From Oscillospiraceae bacterium (lineage in GTDB: Bacteria; Bacillota; Clostridia; Oscillospirales; Acutalibacteraceae), in NCBI GenBank assembly GCA_015066015.1, contig SVPE01000005.1:1-64000 (forward strand): a stretch of DNA of 64,000 nucleotides. Direction: 5' to 3'. Shown here in pieces: positions 1 to 64,000 of this stretch (within the stretch, counting starts at the first letter, position 1; every line of letters starts with the position of its first letter). The position numbers were made by a program, and so were the translations under genes. Under the pieces are notes generated by a model. It did no database searches, was not told the origin of the DNA, and worked only from the letters and a program-made list of their open reading frames with translations.

Positions 1-122
1 TTTGAAAAGTACTTTTAAAACTCTTCGTTTGATGGTCCTTAAACCATCGAAATCTCGGGTTCCTTTTCTTATCTCGTTGTTTAATTTTCAAGGTCCAATT
101 CGCTGCCTTTTTTCGAGACAGC
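1..122 (-). ncRNA. rRNA operon leader (16S gene outside the window)
   Basis: Read on the minus strand, the stretch after the tandem promoters contains CTTGAAAATTAAACAAC (93-77), a motif found in 16S leaders and spacers of Firmicutes and linked to processing and antitermination. No mature rRNA sequence is present, so the 16S gene is inferred to start left of position 1. A leader for a stand-alone tRNA cluster is the less likely alternative. Confidence 0.65.
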
Positions 123-128
123 TCAAAG

Positions 129-157
129 AGTATACCATATCGTACACCCTTTGTCAA
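129..157 (-). promoter_or_regulatory. rRNA operon promoter P2 (proximal)
   Basis: On the minus strand TTGACA (157-152) and TATACT (134-129) are separated by exactly 17 bp. The transcript runs off the left edge of the window through a leader typical of a Firmicutes rRNA operon. Confidence 0.8.
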
Positions 158-259
158 GACTTTTTCTAAACTTTTTTAAGTTTTTTCTAAGCCTTTTTTC
201 GCACCCCTCTTTGGCTTTCCTAGCTCCATCGCTCTCGCCTCTACGAAGAATGCTTGCAT

Positions 260-288
260 ATATTATCACTTATCCCCGTCCTTGTCAA
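260..288 (-). promoter_or_regulatory. rRNA operon promoter P1 (distal)
   Basis: On the minus strand TTGACA (288-283) and TAATAT (265-260) are 17 bp apart. It lies 131 bp upstream of the second promoter, which is the tandem arrangement usual for rRNA operons. Confidence 0.75.
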
Positions 289-435
289 CAGTTTTTGACA
301 ATCTTTTTTGGCTGTTTTTACTAATCTCTTTCCTTTTTGTATACTGCCCCGGGTGTGTTTGTGGAGCATCCGCTAAAAGCACACTATATGTTGGGTTGGA
401 TTCTACTTTTACATCCTTTTGTCTATATGTGGGCA

Positions 436-478
436 AAAATATATCAGCACCCCATATGGAGTGCTGATATATTTTTAT
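436..478. terminator. Bidirectional intrinsic terminator
   Basis: A 12-bp perfect stem (439-450 with 461-472, arms ATATATCAGCAC and GTGCTGATATAT) has T-rich tails on both strands. It follows the 3' end of the minus-strand gene ending at 487. Confidence 0.75.
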
Positions 479-486
479 ATTGTATG

Positions 487-1077
487 TCATATATTATCAA
501 TTGTAATTATTCCGTTTTCAGAATCCACATTTACTTCAATGCCGCCAAAACCTTTGGCAAGATAATACCTGAAAGAATCCGTATCGATTATCAGGTCATC
601 CACAGTGAGCAATCTTGTTCCACCGATAGTTCCTGGAAGAATAGGCAATCCAAAATCCCTCTGCGTGGTATCAAACCATCGGTAGTCGCTGTTATATTTT
701 ATAACAACCATTTTTCCTACCGACTTAACATCAGCTCCCAATTCCTTAAAAACAGCAAGCACAGGCAATTCGGCATTTTCTGCTTCATAGTTAATTCTGA
801 CATAGGTACTGTCTGAAATATCTTTTCCGTTTACAATCAAGGTACAATTGTTTTCCCCGTCAGCTTTTGAGGCTTCCCGATGAATACTGTTACACAAAGA
901 GCAATCAAATCCAAACGAACTATAGATTGAACCCACCATACTGTGCAACATATCTTTCATAAAATAAATACAATATTCAACCGCTGTTGTTTCTTCATTT
1001 CCGACTGCCGAAACAGGCACAGATATCATTGTAAAAACCAAGACAAACGATATTATCAATGTCACTGTTTTTTTCAT
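487..1077 (-). CDS. Secreted protein with a copper-amine-oxidase-like stalk domain
   Basis: The 196-aa product starts with a clear signal peptide (MKK, hydrophobic core, VSAVG cleavage region near residue 25), so it should be exported. The middle segment, about residues 78-130, has the pattern of the stalk domain of the copper amine oxidase N-terminal family: a strand ending in VNGKDI, then a helix ELPVLAVFKELGADV, then a short strand. No catalytic domain is visible, and three cysteines sit close together near residues 59-62. The ATG at 1077 follows an AGGAG/GAAGG ribosome binding site. It is a monocistronic gene between two terminators. The family call is tentative and the biological role is unknown. 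Confidence 0.7.
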   Translation of the reverse strand: MKKTVTLIISFVLVFTMISVPVSAVGNEETTAVEYCIYFMKDMLHSMVGSIYSSFGFDCSLCNSIHREASKADGENNCTLIVNGKDISDSTYVRINYEAENAELPVLAVFKELGADVKSVGKMVVIKYNSDYRWFDTTQRDFGLPILPGTIGGTRLLTVDDLIIDTDSFRYYLAKGFGGIEVNVDSENGIITIDNI

Positions 1078-1156
1078 TCTACTTTCCTTCTTTCTCCTCT
1101 TTTAATTAATTATATCACCCCCCAAAAAAAGTCAAGCATATATTAATAGTATGCAA

Positions 1157-1192
1157 AAAGACCTTACAGCTTTTTGTCACTGTAAGGTCTTT
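1157..1192 (-). terminator. Terminator of the SCP2-like/transketolase operon
   Basis: A 13-bp perfect stem (1157-1169 with 1180-1192, arm AAAGACCTTACAG) is followed on the minus strand by a run of five T. It lies about 105 bp beyond the stop of the last operon gene. Confidence 0.8.
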
Positions 1193-1298
1193 GATTCTTA
1201 ATTAGTTCTTTTTATCCCCTAATATCGGGCGCTCTTTCTCGTAAGAAATAACGAAAGAACCTCTACTTTTTTATATTATATATAATAGTACAGCAATT

Positions 1299-2102
1299 TT
1301 ATTTTGCAAGAGCACCAATCTCAAGCATAAATCCGCCGATCTGTGCACCGAACTCAGGACCGCCGTCCATAACAAGACGACCTGCCTTTGTAGCCTCAAG
1401 CATATCGTCAATACTCATAAGGATACCGAGTGCGCTGTCAAGATTGTTGAAGCGAAGAGTAAAGAAAGGCATAGCTCTCTTATATTCGCCACGGCCTGCA
1501 CGGGATTTACCTGCTTTAATTCTGATGAAAGCTGAAACCTGAGGATAGTTGTCAACCGCAAAAGCATAAACACGGTCGGGGCTCTTCAAGGTCCAGTCAT
1601 GAATTTCAGGATGTCCCATTTTGTTAAGCTGGCTGATACCGCTTGAAAGAAGATAGAAGTAGCACTTAACAAGAAGTTCCTTTGTCTCTTCATCCTTCGG
1701 AGGCTCAGTTGCACCGAGAAGGTTTGCCATTTTAAGAAGAACCATAACAAAGGAAACAAGTGTTCCTGCGTGTTTGATACCCTTGATCTTGGGAATACCG
1801 CCAAGTGAAATGTTGCCCTTGAAGAAATCGTTGAGAGCCTCTACGCTCTTGAATTCAAGCTCAATGTGGGGATCCTCTGTAAGACAGGTGTGAACAAGCC
1901 ATTCACCTGAATTAACAACAAAGTGCATACCCTGCTTGCCGCCTTCAACATCGGGATCAAGACAGCTTACCTGAATAACTGCATGAGCATTTTCAAACTT
2001 CTTCTTAAGGGAGGGAACATCGTTTGCAATAACCTTTACAAGCGGCAAAGCAGCATTGAGAAAGATTTTATTTGAATATAAGGCTTCTGTAGTATGAGCC
2101 AT
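1299..2102 (-). CDS. SCP2-like protein B of the transketolase/aminotransferase operon
   Basis: 267 aa. The ATG at 2102 is chosen because AAGGAGG lies 7 bases upstream; the longer frame overlaps the previous gene. Two parts resemble SCP2 sterol-carrier folds: a strand-helix unit near residues 75-105 (HIELEFKSVEALNDFFKG) and a similar one near residues 210-260 that ends in a hydrophobic C-terminal helix. The same layout recurs in the first gene of this operon (5389-6147), so the two look like divergent paralogues. There is no signal peptide; a hydrophobic helix near residue 110-125 could be membrane-peripheral. SCP2 folds bind lipids or other hydrophobic ligands, but here that is inference. It is the last gene before the terminator at 1157-1192. 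Confidence 0.7.
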   Translation of the reverse strand: MAHTTEALYSNKIFLNAALPLVKVIANDVPSLKKKFENAHAVIQVSCLDPDVEGGKQGMHFVVNSGEWLVHTCLTEDPHIELEFKSVEALNDFFKGNISLGGIPKIKGIKHAGTLVSFVMVLLKMANLLGATEPPKDEETKELLVKCYFYLLSSGISQLNKMGHPEIHDWTLKSPDRVYAFAVDNYPQVSAFIRIKAGKSRAGRGEYKRAMPFFTLRFNNLDSALGILMSIDDMLEATKAGRLVMDGGPEFGAQIGGFMLEIGALAK

Positions 2103-2124
2103 ATCGTTTGCCTCCTTGTTAATA

Positions 2125-3132
2125 TTAGAACTCGTCGTCCCAGTTATCGTCTTCTTCAAAGTCAGCGTTCATTGTTTCACGAACTGCAGCGATAATGCCG
2201 TTAGCGTCAATACCTGCATCTGACATGATGTCTTCGTGAAGACCGATCATAGCGAAGCTCTTGTGACCGAGCATCTTGAATGCGCAGCCCTTACCGTACT
2301 GAGCCATAACTTCAGCAACCGCTGAACCTAAGCCGCCGGTAACAAGGTGGTCTTCAACTGTAACAATTCTTCTTGTGTCGGAAATAGCCTTCTGAATAGC
2401 CTCAACGTCAATGGGGCTGATTGTATGCATATTAAGAACGCGAACTGAAAGTCCGTCTGAATTCTTAAGGAACTTAGCCGCTTCACGAGCCTGGAATACA
2501 CATGAACCGCAAGCGATAACTGTGATATCTGTACCTTCGTGAACTTCAACTGCCTTACCAACCTCAAAGCCGTAATCCTGGTTCTCATAAAGAACACGGT
2601 CAAAGCCACGGTTGATACGGATATAGTAAGGACCAAAGTTTTCGTAAGCTGCGTTAACAGCATTTGCTGTTTCAAAGCCGTCAGCAGGAACGATAACTGT
2701 AAGATTGGGCATTGCTCTTGTGATTGCAAGGTCAGTGATAGCATGGTGAGTTGAACCTGCCTGACCGAAGGATGTACCTGAATGAGTAGCAATAATCTTT
2801 GCATTTACATTCTGATAGCAGATGTCTGTGTGAAGCTGATCACAAGCACGCATCGATGTGAAAGCAGAGAAGCCTGAAAGGAAAGGAATCATGCCTGCTC
2901 TTGCCATACCTGCAGCAACACCGAACATATCCTGTTCAGCGATACCTACATTGATAACTCTTTCGGGGCAAACCTTAAGAACGTCGCCGAGCTTTGTTGA
3001 TTTTGCAAGGTCAGCTGTGATCGCAACAACCTTGGGGTCTTTTAAGATAATGTCAGCAAGAGCCTTACCGTAAATTTCAGCTGTGGAAATCTCAGTCTGG
3101 TCAACTGCTGTATAAACAAATCCGCCTGCCAT
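2125..3132 (-). CDS. Transketolase-type protein, C-terminal subunit (split enzyme)
   Basis: 335 aa carrying the pyrimidine-binding and C-terminal transketolase domains. The conserved glutamate that activates thiamine diphosphate lies in NVGIAEQDM (about E66), and the domain continues through LHTDICYQNVN and the HSGTSFGQAGSTHHAITDL loop. Start ATG at 3132 has AAAGGAGG upstream and begins 2 bases after the stop of the N-terminal subunit, so the pair is translationally coupled. Length and split layout match two-subunit transketolases rather than single-chain Tkt or Dxs. The substrate pair cannot be read from sequence; the neighbours suggest a dedicated biosynthetic ketol transfer rather than the pentose phosphate pathway. 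The acidic tail EEDDNWDDEF is an oddity. Confidence 0.9.
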   Translation of the reverse strand: MAGGFVYTAVDQTEISTAEIYGKALADIILKDPKVVAITADLAKSTKLGDVLKVCPERVINVGIAEQDMFGVAAGMARAGMIPFLSGFSAFTSMRACDQLHTDICYQNVNAKIIATHSGTSFGQAGSTHHAITDLAITRAMPNLTVIVPADGFETANAVNAAYENFGPYYIRINRGFDRVLYENQDYGFEVGKAVEVHEGTDITVIACGSCVFQAREAAKFLKNSDGLSVRVLNMHTISPIDVEAIQKAISDTRRIVTVEDHLVTGGLGSAVAEVMAQYGKGCAFKMLGHKSFAMIGLHEDIMSDAGIDANGIIAAVRETMNADFEEDDNWDDEF

Positions 3133-3134
3133 AA

Positions 3135-4013
3135 TTATTTGCCCTCCTTTTCTGCACGTGCGCAACGAGCCTTGTAGTCCTCATCAAGCTCTTTGTTGAA
3201 CTTTTCAAAGCGTGCATCATCGATTGCACCGTAGTGCCATGTGTAGTCACCTTCGATTGACTTGATACCTGCGCCCTTCTTTGTATCCATAAGAATACAT
3301 GTGGGTGCACACTTTTCCTTTGAGCGTTCAATAGCTACATCAATAGCATTGCAAAGCTCACCGATGTTGTTACCGTCAACAACGATTGTGTTGAAGCCGA
3401 ATGCTTTCATCTTGTCAGCAAGAGGCTCAAGCTTCATAATATCTTCGGTGTTACCGTCGATCATGTTGTGGTTTCTGTCGATGAATACGATACAGTTGGA
3501 AAGCTGATAGTGGTTGATTGTCATAAAGCCTTCCCAGCATGAGCCTTCACCGAGCTCACCGTCACCGGTAACTACATATGTAAGATAATCCTTGCCGAGG
3601 AGTCTTGCTGCAAGAGCAGTACCTGCTGCAATTGAGGGGCCGTGACCGAGTGAACCGGTTGAAGCGTCAACACCTACAACCTTATTTGAGTCAAGGTGCA
3701 TACCCATCTTTGATCCTGAAAGGTTGAATGATTTAAGCATTTCCACGTCGTTGAAGCCCTTGTCGCAGAGCACGGGAGCATAAGAAATAGCTGCGTGACC
3801 CTTTGAAAGGATGAAGCGGTCTCTGTCTTCCCACTTGGGGTCGTCAACTTTGATGTTGAGATATTTGTGATAGAGAACAGTGAGAAGATCAAGGACGCTC
3901 AGACCGCCGCCGAAATGTCCGCTGCCTGCCCATACAGTTGTCTGAACTGTAAGCTTACGAAGCTCGTAAGCCTTTTTTTCAAGAGCAAGCCATTCCTGTT
4001 TTGAAAGTGGCAT
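3135..4013 (-). CDS. Transketolase-type protein, N-terminal subunit (split enzyme)
   Basis: 292 aa with the thiamine-diphosphate pyrophosphate domain. The GDGELGEGSCWEG motif starts near residue 150 and continues into the metal-binding FIDRN segment. The substrate-site histidine in SGHFGGG lies near residue 33 and another in SKGHAA near residue 73. The ATG at 4013 is preferred over the upstream one because GGAGG lies 8 bases before it. It pairs with the C-terminal subunit encoded immediately downstream to form a heteromeric enzyme. A 97-bp spacer with a strong GC hairpin separates it from the aminotransferase gene. Confidence 0.9.
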   Translation of the reverse strand: MPLSKQEWLALEKKAYELRKLTVQTTVWAGSGHFGGGLSVLDLLTVLYHKYLNIKVDDPKWEDRDRFILSKGHAAISYAPVLCDKGFNDVEMLKSFNLSGSKMGMHLDSNKVVGVDASTGSLGHGPSIAAGTALAARLLGKDYLTYVVTGDGELGEGSCWEGFMTINHYQLSNCIVFIDRNHNMIDGNTEDIMKLEPLADKMKAFGFNTIVVDGNNIGELCNAIDVAIERSKEKCAPTCILMDTKKGAGIKSIEGDYTWHYGAIDDARFEKFNKELDEDYKARCARAEKEGK

Positions 4014-4054
4014 AATGTTTTCCTCCAATTATAAATTAATATTTACTCTCCCTT

Positions 4055-4082
4055 CAGGCGTTGCCCTGAACAGCAACGCCTG
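4055..4082 (-). promoter_or_regulatory. Intercistronic hairpin in the operon
   Basis: A 10-bp perfect stem (4055-4064 with 4073-4082, arm CAGGCGTTGC) and 8-nt loop lies between aminotransferase and transketolase genes. No T-run follows on either strand, so it is not a classical terminator. It may set the 5' end or stability of the downstream mRNA. Confidence 0.6.
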
Positions 4083-4110
4083 TGTCGGGGGGATTTACAT
4101 AATTTGTTTA

Positions 4111-5376
4111 TCAGCCGAAAATTTCAGGATGATTCTTTGCTACAATACCGAAAGCCTCTTCAGCAACTGCGATTGTGTGCTTGATATCCTTATCGGAAAG
4201 GGCAGCATTGATGAAGTGATTGTGATGTGAAGCAAAGAAGATTCCTCTTGCAACCATTTCAGCAATCCATTCCTGATGAAGAAGCATGCTGTCGTCGTTT
4301 GCAATTCTGAGATAGAAGAGTGCCGGAGGACCTGAAGCAATAAGGTTGAATCCGTGTTCAGCGCCTGCCTTTATAAGACCGTCACAGAGCTTTTCGCCCT
4401 TCTGTCTGAACATTGTGGGGATATCAAGCTCTTTCATCTTATTGATGTTTGCAATACATGCTGCAAAAGGAACAGCTGAAAGCCAGTAGGAGCCTGTGTA
4501 TGCAAGAGAGCTCATTGCATTCTTAAGGAAGTCCTTACCGCAGATAGCTGACATATTGTAGCCGTTTGCAAGTGCCTTACAGAAGCAGATAAGGTCTGCT
4601 TCAAAGCCGAAATAATGGTCTGAGCCCTTAAGGTCAAGACGGAAGCCTGCACGAACGTCGTCTACGATAAGAACAATGTCATTCTTTGTACAGATTTCTC
4701 TTACCTTCGGCCAGAAGCCTTCTTCGGGAAGAGCATTGTCATGGAAATTACCGTGGTCATAGGGCTGAGCTATGATACATGCGATTTCGTTCTTGTTTTC
4801 CTCGATTGTCTTTTCGAGAAGGGGAATATCGTTCCAGGGAATCATGATGTTGTTTGCAACATCCTCGGGAAGTACGCCCGGATAGTCAATCTTCTGACAC
4901 CAGGGTGAAACGCCGTGATAATAGCCGTGGAACATAATAACCTTTTTTCTGTGGGTATGCGCTCTTGCACACATAATTGCGCCCTGAGTAGCATCGTTAC
5001 CGTTCTTTGCAAAGAAAGCCCAGTCAGCAGTTGCAACGGTGTCAACAAGAAGCTCTGCACATTCAACCATTACCTTACCGGGCTGGGTTGTACAGTTACC
5101 GAGTGCAATCTGCTTTGCAGCAGCAGCGTCAACGTCGGGGTCACAATAACCGAGAACGTTGGGACCGTATGCACACATATAGTCGATATATTTGTTGCCG
5201 TCTACGTCCCATACATATGTACCCTTTGCCTTTTCAGCAAACATGGGCCATTTTGCAACGGGGATGAACTGACCCTCTGCAGGGCCGAGGTGACCGTAGA
5301 TACCTGAAGGCACTACCTTTGTGGCTCTGTTGAACCATTCTGTACTCTTATCGTGTTTATATACAGGGAAACTCAT
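4111..5376 (-). CDS. Class III aminotransferase, glutamate-1-semialdehyde aminotransferase-like
   Basis: 421 aa, the normal length of this PLP-dependent fold-type I family. The PLP-binding lysine is K267 in FCKALANGY, and the cofactor aspartate lies in LIVDDVRAGFR (D239/D240), both in the spacing seen in HemL-like enzymes. The gly/asn-rich FFAKNGNDATQ segment near residue 125 is the PLP phosphate loop. Start ATG at 5376 has AAGGAGG 7 bases upstream. No other heme genes are present, and the neighbours are a split transketolase and SCP2-like proteins. A special-purpose transaminase or aminomutase acting on a ketol product is therefore more likely than HemL itself. Substrate unknown. Confidence 0.88.
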   Translation of the reverse strand: MSFPVYKHDKSTEWFNRATKVVPSGIYGHLGPAEGQFIPVAKWPMFAEKAKGTYVWDVDGNKYIDYMCAYGPNVLGYCDPDVDAAAAKQIALGNCTTQPGKVMVECAELLVDTVATADWAFFAKNGNDATQGAIMCARAHTHRKKVIMFHGYYHGVSPWCQKIDYPGVLPEDVANNIMIPWNDIPLLEKTIEENKNEIACIIAQPYDHGNFHDNALPEEGFWPKVREICTKNDIVLIVDDVRAGFRLDLKGSDHYFGFEADLICFCKALANGYNMSAICGKDFLKNAMSSLAYTGSYWLSAVPFAACIANINKMKELDIPTMFRQKGEKLCDGLIKAGAEHGFNLIASGPPALFYLRIANDDSMLLHQEWIAEMVARGIFFASHHNHFINAALSDKDIKHTIAVAEEAFGIVAKNHPEIFG

Positions 5377-5388
5377 TGTAATACCTCC

Positions 5389-6147
5389 TTATGCAAGATA
5401 GAGTGCTACTCTGTCGAGTATTCTGTTTACGTTGTCGATCATATTGATCTGACCGTGCATTGCAATTGTACCCTCACCGATGCAGGCAATTGAGTTAACC
5501 TTACCGTCAAAAAGATCTCTTGCAAGACGGATGTTATCGAATTCCATCTGTGAACGGAAGGATTCGGGCTTCTGCTTGATTGTTACCATATGGTGATTCT
5601 TCACACGGATGGTAGCACCTACGCAGTCCTTGATTGAAACATCAATTATACCGTCGGGGATAAAGGAAGCACTGAACTTACCGATTTCATCGTTGTTACC
5701 GATCTGTGAAAGTGCAACGGTGATAACGTAGAACATAAGCTTTGTGCTGATTTCAAAGAACTTGTCATCCTTGAGGTCTTCCTCTGAAGCACGGAGATAC
5801 TTTGAAAGGATATCCGTAAGGGGAATAAATCTCTTGAGAAGGAAGCCTACCTTTGAAAATCCCTTTGAAGGAAGTGCTGAACCGCTTCCGTCAACCATTG
5901 CGTTGAATTTCTCAGGTGTTGAGAAGGGGAGAAGAACGTCACAGTTCTTTGTGCCCTGCTCCATTCTGCATCTGCCGTTTTTGAAGAAGAGAGTTGCGCT
6001 GGGGCCGCCCTTAACCTCAAGACCGACAGAAACGGGCTTCTTGGTCTTTACAAGCTCGCTTGCTTTTTCGTCGAGCTCACAAAGATTTTCAATAGCACCG
6101 AGAACGGCATACATATTTATATATGCCAAGGTTTTTGCATCTGTCAT
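5389..6147 (-). CDS. SCP2-like protein A, first gene of the transketolase/aminotransferase operon
   Basis: 252 aa; ATG at 6147 follows AAGGAGG. The N-terminal half contains strands around GLEVKGGPSATLFF and CDVLLPFSTPEKFNAMVDG. The C-terminal half has QMEFDNIRLARDLFDGK, then GEGTIAMHGQINMIDN, then a hydrophobic helix, which resembles SCP2/alkylsulfatase C-terminal folds. It matches the last gene of the operon in length and layout, so the cluster is bounded by two paralogues. There is no signal peptide, so it is presumably cytoplasmic. Ligand and role are unknown; binding or presenting a hydrophobic substrate to the two enzymes is an inference. Confidence 0.7.
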   Translation of the reverse strand: MTDAKTLAYINMYAVLGAIENLCELDEKASELVKTKKPVSVGLEVKGGPSATLFFKNGRCRMEQGTKNCDVLLPFSTPEKFNAMVDGSGSALPSKGFSKVGFLLKRFIPLTDILSKYLRASEEDLKDDKFFEISTKLMFYVITVALSQIGNNDEIGKFSASFIPDGIIDVSIKDCVGATIRVKNHHMVTIKQKPESFRSQMEFDNIRLARDLFDGKVNSIACIGEGTIAMHGQINMIDNVNRILDRVALYLA

Positions 6148-6207
6148 AATATATCCTCCTTTGTCGTCAACGGCAGTTACCTACCATTGCATGATTTAGA
6201 CAGAGTT

Positions 6208-6236
6208 ATTTTATCAAAATTTAATCTCCGTGTCAA
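6208..6236 (-). promoter_or_regulatory. Promoter of the SCP2-like/transketolase operon
   Basis: On the minus strand TTGACA (6236-6231) and TAAAAT (6213-6208) are 17 bp apart, giving a leader of about 55 nt before the first gene. Confidence 0.75.
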
Positions 6237-6311
6237 TCGCTTATGTGCATTTATAACATTTTTTTAAAAAAATTTCTTCTAAAAATGTTGAATCTATATC
6301 TCAATAAAAGC

Positions 6312-6356
6312 AAAAAACTGCTCTTACACTTCAAAAGCAAAGAACAGTTTTCTTTT
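6312..6356 (-). terminator. Terminator of the membrane/TPR gene pair
   Basis: A stem of 11 pairs with one mismatch (6314-6325 with 6340-6351, ends AAAACTG and CAGTTTT) is followed on the minus strand by TTTTTTGC. Confidence 0.65.
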
Positions 6357-6360
6357 ATTC

Positions 6361-6885
6361 TTATAAAATTATCACAAGTACAACCGTAGCGATCAGCGTG
6401 CTTAAAAAAGTTACGTTGTATCTTTCAAGATATGAACCTATATAAAGGAATGCAAAACCGGGAGCATAAATTATTTTCTGAAAAATGTTACCCTCGACAA
6501 AAATCTTTACCATCATATTCTTTGCATCCTCAATAAGGCTGTAGCTGTTGATGTAAAGAGAGCATGCAAGCCAGTATGAAACCGCACAAAGAAGAGTGAG
6601 CAGTACATCTGTAGTCTCATAAACAAAAACATAAGCAACCGGAAGCACTGCCAACATCAATGCACCTATAGCATTGAAAAATGCCGGTACAAAGCAAATG
6701 GCAAATGCCGATGAAGCCGTAGGGGCCAGCTCGTGATCAATATGACCGCTGAGCTCATCGCCTCTTAAATATCTGTTATCCTCAACGGGGATTCCGCATA
6801 TTCTGCAGACTATCTGCTCCCAAAAGCATCTGACATAGGCTCCGGGAAAAGTAAGAAGTCTTGTTAATTCATATAAAGCTGTCAT
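6361..6885 (-). CDS. Integral membrane protein, possible inactive M50-like fold
   Basis: 174 aa with three or four hydrophobic segments (about residues 64-85, 90-110, 137-155 and 160-174). The N-terminal stretch PGAYVRCFWEQIVCRICGI looks like the zinc helix of membrane metalloproteases (pattern HExxH), but neither expected histidine is present, so any protease activity is doubtful. The gene overlaps the upstream TPR gene by ATGA, so the two are translationally coupled and probably act together at the membrane. I do not recognise the family with confidence. Confidence 0.65.
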   Translation of the reverse strand: MTALYELTRLLTFPGAYVRCFWEQIVCRICGIPVEDNRYLRGDELSGHIDHELAPTASSAFAICFVPAFFNAIGALMLAVLPVAYVFVYETTDVLLTLLCAVSYWLACSLYINSYSLIEDAKNMMVKIFVEGNIFQKIIYAPGFAFLYIGSYLERYNVTFLSTLIATVVLVIIL

Positions 6886-8258
6886 CCTATGTCACCTCTC
6901 TTATCTGCAATTACCTCAGCCAGAGACATTTCACCGTTTTTATACATTTCAACTGTTTCGCCCATTGCATAGCCCGATCCTTCAAGAGTTGCCTTCATTG
7001 TTTCGTAGGTTTCAGTCTGTCCGCAATAAAGAGCACAAAGTGCATACAGATTACAGTCAGAAACACTGTAGCGGTATGTGGACATATACTGCTGCATCGT
7101 ATCGTAAGCGAGGCTTCCCTGCTCTTTTATGAGATATGCAATTGCAAGAATGGGATAATAGCTCTTGTCACCGTTATAGGCATTCTCTTCAGCTTTTTCG
7201 CAGATTTCAATCATGGCGTCTGCATCGGGAGTCTCAAGATAACGGAAGCTGTTGGCATAAGCCTTGTATGCAAGCATATCCTCGCTGTTCTTTTCCATCA
7301 TTCTGTTGAAATACTCCTCAGCAAGCTCAGTTTCACCGAGTATACCTGAAAGCTCACAAAGGGGAGCAAGATAAATCCAGTGATATATTCCTGTTTCATC
7401 GCCGGCCTCAGCAGCTCTGAGCATATCAAACTGGTCTTTTGCATCCTTATCCTTAATTTTCATAAGCTCATACTTATAATAATCTGTAAGAATAGACTCA
7501 TGCTTTATTCCCTTTTCCTCGTCAATATAGCTTTCTGCAATCGCATCAAGCTCAGCAACAAGCTTATCATAATCGAAATCAGCACCTCTGAAAGCACTGT
7601 AAACTATGCCCTCGGTTGCCTGCTGAGTTGCAATGAATCTTTCGGTTATTTCGGCAATCTCTTTGTACTTTTTGTTTGAAGGCTTTTCAAGCTCTCCTGC
7701 GGTAAAGCTGTTCTGGATGTACTGATAAGCATCACTGAGGTAACCGGCATTACAGAAAGAATCAACAAGAAGCTCTGTTATTTTTGCAGAATCATTATCC
7801 TTGTCAGACATATAACCGTAAAGCTCAGAAATAGCAGAAAGTGCTTTTCCTTCGTCGGCAAGTATCTTCGCATCGAGCACATCAATTGTCTTTTCGAAAT
7901 TATCCATTCCGTAAAAAACAGTAAGACCGAATATAAGTATCATTGCAATAATTGCAACAACTCCTCTTTTTCTGAGAGGATAATGCTTCATAAGCTCACG
8001 GCAATCATCACAATAAGGATAATCCTCACCGTGATTTTTGCTTACAGGCTTTTCATTACAGCATTCGCAAGCCGTATATTCTTCGTCCTCTTCCGATGAA
8101 CCGTCATAATCAATTTCCTGAATAGGCTGTCCGTCGGCTTCGTCATTTGCGGGATTATTAAGCTCCCGTTGAAACATACTGCGGATTTCTTCAAGCTCCT
8201 GTGCAAGGTCATCCTTAGGCTCTTCGCCGTTGAAATCTCTTTTTTCTTCTTCGTTCAA
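6882..8258 (-). CDS. Zinc-ribbon, membrane-anchored TPR-like protein
   Basis: 458 aa. Residues 1-60 are acidic. A zinc ribbon follows near residues 63-85 (CECC then CDDC), then a basic patch and a single transmembrane helix near residues 97-120. The remaining 330 residues are helical with repeated A/Y/L spacing typical of tetratricopeptide repeats. The likely topology puts the ribbon inside and the repeats outside. The start codon is TTG at 8258, supported by AGGAGG 7 bases upstream and no better ATG. The pair with the next membrane gene suggests a scaffold and partner. Function unknown. Confidence 0.8.
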   Translation of the reverse strand: MNEEEKRDFNGEEPKDDLAQELEEIRSMFQRELNNPANDEADGQPIQEIDYDGSSEEDEEYTACECCNEKPVSKNHGEDYPYCDDCRELMKHYPLRKRGVVAIIAMILIFGLTVFYGMDNFEKTIDVLDAKILADEGKALSAISELYGYMSDKDNDSAKITELLVDSFCNAGYLSDAYQYIQNSFTAGELEKPSNKKYKEIAEITERFIATQQATEGIVYSAFRGADFDYDKLVAELDAIAESYIDEEKGIKHESILTDYYKYELMKIKDKDAKDQFDMLRAAEAGDETGIYHWIYLAPLCELSGILGETELAEEYFNRMMEKNSEDMLAYKAYANSFRYLETPDADAMIEICEKAEENAYNGDKSYYPILAIAYLIKEQGSLAYDTMQQYMSTYRYSVSDCNLYALCALYCGQTETYETMKATLEGSGYAMGETVEMYKNGEMSLAEVIADKRGDIG

Positions 8259-8307
8259 AATAAAACCTCCTATGGGTAAATTATTACCTGATAGTCATAC
8301 GCTGATA

Positions 8308-8336
8308 ATTTTAACACTCTTTAAGATAAAAATCAA
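8308..8336 (-). promoter_or_regulatory. Promoter of the TPR/membrane gene pair
   Basis: Minus-strand TTGATT (8336-8331), 17 bp, TAAAAT (8313-8308). Confidence 0.6.
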
Positions 8337-8408
8337 CTGTAAAATTGAGTCACAATACAACAATTATAATGATAAATAAAAGAATTTAAAACTACTTTAA
8401 AGGAAAAC

Positions 8409-8437
8409 TTGAGAAAATCCATCCGTTGTGATAAAAT
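8409..8437 (+). promoter_or_regulatory. Promoter of queH
   Basis: TTGAGA (8409-8414), 17 bp, TAAAAT (8432-8437), with the start codon about 20 bp beyond. Confidence 0.6.
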
Positions 8438-8458
8438 ATAGTCAACGGAGGTGAACCT

Positions 8459-9061
8459 ATGGAAAATCTTCAGAAAAGCCTTGAAAAAATAATTGAGCAA
8501 AACAAAAAAGACGGAATCCGACCAAAGCTGCTTCTCCACGCCTGCTGTGCACCCTGCAGCAGCTACTGCATTGAATATCTCAACGAACATTTTGATATAA
8601 CTCTTTTCTTTTATAATCCCAACATTCACCCCGCAGAGGAATATTCACACAGAGTAAGTGAGCTGAAAAGACTTGTCAGTGAAATGGGACTTGATATTCC
8701 CGTACTTGAAGCGGAAAACGATACTGAAAGCTTTTATGCCCTTGCAAAAGGCAGAGAGGATGTACGCGAAGGGGGAGTACGGTGCTTCGACTGCTACCGT
8801 CTCAGGCTTGAAAAAACCGCTATGCTTGCCAAAGAAAAAAACTTTGACTTTTTCACAACTACGCTTTCAATAAGTCCCCTTAAGAATTCTGCAAAGCTCA
8901 GAGAAATAGGACTTGAGCTTGAAGAAAAATACGGTGTTAAAAATCTGCCCTCCGACTTCAAAAAGAAGGAAGGGTATAAAAGAAGTATAGAACTTTCAAA
9001 GAGATACAACCTTTATCGACAGAATTACTGTGGCTGTGAATTTTCAAAAAAGGATATATAA
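8459..9061 (+). CDS. queH: Epoxyqueuosine reductase QueH
   Basis: 200 aa. QueH reduces epoxyqueuosine to queuosine in the wobble base of tRNAs, the last step of queuosine synthesis, and replaces cobalamin-dependent QueG in many anaerobes. The family signature is complete: HACCAPCSSY near residue 27, YNPNIHP near residue 52, RCFDCYRLRL near residue 107, the FTTTLSISPLKN segment, and the closing YRQNYCGCEFS. These cysteines bind the iron-sulfur cluster and a second metal. Start ATG follows CGGAGGTG. It is monocistronic, and the structured repeat pair begins right after its stop codon. Confidence 0.95.
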   Translation: MENLQKSLEKIIEQNKKDGIRPKLLLHACCAPCSSYCIEYLNEHFDITLFFYNPNIHPAEEYSHRVSELKRLVSEMGLDIPVLEAENDTESFYALAKGREDVREGGVRCFDCYRLRLEKTAMLAKEKNFDFFTTTLSISPLKNSAKLREIGLELEEKYGVKNLPSDFKKKEGYKRSIELSKRYNLYRQNYCGCEFSKKDI

Positions 9062-9063
9062 AG

Positions 9064-9297
9064 CGAAAAGTATTTTCGACAAGCTGTCGGACTGTTAAGA
9101 AAGGTGCAAGATGTCTTTTTCTTCGCCCCGAAGGCGTACAGTGGTACTCCGAGAGGGCGAAAAAATGGCAAAACAATGCAAAAATGGTCGGGATTCGATG
9201 TCCTGACCATTTTTCTTTGTAGTTTTGTTTTTAATTTTTTATCGACGTTCTTTAAGTGTTTCTGTGCATTGTTGTTCTTGTGACTTTATCGACAGTC
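9064..9297 (+). repeat. Structured repeat R1, copy 1 (first unit of a 213-bp tandem pair)
   Basis: The tandem unit is 9085-9297, preceded by a remnant CGAAAAG/TATTTTCG hairpin that starts directly after the queH stop. Hairpin I (about 9112-9170) pairs TTCGCCC with GGGCGAA and has an inner GTAC/GTAC hairpin. Hairpin II (9181-9214) is a terminator-like stem, AAAATGGTC paired with GACCATTTT, with loop TTCGATG. No coding potential. Confidence 0.85.
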
Positions 9298-9512
9298 TGT
9301 CGGACTGTTGAGAAAGGTGCAAGATGCCCTTTTCTTCGCCCCGAAGGCGTACAGTGGTACTCCGAGAGGGCGAAAAAATGGCAAAACAATGCAAAAATGG
9401 TCGGGATTCGATGTCCTGACCATTTTTCTTTGTAGTTTTGTTTTTAATTTTTTATCGACGTTCTTTAAGTGTTTCTGTGCATTGTTGTTCTTGTGACTTT
9501 ATCGACAGTCTG
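9298..9512 (+). repeat. Structured repeat R1, copy 2 (second unit of the tandem pair)
   Basis: It repeats 9085-9297 with three substitutions in 213 bp and ends with CGACAGTCTG (9503-9512), which abuts the terminator at 9513. Hairpins I (9325-9383) and II (about 9394-9427) are as in copy 1. Confidence 0.9.
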
Positions 9513-9546
9513 AAAAGCAGATGCCGACTGACGGCATCTGCTTTTT
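9513..9546. terminator. Bidirectional terminator between queH/R1 and the PAP2 gene
   Basis: A 14-bp perfect stem (9513-9526 with 9532-9545, arm AAAAGCAGATGCCG) has T-runs on both strands. Confidence 0.85.
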
Positions 9547-9561
9547 CATTCATTAGTATAG

Positions 9562-10707
9562 TTATGCTTTCTTTTCTTTTCTGAGCTTTAATGTAAGCTT
9601 ATCAATGAGTTTTTCAAAGTAAGGATAAACAAGCTTTACAATCATAAAGCCGATGAATGCATAAACGAGGCCTACAACTGCACCTGCGATAACGTCTGTG
9701 CAGTAATGAACTTCAACATAAATTCTTGAGAAGCCCATAAGTGCTGCAAATACAGTCATAGGAATACCGATCTTCTTATTATAGAAGAGAATTGCAAATG
9801 CTGCAGCAAATGCAGATGATGTATGACCTGAGGGGAATGAGTAGCTTGTGTGGTAGTGTACAAGGTGGGGGAAGAAATACTTTGCATTCTCGCCGCCCCA
9901 GAGTGCATAAGCTTCAGGATCAACACCATAGAGCATGTAGGGTCTGGGTCTTGCCACAAGCTCCTTGAGGACAAGGTTGTTGCAGATGGTCATAACGCCG
10001 AGAGCGATAAGCATAGCAAAGCCTATCTTGCGGTACTTCTTGGTAAAAAGGAAGATAATTGCAATAGCAATAAAGATAATACCCTCATCACCGAGAGTTG
10101 TGATTGTAACAAAAATTGCGGTAAGGGCCTTATTCTGTATACCCTGTACCCATTCAAATACTGAAAGGTCAAAGCCGAGGAACTTATCGAAAAGTCCGTG
10201 ATTTTTGTAGAACTGCTCTACTCTTAAGGTGTATTCGGTGCCAATAGGAGCATTGCTCTCATCAGCAGCAACAACCTTTACTGTGTATGTACCGTTAACA
10301 GGGCAGGAGGCAAAGAACTTCCAGTTAGGGAGCTCGCCCTCTTCATCGAGAACTGCGTCAGTTGAGCGAAGAAGTTTGCCTTCAGCATCATAGATTTCAA
10401 CAGTCCAGCCGCCTTTTACTGTTTCAGCGTTTTCGTCAGCTTCAATGGCAAAGCATACATAGCCCTTGTCACCTTCATTTGTGTAGGTGAAGGTGTCAGC
10501 TGTGTCATTCTCTGTGAACATGCCACTGTACTTCATACCAAGAGCAAGTACAGCATCAAGATTTGCGTCTCCGGCTGTCACAACAGCGGAAGCTTCAACA
10601 TCGGGTACAGGGATAACATCACCGTCAGTAACGGCTGATGCACCAAAGCTGAACACAAGGGAAAGCATCATAATGATTGCAAGAAAAACAGACATTTTTC
10701 TTTTCAT
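9562..10707 (-). CDS. PAP2-family membrane phosphatase with exported N-terminal domain
   Basis: 381 aa. A signal peptide (residues 1-25) is followed by an exported beta-rich domain (about 40-165) resembling pre-peptidase C-terminal folds. A multi-pass PAP2 domain follows (about 185-365). All three phosphatase motifs are present: KELVARPRP, SFPSGHTSS and SRIYVEVHYCTD, the last two with the catalytic histidines. Such enzymes dephosphorylate lipid phosphates such as undecaprenyl diphosphate or phosphatidate outside the membrane. ATG at 10707 follows AAGGAA. The N-terminal extension distinguishes it from the short PAP2 proteins of about 200 aa. The substrate is not predictable. Confidence 0.88.
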   Translation of the reverse strand: MKRKMSVFLAIIMMLSLVFSFGASAVTDGDVIPVPDVEASAVVTAGDANLDAVLALGMKYSGMFTENDTADTFTYTNEGDKGYVCFAIEADENAETVKGGWTVEIYDAEGKLLRSTDAVLDEEGELPNWKFFASCPVNGTYTVKVVAADESNAPIGTEYTLRVEQFYKNHGLFDKFLGFDLSVFEWVQGIQNKALTAIFVTITTLGDEGIIFIAIAIIFLFTKKYRKIGFAMLIALGVMTICNNLVLKELVARPRPYMLYGVDPEAYALWGGENAKYFFPHLVHYHTSYSFPSGHTSSAFAAAFAILFYNKKIGIPMTVFAALMGFSRIYVEVHYCTDVIAGAVVGLVYAFIGFMIVKLVYPYFEKLIDKLTLKLRKEKKA

Positions 10708-10769
10708 AAAAAATTCCTTCTTTCTGTAATATTTTTACTTTAAGCCTTACGGCATTATTACCTTATTTA

Positions 10770-11240
10770 TCAGTTATAGCAATTTTTGTTTTCAACAGTA
10801 AAGCTACCCTTACTGAACTCTATAACACAATAGTGTCCGTCACATAAAGCCCCCGGGTTAAGAGCAACGATTCCCGAAGCAGGGTCCGTAACCTGATTTC
10901 TCACATGAGTGTGTCCGTAAAGTGCAAGGTCGGCTTTTACCGAGGCAGCTTTTCTGAAAACCTGCGACAGGGTACTTCTTACCGAGTAAACATCGCCGTG
11001 GCAGGCAAACACAGTAACTCCGTCGAAATATCTGTAGGCCTCCGAGCTGAGGGTGAAGTCGCGGTCATTATTTCCTCTCACACAGGTGAATTTTTTATCG
11101 GGATGAAAATTCTTTACCCAATCGACGTCCCCGATTCCGTCACCGAGAAAAATAACTTCTTTGCAATCGGGCTCTTTTGAAAGCATACGGTCAAGGAGTT
11201 CTTTTCTTCCGTGGGAATCCGAAAACACAAGAACCTTCAT
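10770..11240 (-). CDS. YfcE/MJ0936-family metallophosphodiesterase
   Basis: 156 aa, full length for this family of small Mn-dependent phosphodiesterases. The metal-binding motifs appear in order: FSDSHG (residue 6), LGDGIGD, GNND, ACHGD and YGHTH. The family hydrolyses phosphodiesters in vitro; the physiological substrate is usually unknown. It lies 62 bp upstream of the PAP2 gene on the same strand, so the two may be cotranscribed. It diverges from the small hypothetical gene at 11313. Confidence 0.9.
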   Translation of the reverse strand: MKVLVFSDSHGRKELLDRMLSKEPDCKEVIFLGDGIGDVDWVKNFHPDKKFTCVRGNNDRDFTLSSEAYRYFDGVTVFACHGDVYSVRSTLSQVFRKAASVKADLALYGHTHVRNQVTDPASGIVALNPGALCDGHYCVIEFSKGSFTVENKNCYN

Positions 11241-11312
11241 TCATAAAAACCTACCCTTCACCATATTTATTTACCATACAAGTTATATTATCATAAGTCA
11301 GGTGATTTTTCA

Positions 11313-11561
11313 ATGCAAAATGAAGCAAAACTTTCCGCAGAAAAAATAAAATCCTTAATTTCCATGCTGAATCAGGGCAACTCCGACAGTATAGAAAGTC
11401 AGATAAAATCGAATCTTAACGAAAATCAACGTCAGAAAATAAACAGTATACTTTCCGACCCTCAAAAGCTCAGAGATATTCTTTCCTCACCTCAGGCACA
11501 GGAGCTGATGAAAAAATTCGGCAGAAACCGACAGGGAGAAAACGCCGATGGATCCCCCTGA
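11313..11561 (+). CDS. Small hypothetical protein, first of a pair
   Basis: 82 aa, charged and predicted mostly helical (a helix at residues 5-20, NENQRQKINSILSDPQKLRDIL in the middle), without membrane segments or cysteines. Its last 14 bp overlap the next gene, whose start lies inside it, which points to translational coupling. The upstream GGTGA is a weak ribosome binding site. I do not recognise a family with a known function. Confidence 0.65.
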   Translation: MQNEAKLSAEKIKSLISMLNQGNSDSIESQIKSNLNENQRQKINSILSDPQKLRDILSSPQAQELMKKFGRNRQGENADGSP

Positions 11562-11901
11562 TTTTGATCTTGGCGAAATTCTCGCAAATATTTCCGACGA
11601 GGATATGGAGAAAATAAGCTCCCTTGCACAAGGCTTTTCGGGTAATTCAGATGGCAGCACAAATAAAAGCAATAATCAGAAAAGTGAGGACCCGTCTTTT
11701 CCTTTTGACCCGGAAATGCTTTTCAGAATATCCGAGATTCTGGAAAGGCTCAACAACAGCAATAATGATCCCCGCTGCAATCTTATTTCAGCTCTCAAGC
11801 CCTTACTTTCACCTACACGTCGCGAAAAAGCGGACAGAGCAATTGAACTTCTCAGGCTTATGAGCCTTCTTTCAATGGGAGATATTTTCGATATGAGGTG
11901 A
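11548..11901 (+). CDS. Small hypothetical protein, second of a pair
   Basis: 117 aa with a polar, Ser/Asn-rich linker (residues 30-50) between two helical parts. The C-terminal segment CNLISALKPLLSPTRREKA followed by a leucine-rich helix resembles a helical motif seen in conserved Clostridia proteins of unknown function. It starts 14 bp inside the previous gene and has GGGAG upstream. The pair probably works together. Confidence 0.7.
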   Translation: MDPPDFDLGEILANISDEDMEKISSLAQGFSGNSDGSTNKSNNQKSEDPSFPFDPEMLFRISEILERLNNSNNDPRCNLISALKPLLSPTRREKADRAIELLRLMSLLSMGDIFDMR

Positions 11902-12004
11902 TAAAAACGGACAGTGATTTTCTGCTGGTTTTAACAGTATTAATGATTGTTTCGAGCGAAAAAAATGACACCGCCCTCACTATTGCCCTTTTATATATTC
12001 TGAC

Positions 12005-12033
12005 TTGACAAAATACCTGTTTTAAACTATCAT
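12005..12033 (+). promoter_or_regulatory. Promoter of the TSCPD gene
   Basis: TTGACA (12005-12010), 17 bp, TATCAT (12028-12033). Confidence 0.7.
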
Positions 12034-12066
12034 AATTGACACAACGACAAGAAAGGATGTAAAACT

Positions 12067-12315
12067 ATGGAATATACTTTTATCCCAAGAGGCGTCTGCT
12101 CAAGAAAGATAACCTTCGAGCTTAATGACGGCATTGTTTCAAAGGTGCGCTTCTCCGGCGGATGCTCAGGTAATACACAGGGCCTTTCAGCTCTCGCCGA
12201 AGGAATGAAGGCTGAAGACCTTATCAAAAGACTTTCAGGTATCCGCTGCGGCTTCAAGGGCACTTCCTGTCCCGATCAGATGGCAAAGGCTATTGCTCAG
12301 GCATTAAACGAATAA
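12067..12315 (+). CDS. TSCPD-domain protein (TIGR03905 type)
   Basis: 82 aa, the typical length of the stand-alone TSCPD family common in Clostridia. The diagnostic signature is the C-terminal GTSCPDQMA. The paired features GVCSRKI, FSGGCSGNTQG and RCGF are also in place, giving four or five cysteines able to bind a metal. The domain also occurs at the end of some class II ribonucleotide reductases, but the role of the single-domain form is unknown. ATG follows AAAGGA, and a terminator follows the stop. Confidence 0.92.
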   Translation: MEYTFIPRGVCSRKITFELNDGIVSKVRFSGGCSGNTQGLSALAEGMKAEDLIKRLSGIRCGFKGTSCPDQMAKAIAQALNE

Positions 12316-12321
12316 TAAACG

Positions 12322-12357
12322 AAAAATCGGCCACTTCAAGCGACCGATTTTTTTATT
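12322..12357. terminator. Bidirectional terminator
   Basis: A stem (12324-12330 with 12344-12350, AAATCGG/CCGATTT) is followed by seven T on the plus strand and five on the minus strand. It serves the TSCPD gene and the convergent phosphatase operon. Confidence 0.75.
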
Positions 12358-12403
12358 TGAGATAATTTCTGACGAACAGCTTTATGTTTCTGCGCGAATA
12401 TTA

Positions 12404-13102
12404 TCAGCAGTAATAAACCTTCAACGTGTCAAGACACACTGCCGCGAGCCTTCCTCCGAATGCCGCTGCGCAATCAATAGCAAGATGTCTCTTTTTTGCA
12501 TAAACCTTACCCGCAAACTCTTTACCTATGGTAACAGTGGGGGTATGACCCGTAACGAGATAAGCGTCCTTGAAATAAATTCTGTCATAGTCTGCTTTCT
12601 CGAAAATAAAATCTTCCGGACTGTAGCCGTCAAGTGCCTTTTCACCGTCAAAGCCTCTGATTCCCGCATGGCAGAGCACGAAGCTTTTGCCTTTGCAGGA
12701 GATTTCCTCATAAGGCACAAACTCCTCAAGATAATCAAGAACAGATTCCCTGTCTTCCTCAGAAAGACTTAGAAAATCATTTACTGTTTTTTCGCAACCA
12801 AGCTCATTCCATTTTGTAAGAAGCTCCTTTTTATCTCCGTCAAGCTCTTCAAGAGCCTTTTCAAGGCTTCCGCAATCTGCTATATCACCAAGGAGTTTTC
12901 TTGCATAGTACTCTCTTTCACCGAGAATAGGATAAATGTTTGCACAATACATCATTTCTCTGAGGATTTCCATACCGTCTTCACCGACATCGAGCACATC
13001 ACCAAGCACAAAAACAGCATCATGCTCACCGGGTGAAAGCTTACGGAGCATCTCTGAATATTTTTCCTTGCACCCGTGAATATCACCTATTACATATATC
13101 AT
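12404..13102 (-). CDS. PPP-type metallophosphatase (PrpE/ApaH-like) with altered motif
   Basis: 232 aa. The PPP-family metal motifs are GDIHGCKEK (residue 6), GDVLDVGEDG (residue 34), then GERE where the family normally has GNHE, then LCHAG (about 143) and TGHTP (about 184). The fold is that of bacterial Ser/Thr phosphatases and diadenosine tetraphosphatases. Loss of N and H of GNHE removes a metal ligand and the general-acid residue, so activity may be reduced or changed. ATG follows AGGAGA. It lies 17 bp after the ABC-F gene and is cotranscribed with it. Confidence 0.88.
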   Translation of the reverse strand: MIYVIGDIHGCKEKYSEMLRKLSPGEHDAVFVLGDVLDVGEDGMEILREMMYCANIYPILGEREYYARKLLGDIADCGSLEKALEELDGDKKELLTKWNELGCEKTVNDFLSLSEEDRESVLDYLEEFVPYEEISCKGKSFVLCHAGIRGFDGEKALDGYSPEDFIFEKADYDRIYFKDAYLVTGHTPTVTIGKEFAGKVYAKKRHLAIDCAAAFGGRLAAVCLDTLKVYYC

Positions 13103-13119
13103 AAGTTATCTCCTGTACT

Positions 13120-14721
13120 TTATTTTGTAATAAGAAGCTCATTATTCTCAAGGAATTCATCATAGGTTTCCTTACGGTCATACAGTCCGTCAGGACGGAT
13201 TTCGATAATTCTGTCAGCAATCGACTGAACAAACTGGTGGTCATGCGAAGTAAAAAGAAGAGCTCCCTTAAACTTTATAAGTGCGTTATTCAGTGCTGTG
13301 ATTGATTCAAGGTCAAGATGGTTTGTAGGCTCATCAAGAATCAGCACGTTAGCACCCGAAAGCATCATTTTACAAAGCATACAACGGACTCTTTCACCGC
13401 CCGAAAGCACCTTCGCCTTTTTTGTAGCTTCTTCACCCGAGAACATAAGTCTTCCGAGCCAGCCTCTTACATCAGTTTCAAACTGAAGATCTGAATATCT
13501 TCTTACCCAATCAATGAGGCTGTCCTCAACATCGTCAAAGAACGCAGAGTTATCTGCCGGGAAATATGCCTGCGAGGTAGTTACACCCCATTTGAATGTA
13601 CCCTCATCCGGCTCAAGCTCACCCATAAGAATTTTGAAAAGCGTTGTCTTGGCAAGAGCATCGGTACCTACAAATGCAACCTTTTCGTTAGGTCTTATTG
13701 TAAACGATATATTATCAAGCACCTTTCTGTCTCCGACGGTTTTCGATATACCCTCAATTGTGAGAAGATCGTTACCTATTTCTCTGTCGGGCTTGAATTC
13801 AACAAACGGGAAACGTCTTGAAGAAACCGGCATATCCTCAAGAACAAGATTGTCAAGAAGCTTTTTACGGCTTGTTGCCTGCTTTGATTTTGAAGCATTA
13901 GCACTGAAGCGTGCGATAAACTCCTGAAGCTCCTTCATCTTGGCTTCAGTCTTTTTATTCTGTTCACGTAACTGTCTTTGTGCCATCTGCGTATACTCGT
14001 ACCAAAAGTCATAGTTGCCTACGTACATTGTAATTTTTCCGAAATCACAGTCAGCAATATGAGTACATACCTTATTAAGGAAATGTCTGTCGTGACTGAC
14101 AACAATAACGGTATTTTCAAAATTGAGAAGAAACTCTTCAAGCCAGTTGATAGCTGCAACATCAAGATGGTTAGTCGGCTCGTCAAGGAGAAGTATATCG
14201 GGATTTCCGAAAAGAGCCTGAGCTAAAAGCACCTTAACCTTCTGTTCACCGCTTAATTCCTTCATAAGCATATAGTGAAATTCATTATGAATACCCAGGG
14301 CATTAAGAAGAATTTCTGCATCGCTTTCAGCGCTCCATCCGTCCATTTCCGCAAATTCTTCTTCAAGCTCACTGATTCTGATTCCGTCTTCCTCGGTAAA
14401 CTCCTCTTTTGAATAAAGCTCCTCCTTTGCATCCATAATTTCAACGAGCTTGGGATTTCCCATAAGCACCGTTCTTATAACATCATATTCATCAAAAGCA
14501 TAGTGGTCCTGCTTTAAAACAGAAAGCCTCTCTCCCGGAGTAATTGTAACATAGCCCTTATTCGGCTCAATTTCTCCGGAAAGAATCTTCAAGAATGTGC
14601 TTTTTCCTGCACCGTTTGCGCCGATAAGTCCGTAGCAGTTTCCCTTTGTGAAGTTGATGGAAACACTCTTGAAAAGCTCTCTGCCACCATACTGCAGAGT
14701 TACATTGTTTGTACTGATCAT
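13120..14721 (-). CDS. ABC-F family ATPase, YkpA/YbiT-like
   Basis: 533 aa with two ABC ATPase domains (about 1-250 and 315-530) on one chain and no membrane segments, the ABC-F design. Domain 1 has GANGAGKST, LSGEQK and LLDEPTNHLD; domain 2 has a degenerate Walker A (GTDALAKTT), LSGGERVR and LILDEPTNHLD. The charged linker near residues 240-310 is the P-site tRNA interaction motif. ABC-F proteins act on the ribosome; the YbiT/YkpA branch is housekeeping rather than an antibiotic-resistance branch. The weak Walker A of domain 2 is worth noting. It is the first gene of an operon with the phosphatase downstream. Confidence 0.92.
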   Translation of the reverse strand: MISTNNVTLQYGGRELFKSVSINFTKGNCYGLIGANGAGKSTFLKILSGEIEPNKGYVTITPGERLSVLKQDHYAFDEYDVIRTVLMGNPKLVEIMDAKEELYSKEEFTEEDGIRISELEEEFAEMDGWSAESDAEILLNALGIHNEFHYMLMKELSGEQKVKVLLAQALFGNPDILLLDEPTNHLDVAAINWLEEFLLNFENTVIVVSHDRHFLNKVCTHIADCDFGKITMYVGNYDFWYEYTQMAQRQLREQNKKTEAKMKELQEFIARFSANASKSKQATSRKKLLDNLVLEDMPVSSRRFPFVEFKPDREIGNDLLTIEGISKTVGDRKVLDNISFTIRPNEKVAFVGTDALAKTTLFKILMGELEPDEGTFKWGVTTSQAYFPADNSAFFDDVEDSLIDWVRRYSDLQFETDVRGWLGRLMFSGEEATKKAKVLSGGERVRCMLCKMMLSGANVLILDEPTNHLDLESITALNNALIKFKGALLFTSHDHQFVQSIADRIIEIRPDGLYDRKETYDEFLENNELLITK

Positions 14722-14882
14722 ATTTCTCTACTTTTCCTTTCTTCTTTTACATACAGAGTGTATTTTACCATATTATTCCCGTTTATGGAAAGGTAAGAAA
14801 GAAGTAAATCGCAGTTTTAACAGATTGTTAACAAAGAATATTCACCTTCATTATCAAATCCACAGAATAATCCAATTTTAAA

Positions 14883-14911
14883 TTGACAAAACTTTCTTTA
14901 AATGTTATCAT
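14883..14911 (+). promoter_or_regulatory. Promoter of rubrerythrin with a leader palindrome
   Basis: TTGACA (14883-14888), 17 bp, TATCAT (14906-14911). Just downstream, TAGAGA-4-TCTCTA (14921-14936) could be an operator or a small mRNA hairpin. Confidence 0.7.
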
Positions 14912-14959
14912 TTATCCAAATAGAGAGACATCTCTAATTAAATTCAAGGAGGACTTACT

Positions 14960-15493
14960 ATGAATCTCAAAGGAACAAAAACAGAAAAAAACCTTATGGA
15001 GGCCTTCGCAGGTGAATCCCAGGCAAGAAATAAGTATACTTATTTTGCTTCCGTAGCAAAGAAGGAGGGGTATCAGCAGATCGCCGCTATCTTCGAGGCA
15101 ACGGCAAACAACGAAAAGGAGCACGCTAAGCTGTGGTTCAAGGCTCTCGGTGAGCTCGGCGACACAGCTGCTAACCTTGCAGCAGCTGCCGCAGGCGAAA
15201 ACTACGAATGGACCGATATGTATGCAAAATTCGCTGACGAAGCTGAAGAAGAAGGCTTCACAGATCTTGCAGCAAAATTCAGAATGGTTGCAGCAATCGA
15301 AAAGACCCACGAAGAAAGATACCGCGCACTTCTCAACAATGTTGAAATGAAGGCTGTATTTGAAAAGAGCGAGGAAACAATGTGGGAATGCCGCAACTGC
15401 GGACATCTCGTAATGGGCAAAAAGGCTCCCGAAATCTGCCCCGTATGTGCTCATCCTCAGAGCTACTTCGAAGTAAGGAAAGAAAACTATTAA
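14960..15493 (+). CDS. Rubrerythrin
   Basis: 177 aa. A ferritin-like di-iron domain (residues 1-135) carries the glutamates in [20 protein letters not shown] and [12 protein letters not shown]-terminal rubredoxin-like domain has two CxxC pairs (CRNCGH and CPVCAH) that hold one iron. Rubrerythrin reduces hydrogen peroxide in strict anaerobes using electrons from NADH via rubredoxin. Start ATG follows AAGGAGG, suggesting strong expression. It is a monocistronic unit with its own promoter and terminator. A structured repeat sits behind it. Confidence 0.96.
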
Positions 15494-15509
15494 TTCGCTT
15501 ATAATTGAT

Positions 15510-15532
15510 AAAGGTGCCCGGCGGGCACCTTT
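15510..15532. terminator. Terminator-like palindrome left of R1 copy 3
   Basis: An 11-bp perfect stem around a single base (arms AAAGGTGCCCG and CGGGCACCTTT) lies 16 bp after the rubrerythrin stop. The T-run is short because the repeat element begins directly behind it. Confidence 0.65.
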
Positions 15533-15781
15533 CAGCTTGTCGAAAAAGCATTTTCGACAAGCTGGCAGACTGCCGAGAATGTTGCAAGATGCCCTTTTCT
15601 TCACTCCGAAGGCGTACACAGGTACTCCGAGAGGGTGAAAAAAGGGCAAATATATGCGAAAATCCGGGGGAATTCGATGTTCCTCCGGATTTTGTTGGCA
15701 ATATTGTTATTATCTTTGCTTTAATTTATATGTATATATATTATTCCGCATATATGTTCTTGCGACTTTATCGACAGTCTG
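15533..15781 (+). repeat. Structured repeat R1, copy 3 (full length)
   Basis: 249 bp. It opens with a 14-bp hairpin (15533-15546 with 15551-15564). Hairpin I (about 15589-15650) pairs TTCACTC with GGGTGAA, and hairpin II (15659-15693) has loop TTCGATG. The end is CGACAGTCTG, an 8/10 inverted match to the start CAGCTTGTCG. It abuts a terminator palindrome on each side. Confidence 0.85.
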
Positions 15782-15807
15782 AAAGGTGCCCGCCGGGCAC
15801 CTTTTTT
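15782..15807. terminator. Terminator palindrome right of R1 copy 3
   Basis: The same 11-bp arms as at 15510-15532, with the central base changed from G to C, followed by six T. Confidence 0.75.
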
Positions 15808-15857
15808 GATGTGTGAAATGCTATTTTATATGTAATTTTGCAGGTTAGCCGCAACAA

Positions 15858-15950
15858 GGCGCAGAAGCCGGTGTCCGCGTGTGGACACCGGACTTCATTT
15901 TCGCAGAAAACGAAGTAATGCAACGCTCCGTGTTGCATTACTTCTGCGCC
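15858..15950. repeat. Cloverleaf element C
   Basis: A 10-bp closing stem (GGCGCAGAAG 15858-15867 with CTTCTGCGCC 15941-15950) encloses three hairpins without spacers: 9 bp (15868-15891), 9 bp plus one mismatch (15892-15916) and 8 bp (15917-15939). An alternative 13-bp hairpin (GAAGTAATGCAAC with its complement, ending at 15944) competes with the closing stem. Confidence 0.75.
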
Positions 15951-15958
15951 GCACATAT

Positions 15959-16004
15959 ATTGTTTTGCCTCAGGCAAAACAATAGCCGCGGACATAGTCC
16001 GCGG
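15959..16004. repeat. Two adjacent perfect palindromes
   Basis: ATTGTTTTGCC-3-GGCAAAACAAT (15959-15983) is followed by GCCGCGGAC-3-GTCCGCGGC (about 15984-16004). They lie just beyond the 3' end of prfB and may serve as its terminator or as mRNA 3'-end protection; neither has a clear T-run. Confidence 0.65.
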
Positions 16005-16016
16005 CACAAATGCACC

Positions 16017-17141
16017 TTATTCTGCATTAAGAGCATCAAGCGATTGCTTCTTAAGATAAGCGTTGATGAATCCGTCAATATCACCGTCCATAACAGCGTT
16101 GATATTTCCCATTTCAAAGCCTGTTCTGTGATCCTTTGCAAGAGTATATGGCATAAATACATAAGAACGGATCTGACTGCCCCAACCGATTTCCTTCTGT
16201 TCGCCCTTAATATCCTCAATCTTGTCAAGATGCTCTCTTTCCTTGATCTCAATAAGCTTTGATTTGAGCATTCTCATACAAACCTCACGGTTCTGATGCT
16301 GACTTCTTTCAACCTGACAGGATACAACAATGCCTGTGGGCTCGTGAATAAGACGTACGGCTGATGAGGTCTTGTTGACCTTCTGTCCGCCGGCACCTGA
16401 TGCACGGTAAACCTCCATCTTGATATCCTCTTCACGGATTTCAACGTCTACGGTATCGTCAATTTCCGGCATTACTTCAAGTGAAGCAAAGGATGTGTGA
16501 CGGCGTCCCGATGAGTCAAAGGGAGAAACACGGACAAGACGGTGAACCCCCATTTCGCTCTTGAGGTAGCCATAGGCGTTTTCGCCTTCAATAACCACAG
16601 TAGCAGATTTAAGTCCTGCTTCGTCACCATCAAGGAAGTCAACGGTTGTAAACTTGAAGCCGTGCTTTGTAGCCCACTGACCGTACATTCTGAAAAGCAT
16701 CTGACACCAATCCTGAGCCTCCGTGCCGCCTGCGCCTGCGTGGAAGTTAAGAATAGCGTTGTTATTATCATATTCACCGGAAAGAAGAGTCGCAAGAGTC
16801 TGCTTGTCAAGCTCATCCTCTACAGCCTTTACGCTTTCCTCACATTCAGGAAGAAGGTCAAGGTCACCCTCCTCATCGGAAAGCTCTATCATAACAAGTG
16901 CATCGTCAAAGGATGTGCTGAGATCCTCGTATGCCTTGATTTTATTTTTGAGTGCAGCAATTCTCTGAAGCACCTTCTGTGAATTTGCAAGGTCGCCCCA
17001 GAAATCCTCGGCAGCGGTCTGCTCCTCAAGGGCAGCAACCTCCTTTGCCATCTCGTCGAGGCCTAAAGCAGCAGCAAGCTCCTTCAGAGGCTTTTCACTT
17101 TCGAGAAGTCTTAATCTTAATTCTTCAAACTGAACCATCAT
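16017..17141 (-). CDS. prfB: Peptide chain release factor 2
   Basis: 374 aa. RF2 releases nascent peptides at UGA and UAA. The stop-codon recognition motif SPF is present in VRVSPFDSSGRR, and the catalytic GGQ lies in GAGGQKVNKTSSAVR near residue 250. The reading frame is continuous from the first ATG (17141, AAAGGA about 10 bases upstream). The programmed +1 frameshift that autoregulates prfB in many bacteria is therefore absent. It is monocistronic, and a cluster of palindromes follows its stop. Confidence 0.96.
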   Translation of the reverse strand: MMVQFEELRLRLLESEKPLKELAAALGLDEMAKEVAALEEQTAAEDFWGDLANSQKVLQRIAALKNKIKAYEDLSTSFDDALVMIELSDEEGDLDLLPECEESVKAVEDELDKQTLATLLSGEYDNNNAILNFHAGAGGTEAQDWCQMLFRMYGQWATKHGFKFTTVDFLDGDEAGLKSATVVIEGENAYGYLKSEMGVHRLVRVSPFDSSGRRHTSFASLEVMPEIDDTVDVEIREEDIKMEVYRASGAGGQKVNKTSSAVRLIHEPTGIVVSCQVERSQHQNREVCMRMLKSKLIEIKEREHLDKIEDIKGEQKEIGWGSQIRSYVFMPYTLAKDHRTGFEMGNINAVMDGDIDGFINAYLKKQSLDALNAE

Positions 17142-17221
17142 ATGATTTTTATCCTTTCAAACGATTAAGTTATTTTTAATGTTTATACTTCAGAATTGTT
17201 TATATAAAGTTATCCTTTTAC

Positions 17222-17249
17222 ATTATACACATTTATTTGTAAAGGGCAA
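17222..17249 (-). promoter_or_regulatory. Probable prfB promoter
   Basis: Minus-strand TTGCCC (17249-17244), 16 bp, TATAAT (17227-17222). The -10 is perfect and the -35 is weak. Confidence 0.5.
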
Positions 17250-17293
17250 CACCTTTAATAAATTTTTTTCTTTCACTTTTAATTTTTAAACAG

Positions 17294-17322
17294 TTGCATT
17301 TCAATAATAAAAGTAGTATTAT
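17294..17322 (+). promoter_or_regulatory. Promoter of the RING/zinc-ribbon gene
   Basis: TTGCAT (17294-17299), 17 bp, TATTAT (17317-17322). Confidence 0.55.
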
Positions 17323-17363
17323 TTTTAATATTATTGCTTAAACTATTTTTAAAGGAGAAATCT

Positions 17364-18479
17364 ATGGATTATACAGGAAATCTCTGCGCCGGCTGCAACC
17401 TTACCTTTGAACCTGACGACGATGTTGTTGTCTGTCCCGAATGCGGCACTCCCCAGCACAGAGAATGCTATGAAAAAGAAAACAAATGCGTCAACAGCCA
17501 CAAACACGCTGACAGCTTCATCTGGCATGATGTAACAGTCAAAAAAGCTCCTGCAGAAGCTCCGAAAAGAGAAACTGTTGCCTGCCCCAATTGCGGCAAT
17601 GAAAATCCAAAGGGCTCAGATGTATGTAACAGCTGCGGAATGAAATTCACTCTTTTCGGTATGAATGTTGTTGATGCTATGCACGAAAACGAAAGCAACC
17701 GCGGAAACACCAACAGCGACATTCCCGACTATAAAGCACCCTTTACCCTTGGTGAAGGTGAAGGCTTTGAAGATCGTGAGCAGAAGATGAACGACGCTGC
17801 TGAAGCAATGAAAACATTATTTACTGATATTCTTCTCGAAAATGAAGAAAACAAGTCTCAGGGTGACGGAAGAATAAATCTCGGCGGGCCCTTTCCGCTT
17901 GATGACGAAATAGACGGTGTAAGAACAAACACAATCGGCAATTTCATAGGATCAAATGCACTCGGTTACATCTCAAAATTCAGAAGAATTCAGGCGGGCA
18001 GTAAGATAAGCTTCAACTTCGCCGCATTCTTTCTGAATCCTTACTGGTTTTTCTTCAGGAAGCTTTATAAAGCCGGGATTATTTTTATGACGCTGTCACT
18101 TGCCCTCGGCATTCTTTGTGTGCCCTCAGCAATTTCTCTTATGGATTATATTGAATCTCTTGCCGTAACACTTCCGGAAACAGTCGACAGTCTTACAGAG
18201 GCTCAGATGGCTGAAATTACCAACAACACGCTTGAGGCAATGGCGCCCTTTGCTTCCTTCTTTTTTGCAAATATTCTGCTCCATTTCGTCTGCGGTTTTT
18301 CCGCCAATCATATATATAAGAAATATGTAATAGAAAATGCCGGGAAAGCAGAAAAAATGCCCGACAAAAAGTCAGCAGTTACACATATAGTAAAGTATGG
18401 CGGCTCCTCTATACTTATCGCAGGCGGCGCATACCTTGCTCAGGAGCTTCTGATGATGCTCGTGTCAAATCTTCTTTAA
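17364..18479 (+). CDS. RING-like and zinc-ribbon membrane protein with DUF2628-type domain
   Basis: 371 aa. The N-terminal 40 residues form a prokaryotic RING-like finger (CAGC, CPECG, HRECY, C-x3-HKH), followed near residues 70-90 by a zinc ribbon (CPNCG then CNSCG). After an acidic linker a DUF2628-type region begins (FNFAAFFLNPYWFFFRKLY), with four hydrophobic helices to residue 370. The real start is ATG 17364 after AAAGGAG; an upstream TTG in frame lacks a ribosome binding site. Proteins of this design are widespread in Clostridia, and the role is unknown. The domain order suggests a zinc-finger module facing the cytoplasm and tethered to the membrane. Confidence 0.85.
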   Translation: MDYTGNLCAGCNLTFEPDDDVVVCPECGTPQHRECYEKENKCVNSHKHADSFIWHDVTVKKAPAEAPKRETVACPNCGNENPKGSDVCNSCGMKFTLFGMNVVDAMHENESNRGNTNSDIPDYKAPFTLGEGEGFEDREQKMNDAAEAMKTLFTDILLENEENKSQGDGRINLGGPFPLDDEIDGVRTNTIGNFIGSNALGYISKFRRIQAGSKISFNFAAFFLNPYWFFFRKLYKAGIIFMTLSLALGILCVPSAISLMDYIESLAVTLPETVDSLTEAQMAEITNNTLEAMAPFASFFFANILLHFVCGFSANHIYKKYVIENAGKAEKMPDKKSAVTHIVKYGGSSILIAGGAYLAQELLMMLVSNLL

Positions 18480-18480
18480 T

Positions 18481-18526
18481 AAAAGCAGCAGATATTTTCG
18501 TCAGTGAAAATATCCGCTGCTTTTTA
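18481..18526. terminator. Bidirectional terminator
   Basis: A long stem (18481-18499 with 18506-18524; AAAAGCAGC and GATATTTTC arms with one mismatch) with T-runs on both strands separates convergent genes. Confidence 0.85.
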
Positions 18527-18527
18527 T

Positions 18528-19361
18528 TTACGGTCTGAAAACCTCACGGAAAATGGAAAGGTCAGCAATCTCAAGCACCTTACTGGCAAGACGTGAGCAG
18601 GTAGTGCCGAGAAGCTTATTTCCTATGCTCATAGCGTGAGCATCCATGCCGAATACCATATCGGCTCTCTTTTTCCATATACCCTTTTCAATAAGGTCAA
18701 CCATTTTGTCGCAGTCAGTGCTTACCATATTAAGAGCTTTCTGGGTTTTGTCAGAGCTTTTTCCCTGGTTGCGGAAAATGTCGGTTTTTGTAAATCCGGG
18801 ACAGACAAGACCTACATAGCAATTCTTTCTGTGCTCTTCGCGAAGAGCATCGGTAAAGCTCTTAAGGGCACTTTTACTTGCAGAATAAATTGTTGTACCC
18901 GCAAGAGAGCAAAGTGCCGCAGAGGAAGCAATGTTGACAATACCGGGAGTTTTTGACTGAAGAATTGTGGGGAGAAGGGCGTTTATCGAATAAATTGCAG
19001 AGTAAAAATTAATCTGCATTGTGTTGTTGACATCATCAACAGTTATTTTTGAAAAACGGTTAAACTTAGGCAATATACCTGCATTGTTAATCAGAATATC
19101 CGGCTGAATACCGTCTTTTTTAAGCTGCTGAGCAAATTTTTCCCAGTTTTCCTTGACAGAAACATCGAAGGGATAATATGTAAAATAATGAGACTTGTTG
19201 CCAAGCTCTTCCTTGAAAGCCTGAAGCTTTGATTCCGTACGGGCAACACCTATAACCTGACAGTTGTGGTCACGGATAAGCCTTTCTGCAAGACCCTTGC
19301 CCATACCGCTTGACGCGCCTGTGATTATTACTGTTTTGTAGTCAAACCAACATCTGTTCAT
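18528..19361 (-). CDS. Short-chain dehydrogenase/reductase
   Basis: 277 aa, classical SDR Rossmann fold: cofactor loop TGASSGMGKG (residue 14), NNAGILPKF (about 90), the catalytic Ser in NIASSAA and YSASK (catalytic Tyr and Lys, near 159-163). An Arg (ARTESK) near residue 40 suggests NADP(H) preference. The C-terminal helix is extended and hydrophobic, so membrane association is possible. It resembles the sub-branch that includes 3-ketosphinganine-type reductases, but the substrate cannot be assigned. Its own promoter overlaps a direct repeat that looks like an operator. Confidence 0.9.
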   Translation of the reverse strand: MNRCWFDYKTVIITGASSGMGKGLAERLIRDHNCQVIGVARTESKLQAFKEELGNKSHYFTYYPFDVSVKENWEKFAQQLKKDGIQPDILINNAGILPKFNRFSKITVDDVNNTMQINFYSAIYSINALLPTILQSKTPGIVNIASSAALCSLAGTTIYSASKSALKSFTDALREEHRKNCYVGLVCPGFTKTDIFRNQGKSSDKTQKALNMVSTDCDKMVDLIEKGIWKKRADMVFGMDAHAMSIGNKLLGTTCSRLASKVLEIADLSIFREVFRP

Positions 19362-19413
19362 TTTATTTTCTCCTTTTTACAGCCTTTACTTTATACGATG
19401 TCTTTTACAATGA

Positions 19414-19442
19414 AGTATAACAGAAACTGTTTTATTTTGCAA
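19414..19442 (-). promoter_or_regulatory. Promoter of the SDR gene
   Basis: Minus-strand TTGCAA (19442-19437), 17 bp, TATACT (19419-19414). It sits beside AACAG-TTT-CTGTT in the spacer. Confidence 0.65.
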
Positions 19443-19464
19443 CAAGATTGTTTTATTTCACAAC
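19428..19464. promoter_or_regulatory. Candidate operator: 16-bp direct repeat with 21-bp period
   Basis: TGTTTTATTTTGCAAC (19428-19443) and TGTTTTATTTCACAAC (19449-19464) match at 14 of 16 positions. They are 21 bp apart, two helical turns, and the first overlaps the -35 box of the SDR promoter. Confidence 0.5.
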
Positions 19465-19569
19465 TTCCGCAAGAAATTCATTCCCAAAAAAGTAGTATAA
19501 CGGTTCGTAGAAGAAAATAAGAAAAGTAAATATGATATGTCAATCGTTTCATAAGGAACAGATATCATA

Positions 19570-19603
19570 AAAAAAGCCCCTTTTTATCGGCAGACAAAAG
19601 GGA
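19570..19603 (-). terminator. Terminator of tRNA-Thr
   Basis: On the minus strand GTCCCTTTT pairs with AAAAGGGGC (one G-T pair), followed by seven T. Confidence 0.75.
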
Positions 19604-19610
19604 CCTTTCT

Positions 19611-19686
<76 letters not shown>

Positions 19687-19698
19687 GAGGTATAACAG

Positions 19699-19727
19699 AT
19701 TATACCTCAAAATTTTTTTAAAATCAA
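19699..19727 (-). promoter_or_regulatory. Promoter of tRNA-Thr
   Basis: Minus-strand TTGATT (19727-19722), 17 bp, TATAAT (19704-19699). The -10 lies within a 9-bp inverted repeat GAGGTATAA-4-TTATACCTC (19687-19708). Confidence 0.7.
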
Positions 19728-19745
19728 TAGTTTTTTATTCTTTTA

Positions 19746-20174
19746 TCAAAGATAATTTTTAAGCTCCTTTGCCAGCTTTTCCTCGCAATTGATAAGCCTT
19801 TTGGCAAGTCTCTTTGATTTGTCATCGGCGCTGTCATATTCATTAAGATAAGCACTCAGCTGTTTTACACCCATATTGCAGCCGTCAAGCATGAGAGCGG
19901 CTATCGTCTTATCATCGCCCTTTTCCAACATCTTAAAATTGATTTTCATCCAGGACATTACCCTTGCCATAGGATTCGGATCTTTGCCGTGACCTCCCAT
20001 TTCTCTGAGTGTTTCCGCAATCTCGTTTCCGATGTCCTCGTGCTCGTGAAGCACCTCGGTAAGAAGCGTAAGAAGATTTTCGCTTTTTACATTATCCAAC
20101 ACTTCTTTTATAGAGTTTACTGCTGTCTTTGTTCCTGCATCGCATTCCTTTAAAAGATTGATTGTATTTTCCAA
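19746..20174 (-). CDS. Four-helix, ferritin-like protein (DUF2383-like, tentative)
   Basis: 142 aa, entirely helical in appearance, with E/H spacing in EVLHEHEDIGNEIAETLREMG and repeated leucines typical of ferritin-like four-helix bundles. It has no signal peptide and two cysteines. The start is TTG at 20174, with GGGAG 6 bases upstream and no suitable ATG nearby. Such proteins are found with stress genes, but metal binding is not certain here. It is monocistronic, upstream of the tRNA on the same strand. Confidence 0.6.
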   Translation of the reverse strand: MENTINLLKECDAGTKTAVNSIKEVLDNVKSENLLTLLTEVLHEHEDIGNEIAETLREMGGHGKDPNPMARVMSWMKINFKMLEKGDDKTIAALMLDGCNMGVKQLSAYLNEYDSADDKSKRLAKRLINCEEKLAKELKNYL

Positions 20175-20278
20175 CGTATTCTCCCTTTCTGCTGATTTTC
20201 ACATTTATATTTTGTATATAAAAAAAGAAAATATACTGTTTTTTGTAAATAAAAATGTATAAATATTCTTTGTGGTTA

Positions 20279-20307
20279 TTGACTTTTTAATTTCTTTGTT
20301 CTATTAT
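20279..20307 (+). promoter_or_regulatory. Promoter of the membrane-anchored phosphoesterase
   Basis: TTGACT (20279-20284), 17 bp, TATTAT (20302-20307). Confidence 0.65.
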
Positions 20308-20339
20308 TACTGTACAAATAAATATGAGGAGGATTACAT

Positions 20340-21302
20340 ATGATTTCTTCAATTCTCGGTTCAGTTATTGCTGTTATCAGCAATATTCTCACAATCATCT
20401 TTACATTTACCGGTGCTTTCGGCGGTCTTCCTACCGTTTCAACCGAAGCTCCAATCAAATTCCAGAATCCCGAAAACTGCAACCTTGCTTTTGTAGCTTT
20501 GGCAGACACTCACAACAGAGACACTGCTTTCCAGCCTTATCTTTTTGAGCGCGGACTTCAGGACATCGACAATTCAGAAGATGAATTCGATGCTCTTGTT
20601 ATCGCAGGTGACATATCCGAATTCGGTGACGGCCCTTCATACGATGTTACATGGAACGCACTTGCAAACAGCGAAATAGGCAAAAAACCTGTTCTTCTTG
20701 CAACCGGTAACCATGACATCCGCCTTGCTTATGAATATCAGACAGATTTTGTTATGTCTAAGGCTTCCGAATATCTCAACATGGAGATTGACAAGGCATA
20801 CTATTCATATGAAATCAACGGATACACCTTCATTGTAATGGGTTCAGACGAATGGCAGTTTGAAAAGGCAGTCATTTCTGACGAACAGCTTGCTTTCATT
20901 GACGCTGAGCTCGAAAAAGCAAACGGCAAGCCCGCATTTGTTATCTGCCATCAGCCTCTTGCAAACACTCACGGACTTCCTGAGGTATGGAAGAACGGTG
21001 ACCTTGGTGAAGATTCTGCAGCAGTTAAAGAAGTTCTCATGAAGCACAGCAATGTTTTCTATCTCAACGGTCACCTTCACGACGGTGTATACGAAAAATC
21101 ACTTGAGATCTTTGACGCAGAAAAGGGTGTTTACTCCATCAACCTTCCCGCTTTCGGCAAGGACAACGACTACGGCAAGTTCGCTCAGGTAGGTCTCGGC
21201 ACATACGTTGAAGTATATGATGATACAGTTGTATTTACTGCAAGAGATTTTGGTGCAGGTCAGCCTCTTGAAGGATACACCTACACATTCGACATAAAAT
21301 AA
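20340..21302 (+). CDS. Membrane-anchored calcineurin-like metallophosphoesterase
   Basis: 320 aa. An N-terminal hydrophobic helix (residues 1-27) works as a signal anchor. The phosphoesterase core follows: ALADTHNRD (about 58), IAGDISEFGD (about 84), TGNHD (about 117), VICHQP (about 203) and NGHLHDG (about 247). These supply the full set of metal ligands. The catalytic domain most likely lies outside the cell. The sequence is of the broad 3',5'-cyclic nucleotide phosphodiesterase/5'-nucleotidase type; the substrate is unknown. ATG follows GAGGAGG. Strong codon bias suggests good expression. Confidence 0.88.
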   Translation: MISSILGSVIAVISNILTIIFTFTGAFGGLPTVSTEAPIKFQNPENCNLAFVALADTHNRDTAFQPYLFERGLQDIDNSEDEFDALVIAGDISEFGDGPSYDVTWNALANSEIGKKPVLLATGNHDIRLAYEYQTDFVMSKASEYLNMEIDKAYYSYEINGYTFIVMGSDEWQFEKAVISDEQLAFIDAELEKANGKPAFVICHQPLANTHGLPEVWKNGDLGEDSAAVKEVLMKHSNVFYLNGHLHDGVYEKSLEIFDAEKGVYSINLPAFGKDNDYGKFAQVGLGTYVEVYDDTVVFTARDFGAGQPLEGYTYTFDIK

Positions 21303-21321
21303 TTTTTAACTATTCATTCTT

Positions 21322-21354
21322 AAAATACCGCAGCATTCCGCTGCGGTATTTTTT
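21322..21354 (+). terminator. Terminator of the phosphoesterase gene
   Basis: A 13-bp stem (21322-21334 with 21340-21352, arm AAAATACCGCAGC) followed by six T. Confidence 0.85.
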
Positions 21355-21406
21355 ATAAAAACATTTATAGACAAAAAGCTGCATTCATTATAGTATATTT
21401 TTTCCA

Positions 21407-21435
21407 TTGACTTGATATATGCTTTATGCTAAAAT
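21407..21435 (+). promoter_or_regulatory. Promoter of the degenerate LCP gene
   Basis: TTGACT (21407-21412), 17 bp, TAAAAT (21430-21435). Transcription should begin near 21442. Confidence 0.65.
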
Positions 21436-21449
21436 ATATATGTACAATT

Positions 21450-21470
21450 CAGCACTCTGTGCTGTTTTTT
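21450..21470 (+). terminator. Leader terminator/attenuator upstream of the degenerate LCP gene
   Basis: CAGCAC-3-GTGCTG followed by six T lies about 8 nt after the expected transcription start and 43 bp before the gene. A second stem TTCCTT/AAGGAA (about 21483-21499) follows and ends just before the ribosome binding site. Confidence 0.55.
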
Positions 21471-21512
21471 ATTTATACAACGTTCCTTTACGGAAGGAAA
21501 GAGGATAAAATA

Positions 21513-22451
21513 ATGAAAGAGTTTTTTGACAGTGAGCTCTTTAAGAATATACAAAGATTTTTTAAAGACGCTGCCGAAAGAATCGGCAACATTTCCGAAC
21601 CCGGCAAACCCGTTATAATAAAAGCCTTCGCTGCACTCATCACCTTGCTTACGACCTTATCGCTCGGTATGATAGTCATCGATTCTCTTGAGAACAAGCC
21701 ACAGGAACAAACAACAACCGTTGTTGAAGGCGACACCACGACAACTGCTCCTATTGAAACAACAACCATGCCTGTACAACAGCTTCAGACAAACATTCTT
21801 TTTTGCCTTGATAACGAAAACAACAACATTCATTTCCTTGCGCTTGCAAATGTTGACACATCCTCCCGTAAGGTCAAGCTTTTCTTCATTGAACCCACAT
21901 CAGTATGTCAGGCAAACGAAACTATCGGCAATATGAATTATCACCTCCAGACCGGAGGCGTCACTCAGCTGACAAACGCCGTAAGTGTATACACCGGCAC
22001 GGATGTAAGTAAATACCTTGTCGGTGACGAAAAAGCTTTCATAAATCTTGTGAAGTACTTGGGCGACCTTGAGATTAACGTTGAAAATACTATTTCTTAC
22101 AATCACGGCGGTCTCAGCTACATTATAGATAAAGGTGTTCAGACCATGACATCTGACATACTGCTCAAATATTTCCTTTATCTCAGCAGCAACACAACTG
22201 AAAATGCAGAAAAAATAAAAGAGCTTGCTTCTCTCTTTGCAAAAACGCTTTTCGCATTTGAAAACTCACAACAGGCTCAGGATAACTTCGGCAGCGTTAT
22301 CGGCTTTTTTGAAACAAATATTTCAGCAATGGATTTTTCAGAAAACAAGTTTGCCGTCATAAATCTCTCCGGTGACCTGATGCCATCTCTTGAGGCTTAT
22401 AACTCGCTTGCCGAATTCAAGGGAATCGTAACAGAAGAAAAAGAACAATAA
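21513..22451 (+). CDS. LytR-CpsA-Psr-like protein lacking the catalytic residues
   Basis: 312 aa, start ATG 21513 after AGAGGA; the longer frame begins before the leader terminator. Cytoplasmic residues 1-45, one transmembrane helix near residues 46-68, a Thr/Pro-rich linker, then an LCP-like domain. Strand order and spacing (NILFCLDNENN, LALANVDTSSRKVKLFFIEP, GTDVSKYLVGDEKAFINLVKYLG, LEINVEN) follow the LCP fold seen at 58527. The GRSD and RD motifs that bind the pyrophosphate are missing, however. It is probably not a wall-polymer ligase and may be a regulator or binding protein. The family assignment is inference. Confidence 0.65.
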   Translation: MKEFFDSELFKNIQRFFKDAAERIGNISEPGKPVIIKAFAALITLLTTLSLGMIVIDSLENKPQEQTTTVVEGDTTTTAPIETTTMPVQQLQTNILFCLDNENNNIHFLALANVDTSSRKVKLFFIEPTSVCQANETIGNMNYHLQTGGVTQLTNAVSVYTGTDVSKYLVGDEKAFINLVKYLGDLEINVENTISYNHGGLSYIIDKGVQTMTSDILLKYFLYLSSNTTENAEKIKELASLFAKTLFAFENSQQAQDNFGSVIGFFETNISAMDFSENKFAVINLSGDLMPSLEAYNSLAEFKGIVTEEKEQ

Positions 22452-22466
22452 TTAATACTAAGCTTC

Positions 22467-22493
22467 CCGGCCGCGACGTAAAGTCGCGGCCGG
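22467..22493 (+). terminator. GC-rich hairpin after the degenerate LCP gene
   Basis: An 11-bp perfect stem (22467-22477 with 22483-22493, arm CCGGCCGCGAC) and a weak AATTTATT tail. Confidence 0.65.
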
Positions 22494-22552
22494 AATTTAT
22501 TATACAGCATCTTCGGCTTGCATCTCTTAATGTAAATCCGGAGTGTATTTAC

Positions 22553-22694
22553 GCGGCGAGGCCCTTTGACCGAAGTCAAAGGCGGAGGGGGGAGTGCTTC
22601 TCTGCAAAATCCGGACAGACTGACCGCCGGGCGACGGTCCTTTCAGCGAAACAGTGCACCCCCTCCGGCAATGCGAAGCATTGCGCCTCGCCGC
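22553..22694. repeat. Cloverleaf element A
   Basis: The closing stem GCGGCGAGGC (22553-22562) with GCCTCGCCGC (22685-22694) encloses three arms. These are CCTTTGAC-4-GTCAAAGG (22563-22582), a long GGAGGGGG...CCCCCTCC arm (22583-22667) and GCAATGC-3-GCATTGC (22668-22684). The arms abut with no unpaired bases. It is the inverse-orientation relative of element B. Confidence 0.88.
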
Positions 22695-22724
22695 TTATTC
22701 AACTGAGCCTCTTATTGAAAAAAA

Positions 22725-22991
22725 TCACCTAAAAAGCAAGCCGATTGAAAGCCCTGTAAGAATACCGGCAAGAAGAAGTGCACCGGCCTTAAGATATTCA
22801 TTTATGCGACTTTTCCGCAGTTTAGTCGGCGGAGGTGAAGTAGCAATCTTTGTCACAAGTCCGGCTCTTTCACGTATTTTACCTTCACTGAGACCCACAT
22901 ATTCCGGTTTTATGAAAAACAGTATCTTTTCAAAACAGTCATTTCCTGTATCTTTAACCTCAACAACCTGACGGTTGATACCTTTGATCAT
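22725..22991 (-). CDS. Small conserved membrane protein
   Basis: 88 aa. The start at 22991 (MIKGINRQVVEV) has GAAAGGTG upstream; a start 16 codons earlier has no ribosome binding site. The N-terminal half carries KDTGNDCFEKILFFIKPEY, and the C-terminal 20 residues form one hydrophobic helix ending in the last residues, so it is a tail-anchored protein facing the cytoplasm. The layout resembles a short protein common in Clostridia, with no assigned function. Confidence 0.7.
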   Translation of the reverse strand: MIKGINRQVVEVKDTGNDCFEKILFFIKPEYVGLSEGKIRERAGLVTKIATSPPPTKLRKSRINEYLKAGALLLAGILTGLSIGLLFR

Positions 22992-23160
22992 AGGATTTCT
23001 CACACCTTTCAGTTTCTTCTTTTTTATTTTTGTTTTCATTTCAATTTTATATACTTTGGAAAAATATAAATGTGGTAATTACATCATATGATATAATTAC
23101 TTTATTAAATTAGTAGAACTTGAATTGAAATTTTTGTACTCTTTGTATAGGGCCTTTTTT

Positions 23161-23221
23161 CACGTTTTCCACATGTTTTTGCGCTATAAAATGTTGATAA
23201 CTATGTGGAAAACGTGGAAAA
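23161..23221. promoter_or_regulatory. DnaA-box-like inverted repeat cluster
   Basis: A 14-bp perfect inverted repeat (CACGTTTTCCACAT 23161-23174 and ATGTGGAAAACGTG 23203-23216) holds two TTTTCCACA boxes. A third box-like CGTGGAAAA (23213-23221) abuts the second. The surrounding gap 22992-23492 is AT-rich and carries only this and the glgP promoter. Confidence 0.5.
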
Positions 23222-23406
23222 CCCCCTTAAAATCAAGGTTTTTCATCTCATAATACCGTTGAAAACTGTGTCTGTTCTATGTTGAAAACTTACAAAAGAA
23301 GGACTTTTAATGCCTTGTAAAGCAAAAAATATGAGTTGTTAGGATTAAAATTTTAAGAAATTTTGGTTATTTTTACTCTTTTCTGATAAATTTTCTTCAT
23401 TTGGTG

Positions 23407-23435
23407 TTGATTTTTTGTTTAAAATGGTGTAAAAT
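23407..23435 (+). promoter_or_regulatory. Promoter of glgP
   Basis: TTGATT (23407-23412), 17 bp, TAAAAT (23430-23435). Confidence 0.65.
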
Positions 23436-23492
23436 AAGCCTACAGATTACCCAGAGGCAAAATTTATAATGAATGATTTTGGAGGTTTACTT

Positions 23493-25901
23493 ATGAATTA
23501 TGCACTTTCCAGGAAACAGGCAAAGGATTTAATCACCGGAAAGCTTTCCCATTATTTCGGTGTAAATCCCGAAGAAGCTACAAATGAACAATACTATAAA
23601 AGTGTTGCAATGATCGTAAAAGATCTTATGCACGACGGCCTTCGCGAATTCAGAGAAGATGCTGATAAAGCTGCTGACTCAAAGAAGATTTACTACCTCA
23701 GCATGGAATTCCTCATGGGTCGTTCACTTAAAAACAATCTTTATAATCTTAATCTTACAAGCACATTTTCCGCCGCACTCAAGGATATGGGCATAAAGCT
23801 CGAAAAGCTTTATGACTGTGAACCTGATGCGGGTCTCGGCAACGGCGGTCTCGGTAGACTTGCCGCCTGCTACCTTGACGGACTTGCAACTCAGGGCTTT
23901 TACGGTATGGGCTACAGCATTCTTTATGAGGCCGGTATTTTCAAGCAGAAGCTTGTTGACGGTTGGCAAACAGAGCTTCCCGACTTCTGGCTTCCCGGCG
24001 GCGAAGTATGGCTCAGAGCAAAGGAAAAGGACACCGTAGAGGTTCGCTTCGGCGGTGAAATAATTGACAAATGGGACAATCACTACCATAGCGTAGAACA
24101 CATCAACGCCCAGACAATTATGGCTGTTCCCTACGACATGTATGTCAGCGGCAAGGACGGCAGAGGCATTTCAGTTCTCCGTCTGTGGAAGAGCGTTGCA
24201 CCCTCTCTTGATATGAAGCTTTTTGACCAGGGCCAGCATCTCAAGGCAGTTGAGCAACAGGCAAATGCTGAAATCATCAGCAAAATTCTTTACCCCTCAG
24301 ACAACCACTACGAAGGAAAGTGTCTGCGTCTCAAGCAGCAGTATTTCCTCGTATCTGCTTCAATTCAGGATATCGTTGCAAGACATCTTCGCCACGAACC
24401 TTCAATGGAAAACTTCGCAGAGAAGAACGCCATTCACATCAACGATACCCATCCCACACTTTCAATCCCCGAGCTCATGCGTATTCTTCTTGACGAATGC
24501 GGTTACGGCTGGGACGAAGCCTGGGCAATCGTTACAAAGGCCACAGCATATACAAACCACACTGTTATGAAGGAAGCTCTCGAGTGCTGGTCAGAAGATC
24601 TCTTCAAAAGCTTTCTTCCCAGAATTTATACAATCGTAAAGGAAATCGACAACCGTTACCGTGCACACATCTGGGAGCAGACCCACGATGCAGGCAAGGT
24701 TGAAGAAATGGCTGTTATTTCCGGCGGCATTATCAGAATGGCTAACCTTTGCGTTGCAACCTGTCACAGCGTAAACGGCGTTTCAGCTCTTCACTCACAG
24801 ATTCTTAAGGACAGTCTCTTCAACAGCTACTACAAGCTTACTCCCGACAAGTTCAAAAACGTAACAAACGGTATTGCCCACAGACGCTGGCTCTGTCAGG
24901 CTAACCCCGAGCTCACTTCTTATCTTACAGAGCTTATAGGTGACGGCTTCATCTATAACGGTGACGAGCTTGCAAAGCTCCGCGATTTTGCAAATGACAA
25001 AAAGGTACTTAAGAAAATCGGCGACATCAAATACAACAACAAAAAAGCCTTTGCCGCTCACGTAAAAAAGACAATGGGAATCGAGCTCAATCCCGATTCA
25101 ATCTTTGACGTTCAGGTAAAAAGACTTCACGAATATAAACGCCAGCATCTCAACGCATTTCAGATCATTGCAAGATACCTTGAAATCAAGGACAATCCCG
25201 ACGGCGACTATGTTCCTCACACATATATTTTCGGTGCAAAGGCTGCATCAGGCTACTTTATGGCAAAGAAAATCATTCAGATGATCTGCTCACTCGCAAA
25301 CGTTATCAACAATGACCCCGATATGCGCGGCAGACTCAAGGTAGTTTTCCTTGAAGACTATAACGTAACAATGGCTGAAAAGCTTATGCCCGCTGCTGAC
25401 ATCAGTGAACAGATTTCCCTTGCAGGTACAGAAGCAAGCGGTACCGGAAATATGAAGCTTATGATCAACGGTGCTCTCACTCTCGGCACACTCGACGGTG
25501 CCAACGTTGAAATCAACGAAGCAGTTACCGATGATAATATGTTCCTCTTCGGCATGAAGACTCCTGAGGTTAACGAGCTTAAGCGCAGCAACTATCAACC
25601 CATCAATTACTATAACAACAATGCTGAGCTCCGCAGAGTCATTGAATTCATCCAGAAAGGCTTTGACGGAAAGCAGTTCCCCGAAATCGGCAACACAATC
25701 ATTTATCACGACCCCTACATGGTACTTGCTGACTTTGCCGATTACAGAAGAGCACAGAAGAAGATTGACGAAGTATGGCGCGACAGAGATAAGTGGAATA
25801 AAATGTCCCTTCTTAATACTGCAGGTGCAGGCCGTTTCGCAACAGACAGAGCAATCCTCGACTATGCAAGAGACATCTGGCACACACAGCCCGTAAGATA
25901 A
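23493..25901 (+). CDS. glgP: Glycogen/starch phosphorylase
   Basis: 802 aa, full length for GT35 enzymes. It cleaves alpha-1,4-glucans with phosphate to glucose 1-phosphate in the cytoplasm. PLP is bound by K655 in EASGTGNMKLMINGALTLGT, and the glucan and phosphate sites are seen in GNGGLGRLAACYLDGLA, TLDGANVEI and the VKRLHEYKRQ segment. Start ATG 23493 has GGAGG 7 bases upstream; an upstream ATG in frame has none. It is monocistronic with its own promoter and a strong terminator. Its presence implies storage or use of glycogen-like glucan. Confidence 0.97.
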   Translation: MNYALSRKQAKDLITGKLSHYFGVNPEEATNEQYYKSVAMIVKDLMHDGLREFREDADKAADSKKIYYLSMEFLMGRSLKNNLYNLNLTSTFSAALKDMGIKLEKLYDCEPDAGLGNGGLGRLAACYLDGLATQGFYGMGYSILYEAGIFKQKLVDGWQTELPDFWLPGGEVWLRAKEKDTVEVRFGGEIIDKWDNHYHSVEHINAQTIMAVPYDMYVSGKDGRGISVLRLWKSVAPSLDMKLFDQGQHLKAVEQQANAEIISKILYPSDNHYEGKCLRLKQQYFLVSASIQDIVARHLRHEPSMENFAEKNAIHINDTHPTLSIPELMRILLDECGYGWDEAWAIVTKATAYTNHTVMKEALECWSEDLFKSFLPRIYTIVKEIDNRYRAHIWEQTHDAGKVEEMAVISGGIIRMANLCVATCHSVNGVSALHSQILKDSLFNSYYKLTPDKFKNVTNGIAHRRWLCQANPELTSYLTELIGDGFIYNGDELAKLRDFANDKKVLKKIGDIKYNNKKAFAAHVKKTMGIELNPDSIFDVQVKRLHEYKRQHLNAFQIIARYLEIKDNPDGDYVPHTYIFGAKAASGYFMAKKIIQMICSLANVINNDPDMRGRLKVVFLEDYNVTMAEKLMPAADISEQISLAGTEASGTGNMKLMINGALTLGTLDGANVEINEAVTDDNMFLFGMKTPEVNELKRSNYQPINYYNNNAELRRVIEFIQKGFDGKQFPEIGNTIIYHDPYMVLADFADYRRAQKKIDEVWRDRDKWNKMSLLNTAGAGRFATDRAILDYARDIWHTQPVR

Positions 25902-25907
25902 CACAAA

Positions 25908-25945
25908 AACACCGCCGTGAGACTAACCTCCCGGCGGTGTTTTTT
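25908..25945. terminator. Bidirectional terminator
   Basis: A 10-bp stem AACACCGCCG/CGGCGGTGTT (25908-25917 with 25932-25941) with a T-run; it separates glgP from the convergent uptake operon. Confidence 0.8.
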
Positions 25946-25951
25946 ATAGCG

Positions 25952-26701
25952 TCACGCTGTCGTGCTCTCAATTTTTCCGAGTATCAGCTTTTTGTAGCTT
26001 ATAAACCCGTCATCGGTAACCTCACCGATATTTCTCGGCTTAGGCAAATCAATTTTTATCTCATCAGTGATTCTTCCCGGCACTCCCGAAAGAATGTAAA
26101 CCCTGTCGGAAAGAAGAATCGCTTCATCGATATCATGGGTGATAAGCACTGTTGACAGACCTATCTCCTTTATGATATTGAGATACCAGCTATGCATTGC
26201 ACTTTTCGTTATCGTATCAAGGGCGCTGAAAGGCTCATCAAGAAGCACAACGTCATTTCCCGTAAGATAGGTGCGCATAAGTGCCGCACGCTGTCTCATA
26301 CCGCCGGAAAGCTCAGAGGGATACTTCTTTTCGCAATTTTCCAGACCGAAAAGGCTGAAATACCCACCGGCTTTTTTTCTCGCCTCTTTTTTCTTTTCTC
26401 CCTTCATCACAAGCGGAAGAGACACATTGTCGATAACAGTATAATGAGGCAGAAGCAAATCCTTCTGCAGCATATAGCTGACCTTGCCCGTCTTTCCTGT
26501 TATATCCTCACCGTCAAGGTAAACCTTACCCTCATCAACCGGTCTGAGTCCTGCAACAGCATTGAAAAATGTTGTTTTTCCACAGCCGCTTGCACCGAGA
26601 ATTGAAACAATTTCTCCCTTTTCAAGGCTGAGATTTATATTTTCAATTACAGGTTCATTATCATAGGTTACGGTAACATTTTCCGCTTTTAGCTTAAGCA
26701 T
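25952..26701 (-). CDS. ABC transporter ATPase of the thiamine-precursor operon
   Basis: 249 aa, a nitrate/sulfonate/taurine-type ATPase: Walker A GASGCGKTT (residue 35), Q-loop YMLQKDLLLPHYT, signature LSGGMRQRAA, Walker B VVLLDEPFSALD and switch H in ITHDIDEA. It powers the importer formed with the two genes upstream. ATG follows AAAGGA and starts 4 bp after the substrate-binding gene. The TPP riboswitch at the head of the operon points to thiamine or its pyrimidine precursor as cargo (ThiZ-like role). Confidence 0.9.
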   Translation of the reverse strand: MLKLKAENVTVTYDNEPVIENINLSLEKGEIVSILGASGCGKTTFFNAVAGLRPVDEGKVYLDGEDITGKTGKVSYMLQKDLLLPHYTVIDNVSLPLVMKGEKKKEARKKAGGYFSLFGLENCEKKYPSELSGGMRQRAALMRTYLTGNDVVLLDEPFSALDTITKSAMHSWYLNIIKEIGLSTVLITHDIDEAILLSDRVYILSGVPGRITDEIKIDLPKPRNIGEVTDDGFISYKKLILGKIESTTA

Positions 26702-26705
26702 TGAA

Positions 26706-27710
26706 TCAATCCTTTAAAAATTCATTTGTAAAGCCGAAGTTTTCGGGAATTTCATTTTCAATAAGACCTTCACTGTAAACCCAACTGTAATACGCGTTCC
26801 ATCTGTCAGCGTCAAATACACCCCAACTTTCAGCGTCGTCGATGTATTTTTCACTTATCCACTTCTGGCTTGCAGTTACAAAATCAAGTGAATCGTTAAG
26901 TGAGCCTGTAGTGTCACCCTCAACAAGGATTTTTGCCGCTTCTTCCGGATTTGTTACAGCGTATTCGTAGCCCTTTTTGGTTGCACTGAGAAAAGCCTTT
27001 GCAGTTTCGGTATTTTCACTAAGAAAAGCATTGTTTGCAACAATTACGGGAGTATAATAGTCAAAGACCTTGTCAATATCAGTAAAGGCAAAATAATCGA
27101 AATCAAGCCCTGCCTTTTCACAGGCAACACCTGCCCATGCATAATAAATCCATATTGCATCGGTATCATTATTTCTGAGCGCTTCAGCTTCATTTGTCAC
27201 AACATTGGGAATCAGCTGAAGCTTGCTGAAATCGGCGCCTTCCTTTTCCATAACATATTTCACTGTTGCCTGCTCAATTGGCCAGTCCCAAGTGGAATAG
27301 CGTTTGCCTTCAAGCCCCTTCGGAGAGGTAATGCCTTCACCCTTGCGGGAAATTATACCTGAAGTATTATGCTGTAAAATTGCAGCAACGCTTGTTATTT
27401 CAGGGGGATTTTCAGTTGAAAATAAATCGGCAAGTGTATCCTGGAAGGAAATGCCGAACTGTGCCTGACCTGACGCCGTCATCAGCTCTGCACCGTTTTC
27501 GGGAGGCTGAACGATTGAAACCTTGATTCCTGCTTCCTCATAATAACCGAGCTTATCGGCAACAAAAAAGCCTGTGTGGTTGGTGTTGGGTGTCCAGTCA
27601 AGGCAAATTGTAATTTCAGTAAGTCCGTCACCGTCCTTTTCTGCATTGCCACAAGCAGAAAAAGTAAAAAGAAGTGCGAGTGAAAGAATTAAGCAGATTA
27701 TTTTTTTCAT
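26706..27710 (-). CDS. Substrate-binding lipoprotein, NMT1/THI5-like (ThiY-like)
   Basis: 334 aa lipoprotein with lipobox FSAC (C20). The NMT1/THI5-type fold begins with LDWTPNTNHTGFFVADKLGY (residue 38), followed by STWDWPIEQATVKYV and DAIWIYYAWAGVA. Relatives bind hydroxymethylpyrimidine or formylaminopyrimidine, the salvage forms of the thiamine pyrimidine. Placement in a TPP-riboswitch operon supports this. The ligand identity is inference. Confidence 0.88.
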   Translation of the reverse strand: MKKIICLILSLALLFTFSACGNAEKDGDGLTEITICLDWTPNTNHTGFFVADKLGYYEEAGIKVSIVQPPENGAELMTASGQAQFGISFQDTLADLFSTENPPEITSVAAILQHNTSGIISRKGEGITSPKGLEGKRYSTWDWPIEQATVKYVMEKEGADFSKLQLIPNVVTNEAEALRNNDTDAIWIYYAWAGVACEKAGLDFDYFAFTDIDKVFDYYTPVIVANNAFLSENTETAKAFLSATKKGYEYAVTNPEEAAKILVEGDTTGSLNDSLDFVTASQKWISEKYIDDAESWGVFDADRWNAYYSWVYSEGLIENEIPENFGFTNEFLKD

Positions 27711-27725
27711 TTTAAAACCTCTTTC

Positions 27726-28502
27726 TTAAGAACGTTTTTTATAACGCAGAACGTAATTTCTCATCACATTTATAAATGCCATAAGCAAAAGAGAAAGAGC
27801 TGAAATCAGTATAATAACGGCAAACATCTTGTCAAAGGCGTATGCCTTTTTTACCCTTGTCATATATACACCGAGCCCCTCAAAGCCACCGAGCCATTCG
27901 GAAATCACTGCACCTACAACGCTGTAGGAAGCAGACACCTTAAGTCCTGAAAAAAACTGCTCTGCCGCTGCAGGAAGCTTCACGTGGCGAAAAACCTGAA
28001 ATCTGTTTCCTCCCATGGAGCGCACAAGATTGATCTCGTCTCTGTCGGCACTTTTAAAGCCGTCAAGAAGGGAAACCGTAACCGGAAAAAAGGTAGTCAA
28101 TACAACAAGAGTGATCTTAGGGGCCATTGAAAATCCCATCCACAGAACAAGAAGCGGAGCGATTGCAATTGTGGGGATGGTCTGGCTTATTACGAGAAGG
28201 GGATAGAATGCCTTATAAAGAAAATCGAATCTGTCCATTAAAACCGCAATAATAAAACCGATTGCAGTACCCGTGATAAGGCCGTAAAGAGCCTCCTGCA
28301 CCGTCACAACAGCGTGAGTGAAAAGAATCTCAACATCTGAAAAGAAAGCCTTCACAACCTCAAAAGGTGACGGAAGCATATAGGCAGGAACAATTTCTCC
28401 TTCGCTTAAGACAAGCCACAGTAAAATAACTGCAATAACAGAAATAACCGGAGCCAGCTTATTTGTGATGTTTTGAAACTTTTTTGTCAATGGTAAGTAC
28501 AC
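27726..28502 (-). CDS. ABC transporter permease (ThiX-like)
   Basis: 258 aa, six predicted transmembrane helices of the SsuC/TauC type, with the EAA loop DEINLVRSMGGNRFQVFRHV followed by LPAAAEQFFSG near residue 165. The frame opens with GTG at 28502, overlapping the thiamine-binding gene by 44 bp. A TTG four codons later is a possible alternative; neither has an ideal ribosome binding site, so translational coupling is likely. It forms the channel of the thiamine-precursor importer. Confidence 0.85.
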   Translation of the reverse strand: MYLPLTKKFQNITNKLAPVISVIAVILLWLVLSEGEIVPAYMLPSPFEVVKAFFSDVEILFTHAVVTVQEALYGLITGTAIGFIIAVLMDRFDFLYKAFYPLLVISQTIPTIAIAPLLVLWMGFSMAPKITLVVLTTFFPVTVSLLDGFKSADRDEINLVRSMGGNRFQVFRHVKLPAAAEQFFSGLKVSASYSVVGAVISEWLGGFEGLGVYMTRVKKAYAFDKMFAVIILISALSLLLMAFINVMRNYVLRYKKRS

Positions 28503-28758
28503 CGCCTTCCGGCTTAAAACAGATCTTCACATAAGCAGAAACTGCTTTACAACCTGCATTTACTGCGACCTTCTGACAGTTTTTCACAATCTCCATAAGG
28601 TCGTCATAGCTGTCTCCCTCAATTGTTGTTTCAAAAGGTCCTACATAATAGTTATAGCCTGTAGAAGCTATATATGCGATTACCTCGTCAACAATACGGA
28701 TAAGCTCTTCGTCGTCATGCACATCGGGTAAAACCTGAATTGCTACACTTGCGTTCAT
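28459..28758 (-). CDS. MTH1187/YqgV-family thiamine-binding protein
   Basis: 99 aa. ATG 28758 follows AAGGAG; it is the first gene after the TPP riboswitch. The sequence has the family pattern: VAIQVLPDVHDDEEL at the start, YYVGPFETTIEGDSYDDLM in the middle and AVSAYVKICFKPEG near the end. Members form small ferredoxin-like oligomers that bind thiamine or thiamine-like ligands in the cytoplasm. Here it probably hands on or buffers the imported pyrimidine or thiamine. Confidence 0.9.
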   Translation of the reverse strand: MNASVAIQVLPDVHDDEELIRIVDEVIAYIASTGYNYYVGPFETTIEGDSYDDLMEIVKNCQKVAVNAGCKAVSAYVKICFKPEGGVLTIDKKVSKHHK

Positions 28759-28835
28759 AAAAAACACTCCTTTATGATATTTCAACATATCAATACAACC
28801 TTTGGAGATTTCGTGAGTTTCTTTTCAGCGCGCAT

Positions 28836-28870
28836 AAAAAGAAAAATCCACCCCTTGATACTACGGGTGG
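28836..28870 (-). terminator. Riboswitch expression-platform terminator
   Basis: CCACCC/GGGTGG stem (28848-28853 with 28865-28870) followed on the minus strand by a T-rich run (ATTTTTCTTTTT), directly after the TPP aptamer. Confidence 0.8.
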
Positions 28871-28875
28871 AAAAG

Positions 28876-28956
28876 CTCATTACTTAGCCTACGTCGGTAT
28901 TATCCGAATCAGGTTATGGGTATAATCTCAGCCGAAAAATTCAGCACCCCCAGTAA
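28876..28956 (-). promoter_or_regulatory. TPP riboswitch (THI element)
   Basis: The minus strand carries the conserved aptamer parts in order: GGGGTGC, CTGAGAT, ACCC, ACCTGAT and GGATAATACC, closing with AGTA against TACT. With the terminator behind it, it should switch the thiamine-uptake operon off when TPP is plentiful. Confidence 0.95.
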
Positions 28957-28974
28957 TATTCATATGTCGGTTGT

Positions 28975-29004
28975 ATTATAGCACCGTGAAAAGGATTTTG
29001 TCAA
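28975..29004 (-). promoter_or_regulatory. Promoter of the TPP-riboswitch operon
   Basis: Minus-strand TTGACA (29004-28999), 18 bp, TATAAT (28980-28975), both hexamers perfect. Confidence 0.85.
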
Positions 29005-29061
29005 GTGGTGAAATAATATCAGTCGGCAGTAAATTGCCTGAATTTCACACTCCGTATTCTC

Positions 29062-29090
29062 TTGATTTCTTCACACTTTCATACTAGAAT
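29062..29090 (+). promoter_or_regulatory. Promoter of the HAD phosphatase gene
   Basis: TTGATT (29062-29067), 17 bp, TAGAAT (29085-29090). Confidence 0.5.
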
Positions 29091-29122
29091 AATATACATA
29101 CCAGAGCAAAGGAATGATAACT

Positions 29123-29770
29123 ATGTATAAAGCAGTAATTTTTGACCTTGACGGCACACTTCTTAATACACTGGGTGACCTTCACGCTGCAGTCAATCAT
29201 GCGCTTCGTTCTTTTTCATTTCCGGAAAGAAGTATTGACGAGGTGCGCAACTTTATCGGCAACGGTGTAGTAAAACTTATGGAAAGATCAACCCCGGAAA
29301 ACACCGATAAAAAAACAAACAGTGATTGTCTTGATGTTTTCAGGGCATACTATCTTATGCATATGCAGGATATGACAGCTCCCTACGAAGGCGTGTGCGA
29401 GCTGATTGAGACACTGCGTGAAAAGGGGATAAAAACAGCCGTTGTATCAAACAAGCTTCATCAGGCAGTTTATGAGCTCTGTCTTGACTTTTTTCCCGGT
29501 CTTATCGATGAAGCAATCGGTGTCAGTGATGAAAGCGAGCGCAAGCCGTCACCCGTAAATGTATATAAAGCCCTTCAGGAGCTCGGCGTATCTGCCGAAG
29601 AATGCATCTACATCGGTGACAGTGAGATTGATGTGCAAACCGCCCACAACGCAGGCATAAAATGCATAGGTGTAACCTGGGGTTACCGCGACCGATGCGA
29701 GCTTGAGAAGGCAGGAGCAGATTTAATAGCTGATACCTGTGACAAAGTTTTATCACTTTTTTTTAATTGA
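29123..29770 (+). CDS. HAD-family phosphatase, phosphoglycolate phosphatase-like
   Basis: 215 aa. HAD motifs: VIFDLDGTLLNT (I), VVSNKLH (II), the lysine in ERKPSP (III) and IGDSEIDVQTAHNAG (IV), with an alpha-helical cap typical of Gph/PpaX. It hydrolyses small phosphorylated metabolites in the cytoplasm, plausibly 2-phosphoglycolate or pyrophosphate. Start ATG 29123 has AAAGGA 9 bases upstream; the ATG three codons earlier sits directly on it. The GH2 promoter begins right behind its stop. Confidence 0.9.
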   Translation: MYKAVIFDLDGTLLNTLGDLHAAVNHALRSFSFPERSIDEVRNFIGNGVVKLMERSTPENTDKKTNSDCLDVFRAYYLMHMQDMTAPYEGVCELIETLREKGIKTAVVSNKLHQAVYELCLDFFPGLIDEAIGVSDESERKPSPVNVYKALQELGVSAEECIYIGDSEIDVQTAHNAGIKCIGVTWGYRDRCELEKAGADLIADTCDKVLSLFFN

Positions 29771-29795
29771 CTTTAAATTTGTTCCAATATATAAT
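29767..29795 (+). promoter_or_regulatory. Promoter of the GH2 gene
   Basis: TTGACT (29767-29772), 17 bp, TATAAT (29790-29795). The -35 overlaps the end of the HAD gene. Confidence 0.75.
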
Positions 29796-29827
29796 AAAAG
29801 GGATAAATTAAAAAAGGAGATACGGAT

Positions 29828-32083
29828 ATGAGAACAATTCTTAACCTTAATAAGAGCTGGCTTTTCAAAAAGCCTTCCGAAGAAGCTGTCGCAGTTGACC
29901 TTCCCCATTCATGGAATGCTGTCGACGGTCAGGACGGCGGCGCAGACTATTTCAGAGGTACCTGCCGCTACACAAAAACCCTTAAGAAATCAGAACTTCC
30001 CGAAAGCGATTGCTATTACCTAGAAATCCGCGGTGCAAACTCCTCTGCCGATGTTTTTGTCGGCGGTGAAAAGCTCGCACACCATGACGGCGGATACAGC
30101 ACCTGGAGAGTTGACATCTCAAAGCATATCGCTGATGAAACATTAATAGAAATTGATGTTGATAACTCTCCAAATGACAGAGTTTATCCACAGATGGCAG
30201 ACTTCACCTTCTACGGCGGTCTTTACCGTGATGTGAACCTTATCTGCGTACCCGAAAGTCACTTTGACCTCGATTATTTCGGCACACCGGGCCTTAAGGT
30301 TACACCTGAAATCAAGGGCAAGGATGCAGAAATCGAAATCGACGCCTATATCACAAACAAAAAGGACGGACAGCTTCTGCGCTATACCATATTCGATGCA
30401 GACGGCGCAGTTGTTGCAACAAAGACAACCGATGACGATGACGAGGAATTTGATATCAAAAATGTGCACCTCTGGCACGGCAGAAAGGATCCTTATCTTT
30501 ATTCTGCAAAGGTTGAGCTTCTTGACGGAGACACCGTTCTTGACGAGGTAAGTGCACGCTTTGGTTGCCGTACCTTTAAGATCGACCCTGAGGAGGGCTT
30601 CTTCCTCAACGGAGAGAAATATCCCCTTCACGGTGTTTCACGTCATCAGGACCGTCTCGGAATCGGTAACGCTCTTCTTCCCGAGCACCACAGAGAGGAT
30701 ATGGAGCTTATCTGCGAAGTAGGTGCAAACACAATCAGACTTGCTCACTATCAGCACGACCAGTATTTCTATGACCTTTGCGATGAAAAGGGTATGGTTA
30801 TCTGGGCAGAAATTCCCTATATCTCACAGCATATGGCTACAGGCCGCGAAAACACTATCTCACAGATGAAGGAGCTTGTCACTCAGAACTACAATCACGC
30901 TTCAATCGTTGTGTGGGGTCTTTCAAATGAAATTACCATGCACGGTGCAGCCGATCCTGATCTTATAGAAAACCATAAGATTCTTAACGATCTGTGCCAT
31001 AAAATGGACAAAACAAGACTTACGACAATTGCCTGTCTTACAATGTGCGATCCCGACAGTGAATATGTGAAAATTCCCGATGTTGTCTCCTACAACCACT
31101 ATTTCGGTTGGTACGGCGGAGAGGCTTCCATGAACGGTCCTTGGTTTGATAAGTTCCATAAGAATCATCCCAACATTCCCATCGGCTGCAGTGAGTACGG
31201 CTGCGAAGCTCTCAACTGGCACACCTCAAAGCCTCAGCAGGGCGACTATACCGAAGAATATCAGGCATACTATCACGAGGAGCTTATCAAGCAGCTTTTC
31301 ACAAGAGAGTACATCTGGTCAACTCATGTATGGAATATGTTCGACTTCGGTGCCGACGCACGTCAGGAGGGCGGCGAAAACGGACAGAATCACAAAGGTC
31401 TTGTCACAATGGACAGAAAATATAAGAAGGATTCATTCTATGCTTACAAAGCATGGCTTTCCGACGAGCCCTTCGTGCATCTCTGCGGCAAGAGATATAT
31501 CGACAGAGTTGAAGATGTTACCAGGGTAACCGTTTACTCAAATCTTCCCGAGGTAGAGCTTTTTGCGAACGGCAAGTCTCTCGGCAAAAAATCAGCCTCA
31601 GACCACTTCTTCTACTTTGATGTACCCAACGAGGGCGAAACAAAGCTCGAAGCCGTTGCAGGCGACTTCAGGGATGAAAGCGTAATAAGAAAAGTAGACG
31701 AAATCAATGAGGAATACGTTTTCAAGGAGAAGGGTGCAATTCTTAACTGGTTTGATATCACCACACCCGAAGGCTACCTCAACATCAACGATAAATTCTC
31801 AACAATCTGCAAGACCTTCAAGGGCAAGCTGACAACCGTTTCCTTCGTGCTTATGCTTCTTAAAAAGTTCAAGGCAACCAAAAAAGGCGACGGTGAAAAT
31901 AAGAAGGAAGGCGGCGGACTTCCCGGCGGTATGAAGCCTTCAAAGGAGCTGCTTCAGATGGCAGGTGCCTTCACGCCTCTCCGTATTGCAAACCTTATCG
32001 GTGCTATGGAGGTTAAATTCACAAAGGAAGAGCTTCTCGCACTCAATGCAAAGCTCAACAAGATAAAGGCTCCTAAGGAGTAA
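29828..32083 (+). CDS. Glycoside hydrolase family 2 enzyme with a C-terminal extension
   Basis: 751 aa. Sugar-binding domain (residues 1-150), immunoglobulin-like domain (about 155-250), TIM barrel (about 255-560) and a further beta domain to about 640. The acid/base is E368 in VVWGLSNEI and the nucleophile E456 in PIGCSEYG. No signal peptide, so it acts on imported oligosaccharides, as beta-galactosidase or beta-glucuronidase. The last 110 residues add a lysine-rich linker and two helices (LLQMAGAFTPLRIANLIGAM, FTKEELLALNAKLN) that are not part of the core enzyme. Own promoter and terminator. Exact substrate unknown. Confidence 0.92.
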   Translation: MRTILNLNKSWLFKKPSEEAVAVDLPHSWNAVDGQDGGADYFRGTCRYTKTLKKSELPESDCYYLEIRGANSSADVFVGGEKLAHHDGGYSTWRVDISKHIADETLIEIDVDNSPNDRVYPQMADFTFYGGLYRDVNLICVPESHFDLDYFGTPGLKVTPEIKGKDAEIEIDAYITNKKDGQLLRYTIFDADGAVVATKTTDDDDEEFDIKNVHLWHGRKDPYLYSAKVELLDGDTVLDEVSARFGCRTFKIDPEEGFFLNGEKYPLHGVSRHQDRLGIGNALLPEHHREDMELICEVGANTIRLAHYQHDQYFYDLCDEKGMVIWAEIPYISQHMATGRENTISQMKELVTQNYNHASIVVWGLSNEITMHGAADPDLIENHKILNDLCHKMDKTRLTTIACLTMCDPDSEYVKIPDVVSYNHYFGWYGGEASMNGPWFDKFHKNHPNIPIGCSEYGCEALNWHTSKPQQGDYTEEYQAYYHEELIKQLFTREYIWSTHVWNMFDFGADARQEGGENGQNHKGLVTMDRKYKKDSFYAYKAWLSDEPFVHLCGKRYIDRVEDVTRVTVYSNLPEVELFANGKSLGKKSASDHFFYFDVPNEGETKLEAVAGDFRDESVIRKVDEINEEYVFKEKGAILNWFDITTPEGYLNINDKFSTICKTFKGKLTTVSFVLMLLKKFKATKKGDGENKKEGGGLPGGMKPSKELLQMAGAFTPLRIANLIGAMEVKFTKEELLALNAKLNKIKAPKE

Positions 32084-32102
32084 TAAGCTATAAAAACAAA
32101 CG

Positions 32103-32134
32103 GGACACGGCTTCGCCGTGTCCTTGCTTTTTTG
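32103..32134 (+). terminator. Terminator of the GH2 gene
   Basis: A 9-bp stem GGACACGGC/GCCGTGTCC (32103-32111 with 32115-32123) with a TTGCTTTTTT tail. It may also stop the convergent exporter operon. Confidence 0.75.
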
Positions 32135-32159
32135 AAATTTTAATTTGTAAAAAGCCCTT

Positions 32160-33965
32160 TTAAGCTTTGCTTTCTTCTCTGTACTTTTCCGCCTGCAGGT
32201 TAAACATTCTGGCATAAGTGCCGCCTTTTTTCATTAATTCATCGTGGCTGCCGCACTCAATGATTCTGCCTTTTTCCATAACGTAAATTCTGTCAGCGTG
32301 TACTGTGGTGGAAAGTCTGTGAGAAATGAAAATAACAGTTTTATTGTCTGCCGCCTCAGTCATTGCCCGGTTAAGATTATACTCTGCAACAGGGTCAAGA
32401 TTTGCCGACGGCTCATCGAGTATTACATAAGGACAGTCCTTATAAAAGGCCCTTGCAATTGCTATTTTCTGGCTTTCGCCTCCGGAAAGCATTACACCCT
32501 CATCGTCAAATTCTCTGAGAAGCTCTGTTTCTGTACCGTTTTTCAGTTTTTTCCCGAATCCGCTGTGTGAAAGCGCCTCCATTACCTTTTCACTGTCATA
32601 TTCCTTATCAAGGGCTACGTTTTCGCCTACATTGAGAGAGAAAAGTCTGAAATCCTGAAAAACAGCCGCGAAACGGTCACGGTGAGAATCAACAGTTGCG
32701 TCTCTTATATCTTCTCCGTCAATGAGAATCGCCCCTTCTGTAGGGTCGTAAAGACGAAGCAAGAGATTAGTCAGCGTAGTTTTTCCGGCGCCGTTATAGC
32801 CTACAAGAGCAATTTTTTCATATGGCTTTATTGTGAGGCTGATATTTTCCAGCGTAGGTTCACTGTTTCCGGGATAAGTAAAGGAAAGATTTTCTATTTT
32901 TATTTCCTTGGGCTTGCCCTTTTCTGCCTTGTTTTTACCGTCGCTGATTCTGAAATCCGTCTTTAAAAATTCACGGTATTTTTCAATCATTTTTCCTCTT
33001 TCAGAGAAAACGGCAACTGCCCACACAGTAAGAAAATTAATCGATGACGCAATGGAAAAGGCACCGTTGAAGGCTGCAACAAATTCACCGGGAGAAAGAC
33101 TGTTTTTGACAAGCACACAGTAACCGAGATAAAGAGGCAACACAAACATAAAGCCCAATATCTGAATTCCGCTTTCCTGAATCATATAAAAGCCGGAAAT
33201 CCTCTTCCAGTAGTATTTCTGGTTTTTTACAACATCGGTAGCCGCGTCGTTATATCTTTCAATAAGCAGGGGAGAGATTTCATTCATTCTTACCTCCTTG
33301 CAATAATCCTGGAGATAAAAAATGCGTTGGAAATAGTCACTTCTGCGATGAAACCTTGTATTGTCAACCCTTCGTTGCATCTGGAGGTTGCCTATTTTTT
33401 TGCTTAAGGGTGAAAAAACACCGATGAAAAACAGAATTATCACAAGACAGACGGGATCAATGGTAAGAAGCACGGATCCGATTGAAAAAAGCAGAATAAT
33501 GTTACCGACATAGTTTCTCACAAGACCGAGAAGATTCTGTATATTGTCCGAAGAGGACTCTATTGTAAGAATGAAGTTATTATAAAAATCCGGATTGTCG
33601 TAGCTTTCCTCATCGAGCTGCCTTGCTTTATCATAAAGCTTTTTATTAAGCCCGTAATAAACTCTTTCCCTTTCCATATTCCAGAAAAATTCTCTGAAAA
33701 TCCAGGTAAATACATTACTGACAACAATAATAAGAGCAATTATGCCGACTGCCGCAAAGATTCTTTCAAGCCTTTCACCTTCTGAAACAACGTCAATTAT
33801 ATACTTTACACCTATTACGCTGATAAGCCTCGGAGGTACATGCATAAGAATACCCCATGCGAATTCTCCTATTACAAGCATCGGCGAAACTTCGAAAAGG
33901 AGCTTTATAAAAAACATTATATTGGAGAACATTGAATGGGCAGTTTTTTCCTTATTCTTTTTCAT
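32160..33965 (-). CDS. ABC exporter half-transporter, second subunit
   Basis: 601 aa: a six-helix membrane domain (about 1-330) fused to an ATPase (about 350-590). Walker A GYNGAGKTT, signature LSGGESQKIA, Walker B YVILDEPSANLD, then LDPVAEYN and the switch H in ISHRLST. It overlaps the upstream partner by ATGA, so the two are coupled and form a heterodimeric exporter. The substrate is unknown; this type often exports peptides, lipids or drugs. A minus-strand T-rich end lies beyond position 32160. Confidence 0.92.
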   Translation of the reverse strand: MKKNKEKTAHSMFSNIMFFIKLLFEVSPMLVIGEFAWGILMHVPPRLISVIGVKYIIDVVSEGERLERIFAAVGIIALIIVVSNVFTWIFREFFWNMERERVYYGLNKKLYDKARQLDEESYDNPDFYNNFILTIESSSDNIQNLLGLVRNYVGNIILLFSIGSVLLTIDPVCLVIILFFIGVFSPLSKKIGNLQMQRRVDNTRFHRRSDYFQRIFYLQDYCKEVRMNEISPLLIERYNDAATDVVKNQKYYWKRISGFYMIQESGIQILGFMFVLPLYLGYCVLVKNSLSPGEFVAAFNGAFSIASSINFLTVWAVAVFSERGKMIEKYREFLKTDFRISDGKNKAEKGKPKEIKIENLSFTYPGNSEPTLENISLTIKPYEKIALVGYNGAGKTTLTNLLLRLYDPTEGAILIDGEDIRDATVDSHRDRFAAVFQDFRLFSLNVGENVALDKEYDSEKVMEALSHSGFGKKLKNGTETELLREFDDEGVMLSGGESQKIAIARAFYKDCPYVILDEPSANLDPVAEYNLNRAMTEAADNKTVIFISHRLSTTVHADRIYVMEKGRIIECGSHDELMKKGGTYARMFNLQAEKYREESKA

Positions 33966-35782
33966 TCCTGCACCTCCGTTTCTCCCTTGTAGCTGGATGC
34001 CTGAAGTGTAAACATTTCACTGTATATGCCACCTTTTTGCATCAGCTCTTCATGTGTACCATCCTCAGCAATTCTCTTGCCGTCAAGGACGAGAATTCTA
34101 TCGGAAAGCACTGCACTTGAAAGTCGGTGGGAAATATAAAGCACGGTTTTGCCCGCCGTTACATTTATAAGACTCTCGTACATTTTATATTCAGCAACGG
34201 GGTCAAGGGCAGAAGAAGGCTCATCGAGCACCGCAAAGGAAAAATCCTTTGCAAAAAGTCTTGCCACAGAGAGCTTCTGGTTTTCGCCGCCCGAAAGACC
34301 GACACCGTCCTTGTCAAACTCTCTTGTAAGCACGGTATCTCCTTTTTCGGGAAGAGAAGCTATCTTATCCCATACACCGCTTTGCTTAAGGGCTGTTTCA
34401 GCTCTGAGCTTATCCTCCCCGTCACATTCGTGACAGATGATGTTTTCATACACGGAAATTGCAAAGTTGGTGTAATCCTGAAAAACCGCACCGAATATAC
34501 TTCTTAATGAGGCCAGAGTATAAGCCCTGATGTTTTTGCCGTTGAGTATAATCTCTCCCTCGGTGACATCGTAAAAGCGTAAAAAAAGCTTCACAAGGGT
34601 GGATTTACCCGCACCGTTGACACCGACGAGAGCAAGAGTCTCACCCTTATCTATACGGAAGCTGACATTTTCGAGCGTACATCCTTCTGCTGACGGATAT
34701 TTAAAAGAAACGTTTCTGAATTCCAGACTTTCAAAATCACCGCAGATTTCCTCGCCGTCCTTCACATTGCTTTCAAAATCCAAAAACTCTCTCATATTCT
34801 GAAAATAGAAGGCAAAGCGGCTCATACCCTCAAAGTTGTTTGCCATTCTCAGCGTTGCCTGCTGAACGGAATTGATGGATGAGATAACTACGGAAAATGC
34901 AGAAACGGTGAGTGTCCCCGTAAAAACAAACTGATAGCCCGCAAGAGCATATGTACCGATTATGGGAATAAATTCACTGAAAAGAGTGCTTACTGCACTG
35001 AAAAGAAAAAGCTTCATTCCGTATGAGCGGAGAATCTCAACATTGGAATCAATTGCATCCCTGAACCTTATCATAAGGGCAGAGAAAACATTTGATGTTC
35101 TCATGTCCTTTGAGAAATCCTTAAGGAAAACCGTTCTCTGAATGTATGCCTTCACGCGGTTGTTTGTGGTCATCTCCTTGTCTCTTTTATAGACAAGCTT
35201 CGCCTTGAAGTTTTCCACGGGGAAAACAAGAATAAGCGGAGAAAGGAATATAAGGTATGCGGGGTCAACGGTAAAGACTGTACCAATTACAAGCATAAGA
35301 GCTATAACCGAAGCTATCATTGCCGTAACAGCGGCACAGGCAGAGTCAAAAAGCCCCCAGGCAAGCACGTCTGTGGCCCTCTGATACTTATCGTAAAAAG
35401 CCGGATCCTCGTAACAGGCAACGTCAAGGGAGACAGCTTTTCTGAAAATTTTGTTGTTTACCTGCTTGAGCACATTTTTTGTTGCTGTCTGGCGAAGGTA
35501 GGTGGTATACCAGTTTACCCCCTTGAGAACAAGGGACAAAGCAAGAAAAATCACAAGGTTTTTTATGTACTCATTAAAGCTGCCTTCAGCATCTATTATA
35601 CCGAGCAAAACACGCAGAAAAAGGATATTCTGCACATAAAGGGAGAAAACCTCATCGGCAATCATACTTGCAAGATAACCGAGAAAAAGTCTTTTATCAG
35701 CTTCCCAGCCAAGCTTTACCGCAAAAAGTATGTTCTTTGTGACGGGAACACGCTTGTGATCCTTCTGGTAAACTCTCGCCAT
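33962..35782 (-). CDS. ABC exporter half-transporter, first subunit
   Basis: 606 aa with the same membrane-ATPase layout: Walker A GVNGAGKST, signature LSGGENQKLS, Walker B FAVLDEPSSALD and ISHRLSS. Start ATG 35782 is preferred because AAGGAG lies 9 bases before it, while the in-frame ATG at 35791 touches it. The catalytic Glu follows Walker B in both subunits (DEPS), so both nucleotide sites may be active, unlike many heterodimeric exporters with one degenerate site. No regulator or two-component genes sit next to it. Confidence 0.92.
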   Translation of the reverse strand: MARVYQKDHKRVPVTKNILFAVKLGWEADKRLFLGYLASMIADEVFSLYVQNILFLRVLLGIIDAEGSFNEYIKNLVIFLALSLVLKGVNWYTTYLRQTATKNVLKQVNNKIFRKAVSLDVACYEDPAFYDKYQRATDVLAWGLFDSACAAVTAMIASVIALMLVIGTVFTVDPAYLIFLSPLILVFPVENFKAKLVYKRDKEMTTNNRVKAYIQRTVFLKDFSKDMRTSNVFSALMIRFRDAIDSNVEILRSYGMKLFLFSAVSTLFSEFIPIIGTYALAGYQFVFTGTLTVSAFSVVISSINSVQQATLRMANNFEGMSRFAFYFQNMREFLDFESNVKDGEEICGDFESLEFRNVSFKYPSAEGCTLENVSFRIDKGETLALVGVNGAGKSTLVKLFLRFYDVTEGEIILNGKNIRAYTLASLRSIFGAVFQDYTNFAISVYENIICHECDGEDKLRAETALKQSGVWDKIASLPEKGDTVLTREFDKDGVGLSGGENQKLSVARLFAKDFSFAVLDEPSSALDPVAEYKMYESLINVTAGKTVLYISHRLSSAVLSDRILVLDGKRIAEDGTHEELMQKGGIYSEMFTLQASSYKGETEVQE

Positions 35783-35816
35783 ATGCACCATCTCCTTTTT
35801 TATAATTTCGAAAAAC

Positions 35817-35845
35817 AGTATACTATTTTAACCGGTCAAAAGCAA
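35817..35845 (-). promoter_or_regulatory. Promoter of the ABC exporter operon
   Basis: Minus-strand TTGCTT (35845-35840), 17 bp, TATACT (35822-35817). Confidence 0.55.
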
Positions 35846-35917
35846 GTCTTGTAATAATATTTATTTTATGATATAATTTTTATTGAAGATAGGACAGTCA
35901 GGGGCTGTCCGCACTCA

Positions 35918-36028
35918 GCGGTGAAGTGCAATGCTTTGCATTGCCGGAGCCGGGAAAAATCTGTTTCCCGAAAACGAAACAGACTTTTCCCGGCTACGCC
36001 TTTGACCAAAGTCAAAGGACTTCACCGC
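35918..36028. repeat. Cloverleaf element B
   Basis: The closing stem GCGGTGAAGT (35918-35927) with ACTTCACCGC (36019-36028) encloses three arms that abut one another. These are GCAATGC-3-GCATTGC (35928-35944), a long arm (35945-35998; GCCGGGAAAA, one mismatch, TCTGTTTC and complement) and CCTTTGAC-4-GTCAAAGG (35999-36018). The remaining part of 35783-36109 holds the exporter promoter and a GGACAG-7-CTGTCC hairpin (35892-35910). Confidence 0.9.
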
Positions 36029-36066
36029 GTACCGTCACTCCATATTTATATCCGGTCAAAGCTTTA

Positions 36067-36099
36067 ACCCCCGTCAGGATTCGATGTCCTGACGGGGGT
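36067..36099. terminator. Palindrome with TTCGATG loop
   Basis: A 13-bp perfect stem (36067-36079 with 36087-36099, arm ACCCCCGTCAGGA) around loop TTCGATG follows the 3' end of the minus-strand gene. No T-run, so termination is uncertain. Confidence 0.6.
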
Positions 36100-36109
36100 A
36101 TGTTAATTA

Positions 36110-37012
36110 TCAATAGTTAATTGTATAGTCCTTTTCAAATGAGAGAACAACCTTTGCATCAACGGTTGTAACAACTACGCTTACCAAAGCATCAATTGCA
36201 AGCGGTGTAAGGTAGTTTGCCCAGGTAACGTGCTTTGTTTCCTTGTCAATTTTACATTTTACAACACAGCCGCTGTAAGTAATGGTGAATTCCTTGAGGA
36301 TTGCGGAAACCGCACCGTTTGATGTGACCTGATCTGCTTCAATAACGTCACATACTGCACCAACACCCGTTCCTGTTACAGGATTTACGCTTGAGTTGAG
36401 GTTGAGAGTAACCTCGTATTCACTGCCGTTATCAACACAGGTTGCGCTTGCAACATCTGCTGCAGTAAGCTGACTTGAATATGCCTGTCCGGGCACCTGA
36501 TAGTTTGCTATGATATCATCCTTTGTTGCATATTCAATGGGATCTGTATCATCTCCGAGATACTGATCCATAAGGCTTGACGCAAGAGAGTTAAGCGCTG
36601 ACGGAACAACAGACTGCTCTGCATCATAGTCGCGCATCTCAAAATTTTTTGTAATCTTTGTTGCATCTGTCTTGATCTTGTTTGCAGCTTCATTGAAAAG
36701 TGCGAGAATTTCCTCTGTTGTATATGCTCCTGTTGAAGGCATTGCCGGAGCTGTTGTCTGTGGCTGGTCGGCTACGGGAGCAGTTGTCTGTACAGGTGCA
36801 GTTGTTGCTACTGTGTTTACTGCGGGGGTCTGCATCGTACGGTCAACAGAAGCCGCCGCATTAAAAACGGGGATTGTTCCGTTTGCCGTGATTTTTGTCA
36901 GTGAGCCGACAAAGTTACCCGAAGCAAAAACAAGAATAACTACAAGTGCAATACAAATACCTTTTCTTGTTGATTCTTCAATACTGTTCCAAAATTCTTT
37001 TAAATTGTTCAT
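36110..37012 (-). CDS. Membrane-anchored hypothetical protein with Thr/Pro linker
   Basis: 300 aa. A short cytoplasmic start, one transmembrane helix (about residues 18-38), a Thr/Ala/Pro/Val-rich linker (about 58-95), and an exported domain (100-300) of mixed helices and strands with two cysteines (near 208 and 240). No lipobox. The linker is like that of surface-displayed proteins. ATG follows AAAGGGATC. I do not recognise a family. Confidence 0.75.
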   Translation of the reverse strand: MNNLKEFWNSIEESTRKGICIALVVILVFASGNFVGSLTKITANGTIPVFNAAASVDRTMQTPAVNTVATTAPVQTTAPVADQPQTTAPAMPSTGAYTTEEILALFNEAANKIKTDATKITKNFEMRDYDAEQSVVPSALNSLASSLMDQYLGDDTDPIEYATKDDIIANYQVPGQAYSSQLTAADVASATCVDNGSEYEVTLNLNSSVNPVTGTGVGAVCDVIEADQVTSNGAVSAILKEFTITYSGCVVKCKIDKETKHVTWANYLTPLAIDALVSVVVTTVDAKVVLSFEKDYTINY

Positions 37013-37192
37013 TTTCGATCCCTTTCTATATGTGTTTTGAATTAACCTCGGTTATTATATTACATTTTTTCCTTTCGTGCAATATAAAATTCAAAATTCT
37101 CTGTCAATGCACCAACAAATTTTTTATAAAAGCAAGAGAGCCCCAGGTAATTGAAGACCGTGGATGCATATACACTTAACCGTTATGCACAC

Positions 37193-37221
37193 TTGACTTT
37201 CTCACCCTTTTGTATTATCAT
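37193..37221 (+). promoter_or_regulatory. Promoter of glyQS
   Basis: TTGACT (37193-37198), 17 bp, TATCAT (37216-37221). The approximately 90-nt leader has no recognisable T-box (no GGTGG-type antiterminator core). Confidence 0.65.
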
Positions 37222-37318
37222 ATACTGAACAGTTGAAGGCAGTTGCCTTATCTGAAAATTTCTTCTTACCACGCCGAAGCCATCGGTGAAAGGGAGAAGA
37301 CTGAAAGGAAGTATTTAT

Positions 37319-38704
37319 ATGCTTAAAAACACAGACAAATCAATGGAAAAGCTCGTCGCTCTCTGTAAGGGCAGAGGCTTCGTTTATGCAGGCAGTGAAA
37401 TTTACGGCGGCCTTGCAAACACATGGGATTACGGTCCTCTCGGCGTAGAGCTTAAAAACAACATCAAGAAAGCCTGGCTCAAGAAGTTCGTTCAGGAAAA
37501 CCCCTATAATGTAGGTCTTGACTCAGCAATTCTTATGAATCCTCAGACATGGGTTGCTTCAGGTCACCTTGGCGGCTTTTCCGACCCTCTTATGGACTGT
37601 AAGGAATGCAAAACCCGCCACAGAGCCGATAACCTCATCGAAAATTTTGACGGCACAAATGTTGCAGGCTGGTCAAACGATGAAATGAAAAATTACATAG
37701 ATGAAAAGAACATTCCCTGTCCCGATTGCGGCAAACATAATTTTACCGACATCAGACAGTTCAATCTTATGTTCAAAACATTCCAGGGCGTTACCGAGGA
37801 CAGCAAAAATGAGCTTTATCTCCGCCCCGAAACCGCTCAGGGTATCTTCGTAAACTTCGCAAACATCCAAAGAACAACAAGAAGAAAGGTTCCTTTCGGT
37901 GTTGCACAGATAGGCAAATCCTTCCGTAACGAAATCACACCGGGTAATTTTATCTTCCGTGTCCGTGAATTCGAGCAGATGGAGCTTGAATTCTTCTGCA
38001 AGCCCGGTACAGACCTTGAATGGTTTGACTACTGGAGAGCATACTGCCGTGACTGGCTCTATTCTCTTAATATCAAGGAAGAAAATCTCCGCCTTCGTGA
38101 CCACGATGCTGACGAACTGTGCTTCTACTCAAAGGCTACAACCGACTTTGAGTATCTCTTCCCCTTCGGTTGGGGCGAGCTCTGGGGCGTTGCCGACAGA
38201 ACAGACTATGACCTTACACAGCACATCAACACATCAGGCAAGGCTCTCGACTACTTTGATCCCACCACAAACGAAAGATATATTCCCTACGTTATCGAGC
38301 CATCTCTCGGCGTAGAAAGACTCTTCCTTGCCGTTATGACCGAGGCTTATGACGAAGAGGTTGTAGACGCAGAAAAGAACGACTCAAGAGTAGTGCTTCA
38401 CTTCCATCCCGCACTTGCTCCCATTAAGGCAGCAGTTCTGCCGCTTTCAAAGAAGCTCAATGCTGAAGCTGAGGAAGTTTACCATATGCTTCAGAAAAAG
38501 TTTATGACGGAATTCGACGACGCAGGCTCAATCGGCAAGAGATACCGCCGTCAGGATGAAATCGGCACACCGTTCTGCATTACCTATGACTTCGAATCGG
38601 CAGAGGACGGCTGTGTAACAGTACGTGACCGTGACACAATGCAGCAGGAGAGAGTCAAGATTGACGAGCTTGTTGCTTACATTGAAAAGAAGCTTGAGTT
38701 CTGA
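37319..38704 (+). CDS. glyQS: Glycyl-tRNA synthetase (class II, eukaryote-like single chain)
   Basis: 461 aa. Class II aminoacyl-tRNA synthetase of the dimeric GlyRS type, which charges tRNA-Gly. The N-terminal segment has [20 protein letters not shown]; class II motif 2 is the [18 protein letters not shown] segment, with RPETAQGIF before it. The anticodon-binding domain fills the last 110 residues. Start ATG 37319 follows AAAGGAAG; the in-frame start 11 codons earlier has no ribosome binding site. Own promoter, terminator at 38878-38925. Confidence 0.97.
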
Positions 38705-38744
38705 TAACTGACATCAGATTAGATATATCAAAACAGTATGGGGT

Positions 38745-38852
38745 TGTTGCATTAAGATGCAGAAGGCGTTTTCTTCATCCCCGAAGGCGTACTAAGGTAC
38801 TCCGAGTGGGTGAAAAAACGTCTAAAAAAGCAAAATTATGTTTTATGCAACA
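38745..38852 (+). repeat. Structured repeat R1, copy 4 (hairpin I only)
   Basis: TGTTGCAT (38745-38752) pairs with ATGCAACA (38845-38852) around hairpin I, in which AGGCG, TTTT, a C bulge and TTCATCC (38764-38780) pair with GGGTGAA, AAAA and CGTCT (38808-38823). The inner GTAC/GTAC hairpin is kept. Hairpin II of the other copies is missing. Confidence 0.75.
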
Positions 38853-38877
38853 CTTAAAAGTTACTTTCAATAGCATT

Positions 38878-38925
38878 AAAGCAGATATTTTCAGTAGATT
38901 TACTACTCAAATACCTGCTTTTTTG
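38878..38925. terminator. Terminator after glyQS
   Basis: AAAGCAG...CTGCTTTT with an inner TATTT/AAATA and AGTAG/CTACT stem, followed by a T-run. It lies between glyQS and the convergent PadR-linked membrane gene. Confidence 0.75.
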
Positions 38926-38976
38926 TTTTGCTTTTTGGTCTGCGCTTAATGCAACACCCCCGTTTTTTCGTTTTAT

Positions 38977-40689
38977 TCAGGACATAGGATATCCGCCGTC
39001 ATCATACTCAAAGCTTTTTCTTTCGTCCGTATTGAAAGCATTATCGTCAAAATTTCCTGTTATAATTTCGTGTAAACGGTATTTATAAGGGTGGTATTTT
39101 GTACTGCCTACTGTTATGGTGCTGCCATGCATAACAGTACCGATGTAATCAGCGGTATTTTTATAATTAAAGAGGACAAACCAACATTGTCTTATCGTTG
39201 CAGCACATAAGCTTACCCTATCGTAAAAATTTGTCACACCGATCTGTGTTGCATAATATACCCGCTGCCCCTTTTCCTCCCTATACTCAAAGCCTTTAGG
39301 ATAGGTCGTAATGTTTTCGTCAGCAAGATTGTATGTAAAGAAGGGCTCAGCGTTATATTTTTTCCCGTTTTCATCGGTAACAATGCTGATAAACGAACCA
39401 TTGAGTTTGTCCTCAAGGTTAAGTGGGAAAATACCGTTTCCCCAGGGCATATAGTAAAAACCCTTACGGTAAAATCCTTTTACACTGTCGGCATAATTAC
39501 TTTCGATATAGCAAAGTAATCTTACGTCATAGTTTCCTTCGTATTCTTTATCGGGTATAAAGAACCAATAATACCATACGGTACTGTCCGCACCGAAAGC
39601 AGGGGTTGATCCTCCCATACTTCCGCCGTCGGCACCCCAGGTTACGAACTCTGCGTCCTTGTAGTTTAAAACCTCACTGTCGGGCAGGTCTTCAACTATC
39701 TGTGCATCCACATCCCACTCAAGCATTTTTTGACGGATTTCGTCGGCTTGTTTCTGTTCATCTGCGGTAACATCGTGAATAACAAGCTCCGTTTTCACGC
39801 TCTCACGTGTTGAAGAAAGGTAGTTAAATCCTAAAACAGTCACAGCGCAGGCAACAAGAACTCCGGCATATATACGAAAATGCTTTTTGTCTGCCGGCAG
39901 AATCCCGTACTCTCCGTCGGCATCCCACAGGATTTTTCGCATACGTACAAGCTGAACAATAACGAAAAAGAACATAAATGCGATGAAAACCGGCATAACA
40001 AATGAGGGCACCGTAACTCCCTCTCCCTCAGAAAGAATAAGTATAAATCCGCTGAAAAATGACATAAGTAAATGATAAACACCACATAAATAAAGATGAG
40101 GCTTTTTTCTTTCTTCAGTTATATAAGGTTCACAAAAACGGTGAAGTCCCGTGAAAAGGAAAAACCAGAAAAGTCCCTGTAATATACTTTCCGCCGCAAT
40201 TACTGCTCCTTCAATTTCAAAAGGTAATATTCTGCCAAGTCCAAGACAATAAAGAGAAAATCTTGAAATAACAAAAAAATTGAAAAAGTGAAACGACTTT
40301 TCTATGGTCGCGTTCATTTTTCGCATTCTGATAAGCGCTGATAACATAATGGGTATGCCACAAAGAAACAGAATTTCTTTTACAGTACTTGTCAGTAAAA
40401 ATTTCATTGACACAAATGCAATCATCAGTGTTATAAACGCCGAGCTCATTTCCTTTAACGGTGAATAAGAATGAACTGCCGCAAGTCGGTAGGAGAGAGT
40501 TTCGCTGTCACCCATTTTACCGATAGCATCTTTCTTTGCTTCATCCTCACTCATACCAACAGCGAGATTTCTCTCATAGCTTGCCTCAAGGTGACAAAGC
40601 AACTCTTCCATGATTTCCTCACGCTTCGGGCGGCTTTTTATACCCCTGCATATGTTTTCGAGATAATCAGAAAAGTCAGGTTGTAGCAT
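38977..40689 (-). CDS. Multi-pass membrane protein with permease-prefix (HAAS-like) domain
   Basis: 570 aa. The first 85 residues form the helical HAAS/permease-prefix domain common in genes linked to PadR regulators (SRPKREEIMEELLCHLEASYE, GMSEDEAKKDAIGKMGD). About seven transmembrane helices follow (90-320). The last 250 residues are polar and beta-rich, probably extracytoplasmic (YWFFIPDKEYEGNYDVRLL). Start ATG 40689 has GGGAGG 8 bases upstream and overlaps the PadR gene by 14 bp. This points to a cotranscribed regulator/effector pair that responds to envelope or antibiotic stress; the specific role is unknown. Confidence 0.8.
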   Translation of the reverse strand: MLQPDFSDYLENICRGIKSRPKREEIMEELLCHLEASYERNLAVGMSEDEAKKDAIGKMGDSETLSYRLAAVHSYSPLKEMSSAFITLMIAFVSMKFLLTSTVKEILFLCGIPIMLSALIRMRKMNATIEKSFHFFNFFVISRFSLYCLGLGRILPFEIEGAVIAAESILQGLFWFFLFTGLHRFCEPYITEERKKPHLYLCGVYHLLMSFFSGFILILSEGEGVTVPSFVMPVFIAFMFFFVIVQLVRMRKILWDADGEYGILPADKKHFRIYAGVLVACAVTVLGFNYLSSTRESVKTELVIHDVTADEQKQADEIRQKMLEWDVDAQIVEDLPDSEVLNYKDAEFVTWGADGGSMGGSTPAFGADSTVWYYWFFIPDKEYEGNYDVRLLCYIESNYADSVKGFYRKGFYYMPWGNGIFPLNLEDKLNGSFISIVTDENGKKYNAEPFFTYNLADENITTYPKGFEYREEKGQRVYYATQIGVTNFYDRVSLCAATIRQCWFVLFNYKNTADYIGTVMHGSTITVGSTKYHPYKYRLHEIITGNFDDNAFNTDERKSFEYDDGGYPMS

Positions 40690-41023
40690 GGGCTGCACCT
40701 CCCAACACTCTGGAAACAGCTGTGGAATACTCCTTCCATTCTTTTTTCTGCGAGGCGAGCTCTTTAAGACCCTTCTGCGTAATTTTATAATACTTTCTGC
40801 GCCTTACGGTTTCGGTAGGTTCACTCCAGTAGGATTCGAGAAAACCGTTTTTTTCAAGGGAATGAAGAATCGGATAAAGAGTGCCCTCATTCATCTGAAA
40901 AACATCTTCTGAAAGATTTGCTACAGTACGGATTATCTGATAGCCGTACAGATCTTCTTTAGACAGCACACTTAAGACCATTAAAGCCGTACTTCCCTTT
41001 GAAAGCTCCTTGCTGATATTCAT
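40676..41023 (-). CDS. PadR-family transcriptional regulator
   Basis: 115 aa, the short PadR form: winged helix with LSKEDLYGYQIIRTV (recognition helix), NEGTLYPILHSLEKNGFL and the wing SEPTETVRRRKYYKITQKG. The start ATG 41023 has AGGAGG 7 bases upstream; another ATG two codons earlier lies too close. It is followed with a 14-bp overlap by the HAAS-domain membrane protein. PadR proteins usually repress their own operon, and a nested palindrome lies at the promoter. Confidence 0.93.
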   Translation of the reverse strand: MNISKELSKGSTALMVLSVLSKEDLYGYQIIRTVANLSEDVFQMNEGTLYPILHSLEKNGFLESYWSEPTETVRRRKYYKITQKGLKELASQKKEWKEYSTAVSRVLGGAAHATT

Positions 41024-41041
41024 ATTCATACCTCCTGTTTG

Positions 41042-41071
41042 CCTAGATTCACGATACATTGAGTATCTAGG
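41042..41071. promoter_or_regulatory. Candidate PadR operator (nested palindrome)
   Basis: CCTAGAT (41042-41048) pairs with ATCTAGG (41065-41071), enclosing GATAC-5-GTATC (41053-41067). It sits at the expected transcription start of the padR operon. Confidence 0.6.
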
Positions 41072-41074
41072 TAT

Positions 41075-41103
41075 AAGATAGCATAAACTGCGACCTTTGT
41101 CAA
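41075..41103 (-). promoter_or_regulatory. Promoter of the padR operon
   Basis: Minus-strand TTGACA (41103-41098), 17 bp, TATCTT (41080-41075). Confidence 0.65.
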
Positions 41104-41136
41104 TAGGGGGAGTTTATATCTTGTTTACTATACAAC

Positions 41137-41170
41137 AAAAACGGCAAAAGCTCCTGCAATTGCCGTTTTT
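41137..41170. terminator. Terminator of the murE/GH43 operon
   Basis: AAAAACGGCAA (41137-41147) pairs with TTGCCGTTTTT (41160-41170), with T-runs on both strands. Confidence 0.8.
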
Positions 41171-41990
41171 ATATTAAATCAAAAATTTTATAAACCAATG
41201 CTTTTTCTGTCGGTGAATAATTTTTGCTTTCTATTAAGCTGTCAACACGGTTTGTGTTGAGTAATTCATATTTTCCGTTATTGAACACTTCTTTTATCTC
41301 GTCAATATGTTTTAAAGTTTCCTCTGAAGATAAATTATCAAAACTGTGTTCATAAAAAACATATTTATGGTTTCCGTCAATAAAAGTCAGTTCAATATGA
41401 TAGGTATATGATTTGTGTGCTTTGTAAATCTTTATAACAAGCTTTTCGGCATTCTCAACATTTACACTGTGTGTAACTCTGTTAAAAGAGTTATAGGTTT
41501 TTAATATGTTCTCATTATCCAGAGTATCCCTCGGAGAAAAACCCAAAGGCATAATTATAAGACTGATAATCAAAAGAACAGAAACAAAAACAACTGTTTT
41601 TTTAATTTTTTCCTTCTGTTCTTCAGCCAGATTCTTTTTGAAATCCCTTGAAAATAAAGGATAAACCTTTAACACCGGTTCAAACATACGTGGCTTGAAT
41701 TTTTTGTTTCCGAATATCGGCTGTCTTCTTTTCAGTCCTGCACTTCCCATCAGAATAAGTGTCTGTGACAATAATAAAGTAATAGGTAAAAAACAAAAGA
41801 TCGCTTTATCATCTGTCTGCGAAGCAATAATGGATGAATCGGAATATGCAATATGCTTCGGAATTACTACATACAACAGGAAAGACAAACCAAAAATAAG
41901 AAAAAACGCTGAAAACAGAATCAATATGTAAATAAAACTATCTGCATGAGACAGCGGAGGCCTTTTTGCTTTCAACTTTTTCTTATTCAT
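41169..41990 (-). CDS. Membrane protein of unknown function
   Basis: 273 aa with three hydrophobic helices (about residues 20-45, 66-86, 131-150) and a polar C-terminal domain of 120 residues with a strand-rich centre (SYTYHIELTFIDGNHKYVFYEHSF). It starts 12 bp after the GH43 gene, last in the operon, and overlaps the terminator stem. I do not recognise a family; a role in cell-envelope function would fit the neighbours. Confidence 0.7.
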   Translation of the reverse strand: MNKKKLKAKRPPLSHADSFIYILILFSAFFLIFGLSFLLYVVIPKHIAYSDSSIIASQTDDKAIFCFLPITLLLSQTLILMGSAGLKRRQPIFGNKKFKPRMFEPVLKVYPLFSRDFKKNLAEEQKEKIKKTVVFVSVLLIISLIIMPLGFSPRDTLDNENILKTYNSFNRVTHSVNVENAEKLVIKIYKAHKSYTYHIELTFIDGNHKYVFYEHSFDNLSSEETLKHIDEIKEVFNNGKYELLNTNRVDSLIESKNYSPTEKALVYKIFDLI

Positions 41991-42002
41991 CTTTCATCAT
42001 CC

Positions 42003-42914
42003 TTAAAGTCCGTATTTCTCAACCAGCCTTTCATACTCTTCATCAGTTATTGACATAACTGAGCCGTGGCGGGGAGAAAAATCCATCTGATAGTCCTCTC
42101 TTGCAACAGGCAAATAGTCGCGGAAATTCTCCGTCTGCTGCATAAAGAAACGGCCTTTTCCATACTCGTCCATAATAAGAAGGTATGTATCTGTACCGTT
42201 GATACGATAAATCTGGCTACCCTCAACACCGCTTGGTGCAAGCGATACCACAACAGGCTTGTCTTCATAGGGTCCGTTAAGATTTTTGCTTGTTACATAA
42301 GCAATAGTCTGATCCTCATCGTGCTTGAAAAAAAGAAAGTAAAGCTTTTCCTTCTCACTGTAGATTATATCGCCGTCAATGGTTTGTATATCGCGACAAT
42401 AAAGAGGCTTCGGCTCGGTAATAAGCGTTTTCATATCCTTAGTGTAGGCATAGTACATGCCTGCTGTATTGTGTTCTTTTGTTGAATGAGCCCAGTAAAG
42501 CATATATGCCTTTTCTTTTTCATCCCACATTGCCTGAGGAGCCCAGGCTCTTGTGGTGTTTTTATATTTTTCACCGAGAGATTTTATATCGATAATGGTT
42601 TCGTCTGTCCAGTCAGTAAGGTTTTCAGATTGCCAGGTAATGAGGGCGTGATTTGACTCCCAGCCCTCTTCACATCTCATATCTGTGCCGACAATGTAAG
42701 TTTTTCCGTCCTGTCCTCTGAAAATAAAGGGGTCCCGTACACATTTTTTCCCCTTTGTCTGAGTAATAATGGCCTTATTGTTATTAAGAGGTTTAAAATC
42801 ATAGCCGTTTTCACTGACGGCAAAATGAAGTCTTTCTTCGCCTTCACCGTTACCGACAAAATATACAAAAAGATATTTTCCGTACCGGCTTTTAACCTTT
42901 ACTGCTGTTTCCAT
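42003..42914 (-). CDS. Glycoside hydrolase family 43-like enzyme
   Basis: 303 aa, single five-bladed propeller without signal peptide. The catalytic-site pattern of GH43 is recognisable: VRDPFIFRGQDGKTYIVGTD near residue 62, the acid/base region RAWAPQAMWDEKEKAYMLYW near residue 120 and DIQTIDGDIIY near 178. It is intracellular, so it would act on imported oligosaccharides (arabinosides or xylosides). ATG follows GGGAGATAA. It lies 17 bp after the MurE-type gene and 12 bp before the hypothetical gene. The exact substrate is not predictable. Confidence 0.8.
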   Translation of the reverse strand: METAVKVKSRYGKYLFVYFVGNGEGEERLHFAVSENGYDFKPLNNNKAIITQTKGKKCVRDPFIFRGQDGKTYIVGTDMRCEEGWESNHALITWQSENLTDWTDETIIDIKSLGEKYKNTTRAWAPQAMWDEKEKAYMLYWAHSTKEHNTAGMYYAYTKDMKTLITEPKPLYCRDIQTIDGDIIYSEKEKLYFLFFKHDEDQTIAYVTSKNLNGPYEDKPVVVSLAPSGVEGSQIYRINGTDTYLLIMDEYGKGRFFMQQTENFRDYLPVAREDYQMDFSPRHGSVMSITDEEYERLVEKYGL

Positions 42915-42931
42915 ATTTTATCTCCCTTGAT

Positions 42932-44392
42932 TTAACCGCGTTTAGCCATTGCTTTGAAAACCTCATCCTTTTCAACAAACGGGATGTTTTCTCCGCAGAT
43001 TTTCATGGTTTCCTCATGACCTTTACCTGCAAGAATGATAATGTCGCCCTTTTGTGCATTCATTATTGCATATTCGATAGCCTCCGCTCTGTCGGGAATA
43101 ATGACATATTCACCACCCTGCGCCTTACAGCTTTCTGCAATTTCTTCACAGATGTTGCGCGGGTCTTCAAAATTCGGATCATCGCTTGTAATTATCGAAA
43201 GATCGGAAAGAGCTCCCGAAACGCTGCCGAGCTCCTGTCTGCGACATTCTGTTCTTCCGCCTACAGATCCGAAAAGTGTAATAACTCTGTTATGCTCATA
43301 AGCCTTTGCAGTATCAATTATGCTTTTAAGACTTACGCCGTTGTGTGCATAGTCAATAATCACGGTAAAATCACTGTCAAGGCTGAGCATTTCACCTCTG
43401 CCTTTTACAAAAACTGATTCAAGACCCTTCGTCTTGCCCTCCTGACCTATACCGAAGAAATCGGCTACAGCAAGAGCAACAAGAGCATTTGAAGCGTTTA
43501 CATCACCGGGAAGTGAAATTCTGTTTTTATTTTCTTTACCGGAATGAAGACAGGTAAAGCTCATACCTAACTTGTTGTTGAATTTTATTTTTTCACAGGA
43601 AACCAGTCTGTAATCGGCATTTTCGCATTCACCGTAGGTTATAGTCTCTCCTTTACAGTTCTGTATAATCACGGGAGCAAAAGGATCGTCTGCGTTGACA
43701 ATTGCCGTCTGACACAAGGGGAAAAGACGGGTTTTCCAATAGGCGTATTCTTCAAAGCTTTCATGCTCATTTGTGCCGATATGATCAGGATAAAGATTTG
43801 TAAAGATACCTAAAGTAAATTCTGTACCGTCGGTACGGTGAGATTTGAGACCGAGAGACGATACCTCGATTGCTACTGCCTTGCAGCCACCGTCAACCAT
43901 CTGTCGGAACATTTTCTGCAACTCATAGCTTTCGGGAGTTGTGTTTACTGTAGGAAGAACTATATCGCCGAATCTTGCACCCACAGTACCAATTATTCCG
44001 GTCATCATACCACCGCAGTCAAGCACACTTTTTACAATATGGGCAACTGTTGTTTTACCTTTTGTACCCGTTATACCGATGACAGCCAGCTCCTTTGACG
44101 GATGACGGAAGAAATTACAGCTTACTTCAGCAAGACATGCTCTTGTATCTTCAACAGTGATAATAACTGAGTCGTCACCGACATCAATTTCATCACTGCA
44201 TATGAAAACACGGCTTCCTTTTTCATAGGCGCTTGCTGCGTATTTGTGACCGTCAGCAAAGGCACCCTTGAGACATACAAAAATTATACCGTCTCCCGCT
44301 TTTCTTGAATCATAAGCTATATCGTTAATTTCTAAGTCAATAAAGCTGTTGCACTTATATTCAACACCTTTTAAAATCTCGCTTAAAATCAT
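42932..44392 (-). CDS. Mur ligase of the MurE type (UDP-MurNAc-tripeptide synthetase)
   Basis: 486 aa: N-terminal uracil domain (1-95), central ATP domain with P-loop GITGTKGKTT (residue 105) and C-terminal domain (from about 325). It adds an amino acid to UDP-MurNAc-L-Ala-D-Glu in the cytoplasm. The C-terminal amino-acid selection motif reads TSDDPNFEDP, whereas enzymes that add meso-diaminopimelate have DNPR. That points to lysine, ornithine or another substrate, or to a paralogue with its own role. The start codon overlaps the upstream membrane gene by ATGA. It is not in a dcw cluster, which also fits a second copy. Confidence 0.85.
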   Translation of the reverse strand: MILSEILKGVEYKCNSFIDLEINDIAYDSRKAGDGIIFVCLKGAFADGHKYAASAYEKGSRVFICSDEIDVGDDSVIITVEDTRACLAEVSCNFFRHPSKELAVIGITGTKGKTTVAHIVKSVLDCGGMMTGIIGTVGARFGDIVLPTVNTTPESYELQKMFRQMVDGGCKAVAIEVSSLGLKSHRTDGTEFTLGIFTNLYPDHIGTNEHESFEEYAYWKTRLFPLCQTAIVNADDPFAPVIIQNCKGETITYGECENADYRLVSCEKIKFNNKLGMSFTCLHSGKENKNRISLPGDVNASNALVALAVADFFGIGQEGKTKGLESVFVKGRGEMLSLDSDFTVIIDYAHNGVSLKSIIDTAKAYEHNRVITLFGSVGGRTECRRQELGSVSGALSDLSIITSDDPNFEDPRNICEEIAESCKAQGGEYVIIPDRAEAIEYAIMNAQKGDIIILAGKGHEETMKICGENIPFVEKDEVFKAMAKRG

Positions 44393-45117
44393 TGCTCTTC
44401 CCTTTCTTTCATTTTCTGAAGTTCCTTTTCTCTTTTAACTTCTGCTCTTTCCTTACGGTAAGCTTCTCTTCTTTCTTTTTTTCCTTTACCGAATAAGCCA
44501 ACCTTGCGGAAAGCCTCTATAAACATTGCCGCAAGGCAACCGCCCGAGCCAAGCATGAGGTCAACCATTGTATCGGTGAGACCTTCAGAATATGGTTTTT
44601 GTCCGTGCTGCATTAAAAAACCGTAGAGCCTGTCCATAGTAAATTCGTAATATTCCCAGCCTACCAGCAGCATAACACCGCAGCCCATTGCAAAAAGTGC
44701 CTGAACGGAAACCTTTATGGGATGCTTTTCACCCTGCATAATACCCGAAAGCACAAAAGCACCGGTAGTTGCAAGATAACCTGCAAAAATATGCTCAGGA
44801 ATGTCTATGCCTTCAAAATCCGTACGGGTATTGAGAGTTGTACCGACTACACAGGCAAGGCAGATAAAAACATTAAGCATTGTCTGAAGATAGTATGGCA
44901 CCTTGGTGATAAAGGATTTTCCCCCGAGAAGCTGAAAAAGATCCCAAAGGTGAGTGAAAATAATTGCAGCTGTTGCCTGAACAAATTCAGAAGTATATCC
45001 GTGAAGCATACCCCATACACCCCAGATGAAAAGAGCCAGCCTGCACGCCCACCAGATATATTGGGTTGCCTTGGGTAAATCAGGTATGGGATTGAGTTTT
45101 TTCTTTTTTATATTCAT
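44389..45117 (-). CDS. YjdF/DUF2238-like membrane protein
   Basis: 242 aa with five to six hydrophobic helices (about 25-45, 50-70, 80-100, 115-135, 145-165, 200-215) and a basic, glutamate-rich tail (residues 220-242). The motif GWEYYEFTMDRLYG and then GLTDTMVDLMLGSGG matches the conserved core of the DUF2238/YjdF family. Start ATG 45117 follows AAAGGA; a TTG six codons earlier is in frame but overlaps it. First gene of a four-gene operon with MurE, GH43 and a membrane protein. Confidence 0.75.
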   Translation of the reverse strand: MNIKKKKLNPIPDLPKATQYIWWACRLALFIWGVWGMLHGYTSEFVQATAAIIFTHLWDLFQLLGGKSFITKVPYYLQTMLNVFICLACVVGTTLNTRTDFEGIDIPEHIFAGYLATTGAFVLSGIMQGEKHPIKVSVQALFAMGCGVMLLVGWEYYEFTMDRLYGFLMQHGQKPYSEGLTDTMVDLMLGSGGCLAAMFIEAFRKVGLFGKGKKERREAYRKERAEVKREKELQKMKEREEQ

Positions 45118-45149
45118 TATATTTTTTCCTTTCAAGACTTAACTGATAC

Positions 45150-45155
45150 ATTATA
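45150..45155 (-). promoter_or_regulatory. -10 box of the yjdF/murE operon
   Basis: Minus-strand TATAAT (45155-45150) with an extended TATGA upstream; the -35 region is weak. Confidence 0.45.
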
Positions 45156-45289
45156 TCATAGCTTTTATTTTTTTTCCACATCAAAAGCAAATTTATGCCG
45201 GACAAAAGCTTCAAAATATAAAATTTTCTCAATCGGTATACATTCTGCACATTCAAGACCTTTTTTTAATTTCAGCTTTTTAATTTCTC

Positions 45290-45318
45290 TTGTAAAATCT
45301 CTCACATTGTGATATCCT
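45290..45318 (+). promoter_or_regulatory. Promoter of the MFS transporter gene
   Basis: TTGTAA (45290-45295), 17 bp, TATCCT (45313-45318), rather weak. Confidence 0.45.
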
Positions 45319-45347
45319 TTTATCAATAAAACAAAAGGAGAAAAAAT

Positions 45348-46697
45348 ATGAGCTCAAAAGAAAAAAAGAAAGCTTCCGGCTTTAAAATGTGGTCTCTCAT
45401 CTGGGGACTCGGCCTTGCGGGTCAGATTTGCTGGAATATGGAAAACCAGTGGTTCAACACCTTTGTTTACACAAAAATTGCAAAAGATCCCTCTATCGTA
45501 ACGGGCATGCTCATCTGTAGTGCCCTTGCAACAACCTTTGCAACCTTTTTCTTCGGCACATGGGCTGACAGAACCGGTAAAAGACGCCGCTTTATTTCAA
45601 CAGGATATATCCTCTGGGGTATTTTTACGATTGCCTTCGGTCTTACCGAATTTATCAGCAAGGATATGTATATGCTCGCTGCAGTCAGCGTTGTTGTTGC
45701 CGATACGGTTATGAGCTTTTTCGGCTCAATGGGTAACGATGCAGGCTTCAATACATGGACAACCGATATCCTCACAGATAAAAACAGAGGTCAGATAGGT
45801 GCCGCGCTTGCAACCCAGCCGGTTCTCGGCACAATTCTCGGCACTGTTGTCGGCGGTCTTATTGTCGGTGAAAACGACAATTATATGAGACTTTTCATCG
45901 TAATGGGTGTTGCCGTTATCATTTTCGGTCTTGTTTCCATGGTTTTCCTTACTGAAGCTGATGACGTTGAGCCTTACAAAAACGGCTCTTTCTTCAAACA
46001 GTTCCTTTCAGTTTTCAATTTCAAAGATTTCATTAAACAAAAGGAGCTTCTTCTTGTTTCAATCGGTGTTATGATTTTCTTTATCGGATTTAACGTATAT
46101 TTTGCATATATAGGTAATTACATCATCTACTATCTCGGCTACACCGCTGATCAGATGGGTATTATTGAGGCTGTTCCCCTTGTGCTTTCAATGACACTTG
46201 CAATTCCTGCATCTATGCTTATTAACCGTAACAAGCATCACCTTGTTTCTGTTGTTGCAATTATTCTTAATGTTATAGGACTTGCAATTCTTGCACCGAT
46301 CACGCCGGATATGATTGATACTTCTAATATTTTCAATCTCAGAATCTGGATCGGCATATTCTTTGTAGGTGCAGGATATATTACTATTCTTCAGACAACA
46401 AAGGTGTGGTCAAAGCAGCTTTTCCCAAAGACAAGCAAGGGACAGTTTGAGGGCATATGGATTCTCTTTTTCGTACTTTTCCCGATGATAGGCGGATCAC
46501 TTGTAGGCGAAGCCGTTGTCAAGCAGACCGGTGAAACCTTCATCAATGAATTAAGCGGAAAAGCTGAATATATACCGAACGGAAACATTTACCTTTACGG
46601 TATAATTTTTGTTGTGCTTTCAGTTATACCATTCCTTCTGACAAGAAAAGATTTCAAAAAAAGACTTGACTCGGAAAAAAATAAAAATGAACTATAA
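45348..46697 (+). CDS. Major facilitator superfamily transporter
   Basis: 449 aa with 12 hydrophobic helices. The loop 2-3 motif reads GTWADRTGKRRRF (residue 66), the usual MFS signature G-x3-D-R-x-G-R-R, and an acidic/basic loop joins the two halves near residue 205-230. The size and the aromatic-rich N-terminus are closest to the glycoside-pentoside-hexuronide/drug branch. The substrate is unknown; a sugar is plausible given the glycosidases nearby. ATG follows AAAAGGAG. Strong terminator behind. Confidence 0.85.
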   Translation: MSSKEKKKASGFKMWSLIWGLGLAGQICWNMENQWFNTFVYTKIAKDPSIVTGMLICSALATTFATFFFGTWADRTGKRRRFISTGYILWGIFTIAFGLTEFISKDMYMLAAVSVVVADTVMSFFGSMGNDAGFNTWTTDILTDKNRGQIGAALATQPVLGTILGTVVGGLIVGENDNYMRLFIVMGVAVIIFGLVSMVFLTEADDVEPYKNGSFFKQFLSVFNFKDFIKQKELLLVSIGVMIFFIGFNVYFAYIGNYIIYYLGYTADQMGIIEAVPLVLSMTLAIPASMLINRNKHHLVSVVAIILNVIGLAILAPITPDMIDTSNIFNLRIWIGIFFVGAGYITILQTTKVWSKQLFPKTSKGQFEGIWILFFVLFPMIGGSLVGEAVVKQTGETFINELSGKAEYIPNGNIYLYGIIFVVLSVIPFLLTRKDFKKRLDSEKNKNEL

Positions 46698-46703
46698 ATC
46701 ATA

Positions 46704-46744
46704 AAAAATCACGGAAAATCCTGATTGATTTTCCGTGATTTTTA
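46704..46744. terminator. Bidirectional terminator
   Basis: A 17-bp stem AAAAATCACGGAAAATC/GATTTTCCGTGATTTTT (46704-46720 with 46727-46743). Confidence 0.85.
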
Positions 46745-47371
46745 TTATTTTCTGTTTTTACACCATTCAGCCATACAGCACTTATCACACTGCGGTCTTC
46801 TTGCAATGCATACTGCTCTTCCGTGAAGTACTGCTCTGTGACAGAAATCGTTACTCTTTTCCGGGGCAATGATGTTTTTCAGTTCAAGCTCAACTTTTTT
46901 AGGATCCTTAGTATTTACAAGACCTAAAAGATTCGTAATTCTGATAAGATGTGTGTCCGCAACAATCGCAGGTTTACCGTAAACATCACCCATAATAAGG
47001 TTTGCCGTCTTTCTTCCTATTCCCGGAAGAGAAGTGAGCTTTTCGATTGAATCAGGCACTTTTCCGCCAAATTCATCTCTTATTTTTATTGCAAGACCTT
47101 TTATGTCACTTGCCTTCTGACGGTAAAATCCGCAGGAAAAAATGATTTTTTCTATATCCTTTTCGTCAGCTTCACAGTAGCTTTCAAGAGCAGGGTACTT
47201 ACTGAAAAGGGCAGGTGTTACTTTGTTTACCCTTTCATCGGTGCACTGTGCCGAGAGCCTCGTTGCAATGAGTAATTCAAGAGGATTTGAAGCATTCAGT
47301 GAACAAAGCGCATCGGGATATTCCTTTTCAAGAGCCTCAACACAAAAGGCTGCTCTTTGCTTTTTTGTCAT
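46745..47371 (-). CDS. nth: Endonuclease III
   Basis: 208 aa, HhH-GPD DNA glycosylase and AP lyase for oxidised pyrimidines. The HhH motif is LPGIGRKTANLIMG (near residue 112), the catalytic Asp lies in VADTHLIRI and the 4Fe-4S ligands follow the C-x6-C-x2-C-x5-C spacing at the C-terminus (VCIARRPQCDKCCMAEWC). Only six bp separate it from ogg, so both repair genes are cotranscribed and divergent from dnaA. Confidence 0.95.
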   Translation of the reverse strand: MTKKQRAAFCVEALEKEYPDALCSLNASNPLELLIATRLSAQCTDERVNKVTPALFSKYPALESYCEADEKDIEKIIFSCGFYRQKASDIKGLAIKIRDEFGGKVPDSIEKLTSLPGIGRKTANLIMGDVYGKPAIVADTHLIRITNLLGLVNTKDPKKVELELKNIIAPEKSNDFCHRAVLHGRAVCIARRPQCDKCCMAEWCKNRK

Positions 47372-47377
47372 CTTTTA

Positions 47378-48196
47378 TCACTCCTTCCGGTTTCTTCTCC
47401 AATGGAAAAGATATTGTTGTGCTATTCCTTCATTTCCCTTAAAAAATTCGGGCAATCCTTCCGGATACATTTCTGACATTATTCTTTTTACCCACACATC
47501 AACGGGAAAAGCTTCTACTCTGCCAAAACCATATAGAAGGGTACATTCTGCGACCTTTGCACCGACACCTTTTATTTTACAAAGCTCAGTACGTGCCTGC
47601 TCAATAGGCATTTTTTCTATTTCTTCAAGAGATATTTCTCCGTTATTTAGCTTTTCAACCGCATCTGCAATGTATTTTCCTCTGAATCCGGCTCTCAGCG
47701 GGGCAAGCTCTTCAGCAGTCACGCCCTTAAGCGACTTATAAGTAGGAAAAGTATAATTTTCATCGTCAAGTCTTTCACCGAAGGTACGGCAAAATCTGTC
47801 AATAATTCCCATTATTCTCGGAATATTATTATTCTGCGAAATAATAAACGAGCACAGAGCCTCCCAGGAATCCTGCCTTAAAATTCTTATTCCATTATAT
47901 TCTCTGTATGCAGTTTGAAAGCTTTTATCACGGCTTAATTCCTCACATATTTTTTTGTAATCTCTGTTTAAATCAAAATATATTTCTATGAGATTTTTTG
48001 TTTCTTCATCATTTGCATCAAGAAAAATAATCTCATTTTCATTCTGCCTGATTTTTATAATTTTGTTTTTAACAACTGCTGTATAAATTCCGTTTTCTGT
48101 CTTTTTCCAACGAAAAGCCTGACCGCAGAAAAGTGTATTTTCAAGATCAAAGCAACTAACTTCTTTTAAAACCAGATTTTTATCTATTTTTTTCAT
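47378..48196 (-). CDS. 8-oxoguanine DNA glycosylase, OGG1-like
   Basis: 272 aa with an OGG_N-type domain (1-105) and an HhH-GPD domain. The catalytic Lys lies in KGVGAKVAECTLL and the Asp in AFPVDVWVKR, both of the OGG1 pattern. The opening region (FDLENTLFCGQAFRW) is the same as the eukaryote-like Ogg branch found in Clostridia. It removes 8-oxoguanine opposite cytosine. First gene of the ogg-nth operon. Confidence 0.9.
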   Translation of the reverse strand: MKKIDKNLVLKEVSCFDLENTLFCGQAFRWKKTENGIYTAVVKNKIIKIRQNENEIIFLDANDEETKNLIEIYFDLNRDYKKICEELSRDKSFQTAYREYNGIRILRQDSWEALCSFIISQNNNIPRIMGIIDRFCRTFGERLDDENYTFPTYKSLKGVTAEELAPLRAGFRGKYIADAVEKLNNGEISLEEIEKMPIEQARTELCKIKGVGAKVAECTLLYGFGRVEAFPVDVWVKRIMSEMYPEGLPEFFKGNEGIAQQYLFHWRRNRKE

Positions 48197-48230
48197 TTTT
48201 ATCCCTATTTTCTATTTTACTTGTAAAACT

Positions 48231-48259
48231 ATTATAATACATTTACAAAGCAAAATCAA
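48231..48259 (-). promoter_or_regulatory. Promoter of ogg-nth
   Basis: Minus-strand TTGATT (48259-48254), 17 bp, TATAAT (48236-48231). Confidence 0.7.
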
Positions 48260-48300
48260 CTTATAGGGTATATTTTGGCGATTTTATTATCAAAAAGCAC

Positions 48301-48329
48301 TTGAAAGAAATATTTTTTTGTGTTAGAAT
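48301..48329 (+). promoter_or_regulatory. Candidate dnaA promoter
   Basis: TTGAAA (48301-48306), 17 bp, TAGAAT (48324-48329). The rest of the ogg-dnaA gap is AT-rich with no clear DnaA box. Confidence 0.55.
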
Positions 48330-48450
48330 TGTAGGGTGTAATATTATGTTTTTATATATGTAATTTTATATTATTATTTAAATATATTAAGAGCGTTACT
48401 TTACAGTCAGTATAAAATAAAGAAATTAAGATAAAAACAGGAGGTAAAAT

Positions 48451-49758
48451 ATGGAATCTTTTGAAGAAATATGGCAACTGGTAAAACAGGAACTTAAAAA
48501 ACAGGTAACAGAAGTTGCTTACAACGTATGGCTCAGTCCTCTTGAATTTGTTAAGTTTGAGAATAATACAGTTTTTCTTTCTATCAGCGAATTCAAGAAA
48601 AACATTATCGCTGATAAATTTATGCAGCCTATAAACAATGCCTTTGAAAATATTCTCGGATTTTCCGTTCAGGTTGTTTTTGTTATTCCCGGCGACGTCA
48701 AAACAAAAACAGAAAATACTGATGACGGAGTTTCACAGTCCTTTGAACATGATTATACATTTGATAATTTTATTACGGGTCCTTCAAACAGATTTGCTCA
48801 TGCTGCTGCACTCAATGTTGCAAACAATCCCGGTCTTACTTATAATCCTCTTTTTATTTACGGTCATTCCGGACTTGGTAAAACTCACCTTCTTCTTGCA
48901 ATAATGAACGAAATAAAGCAGAAAAATCCAAAAGCAGAAATAATTTACACAAGCGGTGAGCTTTTTACAAATGAATTCATTTATTACATCGGAAATCACA
49001 ATACCTATGCTTTTCATGAAAAGTACAGAAAGTGCGATGTTCTTCTTGTAGACGATATTCAGTTTATTGCAAAAACCGAAACAACCCAGGAAGAATTCTT
49101 CCACACTTTCAACGCTCTTAAAAATAACGGAAGTCAGATTGTTCTTACCTCTGACCGTCCACCGAGAGAAATGATGACTCTTGAAGAGCGTTTGCGTACC
49201 AGATTTGAAATGGGGCTTATTGCAGATGTCCAACCTCCCACACTCGAAACCAGAATGGCAATCGTAAAAAAGAAATCCGATGATCTTAATATTATTCTTA
49301 GTGATGATGTTATCAAATTTATCGCTGAAAACATCAAGAAGAATATCCGTCAGCTTGAAGGTATAGTCAAGAAAATCAGCGCATATCGCGATGTTGAAGG
49401 AGCTTCACCCAGTATTGCTGTTGCAAAAAGAGCAATAAGTGATATCATCAACGACAGTCAGCCTCTTCCGGTTACTGTTGAAAATATTATAAACGAAGTT
49501 GCAAGAACCTTTGACGTTTCTGCGACGGATATACGTTCATCAAAGAAAAATGCAAATATTTCTCTTGCAAGGCAAGTTGCTATTTATATCGTTGACCGTA
49601 TTACAGGTCTTTCACTCAAGGCTATCGGTAATGAATTCGGTAACAAACACCATTCAACCATTATTTATTCACTTAAAGAATGTAAGGCAAAAATTGAAAA
49701 AGATGTTGCTTTAAAAGCTACTATTGATGACATTATCAAAAATATAAACGAACAATAA
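48451..49758 (+). CDS. dnaA: Chromosomal replication initiator protein DnaA
   Basis: 435 aa. Domain I (1-80), short linker (to about 105), AAA+ domain with GHSGLGKTHLL (Walker A, near residue 136), LLVDDIQF (Walker B, near 197) and the box VII arginine in EERLRTRFEMG. The C-terminal helix-turn-helix reads GLSLKAIGNEFGNKHHSTII. It binds TTATNCACA boxes and opens the origin. ATG follows CAGGAGG. First gene of the origin operon. Confidence 0.98.
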   Translation: MESFEEIWQLVKQELKKQVTEVAYNVWLSPLEFVKFENNTVFLSISEFKKNIIADKFMQPINNAFENILGFSVQVVFVIPGDVKTKTENTDDGVSQSFEHDYTFDNFITGPSNRFAHAAALNVANNPGLTYNPLFIYGHSGLGKTHLLLAIMNEIKQKNPKAEIIYTSGELFTNEFIYYIGNHNTYAFHEKYRKCDVLLVDDIQFIAKTETTQEEFFHTFNALKNNGSQIVLTSDRPPREMMTLEERLRTRFEMGLIADVQPPTLETRMAIVKKKSDDLNIILSDDVIKFIAENIKKNIRQLEGIVKKISAYRDVEGASPSIAVAKRAISDIINDSQPLPVTVENIINEVARTFDVSATDIRSSKKNANISLARQVAIYIVDRITGLSLKAIGNEFGNKHHSTIIYSLKECKAKIEKDVALKATIDDIIKNINEQ

Positions 49759-49759
49759 G

Positions 49760-49947
49760 TTTTCCACAAACTAACTCACATTCAACACACATTTATCCAC
49801 ATTATACACACAGTGGATTTTTACATTGTTTAATACTCTTTTTATTCAACATTTTTTCTCACATTACAAATTTCTTACATTCCCAGTATTTACAAGGAAT
49901 AAAAAGTCATTTAACAAATTCCGCATATACTACTGCTACTACTATTA
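49760..49947. other. oriC region in the dnaA-dnaN gap
   Basis: Three DnaA boxes are visible: TTTTCCACA (49760-49768), TTATCCACA (49793-49801, perfect) and TTATACACA (49802-49810, perfect), the last two adjacent. An AT-rich stretch follows and ends in CTA CTG CTA CTA CTA TTA (49930-49947), which on the complementary strand is a DnaA-trio (3'-GAT repeat) in the known orientation towards dnaN. This is the likely unwinding site. Confidence 0.75.
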
Positions 49948-49990
49948 AAATCATTTGCTTTATACGCGAAAAAAGAAAGGATGAGTTTTT

Positions 49991-51094
49991 ATGAAAATAA
50001 TTTGCGATAGCGCCGAACTTGCAAAAGCAGCCTTCAGTGTCCAGAGAACTGTTTCAAATAAATCAACAATCCCTTCACTTGAAGGTATTCTTGTTGAAGC
50101 ATTTGAAAATAAAATAAAGCTTACAGGATATGATCTTGAAGTAGGTTCAACAATTGTTATCGATGCAGATGTAAGAACAGAAGGTAAGATTGTTCTTAAT
50201 GCAAAAAATTTCTGCGATATTTTAAGAATGGTTCCCGATGACAGTATTTCTATCGAAACCGATGACAGAAATATTGCAAAAATTAAAAGTGGTGAGGCAG
50301 AATATTCAATTATTGCAACAAATGCAGATGATTATCCTGAGCTTCCCTCTCTTAATAAATTTTCACCGGTTGTTGTTGATCTCGGTCTTATCAAGGATAT
50401 GATTAAAAAGACTATTTTCTCAGTTTCAACCGGAGAAAGAAATCCCGTTCACAACGGCGTAAAGTTTGAAATAAGTGAAGATAAGCTTGTTCTTGTTGCT
50501 GTTGACGGAGCAAGACTTGCCGTAAGAAGAGAAGAAATCAATTATGATGAAGAAGCAAACGGTCAGCTTAATTTTGTTGTACCTGCAAAGACTCTCGGTG
50601 AAATTCAGAAGAATACAAACGATGATTCTACTGATGTAGAAATCAGAGTCGGTGACAGACATATAATTTTCAAAATAGGGGAGTATCAGATAATTTCAAG
50701 ACTTCTTGAAGGTAATTTTCTTAATTATAAATCAGCAATTCCTCTTAATTTTGAAACAAAGATTATTGTTGATACAAAAAAGCTTATTGAAAGTATTGAA
50801 AGAACATCACTTATTATCACAGATAAATCAAGTCCCTTAAGACTTATTGTTGAAAACGGTATAATTAAATTTTCTTCAGTAACGGCACTCGGCACTGCAA
50901 GCGACAAGATGACTGCTGATATTGAAGGAAAAAATATTGAAATCGGATTCAATAACCGTTTTGTCCTCGACTGTCTCAAGGTATGTGATGTTGAAAATAT
51001 AAAGATTGAGATGATAAGTGCAAATCAGCCTATTACTTTCTCACCGCTGCAAGGAGATCATTTCTTCTATCTTATCCTTCCGGTAAGAATATAA
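49991..51094 (+). CDS. dnaN: DNA polymerase III sliding clamp, beta subunit
   Basis: 367 aa, three clamp domains of about 120 residues. The opening MKIICDSAELAKAAFSVQRTV and the end FSPLQGDHFFYLILPVRI are typical of DnaN; the ring encircles DNA and tethers polymerases. ATG follows AAAGGATG. Part of the origin operon. Confidence 0.97.
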   Translation: MKIICDSAELAKAAFSVQRTVSNKSTIPSLEGILVEAFENKIKLTGYDLEVGSTIVIDADVRTEGKIVLNAKNFCDILRMVPDDSISIETDDRNIAKIKSGEAEYSIIATNADDYPELPSLNKFSPVVVDLGLIKDMIKKTIFSVSTGERNPVHNGVKFEISEDKLVLVAVDGARLAVRREEINYDEEANGQLNFVVPAKTLGEIQKNTNDDSTDVEIRVGDRHIIFKIGEYQIISRLLEGNFLNYKSAIPLNFETKIIVDTKKLIESIERTSLIITDKSSPLRLIVENGIIKFSSVTALGTASDKMTADIEGKNIEIGFNNRFVLDCLKVCDVENIKIEMISANQPITFSPLQGDHFFYLILPVRI

Positions 51095-51118
51095 AATAAA
51101 TACTCAGAGATGATTTAA

Positions 51119-51364
51119 ATGATAATTTCAGTAAAAGTTAAAAAGAAAAAAGAAAATGATATATTCATTGTAACAGAAAATATTCCTCTTGATAAAGCTC
51201 TTAAGTTTTCGGGTATTGCAGGTACCGGAGGACAGGCAAAAATGTTGATTCAGGACGGTCTTGTAAAGGTAAACGGTGAGGTTTGTCTTTCAAGAGGAAA
51301 AAAACTCAAGGATAAGGATTACTTTGAGTTTGAAAATGTGATTTACAATATCAAGAAAAACTGA
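51119..51364 (+). CDS. S4-domain protein, YaaA/RlbA-like
   Basis: 81 aa, slightly longer than the 70-aa form because of an N-terminal basic stretch. The S4 RNA-binding motif is PLDKALKFSGIAGTGGQAKM then LVKVNGEVCLSRGKKL. It sits between dnaN and recF as in other Firmicutes and probably binds rRNA or ribosomes. Confidence 0.9.
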   Translation: MIISVKVKKKKENDIFIVTENIPLDKALKFSGIAGTGGQAKMLIQDGLVKVNGEVCLSRGKKLKDKDYFEFENVIYNIKKN

Positions 51365-51382
51365 TTTTTTGGAGAAAGAGAA

Positions 51383-52474
51383 ATGCTTGTAAAACAGCTT
51401 GAAGTTAAAAAGTTCAGAAATATAGAATATACAGGCATTACTCCCTGTGACGGTGTAAATATTATTTACGGAGAAAATGCTCAGGGAAAAACGAACCTTC
51501 TTGAAAGCATATGGCTTTTTACAGGATGCCGGTCATTCAGAGGCTCAAAGGATAATGAAATAATTAATTTCAACAGTCAGAAAGCAAATCTTTATATGGA
51601 CTTTTTTGCTTTTGACAGACAGCAGAGTGCATCTTTAGAAATATGTGAAGGTAGGAAATTTATTCTCAACGGAGTAAAAATGAAATCTTCTTCACAGATA
51701 ATGGGAGAATTTCTTTGCGTTGTGTTTTCACCGGTCCATCTTTCTCTTGTAAAGGAAGGTCCTTATGAAAGAAGACGTTTTCTTGATGTGGCTATAAGTC
51801 AGCTGAAGCCGAAATACGGTGTTACTCTTTCTCAGTATAATAAAGCTGTTGCACAGAGAAATATTCTTCTTAAGGATGTTGCATATCACAGTGAGTTATA
51901 TGATACTCTCGATATATGGGAAGACAGAATTGCTTTTTTCGGTTCAGAAATAATAAGACAGAGACTCGGATATATAAACAAGCTTTCTCTTTATACTGAT
52001 GAGATTTATTTCGGGCTTTCAAATGAAAAAGAAAAGCTTGATATTTCCTATATTCAGCAGTCAATAGTTTTCGGTGATAATAAACAGGAATTATATGAAA
52101 ATCTGAAAGCTCAGCTTTATGCGTCAAGAAAAAATGATCTTATTACGGGCTCAACCTCTGTTGGTCCTCACAGAGATGATCTTTCAATAAAAATCGACGG
52201 ACTTTCAGCAAGAAGCTTCGGTTCTCAGGGTCAGCAGCGTTCTGCGGCACTCGCTCTTAAATTAGGTGAAGCAGCTGTTATAAGAAGCTTCAGCGGGGAG
52301 CAGCCTGTTGCTCTTCTTGATGATGTAATGAGTGAGCTCGACACAAACAGACAGAATTATATTCTTAATCATATAAAGGATTGGCAGGTGTTTATTACCT
52401 GTTGCGATCCTGAAAGTGTAAAGCAACTGAAAAACGGAAAAAGATTTCTTATGAAAAATGGTGTTGCAGAGTAA
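51383..52474 (+). CDS. recF: DNA replication and repair protein RecF
   Basis: 363 aa SMC-like ATPase. Walker A GENAQGKTNLLESI (residue 30), signature FGSQGQQRS and Walker B VALLDDVMSELD. RecF helps load RecA at gaps. It overlaps nothing and follows the S4 gene at 18 bp. Confidence 0.96.
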   Translation: MLVKQLEVKKFRNIEYTGITPCDGVNIIYGENAQGKTNLLESIWLFTGCRSFRGSKDNEIINFNSQKANLYMDFFAFDRQQSASLEICEGRKFILNGVKMKSSSQIMGEFLCVVFSPVHLSLVKEGPYERRRFLDVAISQLKPKYGVTLSQYNKAVAQRNILLKDVAYHSELYDTLDIWEDRIAFFGSEIIRQRLGYINKLSLYTDEIYFGLSNEKEKLDISYIQQSIVFGDNKQELYENLKAQLYASRKNDLITGSTSVGPHRDDLSIKIDGLSARSFGSQGQQRSAALALKLGEAAVIRSFSGEQPVALLDDVMSELDTNRQNYILNHIKDWQVFITCCDPESVKQLKNGKRFLMKNGVAE

Positions 52475-52541
52475 TTCTAAGTCAGATATGTATTCAGATA
52501 GTTTATACTGATTTGTGATTACAAAAAAAAGGAGAAACTGT

Positions 52542-52802
52542 ATGTATCTTCATCTTGGGAATAAAACAGTAATAAACAGTAATGAAATTATAGGAATATT
52601 TGATCTTGATACTACTACTGTTTCAAAAAGAACAAGAGATTTTCTTAATAAAAATGAAAAAATGAACAACATAGTGAATGTTTCACATGAAATTCCGATT
52701 TCGTTTGTTGTTTGTAACAACAAAGAAAATGAAACTAAAATTTATTTTTCTCCTGTTTCAAGTATTACTCTCAATAAAAGAACAGAAGAAAATTACAAAT
52801 AA
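52542..52802 (+). CDS. remB: Extracellular matrix regulator RemB (YaaB)
   Basis: 86 aa. ATG 52542 follows AAAGGAG; the frame extends upstream but without a ribosome binding site. The pattern MYLHLGNKTVINSNEIIGIF and SKRTRDFL is that of the DUF370-like RemB family, always found between recF and gyrB. Members are DNA-binding regulators of matrix genes in bacilli; the role in Clostridia is open. Confidence 0.9.
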   Translation: MYLHLGNKTVINSNEIIGIFDLDTTTVSKRTRDFLNKNEKMNNIVNVSHEIPISFVVCNNKENETKIYFSPVSSITLNKRTEENYK

Positions 52803-52821
52803 AAAAGAAAGTTATATATAA

Positions 52822-54828
<2,007 letters not shown>

Positions 54829-54845
54829 TAAAAGGATCTGTTTAT

Positions 54846-55385
54846 ATGTTACCTTATGGAGTTATTATAAGAGAAAACAGACTTACAATGCAGCAAGCTT
54901 TTTTAGTATGGCAAAAAAAGTTCGGTATTCTTAATGCGAAAAAGTTTATTTCAAGCTCAGCCCTTCCTCTTCTCTTTCTGACAGTGGTTTATTTTGTCGG
55001 AACAATGCTTCTTGATAAAAAGCCTGTGGCTGAAATTGCATTGTATTCTGCAATTATTTACGGAATTTTTCTCGGTATCTTTATGTACACCTCTGCAATG
55101 AAAACAGTAAGAGATTTTTCTGTCAGCGCAAAAGAAAGACGCGTGCAGCTTGTCCTTAAAGAAGAAACCGTTGAAATCGTTACGGATTTCTCAAAAGAAA
55201 TAATTTATTATGATGAAATTGAGCTTTGTTATGAAAAAAATTTTCTTGTAACTCTGATTTTCGATAAAGGAAATTTTCCTCTTTCAATTTCAAAAGTAAA
55301 TTTTGAAAAAGGCGATTACGATATTTTCGTTTCACTTTTAAAATCAAAAATTCCCGGCAAATATGAAAAGAGAGGGGAGAATTAA
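54846..55385 (+). CDS. YcxB-like membrane protein, first of two
   Basis: 179 aa: 35 polar residues, two adjacent transmembrane helices (about 40-60 and 65-85), then a strand-rich C-terminal domain (VQLVLKEETVEIVTDFSKEI, IYYDEIELCYEKN) of the YcxB/PH-like type. The gene starts 17 bp after gyrB and ends two bp before the next one. Family function is unknown. Confidence 0.75.
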   Translation: MLPYGVIIRENRLTMQQAFLVWQKKFGILNAKKFISSSALPLLFLTVVYFVGTMLLDKKPVAEIALYSAIIYGIFLGIFMYTSAMKTVRDFSVSAKERRVQLVLKEETVEIVTDFSKEIIYYDEIELCYEKNFLVTLIFDKGNFPLSISKVNFEKGDYDIFVSLLKSKIPGKYEKRGEN

Positions 55386-55386
55386 A

Positions 55387-55911
55387 ATGAAATATTTTTC
55401 CCTTTCATTCAGGCTTCAGAAAGAAGATTATGCTGCATATTATAAAGATTTCAGAAAAGCACAGATAGTAAATCTTATAAAAAAATCTGTCTTTATGGCA
55501 ATATTCAGTATGATTATTCTGTTTACTTTTGTTACAGCAGATACTCTTTCATATGTTATTCCGGTAGTTTCTGTTTTTCTGGTTTCGGTTTTGTTCCCTT
55601 ATTTTTATTCGAAAAAAATTTCTACGTCCTTTTATAAATCAAAGCAGGGAAGAAAAGAAGCAATTTATGATTTTTACGGTGACCATATTGAAATCCACAT
55701 AAATGCAGATGAAAACTGCAGACAGACTACGGAAAAGCACCTTAAAATGAACGGTTTTACCAATATTATGGAAAGCAGCAAGAATTTTTATTTTTCATAT
55801 ATGAATGAGAAAATGCTTATTATTCCGAAGAGAGCCCTGAATGAAGAAACATACGGAATGATAAAGAATCTTATCGGAAACTATTTCTCAGATGTCTATA
55901 TGAATATTTAA
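55387..55911 (+). CDS. YcxB-like membrane protein, second of two
   Basis: 174 aa with the same layout as its neighbour: short polar N-terminus, two transmembrane helices (about 37-57, 62-80), then a strand-rich domain. Start ATG 55387 has GGGGAG upstream and lies one base after the stop of the previous gene. The two diverge in sequence, so this is an old duplication or a functional pair inserted between gyrB and gyrA. Confidence 0.75.
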   Translation: MKYFSLSFRLQKEDYAAYYKDFRKAQIVNLIKKSVFMAIFSMIILFTFVTADTLSYVIPVVSVFLVSVLFPYFYSKKISTSFYKSKQGRKEAIYDFYGDHIEIHINADENCRQTTEKHLKMNGFTNIMESSKNFYFSYMNEKMLIIPKRALNEETYGMIKNLIGNYFSDVYMNI

Positions 55912-55974
55912 AAAAGCAAGATAAAATTTTGCATTGTGCGCTCAGCGTTATGCATTATCAAAGATGGTGATAAA

Positions 55975-58491
55975 ATGGAAAATTTAAATTACGAAAATCA
56001 AACAATAATTGATGTTGACCTTAACAGGGAAATGAGAAAATCCTTCCTTGACTATTCAATGTCAGTTATTACTGCCCGTGCACTTCCCGATGTAAGAGAC
56101 GGTCTCAAGCCTGTTCATCGCCGTATACTCTATACAATGCACGAAAACGGACTTTATCCTGAAAAGGCATACCGTAAGTGTGCAGATACAGTCGGTTCCG
56201 TGCTTGGTTCATATCATCCTCACGGTGACGCATCAGTTTATGATGCAATGGTAAGACTTGCACAGAAATTCTCGACAAGATACGTGCTTGTTGACGGTCA
56301 CGGTAACTTCGGTTCAGTTGACGGTGACCCCCCTGCTGCTTACCGATACACAGAAAGTAAAATGAGTAAAATCTCGATGGAGATGCTTACTGATATTGAT
56401 AAGGATACTGTTGATTTTGCTCCTAACTATGACGACCGTCTTAAGGAGCCTACAGTTCTTCCTTCAAGATTTCCTAACCTTCTTGTAAACGGATCTACAG
56501 GTATTGCTGTCGGTATGGCAACAAACATTCCTCCTCACAATCTTAAAGAGGTTATTGACGGAATGTGCTATTACATTGATAATCCCGAGGCAGAGCTTGA
56601 TGATCTTATGCAGTTTATCAAGGGACCTGACTTCCCTACAGCAGGTATTGTTATGGGAAGAAGCGGTATCAGAGCTGCTTACGGTACAGGCCGCGGAAAA
56701 ATTATTGTAAGAGCAAGAACAGAAATTGTCGAAAATAAAAACGGTAGATTTCAGATTGTTGTAACAGAGCTTCCATATCAGGTAAACAAGCGCCGCCTTA
56801 TTGAGGCAATGGCAGACCTTGTAAAGGATAAGAAAATTGAAGGTATTGCAGATATCAACGACTATTCAAGCCGAGAGGGTATGAGACTTGTTGTTGACCT
56901 TAAGAGGGATGCAAATCCTCAGGTTGTACTGAATCAGCTTTTCTCATTCACACAGCTTCAGATTTCCTACGGTATTATTCTTCTTGCTCTTGTTGACGGC
57001 GTGCCCAGAATCCTTACACTCAAGCAGATTCTTGAGCATTATATCAATTTCCAGAAGGAAGTAATTGTAAGAAGAACACGCTTTGATCTTAAAAAGGCTC
57101 AGGAAAGAGCTCACATTTTAGAGGGTCTTAAAATTGCTCTTGATTTTATTGATGAGGTTATTGCTATTCTCCGTGGATCAAAGGATCAGGCATCCGGTAA
57201 GTTAAAGCTTATTGAAAGATTCGGTCTTACCGAGGTTCAGGCAGATGCTATTGTCAAGATGAGACTCGGACAGCTCACCGGTCTTGAAAGAGAAAAGATT
57301 GAAGAAGAACTGAAGGTTCTCAAAGAAAAAATTGCCGAGTTTATGGAAATTCTTGCAAACGAAGGTAAGGTTCTTGAAATTATAAAGACTGAAGCTACTG
57401 CAATCGGTGATAAGTTCAGCGATGAAAGACGAACAGAAATTGCTGCAATTACCGGTGAGGTTGATATTGAAGACCTTATTCCCGAAGAAGAATGTGTATA
57501 TACACTCACAACCATGGGTTATATCAAACGTCAGCCTGTTGAAACCTATACGCTTCAGAGAAGAGGCGGAAAGGGTATCAAGGGCATGACAAGAAGAGAA
57601 GAAGATGTGGCAGAAACAATGTTCACATGTTCAAGCCACGATTATATTATGTTTTTTACCACTAAGGGCAAGGTTTACCGTCTTAAGGGCTATGAAATTC
57701 CCGAAGGCAGCCGTCAGAGTAAGGGCATGAATGTAGTAAACCTTCTTCCTCTTGAAGGTGACGAAAAGATAAGCTCAATGATAAGAGTTCCCGATTTTGG
57801 TGGCGAAGAGATAAAGTATCTCTGTATGGTTACAAGAAAGGGTATTATAAAGAGAACTGACCTTGAGCAGTACAGAAATCTCAGAAAGAGCGGTATTATT
57901 GCAATTAATCTTGATGAGGGCGATGAGCTTTCATGGGTATGGCTTACTGACGGTAATGACGATATCATCGTTGCAACAAGACTCGGTATGAGCATTCGCT
58001 TCAACGAAAAAGATTGCCGCCCAATAGGCAGAACAGCAAGAGGTGTCAAGGCAATTGAGCTTAAGGAAGACGATGAGGTTATCGGTATGTGTGTAATCGG
58101 GGAAAACGAAACCGATGAGAAGAAGGTACTTACCATTGCCGAAACAGGTCTTGGCAGACTCAGTGAGCACAGCGAATACAGACTTCAATCAAGAGCAGGT
58201 AAGGGCGTTCTCAATTACCACACAGAAAAATACGGTAATGTTGCTTCTGTTGCTCTTGTTTCTCCTGAGGATGATATTATTATGATTTCCTCCGATGGTA
58301 TTCTTATAAGAATACCTGCTTCACAGATTAATATTGTTTCACGTACATCAAAGGGTGTAAGAGTTATGCGCCTTGCAGACGGAGAGAGGGTCGTTTCTGC
58401 AATCGCTATAAAGGAAACAGAAAAGAAGGATGAATCTACAGATGAGGAAAATGCTGAAGATGCATCTGATGAAGCTGAAATCAAGGAATAA
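55975..58491 (+). CDS. gyrA: DNA gyrase subunit A
   Basis: 838 aa. The catalytic Tyr is in [10 protein letters not shown] (near residue 125), the winged helix core contains [18 protein letters not shown], and the C-terminal beta-pinwheel carries the GyrA box QRRGGKG (near residue 525), which marks gyrase rather than topoisomerase IV. ATG 55975 has a weak GATGGTGAT site upstream; an in-frame ATG 13 codons earlier is an alternative. The tail is acidic ([16 protein letters not shown]). Confidence 0.97.
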
Positions 58492-58526
58492 ATCGGACAA
58501 ATTGAATTCAAGGGATGTGTGAATTT

Positions 58527-59690
58527 ATGAAAAAGGAGAAAAGGTCTGTTTCAGACTTTCTGTGGAAAGATAAAAAGCGCAGAGCTAAAAACTTTTACTT
58601 TCTGCTTACCTTTTTTCTTGTATTTGTTACTGTTGTTTTTGGTTTCTTAAACAGTAAGCTTGATAAAATTCAGCTTGACAGTGGTAATAAAAACAATAAT
58701 AAAGTGACTTCCGGAAACATAAGCTCTGAGAGCACCCAGCCTATCTATGACGAAAAGGACTTTGCGCTCATGCAGGCAATAAGTAAGGCAGGTACACTCA
58801 ATGAGTTTCTTTATGAGTGGTCCAATAATCACGGTGAGATTTATTCAAGTAAGAATGTCATTAATGTTCTTCTTCTCGGACTTGATTCAGATGATGCTCT
58901 TGAAAACGGAGGGCGCTCTGACAGTATGATTCTTGTTTCACTCAACAAGAAGACAAAACAAATTAATCTTATTTCGTTTTTCCGTGATGCATGGTGCTAT
59001 ACAAACGCCGGTGGATATGATACCTATAATAAAATGAACGCCTCTTACTACTATGGAGGTCCCAGTGGAGTAATTGATACAATCGAAAAAAATTATAAGA
59101 TTGACATCGATTACTATGTTGCAGTTGACTTTTCATCTTTTGTTGATATCATTAATGCGCTTGGTGGCGTTACTGTTGAGGTGCAGCAATATGAAGCAGA
59201 TTATATAAATAGCACTACTCTTTTCAATATAGTTCCGGGTCCTGCAGTAAAACTCAAAGGAATTGAAGCCCTCTGCTTCTCACGAATCAGACAAAGTGAC
59301 TCCGACTCTGATGTCAGCCGTACAAGAAGACAGAGAATGGTAATAACATCTCTTTTCAACAGTATAAAGGATGCTTCTATTTCTCAGCTCAATGATGTTC
59401 TTGATCTTCTTTTCCAATATGTTAAGACAGACCTGACTAAAATGCAGATAATTTCCTATGCAACACAGGCTCTGGCCAACGGTTGGCTCAATTACGAACT
59501 TGTTTCTCACTCTTTCCTTAGTGAAAAGGATGTTTTCAGAACAGGCTACGTAGGGGATTCATCTGTTGTTATTCTCGATTTCCCTTTGGCCGCACAACGA
59601 GTTCAGAATGCAGTATACGGGGATACGAATATTGTACTTGATGAGAACAGAATCAAGATATTCGATCTGGTTTCCCGTCTTGATGATTGA
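58527..59690 (+). CDS. LytR-CpsA-Psr (LCP) family protein
   Basis: 387 aa; ATG 58527 preferred, 58515 possible. One transmembrane helix (about 28-48), then the exported LCP domain with the active-site arginines and aspartates: GGRSDSMILVSL, SFFRDAWCY and NKMNASYYYGG, plus DYYVAVDFSSFVDIINALGG. LCP enzymes transfer undecaprenyl-linked glycopolymers such as teichoic acid or capsule to peptidoglycan. Compare the degenerate relative at 21513, which lacks these residues. Same orientation as gyrA, 35 bp downstream. Confidence 0.92.
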   Translation: MKKEKRSVSDFLWKDKKRRAKNFYFLLTFFLVFVTVVFGFLNSKLDKIQLDSGNKNNNKVTSGNISSESTQPIYDEKDFALMQAISKAGTLNEFLYEWSNNHGEIYSSKNVINVLLLGLDSDDALENGGRSDSMILVSLNKKTKQINLISFFRDAWCYTNAGGYDTYNKMNASYYYGGPSGVIDTIEKNYKIDIDYYVAVDFSSFVDIINALGGVTVEVQQYEADYINSTTLFNIVPGPAVKLKGIEALCFSRIRQSDSDSDVSRTRRQRMVITSLFNSIKDASISQLNDVLDLLFQYVKTDLTKMQIISYATQALANGWLNYELVSHSFLSEKDVFRTGYVGDSSVVILDFPLAAQRVQNAVYGDTNIVLDENRIKIFDLVSRLDD

Positions 59691-59709
59691 TTTATAAAGG
59701 AGACATATT

Positions 59710-60111
59710 ATGGATATAGCAATTGGTACAAAGCATGAAGTTTCTGTTACTGTTACTGATGAGATAACTGCGGCTTCAGCAAAAAGCGGTTCACTTGATG
59801 TTCTCGCTACTCCTTTTATGATTGCTCTGATGGAGCAGGCCGCAAGCGAGCTTTGCGACAAGTATGTTTCGGAGGGCATCTCCACAGTGGGAACACAGAT
59901 TTCAGTTTCACATCTTGCAGCTACATGTGTCGGTGCAGAAGTGAAAGCTATTGCAACCGTAACTGCTTTTGACGGAAGAAAAGTTTCATTTGACGTTGAA
60001 GCATATGATAATGCAGGTCTCATCGGCAAGGGCACTCACGAACGTTTCACAGTAAAAATTGAATCATTTCTTAAAAAGGCTCTTGAAAGAAAGGCAGTGA
60101 CAAATGCATAA
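59710..60111 (+). CDS. Hotdog-fold thioesterase, FlK-like
   Basis: 133 aa single hotdog domain. The FlK-type pattern is seen: MIALMEQAASELCDKYV (central helix), GTQISVSHLAATCVGAEVKA and GLIGKGTHERFTV. These enzymes hydrolyse small acyl-CoA or related thioesters. ATG follows AAGGAG; the end overlaps the HAD gene by 8 bp. Confidence 0.88.
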   Translation: MDIAIGTKHEVSVTVTDEITAASAKSGSLDVLATPFMIALMEQAASELCDKYVSEGISTVGTQISVSHLAATCVGAEVKAIATVTAFDGRKVSFDVEAYDNAGLIGKGTHERFTVKIESFLKKALERKAVTNA

Positions 60112-60757
60112 ATATAAATGCATACTTTTTGATTTTGACGGAACTGTTGTAAATACAGGTATGGGTATACTCAGAAGTTTGCAGTACTCATTTGAAAAGA
60201 TGGGACAGCGGATACCCGATATGGAGGAGCTTAAAAGATTTATAGGACCGCCGGTATATTATAGCTTTACTCATTTTTACGGCGTAAGCGATGATGAGGT
60301 CGGTGACTATATCAAAAGGTACCGTGAGAGATATAAAGAAAAAGGTATTTATGAAAGTGAGTTATACGCCGGTATGAAAGAGCTTCTCATAGATCTTAAG
60401 AAGAAAGGTATCCTTCTCGGTGTGGCATCAAGTAAGCCGGAGCATCTTATTTACAGTGTAGCAGATTTTCTTGGTATAACTGATTTGTTTGATGTGATAG
60501 TCGGAGTTAAAACTGATGACAGCAACCATAGTTCAAAAACAGGACTTATTCTTGAAGCAATGGAAAATCTGGCTATTTCTGACAGAAATGAAGTGCTTAT
60601 GGTAGGTGACAGATGTTTTGACATTGATGGGGCTACGGGTGCGCAGGTAGATTCCTGCGGAGCACTCTGGGGCTTTGGTAATAAAGAGGAGTTTATTGAG
60701 CACAATGCAACATATATTGCTGAAAATCCTGCAGATATCATAAATATGCTTCTATAA
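60104..60757 (+). CDS. HAD-family phosphatase, phosphoglycolate phosphatase-like
   Basis: 217 aa. Motifs ILFDFDGTVVNTG (I), GVASSKPEHL (II), the lysine in HSSKTG (III) and VGDRCFDIDGATG (IV). Cap and size resemble Gph/PpaX. It overlaps the thioesterase by 8 bp, so the two are cotranslated. The substrate is unknown. Confidence 0.9.
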   Translation: MHKYKCILFDFDGTVVNTGMGILRSLQYSFEKMGQRIPDMEELKRFIGPPVYYSFTHFYGVSDDEVGDYIKRYRERYKEKGIYESELYAGMKELLIDLKKKGILLGVASSKPEHLIYSVADFLGITDLFDVIVGVKTDDSNHSSKTGLILEAMENLAISDRNEVLMVGDRCFDIDGATGAQVDSCGALWGFGNKEEFIEHNATYIAENPADIINMLL

Positions 60758-60903
60758 TGCGATATAGTTCTAAAACGGAATAATATGTGTTACAGAATCT
60801 ATATATTTGTCACAAATTTGATTCTGTTGAATAGAATTCTTAAAAATGAGGTAAGCATCGTTCGAGATAAATCCATTAAATAAAAACAGAAGAAAAATCA
60901 TAG

Positions 60904-60930
60904 AGTTTTCCACACACAATGTGGAAAACT
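60904..60930. promoter_or_regulatory. Inverted pair of DnaA-box-like sequences upstream of mnmG
   Basis: AGTTTTCCACA (60904-60914) and TGTGGAAAACT (60920-60930) form an 11-bp perfect inverted repeat with a 5-bp spacer. Each arm holds TTTTCCACA. The rest of 60758-60967 is AT-rich with an ACAGAATC/GATTCTGT repeat (60792-60827). Confidence 0.55.
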
Positions 60931-60967
60931 TTCTTGAATTGAGAGAAAAACAAAGGTCAGTGATTTT

Positions 60968-62842
60968 ATGAAATACTTTGCAAAAGAATACGATGTTATT
61001 GTAATTGGTGCAGGACACGCCGGTATAGAAGCGGGACTTGCCGCGGCAAGACTCGGTGTAAGTGTCGGCGTTTTTACAATTAATATGGACTGGGTAGGTA
61101 ACATGCCCTGCAATCCTTCAATCGGCGGAACGTCCAAAGGACATCTTGTACGTGAGATAGATGCCCTTGGTGGTGAAATGGGAAAGGCTGCTGACGCTAA
61201 CACTTTGCAAAGTCGTATACTTAATCTTGGAAAAGGTCCTGCAGTACACTCCTTGCGCGCTCAGATTGACCGAAGACGTTACAGTGAATATATGAAGCAC
61301 GTAATGGAATTGCAGCAAGGTCTTGAAATCATCCAGGCAGAAATCACTGAGCTGATAAAAACGGAAGATGATAAATGGCAGGTCACAACTCAGCTTGAAG
61401 CAAATTACAATGCAAAGTGTGTAATACTTGCTACAGGTACATTTCTTGCTTCAAAGATATACGTAGGAGACGTTGTATACGACGGTGGACCGGACGGAAT
61501 GTTTGCAGCAACAAGACTTGGTGAGTCCCTGAAAAAACTCGGACTTTCGACAAGGCGCTTCAAGACGGGAACTCCTTCACGTGTAAACAGAAGAAGTATT
61601 GATTTTTCCGGACTGGAGCGTCAGGACGGTGATGAAAGGGTTGTACCCTTCTCTTTTGACGGAAAATATAAACCTGAAAACAAATTACCCTGTTACATAA
61701 CATATACAAACGAGGATACAAAGCAGGTTATTCTTGATAATATTCACCGGTCTCCTCTTTACAGTGGAAAAATAGATGGTGTCGGTCCCAGATATTGTCC
61801 CTCTATTGAAGATAAGATTGTACGCTTTTCAGAAAAGAAGAGACATCAGCTTTTCATTGAGCCCTGCGGTGAAAACACAGAAGAAATGTATCTTCAGGGA
61901 ATGTCTTCTTCCTTGCCCGAGGATGTACAGCTTAAGTTTTTAAAAACAATTCCCGGTCTTGAAAATGTTCAGGTTATGAGAACGGCCTATGCTATAGAAT
62001 ATGATTGTGTTGATCCTCTTACTCTCAATGCAAGTCTTGAGTTCAAGGATTTCCCGGGTCTTTTCGGAGCAGGTCAGTTCAACGGATCAAGCGGTTATGA
62101 GGAAGCTGCCGCGCAGGGGCTTATCGCCGGCATAAATGCTGCGCAGAAATGTTTGGGAAAGGAATACCTTGTTCTGGACAGGGCCTCCTCATATATAGGC
62201 ACACTAATCGATGATCTTGTTACCAAGGGTTGTTCTGATCCCTACAGAATGATGACTTCACGGTCTGAGTACCGTCTTATTTTAAGACAGGACAATGCTG
62301 ATATCAGACTTACAAAGTACGGTTATGATATTGGTCTTGTAGGTGAGGAAAAATGGCATCGCCTTCAGGAGAAGATAAGACTTATCAAAGAGGAAAAAGA
62401 AAGAATATCCCTTGTCTCAGTACCGATGAGCAAAGAAATCGATGAGCTTTTGGTTTCACGTGAAACATCACCGTTGGTTACGGGTTGCCGACTGTCAGAG
62501 CTTCTGAAGCGTCCCCAGCTCGATTACGAGGCACTTAAGGATTTTGATCCTGACAGACCTGATTTACCCTATGAAATTTTCGAGCAGGTAGAAATAGGTA
62601 TAAAGTACGAAGGATATATCAGAAGACAGCTCGCACAGGTAGAAGAAATGAGACGTCTTGAGGTAAAGAGCCTTAAAATGATAAACGATTATGAAGAAGT
62701 TACGGGTTTAAGAAGTGAAGCGAGAGAAAAGCTTAATAAAATCAAACCGGAAAATCTCGGCCAGGCTTCCCGTATAAGCGGCGTAAGCCCTGCTGATATA
62801 TCAGTACTTCTTATATATCTTGCAAAAAACGGACTTAATTAA
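60968..62842 (+). CDS. mnmG: tRNA uridine-5-carboxymethylaminomethyl modification enzyme MnmG
   Basis: 624 aa. FAD-binding loop VIVIGAGHAGIEAGLAAARLG begins at residue 12; CNPSIGGTSKGHLVREID (near residue 49) and the C-terminal helical tRNA domain ending GVSPADISVLLIYL are diagnostic. MnmG with MnmE modifies U34 of tRNAs. ATG follows AAAGG with an 11-bp gap. It leads the block mnmG-rsmG-parB. MnmE is not in the window. A parS site lies inside the gene. Confidence 0.97.
   Translation: MKYFAKEYDVIVIGAGHAGIEAGLAAARLGVSVGVFTINMDWVGNMPCNPSIGGTSKGHLVREIDALGGEMGKAADANTLQSRILNLGKGPAVHSLRAQIDRRRYSEYMKHVMELQQGLEIIQAEITELIKTEDDKWQVTTQLEANYNAKCVILATGTFLASKIYVGDVVYDGGPDGMFAATRLGESLKKLGLSTRRFKTGTPSRVNRRSIDFSGLERQDGDERVVPFSFDGKYKPENKLPCYITYTNEDTKQVILDNIHRSPLYSGKIDGVGPRYCPSIEDKIVRFSEKKRHQLFIEPCGENTEEMYLQGMSSSLPEDVQLKFLKTIPGLENVQVMRTAYAIEYDCVDPLTLNASLEFKDFPGLFGAGQFNGSSGYEEAAAQGLIAGINAAQKCLGKEYLVLDRASSYIGTLIDDLVTKGCSDPYRMMTSRSEYRLILRQDNADIRLTKYGYDIGLVGEEKWHRLQEKIRLIKEEKERISLVSVPMSKEIDELLVSRETSPLVTGCRLSELLKRPQLDYEALKDFDPDRPDLPYEIFEQVEIGIKYEGYIRRQLAQVEEMRRLEVKSLKMINDYEEVTGLRSEAREKLNKIKPENLGQASRISGVSPADISVLLIYLAKNGLN
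62452..62467. other. parS centromere site within mnmG
   Basis: GGTTTCACGTGAAACA (62452-62467) equals the ParB site consensus TGTTTCACGTGAAACA except for the first base; the 14-bp palindromic core is perfect. It lies in frame over codons for VSRETS. Confidence 0.8.
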
Positions 62843-62854
62843 GAGGTGAAAAGT

Positions 62855-63577
62855 ATGTCCGAATTCATTTCAAAGAAATTACTTAAGGAAAAAGCAGAAA
62901 AATACGGTGTAATGCTTGATGATAAAGCTCTTGAGAGATTCGATATTTATGCGAAACTGCTTGTAGAATGGAATGAAAAAATAAATCTTACAGCTATTAC
63001 AGATCCTGAAGAAATCGTAATAAAACACTTTGTTGATTCGCTCACTGTATTTTCAGCAGTAGAAATCCCTCAACGGGCTAAAATAATAGATGTCGGCACC
63101 GGAGCCGGATTTCCCGGAGTAGCAATGCTTATTGCAAGACCGGATCTTGATGTTACTCTTCTTGACAGTACAAACAAAAAGCTTAATGTTATAAGAGATA
63201 TACTTGAAAATATAGGACTTGAGGCAAATGTAGTCCACAAAAGAGCAGAGGAAGCAGGTCAGAGCAAGGATTACCGTGAGGTTTACGATTTTGCTACGGC
63301 AAGAGCCGTTTCAAATCTTCGGGATCTTTCAGAATATTGCATACCTTTTGTTAAAGTCGGCGGAACGTTTATATCGATGAAAAGTGCAAAGGCAGATGAA
63401 GAAATCGAAGAGGGAAAGAAAGCTATTTCTGTTTTAGGCGGTAAAATAGAAGCGAAGAAAACCCTTGAACTTGAAACCGCCGGAGAAAGAACAGTTATTT
63501 TAATCAAAAAGATTTCGTCAACTTCCAACAAATATCCCAGACCTTCAGCAAAGATTGCAAAAAATCCTATAAAATAA
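62855..63577 (+). CDS. rsmG: 16S rRNA (guanine-N7) methyltransferase RsmG
   Basis: 240 aa. S-adenosylmethionine site IDVGTGAGFPGVAMLIARP with the opening WNEKINLTAITDPEEIVIKHFVDS. It methylates G527 of 16S rRNA. ATG 62855 has AAGAGGTG 6 bases before it; a GTG start three codons upstream overlaps that site. It starts 12 bp after mnmG. Confidence 0.96.
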   Translation: MSEFISKKLLKEKAEKYGVMLDDKALERFDIYAKLLVEWNEKINLTAITDPEEIVIKHFVDSLTVFSAVEIPQRAKIIDVGTGAGFPGVAMLIARPDLDVTLLDSTNKKLNVIRDILENIGLEANVVHKRAEEAGQSKDYREVYDFATARAVSNLRDLSEYCIPFVKVGGTFISMKSAKADEEIEEGKKAISVLGGKIEAKKTLELETAGERTVILIKKISSTSNKYPRPSAKIAKNPIK

Positions 63578-63585
63578 AATATCTT

Positions 63586-63623
63586 AACCGTATTTTGTGT
63601 TGAAAAATGTAAAACGGTTTTTG
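63586..63623 (+). terminator. Possible terminator after rsmG
   Basis: AACCG and TTTT (63586-63596) pair with AAAA and CGGTT (63611-63619), with a 2-nt bulge and a T-run. Confidence 0.5.
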
Positions 63624-63692
63624 TGGACAACCTTTTCTTGTTGTGATATTCTTTACAGCAAGGAAAGGTTATTTTTATCCGGAGGGTACGAA

Positions 63693-64000
63693 ATGATAAC
63701 AGAAAAACCGAAATCTGCCGGGCAGGTATTGCTTATTCCTAATGAGATTATTTATCCGAATCCGAGTCAGCCTCGCAGAAATTTTAATCAGGAAGAGCTT
63801 GTTAATCTGGCAATCAGTATCAGACTTAACGGAATACTGCAGCCTATAACCGTAAGAGAAACAGAAAACGGATATGAAGTTGTGTCGGGTGAAAGGCGGT
63901 TAAGAGCCTCACGCCTTGCCGGAATGCTCAATGTGCCATGTATAGTCATCGAGGCAAACAACTTTAAATCCGCCGTTTATGCTTTGATTGAGAATCTCCA
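63693..64000 (+). CDS. ParB/Noc family protein, N-terminal part (cut by the window edge)
   Basis: 102 codons, running off the right edge. ATG 63693 follows CCGGAGGG. The ParB N-terminal signatures are present: IIYPNPSQPRRNF, EELVNLAISIRLNGILQPITV, SGERRLRASRLAG and ALIENL. It could be Noc or Spo0J/ParB; position behind rsmG fits Noc in other Firmicutes, but the separation needs the C-terminal part. The perfect-core parS site in mnmG would be the binding site if it is ParB. Confidence 0.9.
   Translation, partial: MITEKPKSAGQVLLIPNEIIYPNPSQPRRNFNQEELVNLAISIRLNGILQPITVRETENGYEVVSGERRLRASRLAGMLNVPCIVIEANNFKSAVYALIENL

What the first reader, a model, noticed from the sequence alone, without database searches (positions are those of the whole stretch)
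22553..36028. Two intergenic cloverleaf (four-way junction) repeats with compensatory changes in the closing stem
Elements A (22553-22694) and B (35918-36028) share a 10-bp closing stem and three hairpin arms that abut with no unpaired base. Arm 1 is GCAATGC/GCATTGC, arm 3 is CCTTTGAC/GTCAAAGG, and the middle arm is long and variable. The two copies are in opposite orientation on the plus strand. The closing stems read GCGGCGAGGC and GCGGTGAAGT with fully matching complements. Three positions differ, and all three are compensated (C-G versus T-A, G-C versus A-T, C-G versus T-A). Preservation of pairing rather than sequence points to a folded RNA or DNA cruciform, not a chance palindrome. Both lie 3' of or between genes and carry no coding sequence. 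I do not recognise this family among REP, ERIC or known riboswitch classes.
Basis: seen in the sequence. Interest (0 to 1): 0.82.

Follow-up and report, generated by a model that had tools for sequence, protein, structure and literature searches.

The report
Self-folding cloverleaf DNA repeat family
The two cloverleaf repeats belong to a large family of short DNA pieces, scattered between the genes of this bacterium, whose letters change while their ability to fold into the same four-armed shape is kept, which suggests small mobile DNA recognised partly by shape.

Summary
A and B fold as clean four-way junctions (DNA z -6.0 and -12.0). A covariance model finds 68 copies in the window's own genome; all 68 fold as a closing stem with three arms. 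On the 47 copies aligned, 46 of 52 pairs show both-side changes, 0 of 500 shuffles as good. No match was reported in 58 other genomes, 33 of them congeners, under a capped search. Mismatches are as often A-C as G-T (15 v 16; all cells 67 v 71), which speaks for DNA rather than RNA, though my RNA controls are weak. Ends are sharp with no clear target duplication. Copies avoid divergent gaps and lean to the G-rich strand (46 of 68). Junctions of other sequence exist here and in congeners; three in one congener share a closing stem but have largely unlike arms. Best reading: non-autonomous mobile DNA recognised by closing-stem sequence plus shape; no enzyme found and no movement seen. New variant of the interspersed-palindrome kind.

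The parts
22553..22694 (+). Cloverleaf element A, arm order T-M-N
   Evidence: (E 1.6e-7 with R2)
22553..22562 (+). A, closing stem 5' side GCGGCGAGGC
22563..22582 (+). A, arm T, CCTTTGAC-CGAA-GTCAAAGG
22583..22667 (+). A, long variable middle arm M; about 9 firm pairs at its base
22668..22684 (+). A, arm N, GCAATGC-GAA-GCATTGC
22685..22694 (+). A, closing stem 3' side GCCTCGCCGC
35918..36028 (-). Cloverleaf element B; arm order T-M-N reads on the - strand
   Evidence: (E 4.3e-11 with R2)
35918..35927 (+). B, closing stem GCGGTGAAGT
35928..35944 (+). B, arm N, GCAATGC-TTT-GCATTGC
35945..35998 (+). B, middle arm M
35999..36018 (+). B, arm T
36019..36028 (+). B, closing stem, other side ACTTCACCGC
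15858..15950 (.). Third four-way-junction cloverleaf in the window, unlike A and B in sequence, with a plain hairpin 7 bases after it
22467..22493 (+). Terminator-like hairpin after the upstream gene, about 60 bases before A (A lies outside it)
36067..36099 (.). Near-palindromic hairpin with terminator-like tail between the 36110-37012 gene and B. The scan calls it on the + strand; that it terminates the minus-strand gene is inference

Best explanation
A and B are two of at least 68 copies of a short (about 90-160 bp) non-autonomous repeat that works as DNA. Shown by computation: all 68 copies are predicted to fold into a closed junction of a closing stem and three hairpins; the closing stem is the best-conserved part in sequence, the arms drift but stay paired; mismatches show no preference for G-T over A-C; the ends are sharp at the closing stem and most flanks look unrelated; copies avoid divergent (promoter-side) gaps and lean to the G-rich, presumably leading, strand. 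[quoted passage not shown] Only well-folded copies are mobilised, which keeps pairing while arm sequences drift; copying through the hairpins (fold-back or template-switch synthesis) may change both halves of a stem at once. After insertion copies decay neutrally.
For: 68 own-genome places, all 68 with three arms on a closing stem in the minimum-energy DNA fold, 34 with no unpaired base at the junction; no match reported in 58 other genomes. Both-side changes at 46 of 52 pairs, 349 cells, 0/500 shuffles, 47 copies. G-T 16 v A-C 15 of 1467 cells between Watson-Crick pairs, 71 v 67 of 2356 cells in all. Mean pairwise identity: closing stem 0.82, arms 0.74/0.63/0.48, loops 0.32. No complementarity beyond the closing stem, mostly unrelated flanks. 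Context 24 convergent, 38 tandem, 6 divergent; window gaps 3/15/8, p 0.003 for convergent v divergent. Arm order follows the G-rich strand in 46 of 68 (p 0.005), and in 16 of 24 convergent gaps. At one locus own DNA has 924 bp with a copy where G014 has 68 bp. In G004 three junctions share a closing-stem core (GGCGGCTCCC) with largely unlike arms.
Against: No mobilising enzyme is identified: only one Y1_Tnp match (profile positions 57-121, 98-aa frame), with no copy in its 3.2-kb stretch; other recombinase families were not searched. No excision or insertion was seen; the one empty site is compound, with other repeats in the 924 bp, and matched pieces of the nearest congener are 66-90% identical, too far for base-exact sites. 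RNA controls are weak: the TPP set gave 51 G-T v 0 A-C, but from two fixed positions, and 0 v 0 of 136 cells by the stricter count; the tRNA set (26 of 363 cells G-T, 17 tRNAs) marks paired positions only, so it cannot show A-C. Many of the cloverleaf mismatches may be alignment noise, which is symmetric. The strand bias is moderate: 26 of 34 higher-scoring but 20 of 34 lower-scoring copies (split made after seeing the data). Spread over contigs is uneven (chi2 38.6, df 8), which random insertion does not explain. Gene calls are longest-ORF guesses; for 16 of 68 copies the caller also placed an ORF over or against the copy, and the background is one window with a slightly different ORF cut.
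Confidence: 0.47

Rival explanations
1. Chromosome-organising or protein-binding site: the junction is extruded as a cruciform and bound by a nucleoid, junction-resolving or segregation protein; the copies are selected in place.
For: Fold kept, apparently at DNA level; regional clustering, 14 copies in 257 kb on C33 and 12 in 185 kb on C5 but 0 on C11, C21 and C27; lean to one strand.
Against: No match in 33 congeners (capped), where a conserved chromosome signal would be expected; 2 strong junctions in about 1.09 Mb of congener stretches (some overlapping) against 57 in about 1.0 Mb of own DNA, part of it chosen around copies; mismatches look like neutral decay.
Confidence: 0.2
2. Self-perpetuating palindromes: template-switch correction (quasipalindrome repair) makes and keeps the arms perfect, with no selection for the fold; spread is by ordinary duplication.
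For: Both-side changes already between copies 90% or more alike (46 both-sided v 70 one-sided cells over 35 non-independent pairs). Template-switch homogenisation of inverted repeats is published (starts of abstracts in the listing, e.g. PMC7202029, PMC8604942).
Against: Does not by itself explain one shared closing stem with three arms at 68 places (though the model searched for that layout), sharp ends with mostly unrelated flanks, or the strand lean. May act together with the best explanation.
Confidence: 0.15
3. Cis-acting or stand-alone RNA (riboswitch, terminator, mRNA 3' stabiliser).
For: Strong covariation; few copies in divergent gaps; in tandem gaps the T-M-N strand is the gene strand in 27 of 38 (p 0.014).
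Against: A-C as frequent as G-T (that RNA helices favour G-U is general knowledge, and my controls are weak); no Rfam match on the elements; the terminator-like sites near A and B are separate hairpins; no match in congeners.
Confidence: 0.1
4. Chance palindromes or an assembly artefact.
For: A contig-end hairpin did give a false model hit (G063).
Against: z -6 and -12, 0/500 shuffles, none in shuffled windows, many copies well inside long contigs.
Confidence: 0.01

Closest known systems
REP / REPIN (TnpA-REP or RAYT-associated palindromes)
   Same: Short, extragenic, palindromic, many per genome, compensatory changes in the hairpin (passages of PMC3116915 read); proposed to move as folded single strands, with a lagging-strand link in the related IS200/IS605 family (passages of PMC6006769).
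   Different: REPINs are single long hairpins with conserved REP ends; here a closed four-way junction with three arms. No full RAYT found: one partial Y1_Tnp match only.
MITEs and BOX/RUP/ERIC-type repeats
   Same: Non-autonomous dispersed repeats with terminal inverted repeats (comparison from recall).
   Different: No clear target duplication; the interior is itself three hairpins that covary.
Integron attC sites
   Same: Recognised largely by single-strand shape with variable sequence (recall).
   Different: Four helices, often no extrahelical base at the junction, dispersed singly; no integrase was searched for.
Parvovirus/AAV terminal repeats
   Same: Self-folding multi-arm DNA end copied through hairpins (recall; analogy only).
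   Different: Three-way rather than four-way and a viral end rather than a dispersed bacterial repeat (recall); no Rep-like protein was searched for here beyond Y1_Tnp.

Membership tests
REP/REPIN | Two inverted REP motifs forming one long hairpin | tested here: not met
   Closing stem with three arms in 68 of 68 copies
REP/REPIN | Cognate RAYT (TnpA-REP) gene in the genome, usually near copies | tested here: inconclusive
   Pfam Y1_Tnp: one match, profile positions 57-121, 98-aa frame, no copy in its stretch; genome about 91% complete
REP/REPIN | Extragenic, many copies, palindromic | tested here: met
   (ORF calls are guesses; 16 of 68 have an ORF call over or against the copy)
MITE of a DDE transposon | Target-site duplication of fixed length | tested here: inconclusive
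   4 or more matching flank bases in 19 of 68 v about 12 with shuffled flanks, no common length; a fixed 2-3 bp duplication is not excluded
MITE of a DDE transposon | Terminal inverted repeats shared with an autonomous element | tested here: inconclusive
   Closing stem is an inverted repeat; a half-element search over 985 kb of own DNA showed no long element with these ends; about 1.4 Mb not read
attC site | Linked integron integrase and cassette array | not tested
   No search for an integrase was made
Structured RNA (Rfam families) | Match to a curated family | tested here: not met
   only a tRNA and a TPP riboswitch in the window
Structured RNA in general | G-U pairs preferred over A-C in helices | tested here: not met
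   71 v 67 of 2356 cells, 16 v 15 of 1467 (47 of 68 copies). Controls weak: TPP 51 v 0 from two fixed positions and 0 v 0 by the stricter count; tRNA 26 v 0 by a program that marks pairs only
Intrinsic terminator | G+C hairpin followed by a T run | tested here: not met
   For A and B only: the terminator-like sites found are separate hairpins at 22467-22493 and 36067-36099

The most novel reading that the evidence does not exclude
A class of mobile DNA whose identity is its shape: a four-way-junction cloverleaf with a lineage-specific closing stem as the recognised handle and three arms that must be hairpins but may have any sequence. The arms are rewritten in step on both sides, perhaps because the element is copied through its own hairpins, so sequence homology between copies vanishes while the architecture persists (three G004 copies; unrelated junctions in G000).
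Probability: 0.3. Interest if true: 0.85.

Novelty: new variant of a known kind. Interest (0 to 1): 0.7.

Why it matters
The dispersed bacterial palindromes that I know are single hairpins; a dispersed, covarying four-way junction kept at DNA level would be a new architecture and a natural set of Holliday-like junction substrates. It would also show that covariation alone does not prove RNA: the G-T v A-C symmetry test, with better controls than mine, could sort other 'orphan structured RNA' candidates. And it gives a direct route to a possibly unknown structure-specific enzyme.

Tried and rejected
Rejected or disfavoured: RNA element (mismatch symmetry); chance; MITE with an obvious target duplication; longer palindrome beyond the closing stem. 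Leads that went nowhere: exact-pattern scans of genome contigs (4 hits) and viral contigs (10 hits), none of which folds as a cloverleaf (records of this genome or very near ones may be left out there); distant BLAST of one copy of 68 against phages and plasmids, no match; the G063 model hit, which I read as a hairpin at a contig end, the scanner reporting no junction there; a search for half elements or an autonomous version, which gave a closing-stem-plus-one-arm derivative at C25:112280 and divergent members at C33:60077 and C33:103162, but no long element. A chimaeric bin was weighed: C33 and window genes both match congeners, G014 giving the highest-scoring matches, so it is not favoured. 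Ori/ter position was not determined. Literature: the nine searches listed no paper on bacterial DNA cloverleaf repeats; they cover only the held open-access library, and I read listings only, plus passages of two papers.
Full report
OBSERVATION. The two elements are as described. Folded as DNA, A has -45.9 kcal/mol (z -6.0) and B -46.5 (z -12.0), with 0 of 200 shuffles as good in either case. My structure scanner (inverted repeat of 7 or more, interior folding into abutting hairpins) finds three three-armed junctions in the 64-kb window: A, B and an unrelated one at 15858-15950; three block-shuffled windows gave none.

COPY NUMBER. A first model from six copies (R1) gave 50 matches at E of 1 or less. 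A full-length model from 47 copies (R2) gave 114 matches at E of 0.1 or less, of which 46 are the same place on the other strand, leaving 68 places (table; no overlaps). Only 150 of 824 candidates were scored, so 68 is a lower bound. Reading turned up further members with a like closing stem, C33:60077 and C33:103162, and a derivative with closing stem plus one arm at C25:112280. In the minimum-energy DNA fold all 68 have exactly three branches inside the closing stem; unpaired bases at the junction are 0 in 34, 1-2 in 25 and 4-6 in 9. This is partly by construction, since the model looks for that layout. The stricter scanner, which does not use the model, calls a three-armed junction at 59 of 68 with looser and 54 of 68 with tighter settings (on the results).

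COVARIATION AND DNA v RNA. On the 47 copies aligned (21 of 68 are not in it), 46 of 52 pairs show a change on both sides, 349 cells; 90.4% of 2356 cells pair; 0 of 500 shuffles and no slid version comes near. The copies are paralogues, so cells are not independent events. If the fold served as RNA, G-U should be tolerated and A-C not (general knowledge). In cells flanked by Watson-Crick pairs there are 16 G-T and 15 A-C among 1467, with 19 other mismatches; over all cells 71 v 67. Alignment noise adds to both alike. Controls are weak. TPP riboswitches, 28 of the 34 matches listed (six left out: four had no locus of their own, two were simply not included), gave 51 v 0 of 420 cells, but all from two fixed positions, and 0 v 0 of 136 by the stricter count. 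tRNAs gave 4 v 0 of 120 (10 tRNAs, stricter count) and, over all loci, 26 v 0 of 363 cells (17 tRNAs), but no mismatch of any other kind is marked there, so only the G-T rate can be compared: 7.2% against 3.0%. I read the symmetry as neutral decay after insertion of a fold that mattered as DNA; it is the main ground against RNA and needs a better control.

ANATOMY. Mean pairwise identity is 0.82 in the closing stem, 0.74, 0.63 and 0.48 in arms T, M and N, and 0.32 in loops: the closing stem (GCGGGGAGGC or near it in many copies; GCGGTGAG in a subgroup) is conserved in sequence, the arms more in shape. Beyond the closing stem there is no complementarity, flanks of most copies look unrelated, and no fixed-length target duplication stands out (4 or more bases in 19 of 68 v about 12 with shuffled flanks). 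A high-scoring subgroup shares longer flanks and sits among other intergenic repeats.

CONTEXT. By longest-ORF copies are in convergent, 38 in tandem and 6 in divergent gaps; window gaps over 80 bp are 3, 15 and 8, convergent v divergent p 0.003. ORF cuts were 240 bases for the copies and 300 for the background, and for 16 of 68 copies an ORF was also called over or against the copy. A lies after a LytR_cpsA_psr gene and a terminator-like hairpin; B lies between an ABC transporter gene and a gene without a Pfam match, with a terminator-like hairpin on the latter's side. The T-M-N strand is the G-rich strand in 46 of 68 (p 0.005), whether skew is taken locally or per contig; 26 of 34 higher-scoring and 20 of 34 lower-scoring copies, a split made after seeing the data. 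In tandem gaps it follows the genes in 22 of 28 when these run with the G-rich strand but in 5 of 10 when they run against it; in convergent gaps 16 of 24, in divergent 3 of 6, follow the G-rich strand. This hints at replication rather than transcription, on small numbers. For short contigs the skew rests on about 3 kb. Spread is uneven: among the nine contigs over 100 kb whose length I know, 14, 12 and 7 on C33, C5 and C25, 2 each on C16 and C18, 1 on C2 and 0 on C11, C21 and C27 (chi2 38.6, df 8). Structure scans of 100, 100, 80 and 80 kb of C11, C21, C27 and C2 gave a few weak junctions unlike the family, one of which (A+T-rich, C2:75323) passes the later 'strong' cut.

DISTRIBUTION. R2 gave no match in 58 other genomes, 33 in the genus, with 62 candidates scored each under stricter filters. 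Among 393 other genomes of the order, with only 9 candidates scored each, one (G063) matched, and I read that as a contig-end hairpin; G038 gave one match at E 0.53 and G063 another at 0.76 in a deeper search, not followed. Exact-pattern scans gave 4 genome and 10 viral hits, none a cloverleaf; BLAST of one copy against phages and plasmids found nothing. At one C33 locus the congener G014 has 68 bp where G000 has 924 bp including a copy and other repeats. Around A and B, G014 is rearranged, so no clean empty site is available.

ARCHITECTURE WITHOUT HOMOLOGY. G000 also has four-way junctions of unlike sequence, e.g. C33:157636-157730, C33:189720-189806 with a near-copy at 190061-190147, C5:104096-104202 and window 15858-15950; several have plain hairpins within a few bases. 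In about 1.09 Mb of congener stretches (some overlapping) two strong junctions appeared, one in G004 and one in G024, v 57 in about 1.0 Mb of own DNA that was partly chosen around copies. Two more were then found in G004. The three G004 copies share the closing-stem core GGCGGCTCCC; their nine arms, each of about 11-20 pairs, look largely unlike, though the last arms of two copies share a GAGCG-ACC stretch. This was judged by eye.

MECHANISM. Best reading: non-autonomous mobile DNA recognised by closing-stem sequence and junction shape, probably as a folded single strand, with neutral decay after insertion (0.47). Shown: fold, covariation, mismatch symmetry, sharp ends, copy number, position bias. 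Inferred: mobility, the single-strand intermediate, the enzyme. The only Y1 transposase match is a partial one away from any copy; other enzyme families were not searched.

KNOWN. REPINs are the nearest kind: short extragenic palindromes with compensatory changes, linked to single-strand transposases (passages of PMC3116915 and PMC6006769). The architecture differs and no full cognate enzyme was found, so I do not file this as a REPIN. Comparisons with attC, BOX/RUP/ERIC and AAV ends are from recall.

Noticed in passing
window 9265-9393; also C27:58529-58657 and C41:43316-43442: A different repeat of about 129 bp that folds as a three-way junction (closing stem TGCATTGTT, two long arms), at several places in the genome. 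In the window it lies in a duplication of about 213-bp period, 97% identical (window 9073-9512).
   Followed up: partly
G000 C33:189600-190320: Two near-identical cloverleaves with a following hairpin flank a repeat with ends TGTTGCATTAAG/CTTAATGCAACA, as if the insertion made or sits in a long direct duplication.
   Followed up: no
G000 C33:95301-96226, C5:112081-112947: Intergenic gaps built of several repeat modules (GCAGAATGCAGAGT units, a TTGCGGTCGCGGGCGAGTTAA-type unit, a 412-bp repeat 89% alike between C33 and C5) around the cloverleaf.
   Followed up: partly
window 20340-38704 v G014 contig C15: Strong local rearrangement between congeners; in G014 the left flank of A adjoins the left flank of B in reverse, one of the two junctions expected of an inversion between the oppositely oriented copies A and B. 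The other junction was not found.
   Followed up: partly
G001 and G008 stretches (L117, L110): Runs of short ATATC/GATAT palindromic repeats in congeners, unlike this family.
   Followed up: no
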